Source: a virus. Taken from it: DNA of 42,419 nt. The DNA is taken from IMG/VR virus record IMGVR_UViG_3300030107_005637, positions 1,351-43,769 of that record. One strand, written 5' to 3'. The translations under genes and the position numbers were made by a program. Positions 1-42,419 of this stretch are shown here, piece after piece (position 1 is the stretch's first letter; every line of letters begins with the position of its first letter). The notes under the pieces are model-generated. The model was not told where the DNA came from. It saw nothing but the letters and a program-made list of their open reading frames with translations, and made no database searches.

Positions 1-300
1 CCAGTACTTAATTTTGCTGGTAGTGCTATTTGTAGTGGAGCTGCTCTTGATGTAGCTGACGATGACTTAGTATGGGCTTCTGCTGATATTCATGTTCTTA
101 AAGTAGGATCTGCTGGAAGCATGCAAGCTTTTGCTGATTTGCGCACAGATGCTAATGGCACTGTTCATAAAGCTGAAGCAAACGTACTAACTTCTAAAGA
201 CACTACTGCTGCAATAGCGATAGCTCTTAATATGGACTGGAATGCAGCTAATGCTGATAATGAAGTTAGACTAGACGCAGCTGTAATTGAACTGCTTTAA
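1..300 (+). CDS. C-terminal end of a virion structural protein (partial)
   Basis: An open frame enters from the left edge and stops with TAA at 298-300, giving 99 codons without a start in the window. The translation is rich in Ala, Asp, Val and Thr with alternating hydrophobic residues and ends in DAAVIELL. That suits a beta-rich capsid or decoration protein, but I recognise no family. It is followed after 11 bases by the next structural gene, whose ribosome binding site GGAGGTGA lies immediately behind this stop. Its place at the head of a late structural operon makes a head protein likely; whether it is the major capsid protein cannot be judged from the C-terminus. Confidence 0.75.
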   Translation, partial: PVLNFAGSAICSGAALDVADDDLVWASADIHVLKVGSAGSMQAFADLRTDANGTVHKAEANVLTSKDTTAAIAIALNMDWNAANADNEVRLDAAVIELL

Positions 301-311
301 GGAGGTGACTG

Positions 312-1010
312 ATGGCTAATGCAATGATAGGTAACCACCCTTCGTATAAGGGTCAACTAGTAGAAAGCATTACCGCTGATAAGCAACTTGCACCTAATGA
401 TTCAGGTAAGGTGTTTATGTGCAGTCAATCTGCAGCAGTTACTGTTAATTTACCTCAATTATCAACCAAAATAGCTGGATGGAATGCTAAGTTTATTCTA
501 TCTACAGCATCAAGCAATGATTTTCATATCATGGGATATGGATTGACAAATGCTGGTGGTGCTACTGGTGATAGTGATGTAATGTATTTCACTCAAAAGA
601 ACCCAATCTTTTTAACCGCTTCGGAAACAAAAGACTGGGCTGCTTTGACTGATGGTGATTCAGCAAGTGAAGATATTACAGTAACAGGTGCAGCCTTAGG
701 TGATTTCGCCTTAGCTTCTATGGGTGTAGATGTAGCCGATTATAGTATTGAAGCAGCAGTAACTGCTGCAGATACTGTAACAGCTAAATTGTCTAGTGAT
801 GGCCAAACAGCCGATCTAGCATCATCTACTTGTAGAGTTATGGTAATCAAGCAAGGCGCAGGTCAAACTACCTCTACTCAAGATGGAGTATTCTTTGATG
901 CAAGCAATGCAGTCGTTGGTGATCATATGGAAATATTCACTGACGGAACAAGCTGGTTTGTACATGCTTACTCATCTACAGGTAATGGTATAGATGACGT
1001 TGATGCGTAA
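312..1010 (+). CDS. Beta-rich structural (decoration or fibre-like) protein
   Basis: 232 aa, preceded by a near-perfect Shine-Dalgarno GGAGGTGA. The N-terminal ~60 residues (ITADKQLAPNDSGKVFM, then NLPQL) resemble the short beta domain found in phage fibre proteins. A middle segment at about residues 119-180 (ITVTGAALGDFALASMGVDV...) looks like a small beta module that I recall from marine phage structural proteins. The C-terminal end (HMEIFTDGTSWFVHAYSSTG) again reads as beta strands. There are no membrane segments and no enzymatic motifs. The position between a head-like gene and a long coiled-coil protein points to a virion role. Assignment beyond structural protein is not possible by eye. 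Confidence 0.7.
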   Translation: MANAMIGNHPSYKGQLVESITADKQLAPNDSGKVFMCSQSAAVTVNLPQLSTKIAGWNAKFILSTASSNDFHIMGYGLTNAGGATGDSDVMYFTQKNPIFLTASETKDWAALTDGDSASEDITVTGAALGDFALASMGVDVADYSIEAAVTAADTVTAKLSSDGQTADLASSTCRVMVIKQGAGQTTSTQDGVFFDASNAVVGDHMEIFTDGTSWFVHAYSSTGNGIDDVDA

Positions 1011-1029
1011 TAGCTAGTTAAAACAAAAT

Positions 1030-1079
1030 GGCCGGTCCGCCTCTTGGGTAGTTCTTCTCTCCAGGGGGTGGACATGGTC
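1030..1079 (+). other. GC-rich RNA hairpin between structural genes
   Basis: The 85-base gap between two structural genes contains a strong hairpin in an otherwise AT-rich genome. Arm 1035-1047 (GTCCGCCTCTTGG) pairs over 13 positions with 1061-1073 (CCAGGGGGTGGAC), three of the pairs being G-U, around a 13-base loop. An outer four-pair helix, 1030-1033 with 1076-1079, continues it past a small bulge. No T-run follows, so it is not a standard intrinsic terminator. It could be an mRNA processing or stabilising element, or a factor-dependent pause. The three wobble pairs would be mismatches in the opposite-strand transcript, so the element acts on the late mRNA. Confidence 0.55.
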
Positions 1080-1095
1080 TTTGTAAAGGAATAAT

Positions 1096-4000
1096 ATGGC
1101 ATTTATAGATCAAGTACAAGATTTAACATCATTAACAGTTAGTGACAATGATGAATTATCTCAGTTCTTACAGGACGGAGTTATTGACGTTACTAATAAA
1201 ATGTTAATCGCAGATCCTCGTTCAGCAATATTCTTTCAAGATGTTACTGCTGAGCAAACATCTCAAGGAGCGAACTTAAATGGTGCCAAGATTATTTCAG
1301 TTGTTAGAGAGTCAGGAACTAATAATGACTGGAGAGAATGCCAATATATAGATCCGTCATTTCAATCTAGAGTGACAGATACTGATAGTTTAAATTATGC
1401 ATCTAAATTTAACCCTGCATATACAATGTTGGAGGATGGGAAGATAAATGTATATCCTGCTCCAGGGTCTGATCCAAATGCATATAAAATTTATTATATT
1501 AATAATACCCCACAAGATCCAGGAGGAAGTGCATTAGCTTATGATGACACTGAAATAAAAGCATTTCCATCTGATAAAATTTATTTAGTGATAATTTACG
1601 CGGGTATAAAATTATTACAAGCAAATCTAGGAGACAAGAGTGTAGCAAGCGATTTGAGCTTGCCAGTAGTACCTAGTGCTCCAACTCTTCCATCTGTACC
1701 TAGTGCATTAACACTTGCATCTATTCCTCCAACAATTTCTTTGCCTACTGTACCTAGTGATGCAAATGTAAGTTTTTCAGGAGTACCAAGTGCTCCAGTA
1801 TTTGTAGGACAATCATTTTCTTTTGGTGCCTTCCCTAGTTTATCATGGGATATGCCAGCGGCAATAGTTGCTCCAACTTTATCTGATAATTCTGTTTCAT
1901 TCTCAAGTACATTAGATAGTTATATTAGCCCGATATTATCCTTTGGGACATTTCCTAGTTTGTCTTGGGCGATGCCAGTATCTCCTACTCCTTCAACTAT
2001 TTCTTTACAGACAGTTGATAGTTTCGGAACTGCTCCATCTTATACTTCTCCAGTATTATCCTTAAGCGACTTGACAATAACAGATTTAACTATTAATGCA
2101 ACTGCTCCAGTAGCACCTACATTAAGCGAAAACAGTGTATCAATTACTGGTACCGCTGGAGTATATTCTGCTCCATCTGCGCCTATTTTGGAGGCAAGAG
2201 ATGTATTAACGATTAGTAGTACTGCCCCAACTATTCCTGCTATGCCTGTAATACCATTTACATCAGCAACAATAGGTGATGCTGTTGCTGCAGCTCAAGA
2301 TGCAATAAATGGAGCTCAAGATGCAATCATTACAGGGCTTTCTGATGCTAGTGGTACAGATGTTTCAGCAGCCCCTAGTGATGCTCAATATACGCGTCCT
2401 GCCATGGGTGATGCAGATGATGCTACTCAAAGTTTAACATCAATGCCAAATGCTCCTACAGACGATGAAGACTCCCCTATAGGTGATGATCATTCTTATA
2501 GTAACCCAGATGAATGGTTTATTAAATTAGCAGATATGATAGAAGAATCAGAAGATTTTGAGATGGCTACTATTCAAATAAGAAAAATAGAAGCTTTTGT
2601 AAATGCGTTTAAAGCTGAAGTTGAGTCTGCTGGAAATGCTATGCAAGCAACAATCGTAAATGCAAATGCTGATGCTCAAATAAAAAGCGCTTCTATAAAT
2701 ACTTTAGTTCAAGCATCAATTGCTAATGCTCAAAATGATGTAAATGCTTCTATTTCTAAAATGCAACAAAGTACTTCTGCTGCAACAGCTAAAATGCAAC
2801 AAAGCACCAGTGCAGCTATATCAAAAATGCAACAAAGTACTAACGTTAATATAACAAATGCAGCTAAGTTATTAGAAGGTTCAATTGCTCAATATAGATT
2901 TACTATTGATAATTTTAATTCTGATTTACAATTATATCAAGCAAATATATCAAAGGAGATTGAGCAGTATAGAAATAATGAGCAAATAAAAGTTTCTAGA
3001 TATCAATCAGAAGTTTCAAAATATCAAGCTGATATTCAAAGTCAGTTAAATGTATTTAATGATGGGAATGCAGAATATCAAGCTACATTGCAAAAAAACT
3101 TGCAAGATGCTCAATTAAAAGACGCAAAAGAAGCAAGAGATTTACAGAGTTATGCCCAGCAAATACAAAGTTATACTCAAGAAGTTAATAAAGAAGTACA
3201 GCAATATCAAAATAATACTCAAAAAGATTTTCAAATCTGGGAAGCAAAGCGACAACAAGATATACAAGCATACTCTGCCAGTATACAAAATGCATTAAAT
3301 GAATTTAATAAAAATAATGTAGAGTATCAAGCAAAGGTACAAATGGAGCTTCAAGATGCTCAATTAAAAGACTCTAAGCAAGCTCAGGATTTACAACTCT
3401 ATGCTCAAGAAATACAAAGTTATTCTTCTGATATTAATAAAATTGTTTCTTTTAATCAGGGGGAAATAACAGAATGGCAACAAGAAAATGCATTAAAGCT
3501 TCAAAAGTATTCTGCAGAAGCACAAAATGAGTTAAATAAATTTAATAGAAATAATGCAGAATATCAGGCATCTTTACAGGTATCAATACAAAATGCACAA
3601 TTATCATCAGAAGATGATAGTAAAGCTTTAACAAAATATTCACAAAGTATACAAGGATATTCTGCTGAAGTAAATAAGGTTGTAGCGGTTAATCAAGGGA
3701 AGATAACAGAGTGGAGAGAAGAGAATGCTACTAAATTGCAAAAATATTCTGCAGATGTTCAGCAAGAATCTGCAAAGACATCTAATGATTTATCTGTGTA
3801 TCAACAAGAAATACAGAAAGCATTATCTCAATACCAGGCAGAAACAGGATACGATATATCAAAATATAGTTCCGAAGTAACAGCTATTGTACAGAAATAC
3901 CAAGCAGATATCTCTCAATATCAAGCAAATACTTCATCTAATATACAAAAGTATCAAAATGATATAGCAAAATATAGTGCAGAATCAAATAGTAAAACAC

Positions 4001-4185
4001 AGGATTATCAGGCAAAGATAGCTTCATATCAAGCTGAAATATCAAGTTTAATACAAGATTATAGTGCAAGATTACAAGCCGATCAATTAGATTATAATTG
4101 GATGCAGTCAAGATTGCAAGATTTAAAATTAGAATATAACCAAGCTTTTGGTATAATGGCTTCTAAACAAGAAGAAAGGAATTAG
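1096..4185 (+). CDS. Long repetitive coiled-coil virion protein
   Basis: 1029 aa in three parts. Residues 1-190 form a compact domain (DQVQDLTSLTVSDNDELSQF..., NPAYTMLEDGKINVYP) that may anchor it to the particle. Residues ~195-410 are low-complexity Pro/Ser/Thr/Val repeats such as VPSAPTLP and FGTFPSLSW. From about residue 480 onward the chain is Gln/Tyr/Ala/Lys-rich heptad-like sequence (KYQAEISKYQA type), including three 11-aa repeats from residue 555 and three ~80-aa repeats starting near 651, 734 and 813. This predicts a long trimeric or dimeric rod. A head-attached fibre, whisker or tail-collar fibre fits best. No catalytic motif was seen. The ribosome binding site is AAAGGA; the next gene starts 2 bases after the stop. 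Confidence 0.75.
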   Translation: MAFIDQVQDLTSLTVSDNDELSQFLQDGVIDVTNKMLIADPRSAIFFQDVTAEQTSQGANLNGAKIISVVRESGTNNDWRECQYIDPSFQSRVTDTDSLNYASKFNPAYTMLEDGKINVYPAPGSDPNAYKIYYINNTPQDPGGSALAYDDTEIKAFPSDKIYLVIIYAGIKLLQANLGDKSVASDLSLPVVPSAPTLPSVPSALTLASIPPTISLPTVPSDANVSFSGVPSAPVFVGQSFSFGAFPSLSWDMPAAIVAPTLSDNSVSFSSTLDSYISPILSFGTFPSLSWAMPVSPTPSTISLQTVDSFGTAPSYTSPVLSLSDLTITDLTINATAPVAPTLSENSVSITGTAGVYSAPSAPILEARDVLTISSTAPTIPAMPVIPFTSATIGDAVAAAQDAINGAQDAIITGLSDASGTDVSAAPSDAQYTRPAMGDADDATQSLTSMPNAPTDDEDSPIGDDHSYSNPDEWFIKLADMIEESEDFEMATIQIRKIEAFVNAFKAEVESAGNAMQATIVNANADAQIKSASINTLVQASIANAQNDVNASISKMQQSTSAATAKMQQSTSAAISKMQQSTNVNITNAAKLLEGSIAQYRFTIDNFNSDLQLYQANISKEIEQYRNNEQIKVSRYQSEVSKYQADIQSQLNVFNDGNAEYQATLQKNLQDAQLKDAKEARDLQSYAQQIQSYTQEVNKEVQQYQNNTQKDFQIWEAKRQQDIQAYSASIQNALNEFNKNNVEYQAKVQMELQDAQLKDSKQAQDLQLYAQEIQSYSSDINKIVSFNQGEITEWQQENALKLQKYSAEAQNELNKFNRNNAEYQASLQVSIQNAQLSSEDDSKALTKYSQSIQGYSAEVNKVVAVNQGKITEWREENATKLQKYSADVQQESAKTSNDLSVYQQEIQKALSQYQAETGYDISKYSSEVTAIVQKYQADISQYQANTSSNIQKYQNDIAKYSAESNSKTQDYQAKIASYQAEISSLIQDYSARLQADQLDYNWMQSRLQDLKLEYNQAFGIMASKQEERN
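2758..2856 (+). repeat. Three 33-base in-frame tandem repeats
   Basis: Copies begin at 2758, 2791 and 2824 and encode KMQQSTSAATA, KMQQSTSAAIS and KMQQSTNVNIT. The period is exactly 11 residues, a hendecad typical of coiled-coil rods. The codons differ between copies, so the repeat is kept at the protein level rather than being a fresh duplication. Confidence 0.8.
3046..3780 (+). repeat. Three ~80-residue coding repeats in the rod
   Basis: Units start at 3046, 3295 and 3532 (residues about 651, 734 and 813) with the markers LNVFNDGNAEYQA, LNEFNKNNVEYQA and LNKFNRNNAEYQA. Each continues through an LQDAQLKD-like stretch and then SYAQ or SYSAE, with the last two also carrying ITEWQQENA or ITEWREENA. 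Unit lengths are 83 and 79 residues. DNA identity is only moderate, which suggests old duplications that lengthened the fibre. Confidence 0.75.
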
Positions 4186-4187
4186 AG

Positions 4188-5840
4188 ATGGCAACTTATT
4201 TGTCTAAGGCGGGGAATAACCTTAAGGTAGATTTAAATATTACTTATGGATCATCTTCATTAAAAAAAGCTTTAAGCAAAACATTTTCAGAAGAAATCAT
4301 ACAGAAAAAAGAGGTAGACTCTACTGACCAAGGCGTACAAGTAGTTGCATTTAATGAAGCAAGCTTTTTAGCTAGTTCATTAAAGGATGCTAAAGGTATT
4401 ATTATTTGTAATGAAGGAGCAGTTACAGCTGAATTAAATATGAATGTAGCTAAGTGGACTCATGCAGAACCAGATACAAATGCTTCTGCAGGTGGATCTG
4501 ATATGAAGAGAATACTTAATGCAGGTGAATTTATTTATCTCCCTAATTTATGTTTATTTCAGCATACAGCAGGAAATTCTGCAGGACTAGGAGCAACATT
4601 AGACAATCAAGTTCCTGCTACTGCAATGTATGTAGATTCAGGAGTTAATTTAGATGGAGATTTTGAAGACAGTGAAAGTGCTTTGCAAGTAGCAGATATT
4701 GCACTTTTTGAGGTAGGTGATTTAGTACAGGTAGGGATCGATGATACAACTGCTACACGAATTGAGGTCATGGAAGTTACATCCATTACAGATGATAGTG
4801 GAACAGATGATGATGCAGCAGGTACATTGGTAGTTAGAAGAGCATTACATGGAACAAGTAAAGCAGATAAAGATAACCAAACAGATTCAACTAATGGTGC
4901 TGTTAGTGGTGCTAATGTTCATTTTCCAATTTTTAATGCCTATTATGAATACAATACTCAATTATCAGGTAATTCTCAATTAGTAATGACTGATGGAAAA
5001 GGTCGATTTAAAATTAATAATTTCTTTGGCTATGGTAGAAGTGCAGTAGCTAATGATGAATGTCAAGGTATAGTTCCAGGATCCGTTGCTATTAAGTTTT
5101 ATGAAAGTGCATATGCTGATATTGATTTTGGTAAGCCTATAAGTTCAAGTACTGATACTAAATTGTCAACTTCAACTGCATATGAATTTGATCTTACAAT
5201 AGATGATTCTTCTGCAACAGCAATAGTATTTACTACTGATAGTTCAGTAACTACATTTAATGGAGCTAATGGAGTATTGAAGAAAATACAAGATAGTATT
5301 GATGTAGCATTTCAATCATTGCCATATTCTTGTACTGTTAGCATTACTGATGGAAGATTAAGATTTACATCTAATTCACATATGATCCCTCACGATGGAA
5401 CTAATGGATCAAAGGTATTAATTGCAGATAGAAGTGGTAGTACAGGAGCAGATTTATTTACTGGCAGTGTGGGGATCTTTCCAAATGACACCACTTTCCC
5501 ATCTGCTATAGAGCCAAAACTACCAGATGATGTAATAATTGACACTGCATCAAATAGAAATTATCCTAATGTAAATGCCTTTATGTATGATGATGGGCAT
5601 GGGAATCTTATATATCAAGGTTCTACAGTTGGGACAATATCATATTTAACAGGAGCATGCGACTGGACAATATCATCATTGCCATTTGCTCAATTTGTTA
5701 TTAATGCTTCATATAATTCTGCGTTAAGTGGCGGTGTAAAGATTAAAGCAGGACATGCAGACACAGGTATATCTAGTATATTTGCTAGAAGTACAAATTC
5801 AAAAATCAACACAACAATAGGCGTATACGCCTTTAATTAA
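4188..5840 (+). CDS. Large beta-rich virion structural protein
   Basis: 550 aa with a good ribosome binding site (GAAAGGA). The sequence is acidic, rich in Thr, Ser, Asp and Gly, and reads as alternating strands throughout. An N-terminal segment (KALSKTFSEEIIQKKEVDSTDQ) is followed by a domain around residues 60-125 (KGIIICNEGAVTAELNMN, GEFIYLPNLCLFQH), of the kind used by phage proteins that form sheet-like surfaces. There are no signal peptide, membrane or catalytic motifs. The tight spacing, 2 bases after the coiled-coil gene and 11 before the next, suggests co-translation with the fibre-like protein. A tail or capsid-surface protein is likely; the exact position in the virion is unknown. 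Confidence 0.7.
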   Translation: MATYLSKAGNNLKVDLNITYGSSSLKKALSKTFSEEIIQKKEVDSTDQGVQVVAFNEASFLASSLKDAKGIIICNEGAVTAELNMNVAKWTHAEPDTNASAGGSDMKRILNAGEFIYLPNLCLFQHTAGNSAGLGATLDNQVPATAMYVDSGVNLDGDFEDSESALQVADIALFEVGDLVQVGIDDTTATRIEVMEVTSITDDSGTDDDAAGTLVVRRALHGTSKADKDNQTDSTNGAVSGANVHFPIFNAYYEYNTQLSGNSQLVMTDGKGRFKINNFFGYGRSAVANDECQGIVPGSVAIKFYESAYADIDFGKPISSSTDTKLSTSTAYEFDLTIDDSSATAIVFTTDSSVTTFNGANGVLKKIQDSIDVAFQSLPYSCTVSITDGRLRFTSNSHMIPHDGTNGSKVLIADRSGSTGADLFTGSVGIFPNDTTFPSAIEPKLPDDVIIDTASNRNYPNVNAFMYDDGHGNLIYQGSTVGTISYLTGACDWTISSLPFAQFVINASYNSALSGGVKIKAGHADTGISSIFARSTNSKINTTIGVYAFN

Positions 5841-5851
5841 AAGGAATAATT

Positions 5852-6415
5852 ATGGCAAATCATATAAAATATGCAGTATCTGTAGATGTCATTGATGAAT
5901 ATACTCAAACAGTAGCGTATACCAATGATGATGATACTAGCATGGGAGCGGATGATACTAGTACTCAATATGTACATCATCATGATATCCCATTTACAAT
6001 AGGAAGCAGTGTAACAGCTGTTACTCAGGCAACAGGGGGAATAGAAATAGCTGCTGATACTGTGGTTACTAACTATTCTGCAGGAACTCCAACATATACA
6101 TCATGTGCAGCTAATGGAACCAAGCAAGTAGTTGGTGCAGAAAATACTGCTTATGATGGGATGTTTATAAAACATACAGGATATACTGATACTGATTTAG
6201 ATACAAGAACTTATAATTATTTAGCAGTATTTGTTGAGCATTCAAGTGGTGCTTATACTCTTATAGCATCTATACCATCTGGTGGCTCTATGTTTTTACC
6301 ACATACACCAGCTCTTGGTAGTTCTATGGGATACTATGTCGCAGCATCTAATAATGTGGCAGGAGGAACTTCTGCTGATTCAACAGTATTAGCTCAGTTA
6401 GTGACAGTTACTTAA
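5852..6415 (+). CDS. Small beta-rich structural protein
   Basis: 187 aa behind AAAAGGA. It has a His-containing patch (YVHHHDIPF) near residue 45, then a Thr/Ala/Gly-rich beta sequence ending in a hydrophobic strand (STVLAQLVTVT). The stretch DTRTYNYLAVFVEHSSGAYT and the motif GGSMFLPH resemble the loop-and-strand pattern of phage decoration proteins. No family was recognised with certainty. It lies between a large structural protein and the adaptor-like gene, and the next start follows after only 2 bases. Confidence 0.65.
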   Translation: MANHIKYAVSVDVIDEYTQTVAYTNDDDTSMGADDTSTQYVHHHDIPFTIGSSVTAVTQATGGIEIAADTVVTNYSAGTPTYTSCAANGTKQVVGAENTAYDGMFIKHTGYTDTDLDTRTYNYLAVFVEHSSGAYTLIASIPSGGSMFLPHTPALGSSMGYYVAASNNVAGGTSADSTVLAQLVTVT

Positions 6416-6417
6416 AT

Positions 6418-6699
6418 ATGAAAGTACAGGAGATAATGGAAAGAGTAGGCGTGACCCAAACTGGTCGCGCCATTGCTTATATAAAAGATGCATTAGAAGA
6501 AATAAATATGTTGGCAGAAACTCATATTACTACAGCTAGAATTGATATTGTAAAGGATCAGCGTTTTTATGATTTACCTAAGGATATGATTAAAATGCTT
6601 GATGTTCGATGTAAAAATCAATTAAATAGTGATGATGAATATAGAAGTCTTCCAAGGGCTGTAGGCAAACCAACAAGTAAGGATCCAGATGGCAACTAG
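6418..6699 (+). CDS. Head-tail adaptor-like protein, N-terminal part
   Basis: 93 aa, starting MKVQEIMERVGVTQTGRAIA. The helical opening (IKDALEEINMLAETH) followed by RIDIVKDQRFYDLPKDMIKMLDVRCKN is the layout of phage adaptor/neck proteins that dock under the portal. The chain ends abruptly at TAG (6697-6699) after DPDGN. The next frame continues the same fold from 6698 if one base is skipped, reading DPDGN then RKSYAYQIKGNK. I therefore regard 6418-7414 as one ancestral gene, either split or carrying an indel. No Shine-Dalgarno is obvious before 6418, so translation may be coupled to the upstream stop. Confidence 0.65.
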   Translation: MKVQEIMERVGVTQTGRAIAYIKDALEEINMLAETHITTARIDIVKDQRFYDLPKDMIKMLDVRCKNQLNSDDEYRSLPRAVGKPTSKDPDGN

Positions 6700-7414
6700 A
6701 AAATCATATGCATATCAAATAAAAGGTAATAAAATATCCCTATTAGAGAATCAATTTGGTTATGGATCAGGTCAAGATGTTATTACAGTTGATGGGTCAA
6801 GCATTAATCATAAGCAATATACATTAGATGAGATTGGGCCAACAGGAAAACCTTCATGGGTTAGTCCTACTGTTAATGTTGCTGATGGTATAGAGATAGA
6901 ATATGCATATAGTCCAAATTATTTTATTGACGAAACTGATAAAGTTGATACTCAAATAGATACATATGTATCAACTGATGGGCTACTTAAACTTATAGAC
7001 CAAGGAGATAATGATTATTCTGCTTCTCCTGAAAGTTTAAGCGATGGAAGTTATATAGTATTAAAAAATGCTGGGAAATGGAATGGATTGCATAAAGTTA
7101 AGGCTACTGGAACAGGATATATTACTCTTTATACTAAATGTAGTGATAGTTCTACCGTCCAACAGGCATTTGAAAAAACTCCAGACTTATATTATAATGT
7201 AAGTGCATTAGTCGACGAGTCTTCTGAGTTAGATTTACCACCATATTTGTCTAAAGCATTAGTATATTATATAAAAGCTAAATTTGCTGAAGATCAAATG
7301 GATATTGAAAGAAAAGAATACTTTATGAGAGAGTTTAAAAAGCTAGTAGAAAAACATGAAAGTTCAAAAATATCAGGGCCTAGAAGGATTATGGGCTTTG
7401 GAATGACGAGGTAA
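6689..7414 (+). CDS. Head-tail adaptor-like protein, C-terminal part
   Basis: 241 aa from ATG 6689, overlapping the previous frame by 11 bases. The sequence begins in the middle of what looks like a domain (YAYQIKGNKISLLENQ), then strands (GIEIEYAYSPNYFIDETDKV), a middle module (DGSYIVLKNAGKWNGLHKV) and a helical C-terminus (YLSKALVYYIKAKFAEDQ, then EREFKKLVEK-like). The helical end preceded by a beta body is typical of adaptor or neck proteins. There is no strong ribosome binding site directly upstream of the ATG, although AAGGATCC lies 4-11 bases before it. Either this is translated by coupling from the preceding frame, or the two halves form one frameshifted gene. Confidence 0.65.
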   Translation: MATRKSYAYQIKGNKISLLENQFGYGSGQDVITVDGSSINHKQYTLDEIGPTGKPSWVSPTVNVADGIEIEYAYSPNYFIDETDKVDTQIDTYVSTDGLLKLIDQGDNDYSASPESLSDGSYIVLKNAGKWNGLHKVKATGTGYITLYTKCSDSSTVQQAFEKTPDLYYNVSALVDESSELDLPPYLSKALVYYIKAKFAEDQMDIERKEYFMREFKKLVEKHESSKISGPRRIMGFGMTR

Positions 7415-7416
7415 TT

Positions 7417-7770
7417 ATGGCAAGTAAAAGATGGTCAGGTTTAAACACATACACTGTGCATGAGGCACAAAACGCATCATTGGGCCAAGGAGGGTCTGCT
7501 TTAATAACAGGAACTTCCCAGGCTGTTGCTCCTTCTGGTAAAACAATTGTAGCAATTACATTCTTGGAAAATTCAGAATTTAATTCTGATACAGAAGGAC
7601 TTGTTGCAGAAGATCCAGGATTATGGGTTAATTCTGTCTCTAACTCTACAGATACCATTACTAATTGCGATGTAGTAGATAGTGAGATTTTTCCTGCAGG
7701 TACTACTATTTATGGAAGATGGACAAGTTTAAAATTAGCATCTGGAAAGATTATGGTATACTTAGGCTAA
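7417..7770 (+). CDS. Small beta-module structural protein (paralogue 1)
   Basis: 117 aa behind GAGG. It contains GQGGSALITGTSQAVAPSGK, an inner region with AITFLEN, and a C-terminal signature AGTTIYGRWTSLKLASGKIM ending VYLG. The same end signature (Y-G-x-F/W, spacer, strand, Y-x-G) occurs in the genes at 9421 and 10209, so the three look like paralogues. The likely role is a decoration or fibre-tip accessory. Its stop TAA shares an A with the ATG of the following LamG-like gene. Confidence 0.65.
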   Translation: MASKRWSGLNTYTVHEAQNASLGQGGSALITGTSQAVAPSGKTIVAITFLENSEFNSDTEGLVAEDPGLWVNSVSNSTDTITNCDVVDSEIFPAGTTIYGRWTSLKLASGKIMVYLG

Positions 7771-9428
7771 TGCTAGGGCATATGAACAAAATATCAAATG
7801 ATTTACAGCATAAAGAATATTTGCTAAGACAACATGCGATAAGTAGTTGGGGTACCGTTAATTCTGATAGGTGGATTAATGGTGGTACTGCATTAGGAGC
7901 AAATTTTGGAAATAATTATGCTGGAGATATTGGTATATGTTTTTGGTGGAAACCTACTAATTGGCCTAGCCCTAGTGGTCCTTCAATTGGAATCTTTTCA
8001 TGGGCTAGACCTGATACTGCTGATGCACATGGAATACATATGTGGGTAGAAAGTAAGTATGTAATAGTACAAATGGTAGGTAAAGATGGGTCAGGCGGAA
8101 CTAATACTCGTACAATGAAGGCGCTAATCCCACCATATGCTGATACAGGTCATTATGATGAAAACTTTAGAGATATGACTGTTTGGCATTTTGTAGTAAT
8201 TAATTATGATTATTCAGGGCCAACACTTACTGTTGATATGAGACAGTCTGGATTTGAAAATAGTAGCCAACAAACACATACAAACGGGCAAGATGAAGAT
8301 TTTACCGCTACTACAGGAAGTGTTCCAATTGGCTTAGATTTAGCATTAGCTGAATTATCTATTGGCAAAAATAGACATGATGGTGCGGGCAATGAAAATC
8401 TATCAGCTTCTCAAATATCTGATTTTAATATATTTAATGCGCCAATAACTGCTGCTGGTTCTCAGTTTATAAGAGGAGCATATGCCGATCCAGGCCCATT
8501 TAAGAGAAGGGTATATATGTCTACACCCTTAGGTATAACTGGTGCAAGCAATTCTTATGGTAATGCAGATGTAGGGTTGTATAACGCAAATCATAAATGT
8601 AGGTTAATAGCAACCACCCCTGATCCTACAGATGATGGATCTGGAGTTACTGGAGTAACAAAGCGAAATGGAGAATATATACGAAATGAAGTTTATTGGA
8701 GAACAGATAAAGAATTGAGTTCTACTGCTATAAATCAATGGAAGTCACCTATGAGAGATGTATCTATAAGTAGTGATATTGATCATTCTGACTCAGCATT
8801 AGTAAATGGTGATAATTTAGTTGACAATACATGGTATAGAATTGTATCTCAATCTACACTTGATTTTACTAGTTCTGGAGCTCCAAATAATAATGTAAAT
8901 ACTGTATTTTGCTCTATTAATACTGCTGCATTACGCTCTGGAGATTCAGTTCAAAGAGTAAAATATTCATGGATTCCTGAGGGTGGAAATAAAGTTTATA
9001 TCTCTAAAGATGATGATGCAAATAATATTACTGTTGAATATGTTGATGATGCTGCAGGCGCAATATTAAATCTTGGGAATATAATAGAAAATGAAATTAC
9101 AGTTGTAGCAAATAAAAGCTATCAAATTAACTTTACAGCATATTGTGAAAGCTCTGCTAATGTAATAGTTAAAAGTGGTTTAACTACAGATACAGCTCAA
9201 ACAGAAGCATTGCCAACTGCTTATAGGATGTATGAATTTTATATACATGGATCTGGCTCTGATCAAATAACTTTTTCTGGATTAGGCTCTGGTGAAAAAG
9301 TATACTTAAGAGATTTTCACTTAAAAGCCTTACCAGATTTTGGGGCTATAGATTTACATTCTAATTTAGTAACCCCAATAACTGATTCTGATGCTAAACT
9401 TTTATCTGAGGATGCTCATTATGGGTGA
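7770..9428 (+). CDS. LamG/concanavalin A-like virion protein
   Basis: 552 aa using the ATG that overlaps the upstream stop (TAATG); ATG 7782 is an alternative. The longer frame from 7719 would overlap the previous gene by 52 bases and is less likely. Residues ~25-240 have the jelly-roll pattern of LamG domains: ICFWWKPTNWP, IHMWVESKYVIVQM, WHFVVINYDY, then ELSIGKNRHDG and ISDFNIFNAPITA. The family binds sugars or proteins and is common in phage fibres and decoration proteins. The C-terminal half contains a second beta domain (NLVDNTWYRIVSQ..., KVYLRDFHLKALP) resembling a carbohydrate-binding module. The likely function is surface adhesion. The stop overlaps the next ATG by 8 bases. Confidence 0.75.
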   Translation: MLGHMNKISNDLQHKEYLLRQHAISSWGTVNSDRWINGGTALGANFGNNYAGDIGICFWWKPTNWPSPSGPSIGIFSWARPDTADAHGIHMWVESKYVIVQMVGKDGSGGTNTRTMKALIPPYADTGHYDENFRDMTVWHFVVINYDYSGPTLTVDMRQSGFENSSQQTHTNGQDEDFTATTGSVPIGLDLALAELSIGKNRHDGAGNENLSASQISDFNIFNAPITAAGSQFIRGAYADPGPFKRRVYMSTPLGITGASNSYGNADVGLYNANHKCRLIATTPDPTDDGSGVTGVTKRNGEYIRNEVYWRTDKELSSTAINQWKSPMRDVSISSDIDHSDSALVNGDNLVDNTWYRIVSQSTLDFTSSGAPNNNVNTVFCSINTAALRSGDSVQRVKYSWIPEGGNKVYISKDDDANNITVEYVDDAAGAILNLGNIIENEITVVANKSYQINFTAYCESSANVIVKSGLTTDTAQTEALPTAYRMYEFYIHGSGSDQITFSGLGSGEKVYLRDFHLKALPDFGAIDLHSNLVTPITDSDAKLLSEDAHYG

Positions 9429-10206
9429 TATTGTATCAACATTAAAAAGACCAAATAGAGGGCTTCGTGAGTATGATGGAGATACTACTTCCAATATAAA
9501 CATTGGAACAGGGAAATATGATATATTGACCAATCATTATCTAGGTGCACATGAACCTGCTAGTGGTGATGGTATGGATGGTACCGTAATCAAAGAAGCA
9601 TATATTACTACTGATGGGAATGATTATACTTCACTGGCAGGTATAATAGCTGATGAAAGCACTGGAGATAGTGAATATGATGGTAGTGCTACTACGATTA
9701 TGATAGATAATGGAACCTTTCAGAATAATACATGGGTGGTAGCTCCAAGAACAGGTGAGAAAATGTGGGTTGATAACTGGAATAATTCTACTGGAAGATT
9801 AGTAGTAGTGAGAGGTCAGCTTGGCACTCATACTGGTAGTGTAGGTACTGGAGGTGATCTAAGTACGAGTTATGAACTTCATAACATAGGGCATCAAAAT
9901 AGTTGGGGTATTTATACAGTTCCATTTAAAGTTGATTCAGGATATTGGAGTGCGATTAAATGTGTTAGTAATGATCAAACTGCTCAAGCTATAAATATTC
10001 AAGCTAAAAGTTTATTGCCTGGAGATGATTTAGCATTAGATGGTACATATACTGGGAGTACTGGTGAGTTTTCTTCTGGGAATAATTTCGTTGGTATATA
10101 TCCAGGAGACATTATTTATGGTAAATTTAATAAAGTGGCCTTAGATGAAGCTCAAGGTCAAAGTGTTAATAAAGCAGTAAAAATTATATTATATAGAGGA
10201 TTTTAA
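9421..10206 (+). CDS. Beta-module structural protein with insertion (paralogue 2)
   Basis: 261 aa. I chose ATG 9421 because GAGGA lies about 9 bases upstream and the start overlaps the LamG stop by 8 bases; the frame could open at 9391. The ends match the paralogue at 10209: LREYDGDTTSNINIG, GKYDILTNHYLG, YWSAIKCV, and PGDIIYGKFNKVAL with a final strand ILYRGF. The centre (residues ~45-145) is an insertion with GEKMWVDNWNNSTGRLVVVR and GTHTGS, a pattern seen in phage proteins with a small beta fold. Virion accessory role inferred from position. Confidence 0.6.
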   Translation: MGDIVSTLKRPNRGLREYDGDTTSNINIGTGKYDILTNHYLGAHEPASGDGMDGTVIKEAYITTDGNDYTSLAGIIADESTGDSEYDGSATTIMIDNGTFQNNTWVVAPRTGEKMWVDNWNNSTGRLVVVRGQLGTHTGSVGTGGDLSTSYELHNIGHQNSWGIYTVPFKVDSGYWSAIKCVSNDQTAQAINIQAKSLLPGDDLALDGTYTGSTGEFSSGNNFVGIYPGDIIYGKFNKVALDEAQGQSVNKAVKIILYRGF

Positions 10207-10208
10207 AT

Positions 10209-10580
10209 ATGGCAGCAAAACATGCAGGAATAAAAGAATTTACAGGAGATGAAACAGCCAATTTGTTTCTTGGACAAAATGGATTTCATATATTGACTAA
10301 TGGAGCATATACAATAGGTGCTACAGAAACTATTACAAATATAGATGGATCTACATCACATACAGGTAAAAGTGATGGAACCTATTGGTGTGCTATTAAA
10401 GCAGTCGATGGTGCAGCTACAGTAAGTGCCCGTAGTTACAATGATAGTAATGACTTCACTTTGACTGGAGCATATAGTGGAGGCCAGATTGAATTAGCAG
10501 ATGGTGATATAGTTTATGGAGCATTTGATGCAATCACTATTGATAACTCAGATTACGTAATAGCCTATATAGGCAAATAG
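10209..10580 (+). CDS. Small beta-module structural protein (paralogue 3)
   Basis: 123 aa behind AGAGG. It is the shortest clean version of the module: FTGDETANLFLGQNGFHILT, YWCAIKAVDGAATVSARSY, LADGDIVYGAFDAI, and a terminal strand YVIAYIGK. The similarity to the genes at 7417 and 9421 is visible by eye in the D-I-V/I-Y-G-x-F motif and the closing Y-x-G. Three related copies around a LamG-like gene suggest a set of interchangeable surface proteins. Confidence 0.65.
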   Translation: MAAKHAGIKEFTGDETANLFLGQNGFHILTNGAYTIGATETITNIDGSTSHTGKSDGTYWCAIKAVDGAATVSARSYNDSNDFTLTGAYSGGQIELADGDIVYGAFDAITIDNSDYVIAYIGK

Positions 10581-10593
10581 AAAGGAGTCAGAA

Positions 10594-10824
10594 ATGGCAA
10601 ATGGAAAAGGTGGCCCAGCAATCAATAAATTAGTTGATGCAGTCACAGATAAAGCAGGAAAAATAGTAGGTGGAACTTTAGGAGCTGTAACTAGCCGAGT
10701 TAAATCTATTGCTAAAGGTGCAGCTAAAAAAGCTATCTCTCAAGTTCTTTATAGCCCTTCAAGGGGAGGAACAAAAGTTAGTGGAGCACGAACAACAAAA
10801 GGTCCAGCAAGGAAAAAAGTATAA
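10594..10824 (+). CDS. Small basic, glycine/lysine-rich protein
   Basis: 76 aa with a clear GGAG site. The sequence is strongly basic, with an amphipathic middle (AGKIVGGTLGAVTSRVKSIAKGAAKKAISQVL) and a disordered Lys/Arg-rich tail ending PARKKV. It could bind nucleic acid or membranes inside the virion, or serve in lysis, since the lysozyme-like gene starts immediately after its stop. No family was recognised. Confidence 0.65.
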   Translation: MANGKGGPAINKLVDAVTDKAGKIVGGTLGAVTSRVKSIAKGAAKKAISQVLYSPSRGGTKVSGARTTKGPARKKV

Positions 10825-11268
10825 ATGAAAAAAGAGATTAAACAGATTATAGACTGGACTTTGCATGAATTAGATATGCATTCTGATGATGCAGTTGAAC
10901 TTATATATAGAACTGGAATGGCAGAAACTAAATATAAGCATTTGATCCAAATGGGTGGAGGTCCAGCTGTAGGATTTTTCCAATGTGAACCTGCAACAAT
11001 GCATGACATAATAGAAAACTATGCTAGTTATAGACCGAATATTATGACTAAATTATATGCATTAGGCTATGATGAAAAAGATGCTGAAATGCGTATGATG
11101 GGTTCAATACCATTACAAGTTGCTTTTTGCAGGCTGAAATATAGACGTGATAAGCATTCAATACCTGCTTCTGATGATATAGAAGCACAAGGGAAATATT
11201 GGAAACGCGTGTACAATACTGAGCTTGGAAAAGGAACATTAAAACATTTTCTTGATGCTAATGCTTAA
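10825..11268 (+). CDS. Lysozyme/transglycosylase-like endolysin
   Basis: 147 aa. The core RTGMAETKYKHL (residues 29-40, with candidate catalytic Glu34), then GGGPAVGFFQCEPATMHD (44-61), matches the arrangement in small phage lysozyme-like or lytic transglycosylase proteins: a Glu at a helix end followed by a G-P-A-x-G-x-x-Q-x-E-P-x-T segment. A later A-F-C-R-L-x-Y-R-R segment and W-K-R-V-Y-N-T near the C-terminus are also typical. The predicted reaction is cleavage of peptidoglycan glycan strands. There is no signal peptide, so release would depend on a holin; two candidates follow within about 1 kb. It could instead act in the virion during entry. Confidence 0.75.
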   Translation: MKKEIKQIIDWTLHELDMHSDDAVELIYRTGMAETKYKHLIQMGGGPAVGFFQCEPATMHDIIENYASYRPNIMTKLYALGYDEKDAEMRMMGSIPLQVAFCRLKYRRDKHSIPASDDIEAQGKYWKRVYNTELGKGTLKHFLDANA

Positions 11269-11281
11269 ATGGAGCGAAAAT

Positions 11282-11428
11282 ATGACTGATTCATTAAAAA
11301 CTATTGGAACTACTACTGGTACACTATTAGTAAATATATGGAAAATAGTACCAGAAGCATTAGGAGTTTTATTAATTATATTGAATATAGTCTATATATG
11401 GCTCAAAATCAAGAGATTATTTAAATAG
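11282..11428 (+). CDS. 48-aa one-helix membrane protein, holin candidate
   Basis: A short frame of 48 codons with GGAG about 9 bases before the ATG. Residues ~22-42 (IVPEALGVLLIILNIVYIWL) form one hydrophobic helix, followed by a basic tail KIKRLFK, which should leave the C-terminus in the cytoplasm. It sits directly between the lysozyme-like gene and the phosphoesterase gene. Small one-helix proteins with a charged tail next to an endolysin are typically holins or pinholins. No sequence family was recognised, so the function is inferred from topology and position. Confidence 0.6.
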   Translation: MTDSLKTIGTTTGTLLVNIWKIVPEALGVLLIILNIVYIWLKIKRLFK

Positions 11429-11435
11429 GAGAGAT

Positions 11436-12218
11436 ATGCCTAAAAAGAAAAAAAGTGCTGTTAAAAGGGCAATAGTAACGCCAGACAAGCACTTCCCTTT
11501 AGAAGATAAGGCAGCCATTAAAGTAGTATGTCAAGCTATTGAAATAGTTAAGCCTGACATTTATATTGATCTGGGAGATACTGGAGAGTGGCAGCATTTT
11601 AGTACTCACTACTGGAAAGGTAGGTTTGCTAAGCCAATGGAGGATTTGATACCTTTATTGGAAAAAGATGTAGAAGATGTTAATAAGGGGATGGATCAAA
11701 TAGATGCCTCTTTAGATAAAGCAAAATGCAAAGAAAGACATTTTGTACAAGGGAATCATGAAGTATGGTTAGATAAATTTGTTACTAGATACCCATACTT
11801 AAGTGAATACCTTACAGAAAATGCTTTATTCTTAGAAGAAAGAGGATACGAGTTCCATCCTTATAATAGAAAGAAGACTTTAAAGATTGGTAAGTTGAAT
11901 TTTACACATGGTAAATTTGTTTCAAAGTACCACTCTTTTAAGCACTTAGATGTTTATGGTGAAAGTGTAATGTATGGACATACACATGACCTTCAAAGAC
12001 ATACAAAGACTCATGCCGGAGGTACTATTAGTGCATGGAGTTTAGGGTGTCTAAAGGATATAGAAGAAGATGAAGATTGGTTAAGTGGTAGATTAACTAA
12101 TTGGAACCATGCATTCGCTATAGTCGATTTTTATCATGATGGAAACTATAAGGTTGAAGTGGTAGAAATCATTAACGGAAAGACTTCTTTATGGGGTCAA
12201 GTATTGGATGGTAACTAA
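11436..12218 (+). CDS. Calcineurin-like metallophosphoesterase
   Basis: 260 aa behind AGGAGAG. All the family motifs are present in order: D17-x-H19 (TPDKHFP), G47-D48 (DLGDTGEW), G106-N107-H108-E109 (QGNHEVW), H158 (THGKF) and G181-H182-T183-H184 (YGHTHD). These residues bind two metal ions and hydrolyse phosphodiesters or phosphomonoesters; the substrate cannot be inferred. A Lys-rich N-terminus (MPKKKKSAVKR) may contact nucleic acid. It lies within the lysis block of a late operon, which is an unusual place for a nucleic-acid enzyme. Its stop overlaps the next start (TAATG). Confidence 0.92.
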   Translation: MPKKKKSAVKRAIVTPDKHFPLEDKAAIKVVCQAIEIVKPDIYIDLGDTGEWQHFSTHYWKGRFAKPMEDLIPLLEKDVEDVNKGMDQIDASLDKAKCKERHFVQGNHEVWLDKFVTRYPYLSEYLTENALFLEERGYEFHPYNRKKTLKIGKLNFTHGKFVSKYHSFKHLDVYGESVMYGHTHDLQRHTKTHAGGTISAWSLGCLKDIEEDEDWLSGRLTNWNHAFAIVDFYHDGNYKVEVVEIINGKTSLWGQVLDGN

Positions 12219-12517
12219 TGGAAATGGGCTTTATTGATATAGTAGAAAAGCTGGGAGTTCCAGTGTCAGTCGCTGGTGCTTCTATGTGGTTTATTTGGAA
12301 GCAAACACAATTCATTCAAAAGTTCTTTATGGATGATTTGCAAGAGTCTCAAAATAGATTAGAAGCTATTATAGTAACCCTTATTTCACAGCAAAAAGAA
12401 TTACAGATTGATATTAAAGAAAGCTTAGCTGATATGCGTTCTTCATATGAATCATTAGTAGAGATAGTACAGGCCCTATCAGGTAATGGCCTTAAAGACA
12501 AAAACAAAAAGGAGTAA
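12218..12517 (+). CDS. Holin-like protein with one membrane helix and coiled tail
   Basis: 99 aa, coupled to the phosphoesterase by TAATG. The N-terminus GFIDIVEKLGVPVSVAGASM, continuing WFIWKQTQFIQKFF, forms one membrane helix (about residues 14-28) followed by an amphipathic segment and a coiled, charged C-terminal half (QNRLEAIIVTLISQQKELQ). The layout resembles BhlA/UviB-type phage holins, which have one helix and a long soluble tail. It is the second holin candidate in the block. A spanin or other membrane accessory is possible. Confidence 0.6.
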   Translation: MEMGFIDIVEKLGVPVSVAGASMWFIWKQTQFIQKFFMDDLQESQNRLEAIIVTLISQQKELQIDIKESLADMRSSYESLVEIVQALSGNGLKDKNKKE

Positions 12518-12519
12518 CA

Positions 12520-12717
12520 ATGGGTTTATTTGGAAATTTAGGTGATCAAATTATTGATGAAGTATTTGGTGACGAATTGCAAAAAGAAGTAGTAGATGCA
12601 TTAAATAAAAATGTAGACATACCTTTTATCTCAGAGGAAACTGAAGAGAAAATGATGAATGCATTATATGATACTGTTGAAGGTGTAATTAAATCAGCTA
12701 TTAAGAAAGCTCTTTAA
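12520..12717 (+). CDS. Small helical protein, unknown
   Basis: 65 aa with a GGAG ribosome binding site. It starts MGLFGNLGDQIIDEVFGDEL and has a predicted helical centre (LQKEVVDALNKNVDIPFI) and an amphipathic end (VEGVIKSAIKKAL). Similar short proteins with a G-L-F-G start and a K-N-x-D-I-P segment occur, as I recall, in other phages near lysis genes, but no function is known to me. It lies between the holin-like gene and the tail-hub gene. Confidence 0.6.
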   Translation: MGLFGNLGDQIIDEVFGDELQKEVVDALNKNVDIPFISEETEEKMMNALYDTVEGVIKSAIKKAL

Positions 12718-12720
12718 AAA

Positions 12721-15537
12721 ATGCCAAAACAATCCTTAGTAATAAAAGATTTCTCTGGATTAAATACATCTAAATCGGCTAGTTCTATTGAAGATAGCGA
12801 ATGTAGATTGATGCGTGGCTGGTGTGTGAATGAAAATGGTGGTTTAAGGCAGTCAGGGAAAATACGTTACTGGCCGCCTAGTGGTTCATGGTCACTAGCT
12901 GCTCCTGCTCCTATTGAGCAAGATATAACTCCTGGATATGGATTGTTTTTAGTTGAATCTGATTATAATAATATAGTAGGGGGGATTGATCCGCAGGAGA
13001 ACACTGCTGGAGAGGCTAAGCCAACAGCCTATATATTTGTTTTAGGTAATGATGGAAATCTATATTTTGCAGAAAATGGTGTAGATCAACAGCTAGACAG
13101 TAAAGGCATGGCGTATTGTATAGATGATACATTTACAAATTGGGACAATACAAATACAATAAGGCCTTCTTTTTATTATATAGATTCTGGTGTTAGGATC
13201 TGTGATGGAAATTTTGATAATTTAAATAATGATTCTATATGGGTAGGCTATATTAAAAGGACTGATTTAGAGGAATTAGTTGTATTGCCCGGGAATGCTG
13301 ATGCAGGATTCACTATAGATCAATGGTATATGTCAAGAGCTAAAGTAAGATCTTATCTTAATGAAGTAGGTGCCGATGTATCTCAGACTACTACAGATGG
13401 CGATAACACTGATGCATTTATACATCGTCATCATGGAACTCAGGGAACGTGGGCAACCCCTCAAAGTTACTTGAATCATGGTAATGCTGCAAACATGACT
13501 AATTTTAGGCATCCAATATTATCCATGACTCACAAAGATGATCCTGACGGAGAAGGAAGTTGGGTAGGGGGAGAATATTATTCATTTTCATATATATATG
13601 ATAATGGTCAAGAAACAACTCCATCACTATTATATAAAACCACAGGCATTATTAGCGGTTCTACATCTACAGCTCGAAGAGGTTCTAAAAGATTTAAATT
13701 ATGGATGAATAAAAGAAATGTTACAGAAACTCATAATAAAAGGATTATTGGATATAATATATATTATAGTGAATATACCACTGATGATTCATATGGATTT
13801 GGCTTTATTAAAGGTTCTGAAGATTATTTAATTTTAGAAGCAAGGTTTAATAAAGGTGTTAGAAGTGCTTACGAGGATGGATGGCAGCCTTGGATTGATG
13901 ATTCGATATTTAACAACCAGACTCAAGGTTTTCTCACTCATTCCCATGCAATTCAATATGAGCATGTTCCAACTGCAAAAACCTTTAAAGATATAAATGG
14001 ATATGATGGAAATACTAAAACTACAGAAGCAAGATATAAAACTGCTGTTACTCTTAATAGACGAACATATATAGGTAATATCTATCAAGATGGAGTTGCT
14101 AATGGAGATGCGATGATTAAGTCTCCAGTCAATCAATTTGATACTTTTCCTCCTGAAAATCAAATAGAAGTAACGGTTGGAGATGGGGATAGTATTGTTG
14201 CTTTACATGCTTATGCAGACAGGATTTTACAATTCAAAAGCTCAAAAGTCCATGTTATAAATGCATCTCAGCAAATAGAATATTTAGAAGATACATTTTA
14301 TTATAACGGTGTTAACCATCCAGCATCTGTTACTACTACTGAACTTGGAATTGTATGGGCTAATAGCCAGGGATGCTATTTATATAATGGTAGTAACTTA
14401 ATTAATTTATTAGAAAAAAGAGGGGAACCCATTATATCTCAGGCTGAATGGTCTAATTTTATATCTACTCCAGTTGTAGGATATGATGCAAAAAATAAAA
14501 TAATAATAATAGCTGGAAATGTAGTAACAAATGTAGGAAAAGGCAGCTCAAAGATTGAAGGATATAGTGAAAGTGGTGATGGCCAATCTTTCTATGGAGA
14601 TTTAAATGGGGGTGACATAAGAACCGATGGGATGTTATATTTTTATGATCTCAAATCTAAAAGCTGGAATAATTCATGGCATGGAGAGGTTGGTTATTAT
14701 TCGGGGGATACTATAGATACAGGTGATGCTGAAGATAACCTTGGTTATGGATTAGCTATAGAGTCTATAGATCCAAACCATCAATATGTAAGTAACTTTA
14801 TAACGAATTTTGATGGATCTATGCTGTTTATGAATCATAGAGGTATAACTGACGAATATCCTTCAGGAGGAGAGTTCAATGTAACAAGCATGATGGTATA
14901 TAAGCATGCTAAAGATATTCTCAATCCAAGGGAATATCTTGATGGTAGTAGATCTTCTTGGGTAAGTAAATCATTTGACTTTGGAGCCCCTGGCCAATTA
15001 AAGAAAATATATGGCGTTATTGTTGATTGTACAACAGGAAATCAGGATGATCATCCTATGAAGCAGGTTGTAGAAGATGCCACTGCAGATATCGGTTTAG
15101 GATTAGATGGTAATTATTACAATTCAGCGGTTCAAGTGACTTATGCATTAGATGGTGAAAACTGGCGTACAAGTTATAATGAGTATACAGGAACCAATTT
15201 TTTATATACACTTAAAGCAGATGGTGAGAAAAGAGCAATGTATAGTGAACTTGTAAATGATGGTATTAATAAACTTCATATTCTTCGTCCGTATCAAATT
15301 CATGAAGGAGTAGAATATGATGCTTATAAACCTTTACTTTGTTATAGTTTTAAACTTAGAATTGAAGCTCCAGGAGCTGTTGGCACAACTATTGTCACTG
15401 CAGATGGTTCACAAGTAACCCATACTACATACCCTATGCCAGAGTTTACTATTAATAGCATTACTATTGTATATAGAGTTTTACCAATTACTGGATTGCA
15501 ACAAAAGAAAGGTGGAACTGAGGGTAGTACATCATAA
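12721..15537 (+). CDS. Tail hub/nozzle-like structural protein
   Basis: 938 aa. The N-terminus (KDFSGLNTSKSASSIEDSE, then CRLMRGWCVNENGGLRQSGK) is the opening typical of large beta-propeller tail proteins of short-tailed phages, such as the T7 gp12 and P22 gp10 types, which form the tail nozzle. Repeated blade-like strands continue, with a clear example at residues ~495-570 (VALHAYADRILQFKSSKVHV, then TTELGIVWANSQGCYLYNG). No catalytic motif. Its place after the lysis block and before a fibre tip and the ejection cassette fits. The best support is the length, the propeller-like periodicity and the N-terminal motif; remote homology remains to be confirmed. Confidence 0.72.
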   Translation: MPKQSLVIKDFSGLNTSKSASSIEDSECRLMRGWCVNENGGLRQSGKIRYWPPSGSWSLAAPAPIEQDITPGYGLFLVESDYNNIVGGIDPQENTAGEAKPTAYIFVLGNDGNLYFAENGVDQQLDSKGMAYCIDDTFTNWDNTNTIRPSFYYIDSGVRICDGNFDNLNNDSIWVGYIKRTDLEELVVLPGNADAGFTIDQWYMSRAKVRSYLNEVGADVSQTTTDGDNTDAFIHRHHGTQGTWATPQSYLNHGNAANMTNFRHPILSMTHKDDPDGEGSWVGGEYYSFSYIYDNGQETTPSLLYKTTGIISGSTSTARRGSKRFKLWMNKRNVTETHNKRIIGYNIYYSEYTTDDSYGFGFIKGSEDYLILEARFNKGVRSAYEDGWQPWIDDSIFNNQTQGFLTHSHAIQYEHVPTAKTFKDINGYDGNTKTTEARYKTAVTLNRRTYIGNIYQDGVANGDAMIKSPVNQFDTFPPENQIEVTVGDGDSIVALHAYADRILQFKSSKVHVINASQQIEYLEDTFYYNGVNHPASVTTTELGIVWANSQGCYLYNGSNLINLLEKRGEPIISQAEWSNFISTPVVGYDAKNKIIIIAGNVVTNVGKGSSKIEGYSESGDGQSFYGDLNGGDIRTDGMLYFYDLKSKSWNNSWHGEVGYYSGDTIDTGDAEDNLGYGLAIESIDPNHQYVSNFITNFDGSMLFMNHRGITDEYPSGGEFNVTSMMVYKHAKDILNPREYLDGSRSSWVSKSFDFGAPGQLKKIYGVIVDCTTGNQDDHPMKQVVEDATADIGLGLDGNYYNSAVQVTYALDGENWRTSYNEYTGTNFLYTLKADGEKRAMYSELVNDGINKLHILRPYQIHEGVEYDAYKPLLCYSFKLRIEAPGAVGTTIVTADGSQVTHTTYPMPEFTINSITIVYRVLPITGLQQKKGGTEGSTS

Positions 15538-16052
15538 TGAGAAATCGTATAACAAGAAATATTGAACATGGCAAGCAAAACAAGTCTATAATATATAGAA
15601 AAAAGCCAACTAAATCTGAAATGGAAGAAGGGACTCCTGTATATGCTATTTCTGGGGGTAGGCTTACAGAGTATATTAAAATTGATAATAAGATTTATGA
15701 AAAAGAATATAGTAGTCGAAATGATGCTCCTAGTAATGTTAAAAACTATGACTCTGATCCATTTAAATTAAACTTAAGTATGGGGGATATAGGATATCAA
15801 GTTTTTGATAGCGGATTAATATTGCAATGGGGTAATATTACAGTAGCTGCTAGTGCTGTTACTGTATGGTGGCCTAAGGCATTCCCCCGAAAAGTTTTTT
15901 CAATATGTGCTAATTATGGAGTAGGTTCAAGTACTGGTGGAGCAGCTAAATCTGTAGGTATTATGGAGGCCACTCTTGTTAATACGAACTATGCAACTTT
16001 TAGCACTGATTCAAGCATGAATAACATGTATTGGATGGCAATAGGATTTTAG
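15537..16052 (+). CDS. Tail fibre tip / receptor-binding protein
   Basis: 171 aa starting at the TAATG overlap with the tail-hub gene. The N-terminal half is short and charged, with a segment (GTPVYAISGGRLTEYIKIDN) seen at the base of podovirus fibres. The C-terminal ~85 residues (VFDSGLILQWGNITVAAS, then WWPKAFPRKVFSICANYG) match the gp53-like fibre C-terminal domain: G-L-I-x-Q-W-G followed by a P-x-x-F-P strand pattern, ending in a hydrophobic strand (YWMAIGF). This domain is a trimeric receptor-binding tip in other phages. It likely binds the host surface through the tail hub. Confidence 0.75.
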   Translation: MRNRITRNIEHGKQNKSIIYRKKPTKSEMEEGTPVYAISGGRLTEYIKIDNKIYEKEYSSRNDAPSNVKNYDSDPFKLNLSMGDIGYQVFDSGLILQWGNITVAASAVTVWWPKAFPRKVFSICANYGVGSSTGGAAKSVGIMEATLVNTNYATFSTDSSMNNMYWMAIGF

Positions 16053-16064
16053 AAAGGATAAATT

Positions 16065-17276
16065 ATGGCAAATGGATATTTACCAGGAAGTGCATATAGA
16101 TATGCAAGTGCGGATTTAAATTGGATTCGAAGAATGGCTCAATTCAACCAAGATAAAAAAGAAAGAGAAAGAATAGAGGCTGAAAATGAGGAAACGATTC
16201 AAGATCAAAAAGTTAAAGAAAATCAAATGCTTGCATTAAATCTAGGTGGTCAAGGGGTAAAGGCATATGATCAAGCTCAAAGATGGGATATACAGTCAAT
16301 ACCAGATGAAGATATGAGCAGGTATGAGTATTCGCCTGAATTTAAAGATTCGAATTTCTTAAAAAGATATATTACTCCATCGGAAAAAAGATTAGCACTA
16401 AAAGAAGGTGTAGGATATAGACCAGATATAGATGATAAATATATATCAACTGACTTTGATAGATATGAAAGCACAGGTACTTATGGGGATCTAAATGAAG
16501 ATTTATTGAAACCAGATCAAAGAGGTCCACTTGATATAATTAAAGAAAATTTAGGATTCACAGATAAGCCTGATTATAATACTAAAGATTTAGATGAAAT
16601 GGTTAGTGATGTTTTTGCAGAGCCAACAGTTGGAGGTGAATATATTCCACAAGTTGATCCTGGAACAAGTGGATATATTCCAGCGGAACCAGTAAGACCT
16701 GAAGTTCCATTAGATGAGGTTGGATCTGAATTTTATGAGCCATTAAGTGACTATGAAAATTTTGATGAGCAGACAGGAGAATTTGTTATAGAGCCAGTAA
16801 GACCTGAAGTTCCACTAGATGATGAGGTAGGATCTGAGTTTTATGATTTAGATACACCTGAAGATGAAGTAGGAGGTAGATCATTAGGGGATATGTTTTC
16901 TATAGCCCAAGGGGCAAAAAGTGCTTATGATCTTTTTACAACTGCAGACTTTAAAAGTGGAAGGGGCGTAGAAAGCTGGAGAGATGAATATGAAGATGTT
17001 GCAAGTATATATAAAGGTGCAAGTGCTTTAGCTGGGAAGGAACTTCTAGGCAAAACAGTAGGCGGTAAAATAATTCCTGGTATAGGAGTAGGTCTTGATA
17101 TATATGATACATATAAAAACTGGGATTTACAAAGTGGGCGAGGAATAGATAGTTGGAAAGATGAAGCTCAAGGAGGATTAAAAATAGCAGGAGGAGCAAT
17201 GATGGCCACTGGATTTGGAGCACCTGTTGGAGCGGCTTTATATGCAGCTGGTACTATTTGGGATTGGCTTGATTAA
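16065..17276 (+). CDS. Ejection-cassette protein with glycine-rich C-terminus
   Basis: 403 aa behind AAAGGA. Residues 1-60 are helical and charged (RRMAQFNQDKKERERIEAEN). The centre is acidic, with a duplicated segment EPVRPEVPLD at residues 208 and 243. The C-terminal 110 residues carry a second duplication (SGRGVESWRDE at 298, SGRGIDSWKDE at 357) separated and followed by Gly/Ala-rich hydrophobic helices (GGAMMATGFGAPVGAALYAAG). Such ends can insert into membranes. The gene opens a run of six large genes between the tail genes and the terminator, the usual site for internal virion proteins ejected with the DNA in podoviruses. Confidence 0.65.
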   Translation: MANGYLPGSAYRYASADLNWIRRMAQFNQDKKERERIEAENEETIQDQKVKENQMLALNLGGQGVKAYDQAQRWDIQSIPDEDMSRYEYSPEFKDSNFLKRYITPSEKRLALKEGVGYRPDIDDKYISTDFDRYESTGTYGDLNEDLLKPDQRGPLDIIKENLGFTDKPDYNTKDLDEMVSDVFAEPTVGGEYIPQVDPGTSGYIPAEPVRPEVPLDEVGSEFYEPLSDYENFDEQTGEFVIEPVRPEVPLDDEVGSEFYDLDTPEDEVGGRSLGDMFSIAQGAKSAYDLFTTADFKSGRGVESWRDEYEDVASIYKGASALAGKELLGKTVGGKIIPGIGVGLDIYDTYKNWDLQSGRGIDSWKDEAQGGLKIAGGAMMATGFGAPVGAALYAAGTIWDWLD

Positions 17277-17285
17277 GGAGAAATT

Positions 17286-18356
17286 ATGAATTATAAATCA
17301 ATAGCAAAAAAAGGAAGATACGGAGATAATACATTAAGCCGTATTGATGGTAAAATAAATCATACAAATGCATGGGAAAAGTATATTAATGAATCTCATG
17401 GTGAACTTGGTGGAGAATTAGTTAAATCATGGGGGAGTGGCACTATTAATCCCGAAACATTACTTACTGAGAGATATACTGGGACAGGTCAGGCAGTAGG
17501 ATCTGGCAATCCAGAAAATTTAATAGATGTAGATGGACAATATGAGCAAGCAGATCTAGTCGATAGAACTTATGGGATGTATGATGTGGGTTATGGTGAG
17601 TTAAGAGATGCGACAAGTATATATTTAGAAGGTGCAGACTTAATAAAGGATCAATTTGATTATATGTTTGGATCAGAGGATCAACCAGGATATCTTGATA
17701 AAATATATCAATTAGATACTGATCTTTTAGATGCTAGAGGTGATAAGTTAACAACAAGAGGATTATCTTATGATGCCGCTGAAACAACAGCTCTTAGGAC
17801 TGAAGAATCAATGTTAACAGGGATAGAAACATCAGCTAGAGATATGATGCAAGGCATGAGAATGAAGGAAGATCAAGTAATAGGAGCCTCTGATTTTGCC
17901 TCTGGTGGTACATCTACTTTAGATATTAGTAGAGGAAATAAACTAAGAGGAATCCAAAGTAAATTGGGTGGCGTAGGAATAGAAACATCTTCAACATTAG
18001 AAAATTTAGGCTTTAAAAGAGATATTTTAGATGCAGATCAGAGTATATTAGCTGGAGATAGAGAAAGAGCCTCAATTGAATTTGATAAAGCTAAATTTGA
18101 AAAGTTTACTACTCTCACAGGAGAGAAAAGAGCATTAGAAAGTGAATACAGAGCATCTACTGGCGGGGTTGATATAGGTGAAGGATTAGCAATAACTGAT
18201 ACAGGAAGTTGGGACGATCCTGCTGGCTGGTCTGGATATAGTTGGGAAGGGGATCCTTATGCAAATTGGCAATCTGGACAACCATTAATACAGCCATCAA
18301 ATAAAAATAAACCAAAAGGCCCTAACCCTAATTATACTTTAAACACGATGGGATAA
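17286..18356 (+). CDS. Internal virion/ejection protein
   Basis: 356 aa, GGAG site. It begins MNYKSIAKKGRYGDNTLSRI, continuing DGKINHTNAWEK, a start of the K-x-G-R-Y-G-D type that I recall at the N-terminus of internal virion proteins in related phages. The middle is helical (LDTDLLDARGDKLTTRG, ETSARDMMQGMRMKED) and the C-terminus Gly/Pro/Asn-rich and flexible. No catalytic residues were recognised. Probably one layer of the DNA-ejection apparatus. Confidence 0.6.
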   Translation: MNYKSIAKKGRYGDNTLSRIDGKINHTNAWEKYINESHGELGGELVKSWGSGTINPETLLTERYTGTGQAVGSGNPENLIDVDGQYEQADLVDRTYGMYDVGYGELRDATSIYLEGADLIKDQFDYMFGSEDQPGYLDKIYQLDTDLLDARGDKLTTRGLSYDAAETTALRTEESMLTGIETSARDMMQGMRMKEDQVIGASDFASGGTSTLDISRGNKLRGIQSKLGGVGIETSSTLENLGFKRDILDADQSILAGDRERASIEFDKAKFEKFTTLTGEKRALESEYRASTGGVDIGEGLAITDTGSWDDPAGWSGYSWEGDPYANWQSGQPLIQPSNKNKPKGPNPNYTLNTMG

Positions 18357-18360
18357 ATGC

Positions 18361-19914
18361 ATGAAAATAACAGAATCAGATAAAAAATTAGCATTACAAG
18401 CATTAGGATTACTAGGATCTCTTAAGCTTGAAAGTAGAGAATTGGATTTTAAAGAATCTATACTTGAGAAAGAAAGGGTCCAGAAAGAATTAGATAAAGC
18501 TCACGAGATGGATAAAATAAAAATCCAGCATAATCTTGCCCTACAAAGGAATGCGATAGATAGAAATAATAAATTAAAAGATGAATTAAAGAATATAGGA
18601 ATCCCATATTCAATGGTAGAAAGTGATAACTCTAAGAAGATACTAGAGGACCAGGGTGACATTATTGTTAATGACATTAAAAAACTATCTAATACGATAG
18701 AGATGATAAATGCTGAGAATGCTTCACTTTCAAATAAAATATCTTCATATCAAAGAGGGAAAACTCTTGCTCCTTATATGGACGTAGATGAAACCCCTGG
18801 GGTTTCAAAGGCTGAAATGGAACAGTACATTAAAGATAACCCAGAGCTCGCAAATACCCTTGATTCTGATATATTAGAAGCTGGAATAAAAGCAGGTGGA
18901 GCAATGACTAGGCTTGAAAGAGAGCAATTAAGGACTATAATAGCTAATAGAAAAAGAGGTGATTTAGATTTACGAATATCAGAGCTTGATACAGCAAGCA
19001 AAATAGATAAAAATAACAGAATACCTTTAACTGCATTAACTTTTAAAGATGAATCTGGAAATTTTATTGATAAGGAATATATTGAATCTGCTGCTGGATA
19101 TGCAGGTAATCTTAACAGACAGATATTTAATGAGTATTCAACAGCAGATAATACAGAACTTGCAGAATGGGCTGATGAAGGATTCCAAGGAAGTGATGAA
19201 AGAACACGATTTGATTCAGATGTTGGAATGTATACTCACAAAGATTCAAAGTACCTAGAAATGTATATGAAGAGAAAAGCAAAAGATCTTGCTGTAGAAG
19301 AGCAATATAACGAGGCTTTAATTGGCTTGAAACCATTAGATATAGAAAATGAAACTGAAGCGTATAAAAGATTTGAAGATAAATATATAAAGACAGCTAA
19401 AAAAGCGATAGCAGTAAATCCTAACTATACAATAAAGGATGATGCGAGTAGAACTGTTTATGAGGCAACTATTAATAAAGCTGTATACGATGACCCTACA
19501 GTAATTGCAAAAACTAATTCATTGAAGAGTGTAGGGAAAACTGTACAGGATTTATTAGGAACAAAAGAAGACGACCTTATTGTTCCAAATGAAGATATGA
19601 TAGAGGTTATCGCATCTAACCTTAAAACTAAATATAAAAAATCAATACCTGAAAAGAAACTTAAGGCTCTTATATCTCAAATATTAACATATACTAATGA
19701 ACCTAATGTAATGAAGAATATGTTATTAGAAAATAAAGATTTTCAATCAATACTTGCTTCTTCAGGCGATCTAGGAAGTCAGTATGTACGAATGATTATT
19801 GAATATAATGCAGAAATAGAGTCAAGAGGCGGGATAATACAAGGTGATATTGCCAATAAAACATTAAATAATAAAACTCAAGGCTTATGGGATCAATTAC
19901 AATTAGAGGATTAA
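18361..19914 (+). CDS. Helical internal virion protein
   Basis: 517 aa. Almost entirely charged helix: residues 30-75 (ESILEKERVQKELDKAHEMD) and 105-130 are coiled-coil-like, and the rest alternates Lys/Glu-rich helices with short loops. There are no membrane segments, no zinc motif and no enzyme motif. The next gene starts 1 base after its stop. Likely a scaffold-like or ejection protein; the family is unknown to me. Confidence 0.6.
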   Translation: MKITESDKKLALQALGLLGSLKLESRELDFKESILEKERVQKELDKAHEMDKIKIQHNLALQRNAIDRNNKLKDELKNIGIPYSMVESDNSKKILEDQGDIIVNDIKKLSNTIEMINAENASLSNKISSYQRGKTLAPYMDVDETPGVSKAEMEQYIKDNPELANTLDSDILEAGIKAGGAMTRLEREQLRTIIANRKRGDLDLRISELDTASKIDKNNRIPLTALTFKDESGNFIDKEYIESAAGYAGNLNRQIFNEYSTADNTELAEWADEGFQGSDERTRFDSDVGMYTHKDSKYLEMYMKRKAKDLAVEEQYNEALIGLKPLDIENETEAYKRFEDKYIKTAKKAIAVNPNYTIKDDASRTVYEATINKAVYDDPTVIAKTNSLKSVGKTVQDLLGTKEDDLIVPNEDMIEVIASNLKTKYKKSIPEKKLKALISQILTYTNEPNVMKNMLLENKDFQSILASSGDLGSQYVRMIIEYNAEIESRGGIIQGDIANKTLNNKTQGLWDQLQLED

Positions 19915-19915
19915 T

Positions 19916-20752
19916 ATGAGTAAAGAATTAACAGCTAAACAGTCAATGCTTATTTTAGATATAGTAAATGATGCAAAAAATATGTCAGTAGAAGATTTAA
20001 AGAATACATATATACAGTATTCTACAAATGCTAACCCAGATATGTTAGAAGCTATTAATAATGAATTATCTAAAGTTCCTAAGTTTAAAGACTTTTTTAA
20101 AACATATGGGTGGATTGCTAGCGGGGATACTACAAAACAAGAAATTATTACTGAGATAGCTCCAGGTGGAGCCAAGCATAGTTTAGCACCTGACAATATC
20201 TATAAGGACGTTAAAATGAGTTTAGATTCTGCTATAAATAAATATAATATGGCTGCCTTAGAGATGCAAACTTTACAAAGTGATTATACTGACTTAAAAA
20301 AAGAATGGTTTAAAGGAGAAGGAGAAATGAACTATCTAAAAGGTGTCGCTGAGCACCTTAATCCTAGTTTATGGCAAAGAGAGATAAAGAAGAAAGTGCA
20401 GAAAGAGAATCCTGAACTGTTTAAAAGTATGCAAGATACTAAAAATAAGTTAATTGAGACTAGAAGTAATTTGGTTGAAGTTATAGATGATGATATTCCT
20501 GAGATACCATATAATCAACAAAATATGCATTCATTTATGATGAATAGTTATACACAAAATTGGGCAATAATGAGTAGTGATACACCAGAATCATTAAAAA
20601 CCCCTTATGTTAAATGGGGTAAAGCTAAAAATGAATTATTAGATGCAGTTAAAGTATTAAATCTATACGAAGACGATGAACTTAAAACAGTACTACCATT
20701 AAACCTTGAGGGGAAAGATATGTTTAGTACAATTAAATTAGAGGATGAATAA
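19916..20752 (+). CDS. Helical internal virion protein
   Basis: 278 aa, preceded by GAGGA. Lys/Glu/Asn-rich helices with a short Trp-containing segment (KDFFKTYGWIASGDTTKQ) near residue 60 and a second near 140 (NPSLWQREIKKKVQKENPE). No known domain was recognised. It is followed after 4 bases by the giant polymerase-like gene, so the two are presumably made together. It may help package or anchor that protein in the capsid. Confidence 0.6.
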   Translation: MSKELTAKQSMLILDIVNDAKNMSVEDLKNTYIQYSTNANPDMLEAINNELSKVPKFKDFFKTYGWIASGDTTKQEIITEIAPGGAKHSLAPDNIYKDVKMSLDSAINKYNMAALEMQTLQSDYTDLKKEWFKGEGEMNYLKGVAEHLNPSLWQREIKKKVQKENPELFKSMQDTKNKLIETRSNLVEVIDDDIPEIPYNQQNMHSFMMNSYTQNWAIMSSDTPESLKTPYVKWGKAKNELLDAVKVLNLYEDDELKTVLPLNLEGKDMFSTIKLEDE

Positions 20753-20756
20753 GTAA

Positions 20757-23700
20757 ATGGCAAATCCATTTTTAGATGATTTTTTAAATGAATTACAAGA
20801 ATCTGAGTTAGAAAAAACATCTTTTGGGGGAGACTTTAATCAAACTTCAGCATTTGGAGCAGATTTATTTTCAGTCGAAGAAGAAATTCCTCAAGAAGAG
20901 AAGAATATTTTATGGGATATAGTAGGTAGTTCAGCGTGGGCCTTTGCTAATGAGGCATCATTTAATCTTTTGGGATTAGGAGATTCTCTATTAGATACTG
21001 ATTTACGTCAAACCCCACAATCCTTAGCTGCGAAAGTAGGTGCTGGTGCTGGTGCCCTTGCTGGATTTGCATTAGGAGCTCCATTTAAAGTTGGTACTAA
21101 AATAGGAACAATGGCAGCAAAACCATTCTTGAAAAAAGCTTTAACTAAAGAGCTTGGAGAGGATTATGTAGTAGCTAGTGCTAAGAATGTAGCTAAAGAA
21201 GTATCTGAAAAAGCTATGGATCAGGGTCTAAGGAAAGAAATTGCTAATGATGTTACAAGACAATATTTAAATAACGCACAAAGAGCAGCCTTTAATAAAG
21301 ATATTGGAAAAAACTTTGCATTTAAGACAGGTCAAGCTATAGATGATGTTGCACAAGGATATTTAAATACTGGTAAAATAACAGAGGGCGAATTTAATAT
21401 TATTACAGGTATGATGAAAGATGGCCTTACTAAGCGCCCATTAGAAAACTTTAAAGATTTATGGTCACTAAGGTCTTCTTCTGAGAAAGCTGGTGCTATT
21501 GGAAATTTGATTGATGAAGTAGTTATGTTTGGAACTGTTGATGCAATCAGGGAACTACCAGCTAGTATGGCAGATGAAAGAGAATATGATATGATGGCTC
21601 CTATATGGGGAACTGGTATCGGATTAGGATTTGGCGCTTTGAAGTTTATGTCTCCTGCTGGTAAAAATTCTAACTTTAGAGTAGAATTAGTTGATGGTGT
21701 AAAAGCTGCTTTTGGTAAAAATATATATCAAAATAAATCCTCTGAAACATTACAGAAATATATAAACTTATTTTCTAAGCAAGTATCAGATAATTCTGAA
21801 GAATTTAAAAGGTTAAGTTATATTAAGACAAGGTATAATGGAAGAGAGTTTAATGTAAGTTTAAATACAAGAACTGCTGTTCAGGACGCTATAGATGCAT
21901 ATGGAGAGAATACAGGTAGGCAAGTTATTGCACAGGCATTAAATACAAGATCTAAAGAATATGGACGTGAATTATTACAATATGCATTAAAAGAAGAATG
22001 GGGTTCATTATCTGAAAATTGGTTTAGAATGATGGCTGGTGGTTTAATCATGAGCGCACCTAATATCTATGATATGACTGCAAATGAAGCTGATATGCCA
22101 TTAGAAGATTTACTTCCAAATATCCTTATTGGTGGGTGGATGAATAGAAAAGGAACTGGTAGAGTTTGGGATTTAAGTACAAGGACTCAAGAGATAAGAA
22201 AAAATTTAAATGCTATGGGTTTTGACACTAGAAACCTTGTTAGGGATATACCTATGCATTCTCAAATACCTGACTTTCACAATCCTATAGGGCAAAATGA
22301 AACTTTAATTAAAGCTAGAGAAAAAGCATCAGAGTTAGGTATTATTGTTGATGATTGGGAATCAACACGAGTACCATTAGAGGCTAGAGCTGCAGACAAT
22401 CCTAATTTAAGCACTGAATCAGTGTTAGCAGCTGAGCAGTCAAGAGGTGGATATGATTACTTTAAATCCTTTTATAATATATTAGGTGGGAAAAATAAAT
22501 TTATAAGAGGCTTAAATGAAATATCTGTTACTGAAGCAGACGAAATTAATAAAATATTAACAAGTACTAAATGGGATGTATTAAATAATCAGCCTATAAA
22601 AAATAGTAGAGATGCTGATATAGTTTTTGAAAGTATTGCAGAAAGCACAGGTGGATCAGTTGAGGAATATATAGCTAGTGCATTATTTGGTCTTCAAAAG
22701 GGATTAGGACTCGATACAAATTTAGATATATCTAAACCAGCACAACTAGGTAAGTTTGTTGAAAGTTTTAACTTACCGCTATCTACATTAGATGGAAGTC
22801 CTACTATAAGAGATTTAATATATAGCGGAAAAGCAAAAGATATTCCTGGGTTTGAAGGAATTAACGGTGAAGATGCTGTTTTACTTGCTGAAAATGTAAT
22901 GAAAAAAGTAAATACTATGATTGATCAGTTTGGGCCAGAAGGACTAGGAAATGTTGATCCGATTAAGAATAAAATATTCAACCTAGAAGATCTAGATCAA
23001 TTCAGATTTGTTAAAGAGATTACTGACACATTTGAAGGGAAAGTAAATAGAATGTTCCCTGATAGAAATTATGATTTTCAGACTGAAATTGAACTTCCAG
23101 GCTTAACATATGTAATGGCTACAAATCACGGAAAGACAGCAGCTAAAAAAATATCACATTTATTTGATCTAAACCGTCCAGGATCGGATGACTTACTTTT
23201 AAAATTAAGATCTGTAGGCTTAATGCATGGTGATGTTAATCAGATGAAGTCCGTTGAGGATGTTAGTAATATTGAAATTATAGGAGCAGGAGAGAAGCTT
23301 CCTGAGTCAAAGAGACTTCTTTCAAATATATTGAGAATAATGCATGCAAAGGGGGGAGAGAGGTTTGGATCTGCTGCTCCAGAAAAGATATTAAAAGCTG
23401 AATTTACAGATATAATTAAGCTTAGAGAGTTCTTAAAGTCTAGAGGTATGAATACTCAGCCTTGGATTATGGATAGGTGGAATAATTATACTGTAAGATA
23501 TTTAAATCAGGAAGCTATTGAAGGAAGTAATTTAACAATGGAAGATGTTAATATTATGCATAAAATTATAGCGGCCCCTGAATTAAACTTAGTTAAAAAT
23601 TCTATTAGTGGAGCAAGAGGATATGAATTAGCTAAAATAGATTTTGTATCTGGGGATAGTGCTATTTCTGAAAGAATGTCTAGGATTGCTAATAATTGGA

Positions 23701-26700
23701 ATGAATTTGTTGATGATATTAAACAGCGAGGTGGAACAAAAGATGCCTCTCTCATACGAGATATGGAGCCTCAAAAAGCTTTAGCACCTGAAGTATTAGA
23801 TGAGCTTAGTATGATACTTAGCTATAGCAATGAATCTACAGCTATATCTGCTAAGCAAGCCTTAATGGATATGTTTAATAGCATAGATGCTCCAGAGATG
23901 GCCTTTAGAGAGCAAATGGACATGTTTGCAAATAGTAATCCAAAATATTATAATAAGCTGCTATCTTGGATGGAAGAATTAAATATTATGGAAAGAACTG
24001 AAGCTGAAGGATATTCTAGATTTAATTATAAAAATGATAACCTTAATGATGCTACTATAGAAATATTAAAAGAAAGGATGAATAAATTTGGCCATAGCTA
24101 TTCAGAAGCAGAGGCTAATTTAAAATCACATAGAACAGAAGTAATGAATATGTTTGCAGATGCATATGAACCGCATATAGATGATGCAAGCTTAACCCAA
24201 GATCAATTCTTTTCTAAGTATTTTTTAAGTGAATTGGGAGCTAAGGCTTATGGTAATGCTGAAATGCAAAATTTATTCCTAGATAATATCATTGATCAAG
24301 CTGAAAATGTTGGTGAACTATCTGTCCCTGGATGGACTGGGTTACGAAAAATGGATAAAGACGGGAATCTTATACCAAGAAAAGATTTAGTTGGATTACA
24401 AAATATAGCAAAAGAATATATGTTCTTTAAACATAAAGATAAATATGTAAAAGCTAAAGACTTAGATCTTAGCGATCCAAAACTTGGCAATCAATTTGAT
24501 GAAGCATTAGATCATTTTGCATCTTTATTAACTACAAGAATGAATACTGTATCTAAGAGATTATTGTTATGGGATGGGCATATTTCTGGTAGAACTGTAT
24601 CTATGCAAAAAACTCCAATGATTGAATCCTTTGATAAAATAGATCTTCCATTTGCATTCTTAAGTGGTACAGCTGAGAACTTTATACAAAAAGGTGGAAG
24701 AGCAAGTAGACAAAGATTTAATATCTATGAAAGCTCAGCAGATAAACTTCATCCTGATGATATTGAAATGCTTCAAACGCAAAGAGATATATTTAATAAA
24801 AATCTTGGAGAAATTGAATCTATTAATATGGAATCAACTAAAGCTGATCTTTATCCACAGCCATTTAAGACAGGAGATGGTGTTAATAAAGGTTTGCATG
24901 AATTTGTGATAGCTAATGGAATGCAGCCTATTGGTATTCAGACTAGACATCTTCCTAAGATAAGAAAAGCATATGAAGATCTATATAGTAAAGTTAAAGA
25001 TAAAAAGAGTATAGACCCCAAAGTTAAGTCTTGGATGAAAACAGTTATAAGAGAGATGAAAGATGCTGAACCAATATCGGGTAAGTTCAATAAAGTAGAC
25101 GCTCATGAAGTTGCATTAAGACAATTTTTATTTTCTGAAATCAGTATATCAAAAGGTGACTATAAAGAGTTTAATGATTTAATGCTTGATAATGCAAACT
25201 TAAGTGGGGATATTGAGAAGATTTCTAAGAGATTATCTTTATTCCATACTCCAAATTTCAAAAGATACAATGAGCTAGTAACAAGGGGAACAGCTAGGGA
25301 TAAAAATGATCAAGCCATATTAGATAAATTTCTTACCTCTAAAAAAGTAAGTGTTGGAATTTGGAATGATAAGAATGAATTAAATACTTCGATTAAGGAG
25401 AACTTAAAAAAGTATTTAGGTGATGGATTTGATGATTTCTGGGAATCACAACTATATAACAGAGGCGATGAGAGCCCATTTGACAGTATATCATATATAT
25501 CTTATGACCAGATGAGGTTTTGGTCTTTAGCAATGGGACGAGCATCTGGTAGAGAGACCCAAATATTCAAGCCTGCTATATCAGCTACAGGTGATGCATT
25601 ATTGCTAGGTAAAACAGTATTTATATATGATCCACATATGGATAATTTCTTTAAGAATAACAATATGGATATATTAATGACTAAATCTGCATCTAAGGTA
25701 ATGGATAGAAACTGGAAGATGATTGAATCATCTGAGGCATCATTATCTTTGCAGAAAGGATTGAAATCATTCGCTAGAGATATCCCATTAGAATCTATAG
25801 GCATTAAGCAAGATAGGATTCATACAAAGGCTAATGCAAAACTATCCCAATCTTCATTTAATTATCTAAGTAGTGTAGAGGCCCAACAAATATTTGGTGA
25901 TTTTTATGGCAAGAGATTAAAAAATTCAATGAATAACTTGAGAAAACTTTCTGTTGGAAGAGATAATGTAGATTTAAGACGTGCATTTTTTGATGAGAAT
26001 ACATTTGATGGACAAACAATACAATCTATGTTTGAAGGAAGTGGAGCATCAGCAAGCCTCGGAGCACTTAGATCAGCAAGTAAATTTAATATTGATCCAA
26101 TGGAAATAAGTGAAAATATGGTTATGACTCAGTTCTATAAAAAGTTAATAGACCCAATAGTTAATCAAACTGCAGTCATTGATAAGTTTAGATATGGAGG
26201 AAAAGCAGTATTGATTCAATCATTAGATCCTTCATTAAGAACATTAAGGCCTACAATTAGTCGCGATGGAAAAACAGAAACCTATGGTGAAATTATGTTG
26301 CCTGCATATGAGATGGATTCTGAATTAGGATCATTGGCTAAGTCAAAAGATAATAATATGACCATTAAAATAATTGACACTAGTAATCCCAATAATCATG
26401 AAATTAAAACATTAGAAGACATGGGGATGGATCCTAAAGATGTATCTAAATTAACATTAGAGCAATTCCATAATGAAGTAAAAGCATTAGAAGGTAGTTA
26501 TGAAGTAGCTATTATTACCAATAGATATCCGCGTACTAGGCCAAATGATATGGCTATTTTGGGATTAAAAGGATTTTTAGATAAACAGTATGGCAATGCT
26601 ATGATTGTAAATGAAATGGATGTATTAAATATATTTGAAGGTGACTATGATGTAGATAAGAATGATTACTTTTTTGCACATAACAAACAAATGTATGATC

Positions 26701-29171
26701 ATATACAATCAACCGCTCCAATCTTTACTCAAGGTATAGATGTTGCAGATTATGCTGGCTCTATTGAAGGATTATCTTTAGCAGGTGATAATACAAGTCA
26801 AATAAATGATGCATGGAGAATGCAGTTATCTAATGGTAGTGTTCTTAAAAAAGGTATTGGTATTGTTCAAAAAGTTCAAAGGACTCTTAACTGGATGTCT
26901 GACCTAGCATCTAAAAATGATGATGGAATGGGTGATATTATAAAGCTAGAAGATGGCACTAGAATTGCTATGGACTATAATAACAAAGATTGGTGGCATA
27001 GAGCTGTATTAGAAACTCAGGCTATAATAGATGCCGGTACATCTATTGATGGAAAATTATTTAGATATATGAAAGAGTGGAAGGAAGATTTCTTATTCCC
27101 ATTAAAAGACTACAGTAAGTCTTCTGATGATTTAAAAGAAAATGGGATGGGCTTTTTAAAAACCTTAAGGCAAGGGAATGCAAAGGCTGATGATCGACTT
27201 AGAATATTTAGAAAATGGGATAAGACCGGTACAGAAGTAGATTTAACAGATATGGATAAAGATATAATCAGAAATATGTTAAATGAATATTCATCCTTTT
27301 TAAATATTGGAACTCAGATCTTTGAAAATACCGGGTTTAGCAAGAAACCAGGTTATTCTGATATAATCAATTCATCAGATTCATATTTTGGATTTATGTC
27401 TGATATAAATTCTAATCTATTTTATAGATTAAAATCTAAGCATGGCCACAAAGATGAATTTAAGCATTACTTTAAGCAAACCCAGAAAGCTAAAAAGGTT
27501 TACAATAAAGAGAAGAGACGATATGAAGATTCAACATCTGAATTTTATCCTGCTCCAGGAAGCAGTCCATTTATTACTGGTTTCTTACAGCAAGCAGACA
27601 GAACATCAAGAGGATTGCATGGTAATGTTTTTGATAGGTCTATGTGGCAAATAAAGGCAGAAGATCCATTAAGAGAAAGAAAGCATCGTGAAGTTTTAAC
27701 TGGAGATGAATTAGCTCATATGGAAAGTTCTTTAAATAGATTTATTGAAAATCCTGCTGATAAAGAAGTTTGGAATGGTGAAGTTATGGGTTTTATTAAT
27801 AATTATAATAAAGCTATAGGAACATTAAGATTCTTAAATAAACGCTTTGGATATATAAACTCTCAAGCATATAAGGGTGGCTGGAAAAAGAAACAAGAGA
27901 TCTTATCAGGGCTAAAAGAGCAAAAAGAAAAGGTTAGGCAGAGTGTAAGGGATTTATTACCAGAACAGTTTTTAAAGACCGGAAGAACAAAAGATCTTGT
28001 AGATGCTAATATTAAAGTATTAGACATTGATAGTAAGCAAGACTTACAAGATGGAGCTGTTCAACTCTATACAATGGATGCTATTACTAGGTATGATAGT
28101 GGAACTCTAAAAATGCATGAGGATATAAGGGAATTAAAGGACTATGAAAGAAGGGCTTTTGCAGACCTTAAAGATTTAAGTCATACTATGCCATTGGGCG
28201 GAAGGCAATTATTAAGCGAAAAACAATTAGAATATGCAAAAAATCAAAGGTTTGATTATAACAATGTGGAGACTGTTATAGATGAGCTTCTGAATAAGCT
28301 TGTTAGAGATCATGGTGTTACTGCTTTATTCCATTATGCAAGTTTACCAAAAAATAAAAATGCTGTTGGTATCTTTAATAATACTGTTCATGTAGTCCCT
28401 TATAATGCTAATGGAAGATTGAAGCGCGTTTTAAAATATATGATCAAAAGATCTGATGGTATAGATGTTAGCATGCAAAATTCATTAAAAAAGGTGGGTC
28501 AAGTATTATCTACATATAGAAATTACTTCAAGAAAGATTGGCAAAATTTATCGAGAACACATATTATAGATAAGAAGCTAGATGTTACATATGAGCATCT
28601 ATCATTCCCAGATTTTCATCCATCATTTGAAACTGCATTAAGTTCTTATAAAGATATAAAATGGTCCAGGCATACAACTAATAATATGGATCCATTTAAA
28701 TTATATGATTCGCAGGAAAGTAAATTTTATGAAAGATTCTTTGAAGGATCTGGGCTTGGTGGTGAATATAGAGAATATCTACAGCAAAAAAACATGATGC
28801 AAAAAATGTTAATGAGTACTAAACTAGTTGATCCAACTATATATATGTCTATGCTATCAAAACATAATGATGAAATGCATAACTTTGTATCAAAAAGAGC
28901 TACAGGATTTAAGGATAGCAATGGAAGGACTTGGCCTGTAAGCGAAATGGCAAAGAAAGCATTAGAAGGGGATCCTATATATGCATTATTAGGTGGGAGC
29001 AAACACTTTAAAGGTATTACTTTATCCCCTAATAATAGGATGAATAAATTTGATATATCTTCACTTAGAGAGTTCTCAAAGCAATCTAAGCTTGTTATAT
29101 CAGACCCTGTATCTGAAGGAAAAAGTAGGAATGTTTTCCAAAGACGTAAAAACCTTAAATGTAATATATAA
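20757..29171 (+). CDS. Giant virion protein with double-psi beta-barrel RNA polymerase signature
   Basis: 2804 aa. Residues ~55-120 are Gly/Ala-rich and hydrophobic (VGAGAGALAGFALGAPFKVG), with another such stretch near 280-300, as in ejection proteins. The core lies at about 1600-1970. DYDVD (Asp1963, Asp1965, Asp1967) matches the D-x-D-x-D metal-binding motif of RNA polymerase beta-prime (DFDGD). It is preceded by NRYP at 1922-1925 (beta-prime NRAP), EIMLP at 1845-1849 (QCGLP) and FRYGGKAV with Lys1816 (the GKRV strand). Order and spacing agree with that barrel. A weaker partner barrel may lie at 1612-1643 (GDALLLGKTVFIYDPHMD), with Lys residues further on. Single-chain double-barrel polymerases of this class are known from crAss-like phages and YonO. 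I infer a virion-packaged transcriptase. The N- and C-terminal thirds are unassigned. Confidence 0.7.
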   Translation: MANPFLDDFLNELQESELEKTSFGGDFNQTSAFGADLFSVEEEIPQEEKNILWDIVGSSAWAFANEASFNLLGLGDSLLDTDLRQTPQSLAAKVGAGAGALAGFALGAPFKVGTKIGTMAAKPFLKKALTKELGEDYVVASAKNVAKEVSEKAMDQGLRKEIANDVTRQYLNNAQRAAFNKDIGKNFAFKTGQAIDDVAQGYLNTGKITEGEFNIITGMMKDGLTKRPLENFKDLWSLRSSSEKAGAIGNLIDEVVMFGTVDAIRELPASMADEREYDMMAPIWGTGIGLGFGALKFMSPAGKNSNFRVELVDGVKAAFGKNIYQNKSSETLQKYINLFSKQVSDNSEEFKRLSYIKTRYNGREFNVSLNTRTAVQDAIDAYGENTGRQVIAQALNTRSKEYGRELLQYALKEEWGSLSENWFRMMAGGLIMSAPNIYDMTANEADMPLEDLLPNILIGGWMNRKGTGRVWDLSTRTQEIRKNLNAMGFDTRNLVRDIPMHSQIPDFHNPIGQNETLIKAREKASELGIIVDDWESTRVPLEARAADNPNLSTESVLAAEQSRGGYDYFKSFYNILGGKNKFIRGLNEISVTEADEINKILTSTKWDVLNNQPIKNSRDADIVFESIAESTGGSVEEYIASALFGLQKGLGLDTNLDISKPAQLGKFVESFNLPLSTLDGSPTIRDLIYSGKAKDIPGFEGINGEDAVLLAENVMKKVNTMIDQFGPEGLGNVDPIKNKIFNLEDLDQFRFVKEITDTFEGKVNRMFPDRNYDFQTEIELPGLTYVMATNHGKTAAKKISHLFDLNRPGSDDLLLKLRSVGLMHGDVNQMKSVEDVSNIEIIGAGEKLPESKRLLSNILRIMHAKGGERFGSAAPEKILKAEFTDIIKLREFLKSRGMNTQPWIMDRWNNYTVRYLNQEAIEGSNLTMEDVNIMHKIIAAPELNLVKNSISGARGYELAKIDFVSGDSAISERMSRIANNWNEFVDDIKQRGGTKDASLIRDMEPQKALAPEVLDELSMILSYSNESTAISAKQALMDMFNSIDAPEMAFREQMDMFANSNPKYYNKLLSWMEELNIMERTEAEGYSRFNYKNDNLNDATIEILKERMNKFGHSYSEAEANLKSHRTEVMNMFADAYEPHIDDASLTQDQFFSKYFLSELGAKAYGNAEMQNLFLDNIIDQAENVGELSVPGWTGLRKMDKDGNLIPRKDLVGLQNIAKEYMFFKHKDKYVKAKDLDLSDPKLGNQFDEALDHFASLLTTRMNTVSKRLLLWDGHISGRTVSMQKTPMIESFDKIDLPFAFLSGTAENFIQKGGRASRQRFNIYESSADKLHPDDIEMLQTQRDIFNKNLGEIESINMESTKADLYPQPFKTGDGVNKGLHEFVIANGMQPIGIQTRHLPKIRKAYEDLYSKVKDKKSIDPKVKSWMKTVIREMKDAEPISGKFNKVDAHEVALRQFLFSEISISKGDYKEFNDLMLDNANLSGDIEKISKRLSLFHTPNFKRYNELVTRGTARDKNDQAILDKFLTSKKVSVGIWNDKNELNTSIKENLKKYLGDGFDDFWESQLYNRGDESPFDSISYISYDQMRFWSLAMGRASGRETQIFKPAISATGDALLLGKTVFIYDPHMDNFFKNNNMDILMTKSASKVMDRNWKMIESSEASLSLQKGLKSFARDIPLESIGIKQDRIHTKANAKLSQSSFNYLSSVEAQQIFGDFYGKRLKNSMNNLRKLSVGRDNVDLRRAFFDENTFDGQTIQSMFEGSGASASLGALRSASKFNIDPMEISENMVMTQFYKKLIDPIVNQTAVIDKFRYGGKAVLIQSLDPSLRTLRPTISRDGKTETYGEIMLPAYEMDSELGSLAKSKDNNMTIKIIDTSNPNNHEIKTLEDMGMDPKDVSKLTLEQFHNEVKALEGSYEVAIITNRYPRTRPNDMAILGLKGFLDKQYGNAMIVNEMDVLNIFEGDYDVDKNDYFFAHNKQMYDHIQSTAPIFTQGIDVADYAGSIEGLSLAGDNTSQINDAWRMQLSNGSVLKKGIGIVQKVQRTLNWMSDLASKNDDGMGDIIKLEDGTRIAMDYNNKDWWHRAVLETQAIIDAGTSIDGKLFRYMKEWKEDFLFPLKDYSKSSDDLKENGMGFLKTLRQGNAKADDRLRIFRKWDKTGTEVDLTDMDKDIIRNMLNEYSSFLNIGTQIFENTGFSKKPGYSDIINSSDSYFGFMSDINSNLFYRLKSKHGHKDEFKHYFKQTQKAKKVYNKEKRRYEDSTSEFYPAPGSSPFITGFLQQADRTSRGLHGNVFDRSMWQIKAEDPLRERKHREVLTGDELAHMESSLNRFIENPADKEVWNGEVMGFINNYNKAIGTLRFLNKRFGYINSQAYKGGWKKKQEILSGLKEQKEKVRQSVRDLLPEQFLKTGRTKDLVDANIKVLDIDSKQDLQDGAVQLYTMDAITRYDSGTLKMHEDIRELKDYERRAFADLKDLSHTMPLGGRQLLSEKQLEYAKNQRFDYNNVETVIDELLNKLVRDHGVTALFHYASLPKNKNAVGIFNNTVHVVPYNANGRLKRVLKYMIKRSDGIDVSMQNSLKKVGQVLSTYRNYFKKDWQNLSRTHIIDKKLDVTYEHLSFPDFHPSFETALSSYKDIKWSRHTTNNMDPFKLYDSQESKFYERFFEGSGLGGEYREYLQQKNMMQKMLMSTKLVDPTIYMSMLSKHNDEMHNFVSKRATGFKDSNGRTWPVSEMAKKALEGDPIYALLGGSKHFKGITLSPNNRMNKFDISSLREFSKQSKLVISDPVSEGKSRNVFQRRKNLKCNI

Positions 29172-29183
29172 CGGAGTATAAGA

Positions 29184-31943
29184 ATGGCTATACAAGGTTG
29201 TTTTGAGAGTGAGATTAATCCAGAGACTAATGAAGAAATAAAAAAACCATTATATAAAGATAATGAAGGTATAGATCGGCTAGAAAAGACCTTTGATAAC
29301 TTCGTTAATGATAAAAAGATTAAAGAAGTTTTAGCTGATCCTGATGATGCTTTTTATTCATTGGTTCAAAGTGAGTTTAATATGCCTTTAGATGAATTAA
29401 TGTTCCAGGATAAAATTAGTAAAGGTCAATTAGATGGATTAGAATCTAGGCTAAAAGATTTACGAGTTTCAATTAAAAGCGGGAAGCTAGCAGGAAAGTT
29501 TGCTGAATTATTTTATGTTCCTAGTCGGTTTGCAAAAAAAGATCCAGCTATAGGTAATCTTTTGAATGAATATTTAAAAACCTCACATAATTATGAAGGA
29601 GCTGAATCTACAGGTATAAACAAACAGACATTAATCCTTAAAGAATTGTCTAGAGAGATGGCTGCTAGAGGATATATGCAAAATTCATTATCTAATTTTG
29701 GTAAAAGAGTTACAAAAACAACTGCCATGCATAAAGTTGCCAAGTTAGAACATGAAATCGATAGATTGGCTATTGAAATAAAAAATGGAAATAATGACGC
29801 TCAGAGTGAACACTCAAGATTAACAGAAGAATATCAAAAATTATGGGATAATACAGACGCTGCAGTTTACGGAGAAATGATAACATTCATTGAAGGAGAG
29901 AATGGATTATCTAAATTAATTAATGATAAGTTAATAAAGGCTAAAGCAGAAGGCTCTAATTTAAAGTGGGATATAAAAGAAGCAAGATCTGGAGACTTCT
30001 TACAGAAAAAAGATATACAAAAATTAAAAGATTCTGATGGAAATCCAATTAGCGGACATATGGTTAATGCACTTTATGAATATACAAAACATACAGAAGC
30101 ATTATATTTCAGGCTTAGAAAAGGTGTTGAATTTTATATTGATAGTGTAATTGAAGGACAGTCAGGTAAGAATACAGAAACTTTAAAGAATATGAGGGCA
30201 ACACTTGAAGAAAAGTTAATGCCTAATTTAGAAAAGGGATTTTATCCTCATTTCAGAAGAGGTTTAAATATTGACCTTATGGATGGGCTAATGGGAAGAA
30301 TGGAAGATTTAGCCTTATCTACAAATAAATACTTAAATAAAAATGTTTCATTGCAAGAGGCCATTGATAATATTGAAGGTTATGTTTCTGGGCACACTAG
30401 AAATCGTGCTTATGATATATCTCCTGAAGATTATTCATGGAATTTTCCACAGGTATTAAAAACGTATACATCTAATGTTAATAGGTTTAACTATATAAAT
30501 AAAATAAATCTAGAAAGTAAAAGAGCACTAAAACGAGTTGAATCTTTATATAAAAAAGGAGAACTTCTTGATGGATATGGGGAGTCTGTAGTTAACTTTG
30601 TTAAAGATCTTCATAAGTCTGCAACTGGTGCTGATCAGATTAAAAATCCTGTTACTAATAATTTAATGAGATCTATATTAGGATTTGAATTTATAACTAA
30701 AATTGGATTCAATCCTCGTAGTGCAGCAAGGAACTTTTCTCAAAGTTTATTAAATTTCGTTGAGTGGGGACCTATTGCAATGAAAGAATCTAGAGACTTT
30801 TATAAATCGACTCAACAACTTGATGATATCAATAAGGTGATGGAAGATACTGGTATCTTATTTAAAGTAGGCCAAGGTGCAGCTGAGCTAAAGGAATCTA
30901 TGGGCGGTAGAAATCCTGGAATAAATACTTCGATAAGAATAAATCCTGAAACTGGAAAGCATGAGCATATACCTATTACGAGATTAGAAAAGATATCTGG
31001 ATCTATATCTAATTTGGCAGGAAAATCTGGGTTTATGACTGCTGCAGTAGAAAATGTTAATAGAAAGATGACATTTAAAACAGCATATATGCAAATGTAT
31101 AAGTCCTTAGATAATCCTCAATATAGAGAATTTTTAGGTAAAGATTTATCAGATGCACAATTCAAATCTAAAATACAAAAATCTGCAAAAGATTATGCAG
31201 TTAATATGACAGTGAGTTTACACTTTGACTATAATGCGTTCTCTAAAGCTAAAGCCCTACGTACACCTACAGGTCAGATATTAGGTCAATTTCAACATTA
31301 TTCATTTAAGTTCTTTGAAAAGAATATGGATTACCTTAAAAAAGGATCTAATGAATTTATGAGAGGTGAAGTTAGTGGTGATGATGCCTGGAAATTATAT
31401 CGACTGGCTATGGCATATTTTTTAGCTCCTGTATTTGCCAGTGCTGTAACAGGTGTTGATTTTGGAAATTTAATAGAGCATGATCCATCTTCAAAGGTAA
31501 AGAATCTATATACAGCATTTGCAGGAACAGAAGAAGAAAAGGCAAAAGCCACTTATGGTAAGGGTCCTGTTCTTGGTAACATTGGAGCTCCTTTTATTGG
31601 GGATATGTTGAATATAGGAATGATGACTGGTTTAGTTAATATTGAACCTGAAAGCTGGGCAATGTTATTATCTGGATATGATGAATCTTATGCTAAAGAA
31701 ATAAAAAATGATTTCAAGAAAGATAAGTTTTATTCAGTTATGCAGCTATTAAATTCATTTGGTAATAGACTATTGTTTAGACATATTCCAGCTCTTAGGG
31801 AAGGAAATTTAGGATGGGTTGCTCAATCAGAACTTGGATTATATCCAAATAAACAAGCAAAAAAAGTACAAAAACAATTCCAAGAAATGACTCCTGAGTT
31901 GCAACAATTAATAGATGAATTACAACAAGGGGGCCGAAGTTAA
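29184..31943 (+). CDS. Large internal virion/ejection protein
   Basis: 919 aa behind CGGAG, the last gene of the late operon. The first ~430 residues are mostly charged helix (LEHEIDRLAIEIKNGNNDAQ). The region ~490-780 (FITKIGFNPRSAARNFSQSL, LGQFQHYSFKFFEKNMDYLK) resembles the large polyvalent-protein-associated domains found in phage-borne giant proteins. A hydrophobic segment at ~735-750 (LAMAYFLAPVFASAVTG) could cross a membrane. It follows the polymerase-like gene by 12 bases and may travel with it into the cell. No catalytic motif was seen. Confidence 0.6.
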   Translation: MAIQGCFESEINPETNEEIKKPLYKDNEGIDRLEKTFDNFVNDKKIKEVLADPDDAFYSLVQSEFNMPLDELMFQDKISKGQLDGLESRLKDLRVSIKSGKLAGKFAELFYVPSRFAKKDPAIGNLLNEYLKTSHNYEGAESTGINKQTLILKELSREMAARGYMQNSLSNFGKRVTKTTAMHKVAKLEHEIDRLAIEIKNGNNDAQSEHSRLTEEYQKLWDNTDAAVYGEMITFIEGENGLSKLINDKLIKAKAEGSNLKWDIKEARSGDFLQKKDIQKLKDSDGNPISGHMVNALYEYTKHTEALYFRLRKGVEFYIDSVIEGQSGKNTETLKNMRATLEEKLMPNLEKGFYPHFRRGLNIDLMDGLMGRMEDLALSTNKYLNKNVSLQEAIDNIEGYVSGHTRNRAYDISPEDYSWNFPQVLKTYTSNVNRFNYINKINLESKRALKRVESLYKKGELLDGYGESVVNFVKDLHKSATGADQIKNPVTNNLMRSILGFEFITKIGFNPRSAARNFSQSLLNFVEWGPIAMKESRDFYKSTQQLDDINKVMEDTGILFKVGQGAAELKESMGGRNPGINTSIRINPETGKHEHIPITRLEKISGSISNLAGKSGFMTAAVENVNRKMTFKTAYMQMYKSLDNPQYREFLGKDLSDAQFKSKIQKSAKDYAVNMTVSLHFDYNAFSKAKALRTPTGQILGQFQHYSFKFFEKNMDYLKKGSNEFMRGEVSGDDAWKLYRLAMAYFLAPVFASAVTGVDFGNLIEHDPSSKVKNLYTAFAGTEEEKAKATYGKGPVLGNIGAPFIGDMLNIGMMTGLVNIEPESWAMLLSGYDESYAKEIKNDFKKDKFYSVMQLLNSFGNRLLFRHIPALREGNLGWVAQSELGLYPNKQAKKVQKQFQEMTPELQQLIDELQQGGRS

Positions 31944-31950
31944 CCCCCTT
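31927..31950 (+). terminator. Intrinsic terminator at the convergent operon ends
   Basis: AAGGGGG (31927-31933) pairs with CCCCCTT (31944-31950) around a 10-base loop that contains the stop codon of the last late gene. The 3' side is followed by ATTGCTTTGGTTT, which is only moderately T-rich. The stem is symmetrical and the first minus-strand gene ends at 31965, so it can serve both converging operons. Confidence 0.7.
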
Positions 31951-31964
31951 ATTGCTTTGGTTTA

Positions 31965-32180
31965 TTAATTGAAGGTTTGATCCTTCATAAGCTCCATCTT
32001 TTTATCCAAGAGCTTCTTTATTGATAGAGAACTATCAATTATTACCTCACTTAATGAGTTTAATACTGAATATTGTAAAGATAGACTGTCAAGTGTATCT
32101 TCTTCACTATTAACATTTTTAACCATTATTAGAATACCATTTATATATTTTTCTAGATTTGTTATTTCTTTTCTCAACAC
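31965..32180 (-). CDS. Small coiled-coil protein, unknown
   Basis: 71 aa, GTG start at 32180 directly abutting the stop of the nuclease gene, with AAAGGAATAA as ribosome binding site. The chain is heptad-like (LRKEITNLEKYINGIL, SIKKLLDKKMELMKD) without cysteines or membrane helices. It is the last gene of the minus-strand operon. Function unknown. Confidence 0.55.
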   Translation of the reverse strand: MLRKEITNLEKYINGILIMVKNVNSEEDTLDSLSLQYSVLNSLSEVIIDSSLSIKKLLDKKMELMKDQTFN

Positions 32181-32516
32181 TTATTCCTTTATGAGTTCAA
32201 TGAAGTTATTAAATTCAATTACCGCATAGACCTTGCTACGATTACGTTTTATTACCAAAACAGGTGCTCTATCTGCACTGTTTTCTTCGGCTTGTTCCAG
32301 AGACTTCCAAAGGTCTAGTCTTTCTTTATTTTTGCATTCAAAGCTGTATACGATAGACTTACGAGCAGCTGGAGAAAGTACTATATCTTCTCCAGGCATA
32401 CCCATTGTCTGTGATTTAATATCATCTTCTTCTAATGAAGGAAATGCTTCTCTTAATTTATCTCTCGTTAAGTTTTGTAGTCTTCTACCCTTTGCTTTCG
32501 CACTCTTTGCAGACAT
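32181..32516 (-). CDS. PD-(D/E)XK nuclease, Holliday-junction-resolvase-like
   Basis: 111 aa with a GGGAG site. The motifs GEDIVLSP (Asp44) and FECKNKERLD (Glu60-x-Lys62) form the E/D...ExK catalytic core of PD-(D/E)XK nucleases. An upstream Arg/Lys helix (KGRRLQNLTRDKLREAFP) and a C-terminal basic strand (VLVIKRNRSKVYAVIEF) are common in small phage resolvase-like enzymes. The likely role is cutting branched DNA during replication or before packaging. The exact substrate is unknown. The start overlaps the upstream gene by 32 bases. Confidence 0.8.
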   Translation of the reverse strand: MSAKSAKAKGRRLQNLTRDKLREAFPSLEEDDIKSQTMGMPGEDIVLSPAARKSIVYSFECKNKERLDLWKSLEQAEENSADRAPVLVIKRNRSKVYAVIEFNNFIELIKE

Positions 32517-32718
32517 ATTCTTCTCCCTTCATCAACCATTCATCTACCAACCTGGCATCTAATTCTATGGCTTGTTTACTCATCTCAGGTGGTGCATTCG
32601 TTCGGCCCGTAGAGAAAGCCGTCACGTATGCTATCATTCTGGCTATTGACAACATCGTCTTTTCGTCCAAAGCCACATTCTTTGGAAAGCCTTTTAAGTG
32701 CCCTTGTAATGGTGTCAT
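32485..32718 (-). CDS. Small protein with C-terminal CxxC, unknown
   Basis: 77 aa from ATG 32718, chosen because GGAG lies 7 bases upstream; an in-frame ATG at 32733 has no such site. The chain includes DEKTMLSIARMIAYVTAFST and ends with LMKGEEYVCKECESKG, a lone CxxC that may form half of a zinc site. It overlaps the frame of the upstream gene by 134 bases, which is unusual. The strong ribosome binding site supports it. Confidence 0.55.
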   Translation of the reverse strand: MTPLQGHLKGFPKNVALDEKTMLSIARMIAYVTAFSTGRTNAPPEMSKQAIELDARLVDEWLMKGEEYVCKECESKG

Positions 32719-32902
32719 TATTTGCTCCTTCATGTATTTGTGTTATATCTATATCTTCCTCTTTTCTGTCCAATACAAACTCTAATGCTTTTATCCATCC
32801 TTGATTATGCGCCCATTGCATTTCATCCATAGGATGATTATGATCGTCAAGATATTGATATTCTTCAACTAAAGCACATTCTATTTCTGGTTCAGACTTC
32901 AT
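32585..32902 (-). CDS. Small hypothetical protein
   Basis: 105 aa from ATG 32902, which has GGAG 8 bases upstream; the frame opens earlier at 32938. It contains YQYLDDHNHPMDEMQWAHNQ, then GWIKALEFVLD, a pattern common in small phage proteins of unknown function. The last ~45 codons lie inside the next gene in another frame, so the true C-terminus may be accidental or the result of a frameshift. It overlaps the zinc-ribbon gene before it by 11 bases. Confidence 0.5.
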   Translation of the reverse strand: MKSEPEIECALVEEYQYLDDHNHPMDEMQWAHNQGWIKALEFVLDRKEEDIDITQIHEGANNDTITRALKRLSKECGFGRKDDVVNSQNDSIRDGFLYGPNECTT

Positions 32903-33119
32903 TAAAGAACTCCTTTCTTTTTTTATTTTTAGATCCAAACTCTCTTACAGCACATCTCTTGCATATTTCTTTTTGAAATGGCTTTACTAAACATTCAATT
33001 GCTTTATTTTGATGGCGTATGAAATAAGGGACAGGCTTTTTCCATACACCACCACAATCTTCACAATGAAAGTTAACTCTTTTTCTTTCTGGGTTGTCCA
33101 CGCTGTTTGATGTCTTCAA
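32892..33119 (-). CDS. Small zinc-ribbon protein, TTG start
   Basis: 75 aa. The only available start is TTG at 33119, with GGAG 7 bases upstream, inside the end of the preceding gene (47-base overlap). Two cysteine pairs, CEDCGGVW and EICKRCAVRE, about 35 residues apart suggest a zinc ribbon. The rest is basic. Probably a nucleic-acid or protein adaptor; no family was recognised. Confidence 0.55.
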   Translation of the reverse strand: MKTSNSVDNPERKRVNFHCEDCGGVWKKPVPYFIRHQNKAIECLVKPFQKEICKRCAVREFGSKNKKRKEFFNEV

Positions 33120-33306
33120 TTTGTAGCTCCAATTCGTTTATTCTAAAGTCAAGATCTATAATTTTATCTCTTACAACATCTTTAAAATCTTCTAATTGTT
33201 CAATAAAATCTATAGGTGCATGACTTTTCTCTTCAAGTGCACGCAATCTTCCAAATATAGCGTCTATTCTATCTTCATGATCTCCTATTTTATCTCTCAT
33301 ATACAT
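33073..33306 (-). CDS. Small coiled-coil protein
   Basis: 77 aa (start at 33306 or the in-frame ATG at 33300; GGAG lies upstream of both). Nearly the whole chain is heptad repeats (DRIDAIFGRLRALEEKSH, DKIIDLDFRINELELQIED) ending in a basic tail PRKKKS. Likely a dimeric or trimeric coiled coil. Function unknown. Confidence 0.55.
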   Translation of the reverse strand: MYMRDKIGDHEDRIDAIFGRLRALEEKSHAPIDFIEQLEDFKDVVRDKIIDLDFRINELELQIEDIKQRGQPRKKKS

Positions 33307-33731
33307 TCATCTCCAAGGCTTTGTTCTATATATTTAACTTCTCCTGTTTCTGGGTTGAAACTATTATGTTGAGCAGTATTAGCTGAAGGTTTAAATCCAT
33401 GGTCACCAAGGAATTTATCAATATCATCCTTTTTTCCTTTTGCCATGCCCCATAGCAAGCATAAATATACAATAGCGTCTTTTATTCTCCCAGTGACATT
33501 TTCTCTTTGTGATTTGTGACCCTTTATCCATGCATTAATTCCATCCATATGCTTCATTAAGTATACCATTAATGCTTGTTCTCTAGATATATTAAGTCCA
33601 TCAGCAACTCTTTCAAAGTTTGCAAACACATTATCCTCTGTATGAGCATATTCCTTTTGCCCAGAATCACGTGTTGATTTAACTTCCTTAATAATCTCTT
33701 TGAACATCTTATCAAACTCCGATTTCTTCAT
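33297..33731 (-). CDS. DUF1599-like (nucleotide-modification-associated) protein
   Basis: 144 aa. The central block has the pattern Q-K-E-Y-A-H...N-V-F-A-N-F-E-R-V-A, then VYLMKHMDGINAWIKGHK, and GRIKDAIVYLCLLWGM. These are the conserved helices of a phage all-alpha family annotated as nucleotide modification associated domain 1. Its biochemical role is not firmly known; a link with nucleotide metabolism has been proposed. Residues ~110-144 are a variable tail. The start overlaps the primase-helicase gene by 20 bases, so the two are co-translated. Confidence 0.7.
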   Translation of the reverse strand: MKKSEFDKMFKEIIKEVKSTRDSGQKEYAHTEDNVFANFERVADGLNISREQALMVYLMKHMDGINAWIKGHKSQRENVTGRIKDAIVYLCLLWGMAKGKKDDIDKFLGDHGFKPSANTAQHNSFNPETGEVKYIEQSLGDECI

Positions 33732-35496
33732 AACTCTCCTTATATATTTTACTATTTCTAACTGACAATTTAACGTCTAAATGTTCACGTTCACGATTAG
33801 CTTCACATCTTACTCTTAATTGCTCTATTAAGCCTGTTGTAATGCTCTTAGAAGGTATAACAGATAGCAATTTATTAGTATTATATGCAGTTCTAAATGA
33901 ACCTTTAGCTGATGCTATATTCATATTTCCTTCATGAAATGCAGATTTAGTTATTTCACTTACAGCAAATACAATTACATTATGCCTTACAGCTAATTCC
34001 ATCATAGCTTGAGATGCTTCTTCTGTTTTCATATTAGGATCTCTTTGTTTAGATTTAAATAATCCCATATGATCAACAACAACTATCTCTGGCTTAACTG
34101 GCAGCATAGCAATACGTTTCTCTAACTCATTAGCATATGGACATGAATAATCTACTGTCAACCATTTGAATCGTTTATCCATACCATTTTGCATTTGTTG
34201 ATAATGTGATCGTAATTGTTCTTCAGACCAATCCATTTCTATTTGTACAAACCTAGACCATATTTGCCTTGGTGACATTTCCATTTCTATAAAGTATGTT
34301 GGACGTTTTAATCCATTCATTACATTTTGCAAGAACATAGTCTTCATAGACTTAGGTGGAGCTTGTATTACTACTACTTCACCTGGATAAATAGGAAAGT
34401 CTTCTCCTGGAAATATATCTCCTAGATTAATAGGATTAACATCACTACGTAAGAAATCGATTAAATCATTTTCCATTGTTTGTGCATCCATAACAGATTG
34501 ACTTTTCTTAGATTTAAATAGTTTACATGTCTGGCTACAATGCTTATCCATAATAGCATCACTGCATCCATATCTATTCCCCTGACCTCCATGAGCTTCA
34601 TATGAACTCTTTATGATGCTTTCCATTTCTTTTTTAGTAAACCTATGTGATTGATCATCTACTTGCTGTCTCCATTGCTCCATAACAATACGGACCACTG
34701 ATTCAGGATAGAGCCACCGAAACCAAGCAGAGAGGCGTAAAGCAGTTGCATGACGTTCACCTGATGCATTACTAGCAAGCATATTAGATATGCAAGGATA
34801 GTTAACTGGATCAGGATTCCTACCTTGACTAATAAAATCTGGAGCTTTAATTTCTTCATCGTTATTCCTTTCTAATACATCAAATACTGGTTCACATTCA
34901 AGATCAAAATCTGGTATTTCTCCAGGTTTACGTGCTATATTTTTTATCTCTTTACTAATATCTTTTGAGTTTAATATAGAGCGTGGAACTATACATTTCC
35001 ATAGACCAGCTTTTGTATTTAATGTATTATTAATTCTTATTAACCTTATTTTATCTGTAACTGATGGATCTGCATAATCAAATATACCACCATTAGTTAA
35101 AGCATCTTTTACATTAAGGTGTAAATTTTTATCAGGCTTCCACCTAAACGCTGTGCCTGGTATTCCAAAGTGAAAACCTTTATTTCCACTAAAATATAAT
35201 CTAAAAGGTATCTGTAAATCGTCAAGCAATATACTCAAGCCTACGGCTTTTTGTCTTGCTCCCTCTAAATCTTCTGAACTAGTTCCATCTACATCTAATA
35301 TAAATTCATCTGGTATATATACAAGACCATCAAATCCTGATAAACTATTGTTTTTACTAAAATAATCAGTTATACTATCATCAAATTCATATAATGACAT
35401 ATAAGTATCTTTATCTATATTCATCCAATCACAAACACTTCCAGCATCCTGAAAGTAATGCCTTTGCGATAATCCAAAAGCAAATTCTTTTATCAT
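33712..35496 (-). CDS. Primase-helicase: AEP-like primase fused to DnaB-like helicase
   Basis: 594 aa behind AAGGAG. The N-terminal ~170 residues match the archaeo-eukaryotic primase fold: ILDVDG (Asp68, Asp70), then FSGNKGFHFG (His109), then KIRLIRINNTLNTKAG (about 149-164). A four-cysteine module follows (Cys235, Cys311, Cys320, Cys324), laid out like the Fe-S or zinc region of primase large subunits. The C-terminal ~230 residues are RecA/DnaB-like: Walker A region IQAPPKSMKT (377-386), Walker B IVVVDH (471-476) and SEITKSA. The Walker A departs from GxxxxGK(T/S), having Met before the Lys. Expected role: priming and unwinding at the phage fork. Confidence 0.85.
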   Translation of the reverse strand: MIKEFAFGLSQRHYFQDAGSVCDWMNIDKDTYMSLYEFDDSITDYFSKNNSLSGFDGLVYIPDEFILDVDGTSSEDLEGARQKAVGLSILLDDLQIPFRLYFSGNKGFHFGIPGTAFRWKPDKNLHLNVKDALTNGGIFDYADPSVTDKIRLIRINNTLNTKAGLWKCIVPRSILNSKDISKEIKNIARKPGEIPDFDLECEPVFDVLERNNDEEIKAPDFISQGRNPDPVNYPCISNMLASNASGERHATALRLSAWFRWLYPESVVRIVMEQWRQQVDDQSHRFTKKEMESIIKSSYEAHGGQGNRYGCSDAIMDKHCSQTCKLFKSKKSQSVMDAQTMENDLIDFLRSDVNPINLGDIFPGEDFPIYPGEVVVIQAPPKSMKTMFLQNVMNGLKRPTYFIEMEMSPRQIWSRFVQIEMDWSEEQLRSHYQQMQNGMDKRFKWLTVDYSCPYANELEKRIAMLPVKPEIVVVDHMGLFKSKQRDPNMKTEEASQAMMELAVRHNVIVFAVSEITKSAFHEGNMNIASAKGSFRTAYNTNKLLSVIPSKSITTGLIEQLRVRCEANREREHLDVKLSVRNSKIYKESYEEIGV

Positions 35497-35515
35497 CTTA
35501 TCTCCTTATTAAAGA

Positions 35516-35565
35516 AAAAGCCTACTTACTCTGGGTCCCCGAAACGATCCATTCAGCAGGCTTTT
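35516..35565 (-). terminator. Hairpin with U-tract between SSB and primase-helicase genes
   Basis: On the minus strand AAAAGCCTGCT (35565-35555) pairs with AGTAGGCTTTT (35526-35516) over 11 positions, one of them G-U, and is followed by TTCTTT. The enclosed 28 bases include a G-rich and C-rich stretch able to pair further. This is the shape of an intrinsic terminator or attenuator. It sits just before the ribosome binding site of the primase-helicase gene, so some read-through or a new promoter is needed for the genes downstream. Confidence 0.65.
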
Positions 35566-35583
35566 ACTGTTATATACTAATTA

Positions 35584-36108
35584 CTAAAAAGGAACATCGT
35601 TTGTTTCTTCTTCCTTTTCATATGGCTCATCTTTTAACTTAGGTTCTACCCATTTGCTAAAGAATGCTTCAGCTTTTCCTTTAAAGTATATAATATCCTT
35701 TTCATGAAATTGCTCTACTATATTCTTGAATTGAACTGGAGCAATCTGAGGTAATACTCTAGTATACTGCCCATTCTTATAGAAATATGCATTAATCATT
35801 TTATTTTCTAATTCAGATGGGTCATCATTTAATTTAACTACAGTTTCACCAGTAGCACTTTCTAATGCATCAGTAATACCAGCATTAGCAAATCTGAATA
35901 AATTAGCAATAGCAAATTCTTCTCCATCTTTACTTTGTTTAGCATATACACGCATATTAAAGTTATCAGGATAATCTTTGAATGTAACGTCTATATACTT
36001 AGCTCCATTGTCTAATTCTCCATATTTTGCCTTATTTATTGTTACTGTATGCCAACCTTCATTCCATTGGCCGGTACCTTTCTTTGGTAACGTAAATGTT
36101 CTAGCCAT
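35584..36108 (-). CDS. SSB-like single-strand DNA-binding protein
   Basis: 174 aa. The N-terminal ~130 residues read as an OB-fold type beta sequence (TGQWNEGWHTVTINKAKYGE, YIDVTFKDYPDNFNMRVY) with the G-E-E-F-A-I-A-N-L-F-R-F-A-N-A-G-I block typical of a phage SSB-like family. The C-terminus is acidic and ends in NDVPF, like the D-D-I-P-F tip that bacterial SSBs use to recruit replication proteins. It lies directly after the annealing protein gene, the usual pairing in phage replication modules. Confidence 0.78.
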   Translation of the reverse strand: MARTFTLPKKGTGQWNEGWHTVTINKAKYGELDNGAKYIDVTFKDYPDNFNMRVYAKQSKDGEEFAIANLFRFANAGITDALESATGETVVKLNDDPSELENKMINAYFYKNGQYTRVLPQIAPVQFKNIVEQFHEKDIIYFKGKAEAFFSKWVEPKLKDEPYEKEEETNDVPF

Positions 36109-36119
36109 TTATCTCTCCT

Positions 36120-36608
36120 TTATTGTCTTGTAGTGCCTTGTATAGCACCGTTTCCATCGTCGTCTGCTTGAGCTACACCAACCATAGATGATAATAAATA
36201 TCTACGACCATATGTAGTAGCAGCACCAATACCATGAGCATCTTTCTTTGCAACTGGCATTCTTATTTCACTTTTAATCCACTCACCAGATGAATGCATA
36301 AGCATGCTAGTAATATAGAATCCATTATCACCTGAATCCCATTTATTACCTTGAACTAATGCAATTTCATTCTTATTTAATGCAGGCATAGCAGTTTCTA
36401 ATACTGATGCTAATGATGCATATTTACTATTAAAGAATGGATTAGTACTTTTAGCTTCAATCATTGTCATTTCAGACTGAGCTTTCGCTAACGCTCCTGC
36501 TAGCTTTCCAATGGTATCTGACATTGTTTGTTCAACAATCTCAAAATCCATATCTTCTGGGGTTATGTAATCTTCCACGGTTGTGGTTCCTTCTTTTTTT
36601 TCAGACAT
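36120..36608 (-). CDS. erf: ERF-family single-strand annealing recombinase
   Basis: 162 aa behind AGGAG. The diagnostic ERF blocks are present: NPFFNSKYASLASVLE near residue 57, MLMHSSGEWIKSE, and GIGAATTYGRRYLLSSMVGV followed by AQADDDGNGA at 127-156. ERF proteins anneal complementary single strands during phage recombination and genome circularisation. The protein is short and lacks most of the variable C-terminal region found in longer members. The SSB-like gene follows after 11 bases. Confidence 0.88.
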   Translation of the reverse strand: MSEKKEGTTTVEDYITPEDMDFEIVEQTMSDTIGKLAGALAKAQSEMTMIEAKSTNPFFNSKYASLASVLETAMPALNKNEIALVQGNKWDSGDNGFYITSMLMHSSGEWIKSEIRMPVAKKDAHGIGAATTYGRRYLLSSMVGVAQADDDGNGAIQGTTRQ

Positions 36609-36631
36609 TGAGTCTCCTGTTTTAAGGTTGA

Positions 36632-36659
36632 AAAGGGGACAGAATTACCCGCCCCCTTT
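36632..36659 (-). terminator. Hairpin terminator after the E1-like gene
   Basis: On the minus strand AAAGGGG (36659-36653) pairs with CCCCTTT (36638-36632), loop of 14 bases, followed by a short T-run and CAACC. It lies in the 92-base gap between the E1-like gene and the ERF gene and could end or attenuate the conjugation operon. Its wide loop and short U-tract make it weaker than the 35516 hairpin. Confidence 0.55.
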
Positions 36660-36700
36660 AAGTACAAATAAGGATTTATACGTACGAAATGCAGTGTAAT

Positions 36701-37360
36701 TTAAGACACCATACCTGATTTATCCAATAACATTGTTGGGAAGTTAAATGAGAACGATCTATTGAATGGTTGTTTCATTACGAGTTTCCTTATTGCATTT
36801 GCTATCATACTACCTGATAAATTAGAACAATAGCTTGTTGCCTTTGCATTGCATGGCTCTGGGCTACCATTTTCATCTGAATACCAAGTCTTTTTGTATT
36901 TATTTACAGTAGGTTTATCAAATATATATTGTTGATAATGTTCAGCACCCATACGGCCATCTATAATATATAGTGGCTTTACTCCTGGTATACTAAACAA
37001 TGCCTCTACTGCTTGTAATCTTGATGACATAGAATCAAATCCAAGTATAGCTATATCCTTATTTCCTTGCGGATAGAACTCAGAAAATCTTTCAAAGTAA
37101 GTACCTACCTCAAAGACTCCTAACGCTCTTAAATGGTCAGATAATGCATCCACCTTGGGTTTATCTATATCGTTATAGACATATTGTGATACGCCTATAT
37201 TTACCTCTTCTACTTTATCCATATCATATAGACAAAATTGAGTTGCACCCATTCTTGCTATTTGTAGAGCTGCGGAACTACCAATAGCCCCACAGCCCAA
37301 GATATGAAAAGTATATTCTTCTAAGTTATTTACTAACTCTGATGATCTTGTATTTATCAT
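36701..37360 (-). CDS. ThiF/E1-like ubiquitin-activating enzyme
   Basis: 219 aa, compact. The Rossmann nucleotide loop LGCGAIGSS (Gly22, Gly24, Gly27) is followed by the acidic strand end LYDMDKVEEVN (Asp46/48, Asn54), Lys67/Lys69 (IDKPKVDAL) and a second acidic site GFDSMSSR (Asp109). These are the ATP-binding residues used to adenylate a modifier's C-terminus. A Cys at 170 (SPEPCNAKATSYC) is a candidate catalytic thiol. The usual N-x-x-R-Q arginine is replaced (NIGVSQ). Translation is coupled to the JAB gene by TAATG. Reaction: adenylation, and probably thioesterification, of the modifier encoded at 41334-41546. Confidence 0.88.
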   Translation of the reverse strand: MINTRSSELVNNLEEYTFHILGCGAIGSSAALQIARMGATQFCLYDMDKVEEVNIGVSQYVYNDIDKPKVDALSDHLRALGVFEVGTYFERFSEFYPQGNKDIAILGFDSMSSRLQAVEALFSIPGVKPLYIIDGRMGAEHYQQYIFDKPTVNKYKKTWYSDENGSPEPCNAKATSYCSNLSGSMIANAIRKLVMKQPFNRSFSFNFPTMLLDKSGMVS

Positions 37361-38298
37361 TAATCTACTCCATATGATTTGTTGTATGAATTATAATCCA
37401 ACCAGTCATTATATTCTTTTTCAAAAGAGGGATCTAAAGTTGGATCTGTATATATATATTCATGGGGAGTTCCTATCATTGATAGCTCATCTAATGCTGC
37501 TTCTGTTAATAGATCTACTCTATATATACTTTCATATGTATTTTTAAGCAATTTATTGATATCTTTAGCCATAACAATCCAACCTTCATATGTTAACCTA
37601 CCATCACAATATCTTTTATTCATTTCATCAATCATACCATAAGCATAAATATAATCATCAGAATCTCCAGACAACTCAGGATTAGACTTTGGACCACCAG
37701 CTTTGGTATTCTCCATATCTACTAGAGTCATCTGATTCGACTTTCCCACGTTATATGCCCCTTTCCATGGTGTCTTTTTATATTTATTATAAATTTCACT
37801 ACACTTCTCATCAACTTCATCTTGTATCTTTTGAGGTATTTTCTTTTCTTTAGTTATTATAGTAAGTTCTACATCTTCATGGACTTCTATAGGTTTCCAT
37901 ACAGATACTCTAAATTTATATTCTTCTTTAAGATTTACTACTAAAGCAAAGCTAAAATCTCCATCAGAATACTCTTTAATTGCGGTTAAGTCTGTACCTG
38001 ACCAGAAAGCATCCATATTATGATGACTATGCCACCATACAAAGCGAAAGTTCTTTTTCTTAAGTTTACTTCCCACTTTTGTATAATATAGTGCTAAATC
38101 TTCTTTATCCAATACACAATTACTTCCACTAATTTCTTGTTTAAGTATTACTGGATCTTTTAATTGCCAGTCTCCATCTGTATCTTCAATAGCTACTAAC
38201 ATACCACCTATTTCAGACTTACTATTATCATAAGCTGCTTGAGCATAATTCTGAATTTTATTCCAGTCTTTTTCACTTATATAAAACTCTTGATTCAT
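37360..38298 (-). CDS. JAMM/JAB-family metallo-isopeptidase
   Basis: 312 aa behind GGAG. The N-terminal ~140 residues carry the complete JAMM signature: Glu29 (KSEIGGML), His90-x-His92 (WWHSHHN), then Ser100 and Asp103 (FWSGTDL) at the spacing H-x-H-x7-S-x2-D. Such enzymes bind one zinc ion and cut peptide or isopeptide bonds after a modifier's terminal glycines. The C-terminal half is charged and unassigned (EVDEKCSEIYNKYKK, GRLTYEGWIVMAKDINKLL). The location between the E2-like and E1-like genes suggests it matures the modifier or removes it from targets. It could also strip host modifiers in a counter-defence role. Confidence 0.88.
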   Translation of the reverse strand: MNQEFYISEKDWNKIQNYAQAAYDNSKSEIGGMLVAIEDTDGDWQLKDPVILKQEISGSNCVLDKEDLALYYTKVGSKLKKKNFRFVWWHSHHNMDAFWSGTDLTAIKEYSDGDFSFALVVNLKEEYKFRVSVWKPIEVHEDVELTIITKEKKIPQKIQDEVDEKCSEIYNKYKKTPWKGAYNVGKSNQMTLVDMENTKAGGPKSNPELSGDSDDYIYAYGMIDEMNKRYCDGRLTYEGWIVMAKDINKLLKNTYESIYRVDLLTEAALDELSMIGTPHEYIYTDPTLDPSFEKEYNDWLDYNSYNKSYGVD

Positions 38299-38313
38299 TT
38301 GTTCTCCTTTTTA

Positions 38314-39615
38314 TTAGAATGGATTTATATTTACATCCACTGTATTTACCCCTTGATACATTTCTAGTATCTCGGCTTCTGTTAATTGAGGTGGCCAAGG
38401 TTGGCTTTCACCATCTCTATCAGCTAATTCTCCGCCATCATCTACTGTTTCTGGTGCAACATATAGATTTGTATATGAAGGGCATTGATTCTTTAACACA
38501 CAATCATATCTTTCACAATATGATTCTTCTTGATTTGGCATTGTTCGACTTAATACGCTTGCATATTTACAATTATCCATTCTTCTTATATGACTCATAT
38601 TCCCAGTTGATTCCCAAACATCTGTTTGCATTTCAGGCCATATACCATGAAACATTTTATCATATCCATTTAATGGTCCAGTGCTGCCAACATTAAAGTT
38701 TTTAGTCCACTGATTAATATATGTAAATAGTGCTAATATATCTCCGTGCCATGCTGCCTCTATTATATCTTGACTTAAGTTTCCAAAACATATATTCCCA
38801 AACTTTGAATGTGTATTTTGACCTTCAGCAAAGTTAACAATAAGTCCATAAGACCAATGACTTTGAGATATATATGGATATAATATTTCAGGTTCTTGTG
38901 GATGGAATATTCCTCCATTCCAAGTATTACTATGACCTCCTTGTTCATGTGCATGTGAATATCTTGGAGTATTTCTTATTCTATTCATTATATTTTTGAT
39001 TAAATCAACAGAAATAATTATATCTATATCTCCCATAGGAACTTCAACAGATTCACCGCCTATGTTTATATTCATTGAACTACCTTCTATGTATATATGA
39101 TAAGCAATTGTATGTTTAGCTATAGAACGATCACTTCTTAATCCATGATATATTGATATATTCATATTAGGATACATTTCCCTAGCTGCATCAATAGTTC
39201 CAGATATAGTATTCCTATAATCATTAAGAACTCTATTCACATCTTCAGTATTATCCTGAAAACAAATACCACTATTCCTTAGATAATATAATTTATTGTC
39301 TAACTCTCGTATTTTACTCATAAATGTATCTAAATACCATTTGCCTTGTTCTATTTTATTACTATAAGTAGATACTTTATTCTTTTGAATAGTTATATTA
39401 GATATTCTTCCAGACTCTTCTTTTAACTTCTTATAGAATCCAGGTTGCCATCTAAATGTAGGAGTACATCTAAAGTCAGTTCCAAACCTTCGGTTTAGTT
39501 CTTCAAATTTAGATAATACCTCTTCTTGAGGCCCTAATGCTATTCTTTCTATTATATTCTCCATATCATTAATTCCATCAAGAAAATTATTTCTTGCTTC
39601 AAGCGTTGCACTCAC
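38314..39615 (-). CDS. Candidate E2-like conjugating protein
   Basis: 433 aa, GTG start with a strong GGAGG site 6-7 bases upstream. The N-terminal ~170 residues are helical (KIEQGKWYLDTFMSKIRELD). Residues ~165-310 have the order expected of an E2: strands (IAYHIYIEGSSMNINIGG, DIDIIISVDL), His238-Pro239, then His269 and FGNICFGNL with Cys276, followed by W289 and helices DILALFTYINQW. This resembles the E2 layout of a His region, G-x-I-C-L/F and a downstream Trp. A C-terminal Cys cluster (349, 367, 372, 378) may bind zinc. The chain is much longer than a minimal E2. The JAB gene follows 15 bases later. The assignment rests on pattern and context only. Confidence 0.55.
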   Translation of the reverse strand: MSATLEARNNFLDGINDMENIIERIALGPQEEVLSKFEELNRRFGTDFRCTPTFRWQPGFYKKLKEESGRISNITIQKNKVSTYSNKIEQGKWYLDTFMSKIRELDNKLYYLRNSGICFQDNTEDVNRVLNDYRNTISGTIDAAREMYPNMNISIYHGLRSDRSIAKHTIAYHIYIEGSSMNINIGGESVEVPMGDIDIIISVDLIKNIMNRIRNTPRYSHAHEQGGHSNTWNGGIFHPQEPEILYPYISQSHWSYGLIVNFAEGQNTHSKFGNICFGNLSQDIIEAAWHGDILALFTYINQWTKNFNVGSTGPLNGYDKMFHGIWPEMQTDVWESTGNMSHIRRMDNCKYASVLSRTMPNQEESYCERYDCVLKNQCPSYTNLYVAPETVDDGGELADRDGESQPWPPQLTEAEILEMYQGVNTVDVNINPF

Positions 39616-39790
39616 TTTTTACCTCCTTACATTTAGGGCATTCAACTTTTATTAATCCATAATGAGGGAAATCATCATAATAACTTTCCCCATCTTTATT
39701 ATTATATGGATCTGTAAAGCGTGTAGAGTTTTGCCAAACTTTTCTACATTTTTGACAACTCTTTAATGCATCATCAAATACCTTTCCCAT
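39599..39790 (-). CDS. Small zinc-ribbon protein
   Basis: 63 aa starting at a TAATG overlap with the previous stop and preceded by AAGGAG. Two cysteine pairs (SCQKCRKVW near residue 12 and VECPKCKEV near residue 50) define a zinc ribbon. The middle is acidic and aromatic (YYDDFPHYG). It overlaps the E2-like gene by 17 bases, so it is co-translated with the conjugation genes. It might be an adaptor for that system, but nothing in the sequence proves it. Confidence 0.65.
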   Translation of the reverse strand: MGKVFDDALKSCQKCRKVWQNSTRFTDPYNNKDGESYYDDFPHYGLIKVECPKCKEVKSECNA

Positions 39791-39933
39791 TATTTCTCCT
39801 TTAAATAGTATGAGTAAAGTTTACCACAATCCTCATCTTCTAATTCATGTTCTTCAAAAACATTTTCTAAGCCATCTTCTAAAAAGAACTTATCATAGTA
39901 TCCAACTCTAAAATATAATTCTTCAGAGCCCAT
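39790..39933 (-). CDS. Short acidic protein, start uncertain
   Basis: 47 aa if ATG 39933 is used (GGGG upstream). The frame stays open to 40041, but that would overlap the winged-helix gene by 95 bases. The sequence is acidic and aromatic (YFRVGYYDKFFLEDGLENVF, EEHELEDEDCGK). Function unknown. The stop is shared with the zinc-ribbon start. Confidence 0.4.
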   Translation of the reverse strand: MGSEELYFRVGYYDKFFLEDGLENVFEEHELEDEDCGKLYSYYLKEK

Positions 39934-39946
39934 ACAAATACCCCAT

Positions 39947-40297
39947 TTAAAATCCAATATCCCCCTGTCCAGGAGTATTCGTGTCATTAATATCTGTACG
40001 TGCTTGTGATTTAAATTTCCAGACATGTTCATTTTTACCATATTTACCTTTCCGTAACTTATCGGTTTTAGTTAACTTACCAGTGTCAGTTAAAGTAGAT
40101 ATCGATCTTCTTATGCTTGTAAGTGGCCAATTTGTATCATAGTCATCAACTAATATTCCTTCTATTTCTGAAGGAGTAAGACCTTCATTTGTTCTCCAGG
40201 TATTAAATATTCCCAATATAAATTCATCCTGAGTTATTGTCTTTTTCTTAGATTGCTTTAACTTATTACCTGTTTCATTGTTTGTATTATAATACAT
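39947..40297 (-). CDS. Winged-helix DNA-binding protein
   Basis: 116 aa. A basic N-terminus (KLKQSKKKTITQDEF) is followed by a winged-helix pattern: LTPSEIEGILVDDY (helix), WPLTSIRRSISTLTDTG (recognition helix) and KLTKTDKLRKGKYGKNEHVW (wing). The C-terminal ~20 residues are disordered. Likely a transcriptional or replication regulator of the early region. The site before ATG 40297 (AAGGGAGACAT) is acceptable. Confidence 0.7.
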   Translation of the reverse strand: MYYNTNNETGNKLKQSKKKTITQDEFILGIFNTWRTNEGLTPSEIEGILVDDYDTNWPLTSIRRSISTLTDTGKLTKTDKLRKGKYGKNEHVWKFKSQARTDINDTNTPGQGDIGF

Positions 40298-40306
40298 ATG
40301 TCTCCC

Positions 40307-40675
40307 TTACCAGATTTGAAATCCGCCTGATTCTTTACAGAACTCAACGAAATCAATTACATTTTTTGTTTCAAATGGATAATTTTTAGCCCATTCATCA
40401 TCTACTTGATCAACAGTACTATCATATCCTGCCTTATGAAGATCTACAGATCCATCATCTAGCCTTTCTTGTATTCTTTTAGCTATTCTTTCAGCTTTAG
40501 CTTTACTTATTTTAATTCCATCATTAAAACATCCAGCTTCAGCTTGTTTTATAGTCAATATATCATCACATTCATTGCATATATATGACCATAAAGGTCT
40601 CCAGTACCATACATTATTTCTAAAATATTCACCTTTTTTTGATTTTGCTTTAATTCCTACTATATCAAACCCCAT
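40307..40675 (-). CDS. Conserved phage hypothetical protein
   Basis: 122 aa from ATG 40675, chosen because it forms TAATG with the upstream stop; an in-frame ATG at 40687 would overlap by 13 bases. It begins MGFDIVGIKAKSKKGEYFRN and ends FVEFCKESGGFQIW, both typical of a small phage family of unknown function that I recognise by these ends. It carries WSYICNECDD (one CxxC) and a helical Lys/Arg segment (SKAKAERIAKRIQERL). No catalytic motif. Confidence 0.65.
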   Translation of the reverse strand: MGFDIVGIKAKSKKGEYFRNNVWYWRPLWSYICNECDDILTIKQAEAGCFNDGIKISKAKAERIAKRIQERLDDGSVDLHKAGYDSTVDQVDDEWAKNYPFETKNVIDFVEFCKESGGFQIW

Positions 40676-40965
40676 TATTTTATCCATCCTGTTTTTCTTT
40701 TTTGTTTAGTTGCCTCTTTACCTATATCTTCAGCATTATATCTTATATAACGATATAGATCTGTTTCTATTTTATGTTTAGGTATACTACTATATACCCA
40801 CATTAAGTAATTAGGATCTGCTTCTCTTACATCTTGTATAGTCATACCTTTGTATTTCCCAAACTTCATAGTATTTTTACCATACAATTTTTTTTGATCA
40901 GCACATCTGCATTTTTCTTTTTGTGTACACTCTTGACAAGCGCCACAACTCCAACATTTAGCCAT
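40675..40965 (-). CDS. Cys-rich protein with ExoX-C-like domain
   Basis: 96 aa with an AGAGG site. The first 22 residues hold six cysteines (CWSCGACQEC, KCRC), probably a zinc-binding knuckle. Residues ~33-70 (MKFGKYKGMTIQDVREADPN, YLMWVYSSIP) match the small domain at the end of exonuclease X and related proteins: F-G-K-Y-K-G, then a Y-L-x-W segment. It lacks the nuclease domain itself. The domain is thought to contact nucleic acid. It is the first gene after the structured non-coding region. Confidence 0.7.
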   Translation of the reverse strand: MAKCWSCGACQECTQKEKCRCADQKKLYGKNTMKFGKYKGMTIQDVREADPNYLMWVYSSIPKHKIETDLYRYIRYNAEDIGKEATKQKRKTGWIK

Positions 40966-41000
40966 TGTAACCTCTTGTTTTTATTTAATTTATATCCACT

Positions 41001-41340
41001 AGCCATAGGACTTTGTTTTCTGTGTGTGGTTCAGCGATTCTAAAATCACTTGTGCCTATGGCTCTTTTGTGGATAATGAGGGGTGCACCCCGGAACCAGG
41101 ATCAAACGAAGATGTTTGATAAGCGTACCTGATTTTATGCCGGAGTGCGGCAAGAATACCATAGCAATAATTATACAGTATGTCTCCTAGCATCGCATGC
41201 AGTGCACATCTCACCTGTTTATTCAAGTCTAAGGCCAGGCAGTTATGCCGCTAGATGGCTCACTATACCTTAGAAGCTATGGTTAATTTGTGGGTAGCTT
41301 ATTTAATGTCCTCCACCCAAGGACGGAGACACCTTAAATA
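41001..41340 (-). ncRNA. Candidate structured RNA in a 368-base gap without a gene
   Basis: The gap 40966-41333 has no convincing reading frame and is visibly richer in GC than the flanking genes. The minus-strand transcript can form nested helices. 41334-41340 pairs with 41300-41306, with an inner stem. ACCATAGC (41283-41276) pairs with 41165-41158, enclosing CTAAG/CTTAG, GCCA/TGGC and GGCA/TGCC. TGCCG/CGGCA lies at 41152-41138. AATCAGG (41134-41128) pairs with CCTGGTT (41100-41094) around ATCAAAC/GTTTGAT. AGCCATAGG (41063-41055) pairs with 41009-41001 around AGTGATT/AATCGCT. Two of these helices contain U-G pairs that would be C-A mismatches on the plus strand. No tRNA, tmRNA or known riboswitch was recognised; an origin or promoter region is an alternative. 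Confidence 0.55.
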
Positions 41341-41546
41341 TTTGTGCCACCGGTTTTATCATTGTTTACAAATGCAACGATATCACCATCTTGTAAGTTA
41401 TATGAATTATTTACATTCACACCACCTACAGCTGCTGAAGCATTAGGGCTTATATTCATTTCTTCACGCAACTCACACATTGTTTCAGATCTAGTTTCTT
41501 GTGTTACAAATCCACCACCTGAAAGTATTTTGATTGTTTTAGACAT
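41334..41546 (-). CDS. Ubiquitin-like (ThiS/MoaD-type beta-grasp) modifier
   Basis: 70 aa from ATG 41546, which has GGAG 8 bases upstream; an upstream in-frame ATG at 41597 lies deep in the previous gene. The pattern KTIKILSGGGFVTQE (strands 1-2), TMCELREEMN (helix), AAVGGVNVNNSYNLQDGDI (strands) and VAFVNN is that of sulfur-carrier and ubiquitin-like beta-grasp proteins, where N-L-Q-D-G-D precedes the last strand. It ends DKTGGTNI: a Gly66-Gly67 pair followed by three residues that would have to be removed before activation. E1-like, E2-like and JAB genes lie 2-5 kb further along the same strand. It is probably the conjugated tag. Confidence 0.75.
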   Translation of the reverse strand: MSKTIKILSGGGFVTQETRSETMCELREEMNISPNASAAVGGVNVNNSYNLQDGDIVAFVNNDKTGGTNI

Positions 41547-41802
41547 TTTTAGTCTCCTTATTTGTTGAGGAATCACCCTCATTGTTGACAACATCACCAG
41601 TTACATTTCGTATTGAAAACTGGCCTCTTACTTTAGCCTCATCGGCTTCACCGGTATGATTAACTATAGCATCTACATATCCAGTAATATAAGTTTGTGC
41701 TTCTGCTTCATATAAAAATGGTCTTAACGGATGATCATCTAGCTTTCCATCTTTATCTTTAACAGACATATATACTATATGATGATAATCATTTAACTCC
41801 AT
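41539..41802 (-). CDS. Small hypothetical protein upstream of the modifier
   Basis: 87 aa with GGGAGAG before the ATG. The sequence (HHIVYMSVKDKDGKLDDHPL, FLYEAEAQTYITGYVDAIVN) looks like a small alpha/beta fold; the last ~20 residues are polar and disordered. It overlaps the modifier gene by 8 bases, so the two are translationally coupled. A role with the modifier is possible but unproven. Confidence 0.6.
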   Translation of the reverse strand: MELNDYHHIVYMSVKDKDGKLDDHPLRPFLYEAEAQTYITGYVDAIVNHTGEADEAKVRGQFSIRNVTGDVVNNEGDSSTNKETKNV

Positions 41803-41983
41803 TTTCTCTCCCTTTTATTTTCCATCTCCTTGCTTGAAGCTCATCTAATCTTTTTTTAGTTATTGCTATTAATTGATCAGTAACAATTGTATTAAACTCA
41901 GTTTTGTTACCTATACCTATCTTTTTAAACCTTTTTAACTGTTCTTTGTAAAAAGATATAATTCCTGCTTTTCCTTTAATCAT
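41789..41983 (-). CDS. Small basic helical protein
   Basis: 64 aa, ATGA overlap with the upstream stop and GGAG 6 bases upstream. It is Lys/Arg-rich and helical (YKEQLKRFKKIGIGNK, QLIAITKKRLDELQARRW). No motif was recognised. It may bind nucleic acid. Confidence 0.55.
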   Translation of the reverse strand: MIKGKAGIISFYKEQLKRFKKIGIGNKTEFNTIVTDQLIAITKKRLDELQARRWKIKGRENGVK

Positions 41984-42387
41984 TTGTCTCCTTTTTTATA
42001 ATTTGTAAGCCCTAGAGCTCTTTTTAATTGAATAGATACTCTCTTAGCCTCTATCATTTCTTGGGTTATATCTTCAGATTTAAGTGGACTATTAATAGTA
42101 AGTGACATTTTAATATACCAATCATCTAAAGAGTCTATTTTGTTCTTTATATATTTTTTATGATATTTACTTTTTTGTTCTAAAGACTCTTGGCTTCTGC
42201 TATTCTTCCTATTTTCTTCATATCTATTCCATTTATCTGGATTATTTATACGAAACAGTCTTTGCGCTTCTCTTGCACATATATTGCAATAACTATATAG
42301 TCTCTTTTTTTTACTACCTTTTCTATAACCTCTAGTCCAATATTCTGATTCATCTTTAATCTTATGACATTTAGTACATTTTTTCAC
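41980..42387 (-). CDS. Zinc-finger phage protein (HNH-like Cys arrangement)
   Basis: 135 aa, GTG start with GAGGAG about 8 bases upstream. CTKCHKIKDESEY and YCNICAREAQRLFR form a four-cysteine zinc site, as in phage HNH-like or zinc-ribbon proteins. The C-terminal part (IDSLDDWYIKMSLT, ITQEMIEAKRVSIQLKRAL) is a helical module found in many small phage proteins. No intact HNH catalytic triad is visible, so a nuclease role is not claimed. It starts at a GTGA overlap with a gene that enters from the right edge. Confidence 0.65.
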   Translation of the reverse strand: MKKCTKCHKIKDESEYWTRGYRKGSKKKRLYSYCNICAREAQRLFRINNPDKWNRYEENRKNSRSQESLEQKSKYHKKYIKNKIDSLDDWYIKMSLTINSPLKSEDITQEMIEAKRVSIQLKRALGLTNYKKGDK

Positions 42388-42419
42388 TTTTTAGCTCCTC
42401 TTACCATGCCTAATTCTCT
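42384..42419 (-). CDS. C-terminal end of an upstream minus-strand gene (partial)
   Basis: From the right edge an open frame reads RELGMVRGAKK and stops at TGA 42386-42384. The stop overlaps the GTG start of the next gene as GTGA, the coupling seen throughout this operon. Only 11 codons are visible, so nothing can be said of its product. Confidence 0.4.
   Translation of the reverse strand, partial: RELGMVRGAKK

Follow-up and report, generated by a model that had tools for sequence, protein, structure and literature searches.

Introduction

Giant virion RNA polymerases are known from crAss phages (PMC7886860), from P23-45 (PMC10770324), and from N4 (PMC12633501). In P23-45, the virion enzyme gp96 is fused to the tape measure, with the polymerase occupying the N-terminal end of a tape measure protein of 5002 residues and lacking a clamp (PMC10770324); a second polymerase of the same phage, gp64, is non-virion. 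N4 gp50 (Schitoviridae) is an ejected polymerase of about 3500 residues, with a long N-terminal part, a central polymerase domain, and a C-terminal domain, and it is ejected with two further ejection proteins (PMC12633501). YonO of the Bacillus phage SPbeta is a phage single-chain two-barrel DNA-dependent polymerase (PMC5467207).

We analyzed a 42,419-nucleotide stretch of viral DNA, hereafter the window, which comprises most of a 43,769-bp IMG/VR virus record (IMGVR_UViG_3300030107_005637). At 20757..29171 on the + strand it encodes a 2804-aa protein, which a first-pass annotation had proposed to be both (i) an ejection protein and (ii) a single-chain double-psi beta-barrel RNA polymerase. 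The solved structure nearest to it by Foldseek is that of the phi14:2 virion RNA polymerase gp66 (PDB entry 6vr4; annotated Phi14:2_gp077 in KC821624). Both are giant structural-module proteins in which a single chain carries an upstream lysine-bearing barrel (predicted, for the window protein) and then a DxDxD barrel, and both have an R-x-P, a G-x-D-[FY]-D-[VI]-D block, and three similarly spaced lysines. Their identity, however, is about 11%, and the Asp triad of the window protein is preceded by about 600 residues more. The P23-45 enzymes gp96 and gp64 are likewise phage single-chain two-barrel polymerases; whereas the polymerase is N-terminal in gp96, the core of the window protein lies in its middle/C-terminal half, and the phage is podovirus-like. 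YonO, which we liken to it by description only, is much smaller, at about 100 kDa. QDE-1 and RDR2 share the single-chain two-barrel fold but are eukaryotic, have an RNA-templated role, and are about 10% identical to the window protein. N4 gp50 is a proposed functional parallel with an unrelated, T7-type polymerase fold; the PF00940 profile had no match in 10 genomes of the group studied here, and the control set likewise gave none.

Judged by conservation and predicted fold, the 2804-aa protein and its relatives are a family of single-chain RNA polymerases with two barrels, in a phage lineage outside the crAss phages. The enzyme superfamily is already known; the lineage is not crAss-like and its proteins are unannotated.

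Relatives and conserved residues

Searched as a single sequence against Pfam, PHROGs, PDB sequences, and 50,697 phage records, the 2804-aa protein matched nothing. The four motifs that the first-pass annotation had read as beta-prime elements are all present at the residues it gave (GGKAV, 1814-1818; EIMLP, 1845-1849; NRYP, 1922-1925; DYDVD, 1963-1967), and the spacing from NRYP to DYDVD is indeed 41 residues. Since the pattern D.D.D occurs twice within the protein and no database match was available, motifs in one sequence alone are little proof, and we settled the question through relatives from viral contigs. A weak match to a Helicobacter prophage was dismissed as chance, because the protein is unannotated and lies in a different gene context. 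In BFVD, the best models (A0A516M3R5, E 1.9e-49) are listed without a name.

A stepwise search of IMG/VR viral contigs led from one relative (51% identity in the core) to a second, then to 16 loci, and then to 47 loci related to the polymerase. Nearly all full-length members are 2744-3026 aa long, and full-length identity to the window protein drops to about 17-18% among homologues. We found no relative in the genome contigs searched, so that search gave no host or prophage link.

Conservation was counted in a full-length alignment of 45 sequences, which contains 25 invariant residues. These include K1605, K1619, and K1647 (44/44 sequences); R1923, P1925, D1963, D1965, and D1967 (45/45); and G1844, T1927, D1931, G1946, D1955, E1961, Y1964, and G2035. 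Eleven of the 25 fall within the 51-residue stretch 1920-1970 (hypergeometric p about 9e-14). It is this conservation across the family that raises the motifs above chance. Loss of the triad among homologues had been named beforehand as a result that would count against a polymerase; all three aspartates are kept in 45 of 45 sequences. At DYDVD (26643..26657, + strand), the predicted metal-binding Asp triad, D/Y/D/x/D is found in all 45, and the position separating the second Asp from the third varies (V/A/I/Y/F), as expected for a metal-binding D-x-D-x-D. Part of this conservation is ascertained, because most family searches were seeded on DYDVD. Three loci were found without that seed: L005 was recovered through the pattern IKQDR/QxIQSMF, and L067 and L068 read EADYDID and lack EGDYDVD, so they could have entered only through the search's other pattern, R.P[RS]T... 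All three keep DYDxD.

The family also corrects the first reading of the motifs. Of the proposed beta-prime elements, R1923, P1925, and the Asp triad are invariant; K1816 of GGKAV and N1922 of NRYP are not conserved. Position 1816 is K in 18 sequences, Q in 26, and T in 1, so we rejected K1816 as the catalytic lysine; the rest of the GGKAV patch is conserved (G1814 in 44/45). The catalytic lysines are probably K1605, K1619, and K1647 in the upstream barrel. In NRYP (26520..26531, + strand), N1922 is found in 11 of 45 sequences, and crAss RNA polymerases have R-x-P at the equivalent site. DYDVD had been called a diverged motif, yet crAss enzymes read DFDVD, DFDID, or DYDID; given their block R-[IVT]-P ... 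G-x-D-[FY]-D-[VI]-D, the Tyr and Val of the window protein are normal for the clade.

Outside the core, which is its best conserved region, the polymerase sequence is poorly conserved, as might be expected of a catalytically dead descendant retained as a structural ejection protein. We regard this as very improbable and reject it on conservation: the residues that remain invariant are those with a predicted catalytic role (three Asp, three Lys, and R-x-P), some of which a dead enzyme should have lost.

Predicted structure of the polymerase core

We modeled residues 1375-2260 (24879..27536, + strand) with AlphaFold2 and 44 homologues (pLDDT 83.3, pTM 0.84). The model contains two beta-rich modules, with block pLDDT mostly 81-96. 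The upstream module (residues about 1578-1684; 25488..25808, + strand; model 204-310; block pLDDT 81-95) is the predicted beta-subunit-like barrel and holds invariant K1605, K1619, and K1647. The downstream module (residues about 1814-1972; 26196..26672, + strand; model 440-598) is the predicted beta-prime-like barrel and can be aligned to the beta-prime barrels of bacterial, eukaryotic, and single-chain RNA polymerases. The first-pass annotation had asked whether DYDVD would lie in a barrel loop; the confident model puts it between a helix and a strand near the end of the downstream module. Model residues 430-616 align with E. coli beta-prime (6alg_J 345-489) at Z 9.6 and rmsd 3.6 A over 121 residues. 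The largest subunits of Pol I/II/III also reach Z about 10 against the model, and multisubunit largest subunits in general align at Z about 10 over model 430-720, mostly from residue 430 onward.

Single-chain enzymes gave longer matches. Foldseek against the PDB ranked the phi14:2 polymerase 6vr4 first (E 5.2e-9, probability 1.00) and QDE-1 second (E 2.2e-6), and the further matches listed were RNA polymerase largest subunits. VIA-align returned RDR2 (7w82; Z 16.9, 440 residues, 5.5 A), QDE-1 (7y7p; Z 16.7, 478 residues, 5.9 A), 6vr4 (Z 13.6, 545 residues, 4.6 A), P23-45 gp64 (8f72; Z 11.6, 402 residues, 4.9 A), and P23-45 gp96 (8h2m; Z 9.9, 320 residues, 4.2 A). These alignments cover 320-545 residues across model 1-850, versus 120-290 for largest subunits alone, which indicates that the upstream barrel is matched too. 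The model thus bears out a second barrel in the same chain, with the three invariant lysines in the upstream module and single-chain polymerases aligning across both. Whole-chain superposition gives low TM-scores (TMq 0.31 for 6vr4), so the domain arrangement differs from that of 6vr4.

Downstream of the second barrel, DSSP assigns a 38-residue helix (residues 2013-2050; 26793..26906, + strand; model 639-676) in which G2035 is invariant and Q2038 is found in 40/44 sequences. Its placement in the model, taken from position alone, makes it a plausible candidate for the bridge helix; no trigger loop was recognized after the barrel. A separate model of residues 560-1400 folded poorly, with a pTM of only 0.46, and had no fold match in the PDB.

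Template type is left undecided by the fold, as QDE-1 and RDR2 use RNA. An RNA-copying or primer-making enzyme, of the kind that QDE-1 and RDR2 represent in RNA interference, would fit their leading VIA Z-scores (16-17). We think this improbable for four reasons: (i) Foldseek ranks the DNA-dependent phi14:2 polymerase first; (ii) QDE-1 accepts DNA templates too, according to the titles of 7y7r/7y7s; (iii) the virus has a dsDNA genome and is a phage equipped with terminase and portal; and (iv) a primase-helicase-like protein is already present.

A DFDGD sister branch and links to crAss polymerases

A second relative, of 3062 aa and with a canonical DFDGD, is encoded at 7984-17172 on the - strand (L069) of the 104,488-bp contig IMGVR_UViG_3300030451_002683 (G002), which is also the source of L065. 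A search with this protein found seven loci including itself, and 6/6 inspected read DFDGD. The DFDGD branch aligns with the main family by hhalign at probability 98.7 (E 3.7e-16, 717 columns). The 104-kb contig carries two cassettes of polymerase plus partner, one of each branch (DFDGD and DYDVD) and each with its own replication genes; it is the product of an assembly that joined two viruses, or else a single phage that has both polymerases.

Against a profile of nine crAss RNA polymerase sequences, the main family scored 47.7 in hhalign (E 3e-4, probability 40), a weak match in the correct register; the maximum for 39 column shuffles was 23.7, and the reversed profile scored 20.7. The nine-sequence profile was needed for this link: single crAss or P23-45 gp96 sequences gave no significant alignment with the family. 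The DFDGD branch alone was not significant against crAss. The DYDVD of the main family aligns with the DFDGD of the sister branch and with the DFD[IV]D of crAss enzymes. The three lysines are spaced by 15 and 38 residues in crAss enzymes (phi14:2 K1012, K1027, and K1065), 17 and 26 in the DFDGD branch, and 14 and 28 in the window family, and in all three groups they would be the nucleotide-contacting lysines. Set against this evidence, the idea that an ordinary ejection protein shows these motifs by chance is scarcely credible. It draws on the fact that no database family recognizes the 2804-aa protein, and it is refuted by the family-wide invariance, the fold match, and a profile match above all shuffles.

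In two crAss phage loci, L075 and L078 (Buchavirus and Buhlduvirus), the polymerase ORFs stay open only if TAG is decoded as Gln, which agrees with published stop reassignment in crAss phages.

Genome context and lineage

Genomes that hold relatives of the polymerase gene encode a terminase (TerL; phrog_38, E 3.3e-73). They also encode a P22-like portal (E 7.9e-45) and a capsid protein of the SU10 type (E 1.2e-14 and 1.1e-20). In mapped relatives the gene order is terminase, portal, capsid, other structural genes, polymerase, and a partner of about 900 aa, so that the polymerase and partner close the structural module. The window lacks the terminase/portal end of the module. Its positions 1-31943 are coded entirely on the + strand, and replication genes (primase-helicase-like, ERF recombinase) follow downstream on the - strand.

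The partner in the window is a 919-aa protein (29184..31943, + strand) with hydrophobic segments near residues 741-820, probably a second ejection or internal virion protein. Nearly all related loci hold a match to it (45 ORFs), as do 10/10 contigs tested, and a 972-aa homologue also follows the DFDGD-branch polymerase. Directly upstream of the polymerase are two fast-evolving ORFs of 517 and 278 aa (18361..20752, + strand), which are ejection-protein candidates by position. They have no homologue in relatives at E 1e-4; in relatives, ORFs of about 420-500 aa directly precede the polymerase (for example 487/504 or 480/484 aa). The hydrophobic N-terminal stretches noted at first for the polymerase itself come down to one 19-residue span at residues 90-112 (Kyte-Doolittle 1.4), a marginal signal that 3 of 10 members do not reach.

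A polymerase made in the infected cell and kept out of the virion, like P23-45 gp64 or SPbeta YonO, would be consistent with these weak hydrophobic segments and with a fold similarity slightly higher to gp64 (Z 11.6) than to the virion enzyme gp96 (Z 9.9). We consider it unlikely, as the gene falls within the structural module of relatives that have terminase, portal, and capsid genes, and is constantly paired with the 919-aa partner. Size also speaks against it: the family proteins have 2700-3000 residues and a long N-terminal part, as opposed to the compact gp64 (593 residues in 8f72), and the known non-virion examples are compact whereas the known virion ones are giant (PMC10770324, PMC12633501).

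Most of the relatives come from records no longer than 57 kb, and only one, G012 (56,030 bp; L081-L083), has a terminal repeat. Its first bases recur 123 bases before the record end, so the genome is probably complete, circular or terminally redundant, at about 55.9 kb; crAss genomes are about 90-100 kb. Among the matches listed, the terminase is 23-25% identical to those of named phages, the best being other podoviruses and not Crassvirales, so the lineage is a separate one. We dropped crAss-phage affiliation by genome because the records are mostly <=57 kb and the terminase and portal match other podovirus-type families. With a non-crAss genome and terminase, the protein is treated as a related enzyme and not filed as a crAss polymerase. 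The open-licence literature yielded no description of this phage group; one of the 23 RNA polymerase families in PMC10770324 could include this one.

Proposed role of the polymerase

Our preferred reading, which we hold to be highly probable, is that the 2804-aa gene encodes a giant single-chain DNA-dependent RNA polymerase with two double-psi beta-barrels that is packaged in the virion, ejected, and used for early transcription. The active-site residues are conserved, the fold is predicted, and the gene is in the structural module; catalysis, a DNA rather than an RNA template, packaging, ejection, and early transcription are what we infer. The upstream barrel would supply the basic residues K1605/K1619/K1647, the downstream barrel the Mg-binding triad D1963/D1965/D1967, and the long helix that follows would act as the bridge helix. 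The N-terminal roughly 1400 residues and the C-terminal 540 residues would take no part in catalysis and probably have roles in packaging, passage, and template handling.

Architecture and a structural-module position beside the partner make virion packaging and early transcription likely. The polymerase would be made late, alongside head and tail proteins, packed in the particle, and then ejected with the DNA and the 919-aa partner, after which it may transcribe the early replication genes, which lie in the opposite orientation, before the host polymerase acts or independently of it. With a two-barrel polymerase core encoded beside particle-building genes, these phages probably inject their own transcription enzyme with their DNA; the prediction is that they begin transcription without the host polymerase. 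We scanned the early region for a repeated promoter-like or phage-specific promoter motif and recognized none, and sigma-70-like sites there are no commoner than in shuffles.

We also lean toward a broader reading, somewhat less firmly held, in which these phages are an unrecognized, widespread podovirus-type lineage with genomes of about 50 kb that follows an N4-like course of infection with a crAss/QDE-1-type enzyme instead of a T7-type one, and that has two deep branches (DYDxD and DFDGD) with a shared partner. If the N4-like part is true, one infection plan has been used independently with an unrelated enzyme, and in genomes among the smallest known for such a plan. With this family, the range of likely virion-associated two-barrel RNA polymerases grows from Crassvirales and the Thermus phages to include an uncultured phage group present in many metagenomes, whose giant proteins lack a family annotation. 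The family adds about 50 new, very diverse members for tracing two-barrel polymerase evolution between QDE-1-like and phage enzymes, and it suggests that giant podovirus ejection proteins are a good place to hunt for polymerases.

Other genes of the window

On the - strand, 33712-35496 encodes a likely primase-helicase fusion of 594 aa: residues 62-121 resemble archaeo-eukaryotic primases (PriS/LigD-pol matches), and the C-terminal domain is of the DnaB helicase type. Also on the - strand, an operon at 36701-39615 encodes a ThiF/E1-like protein (PF00899, E 5.6e-14) together with a JAB-domain-like protein and a third product, of 433 aa and unknown kind. Several relatives keep this operon, which is similar to gene sets of the ubiquitin-like or PRTRC type (TIGR03736 matched weakly).

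On the + strand, iterative searches with three ORFs (7417-7770, 9391-10206, and 10209-10580) reach the same relatives, which suggests a duplicated small structural domain. Five long + strand ORFs (4188-5840, 7719-9428, 16065-17276, 18361-19914, and 19916-20752) have no homologue in relatives by iterative search at E 1e-4; they are either very fast evolving or recently acquired, and some are probably receptor-binding. At 15537-16052 on the + strand, the encoded protein has a C-terminal gp53-like tail fibre domain (PF21882, E 1.9e-14).
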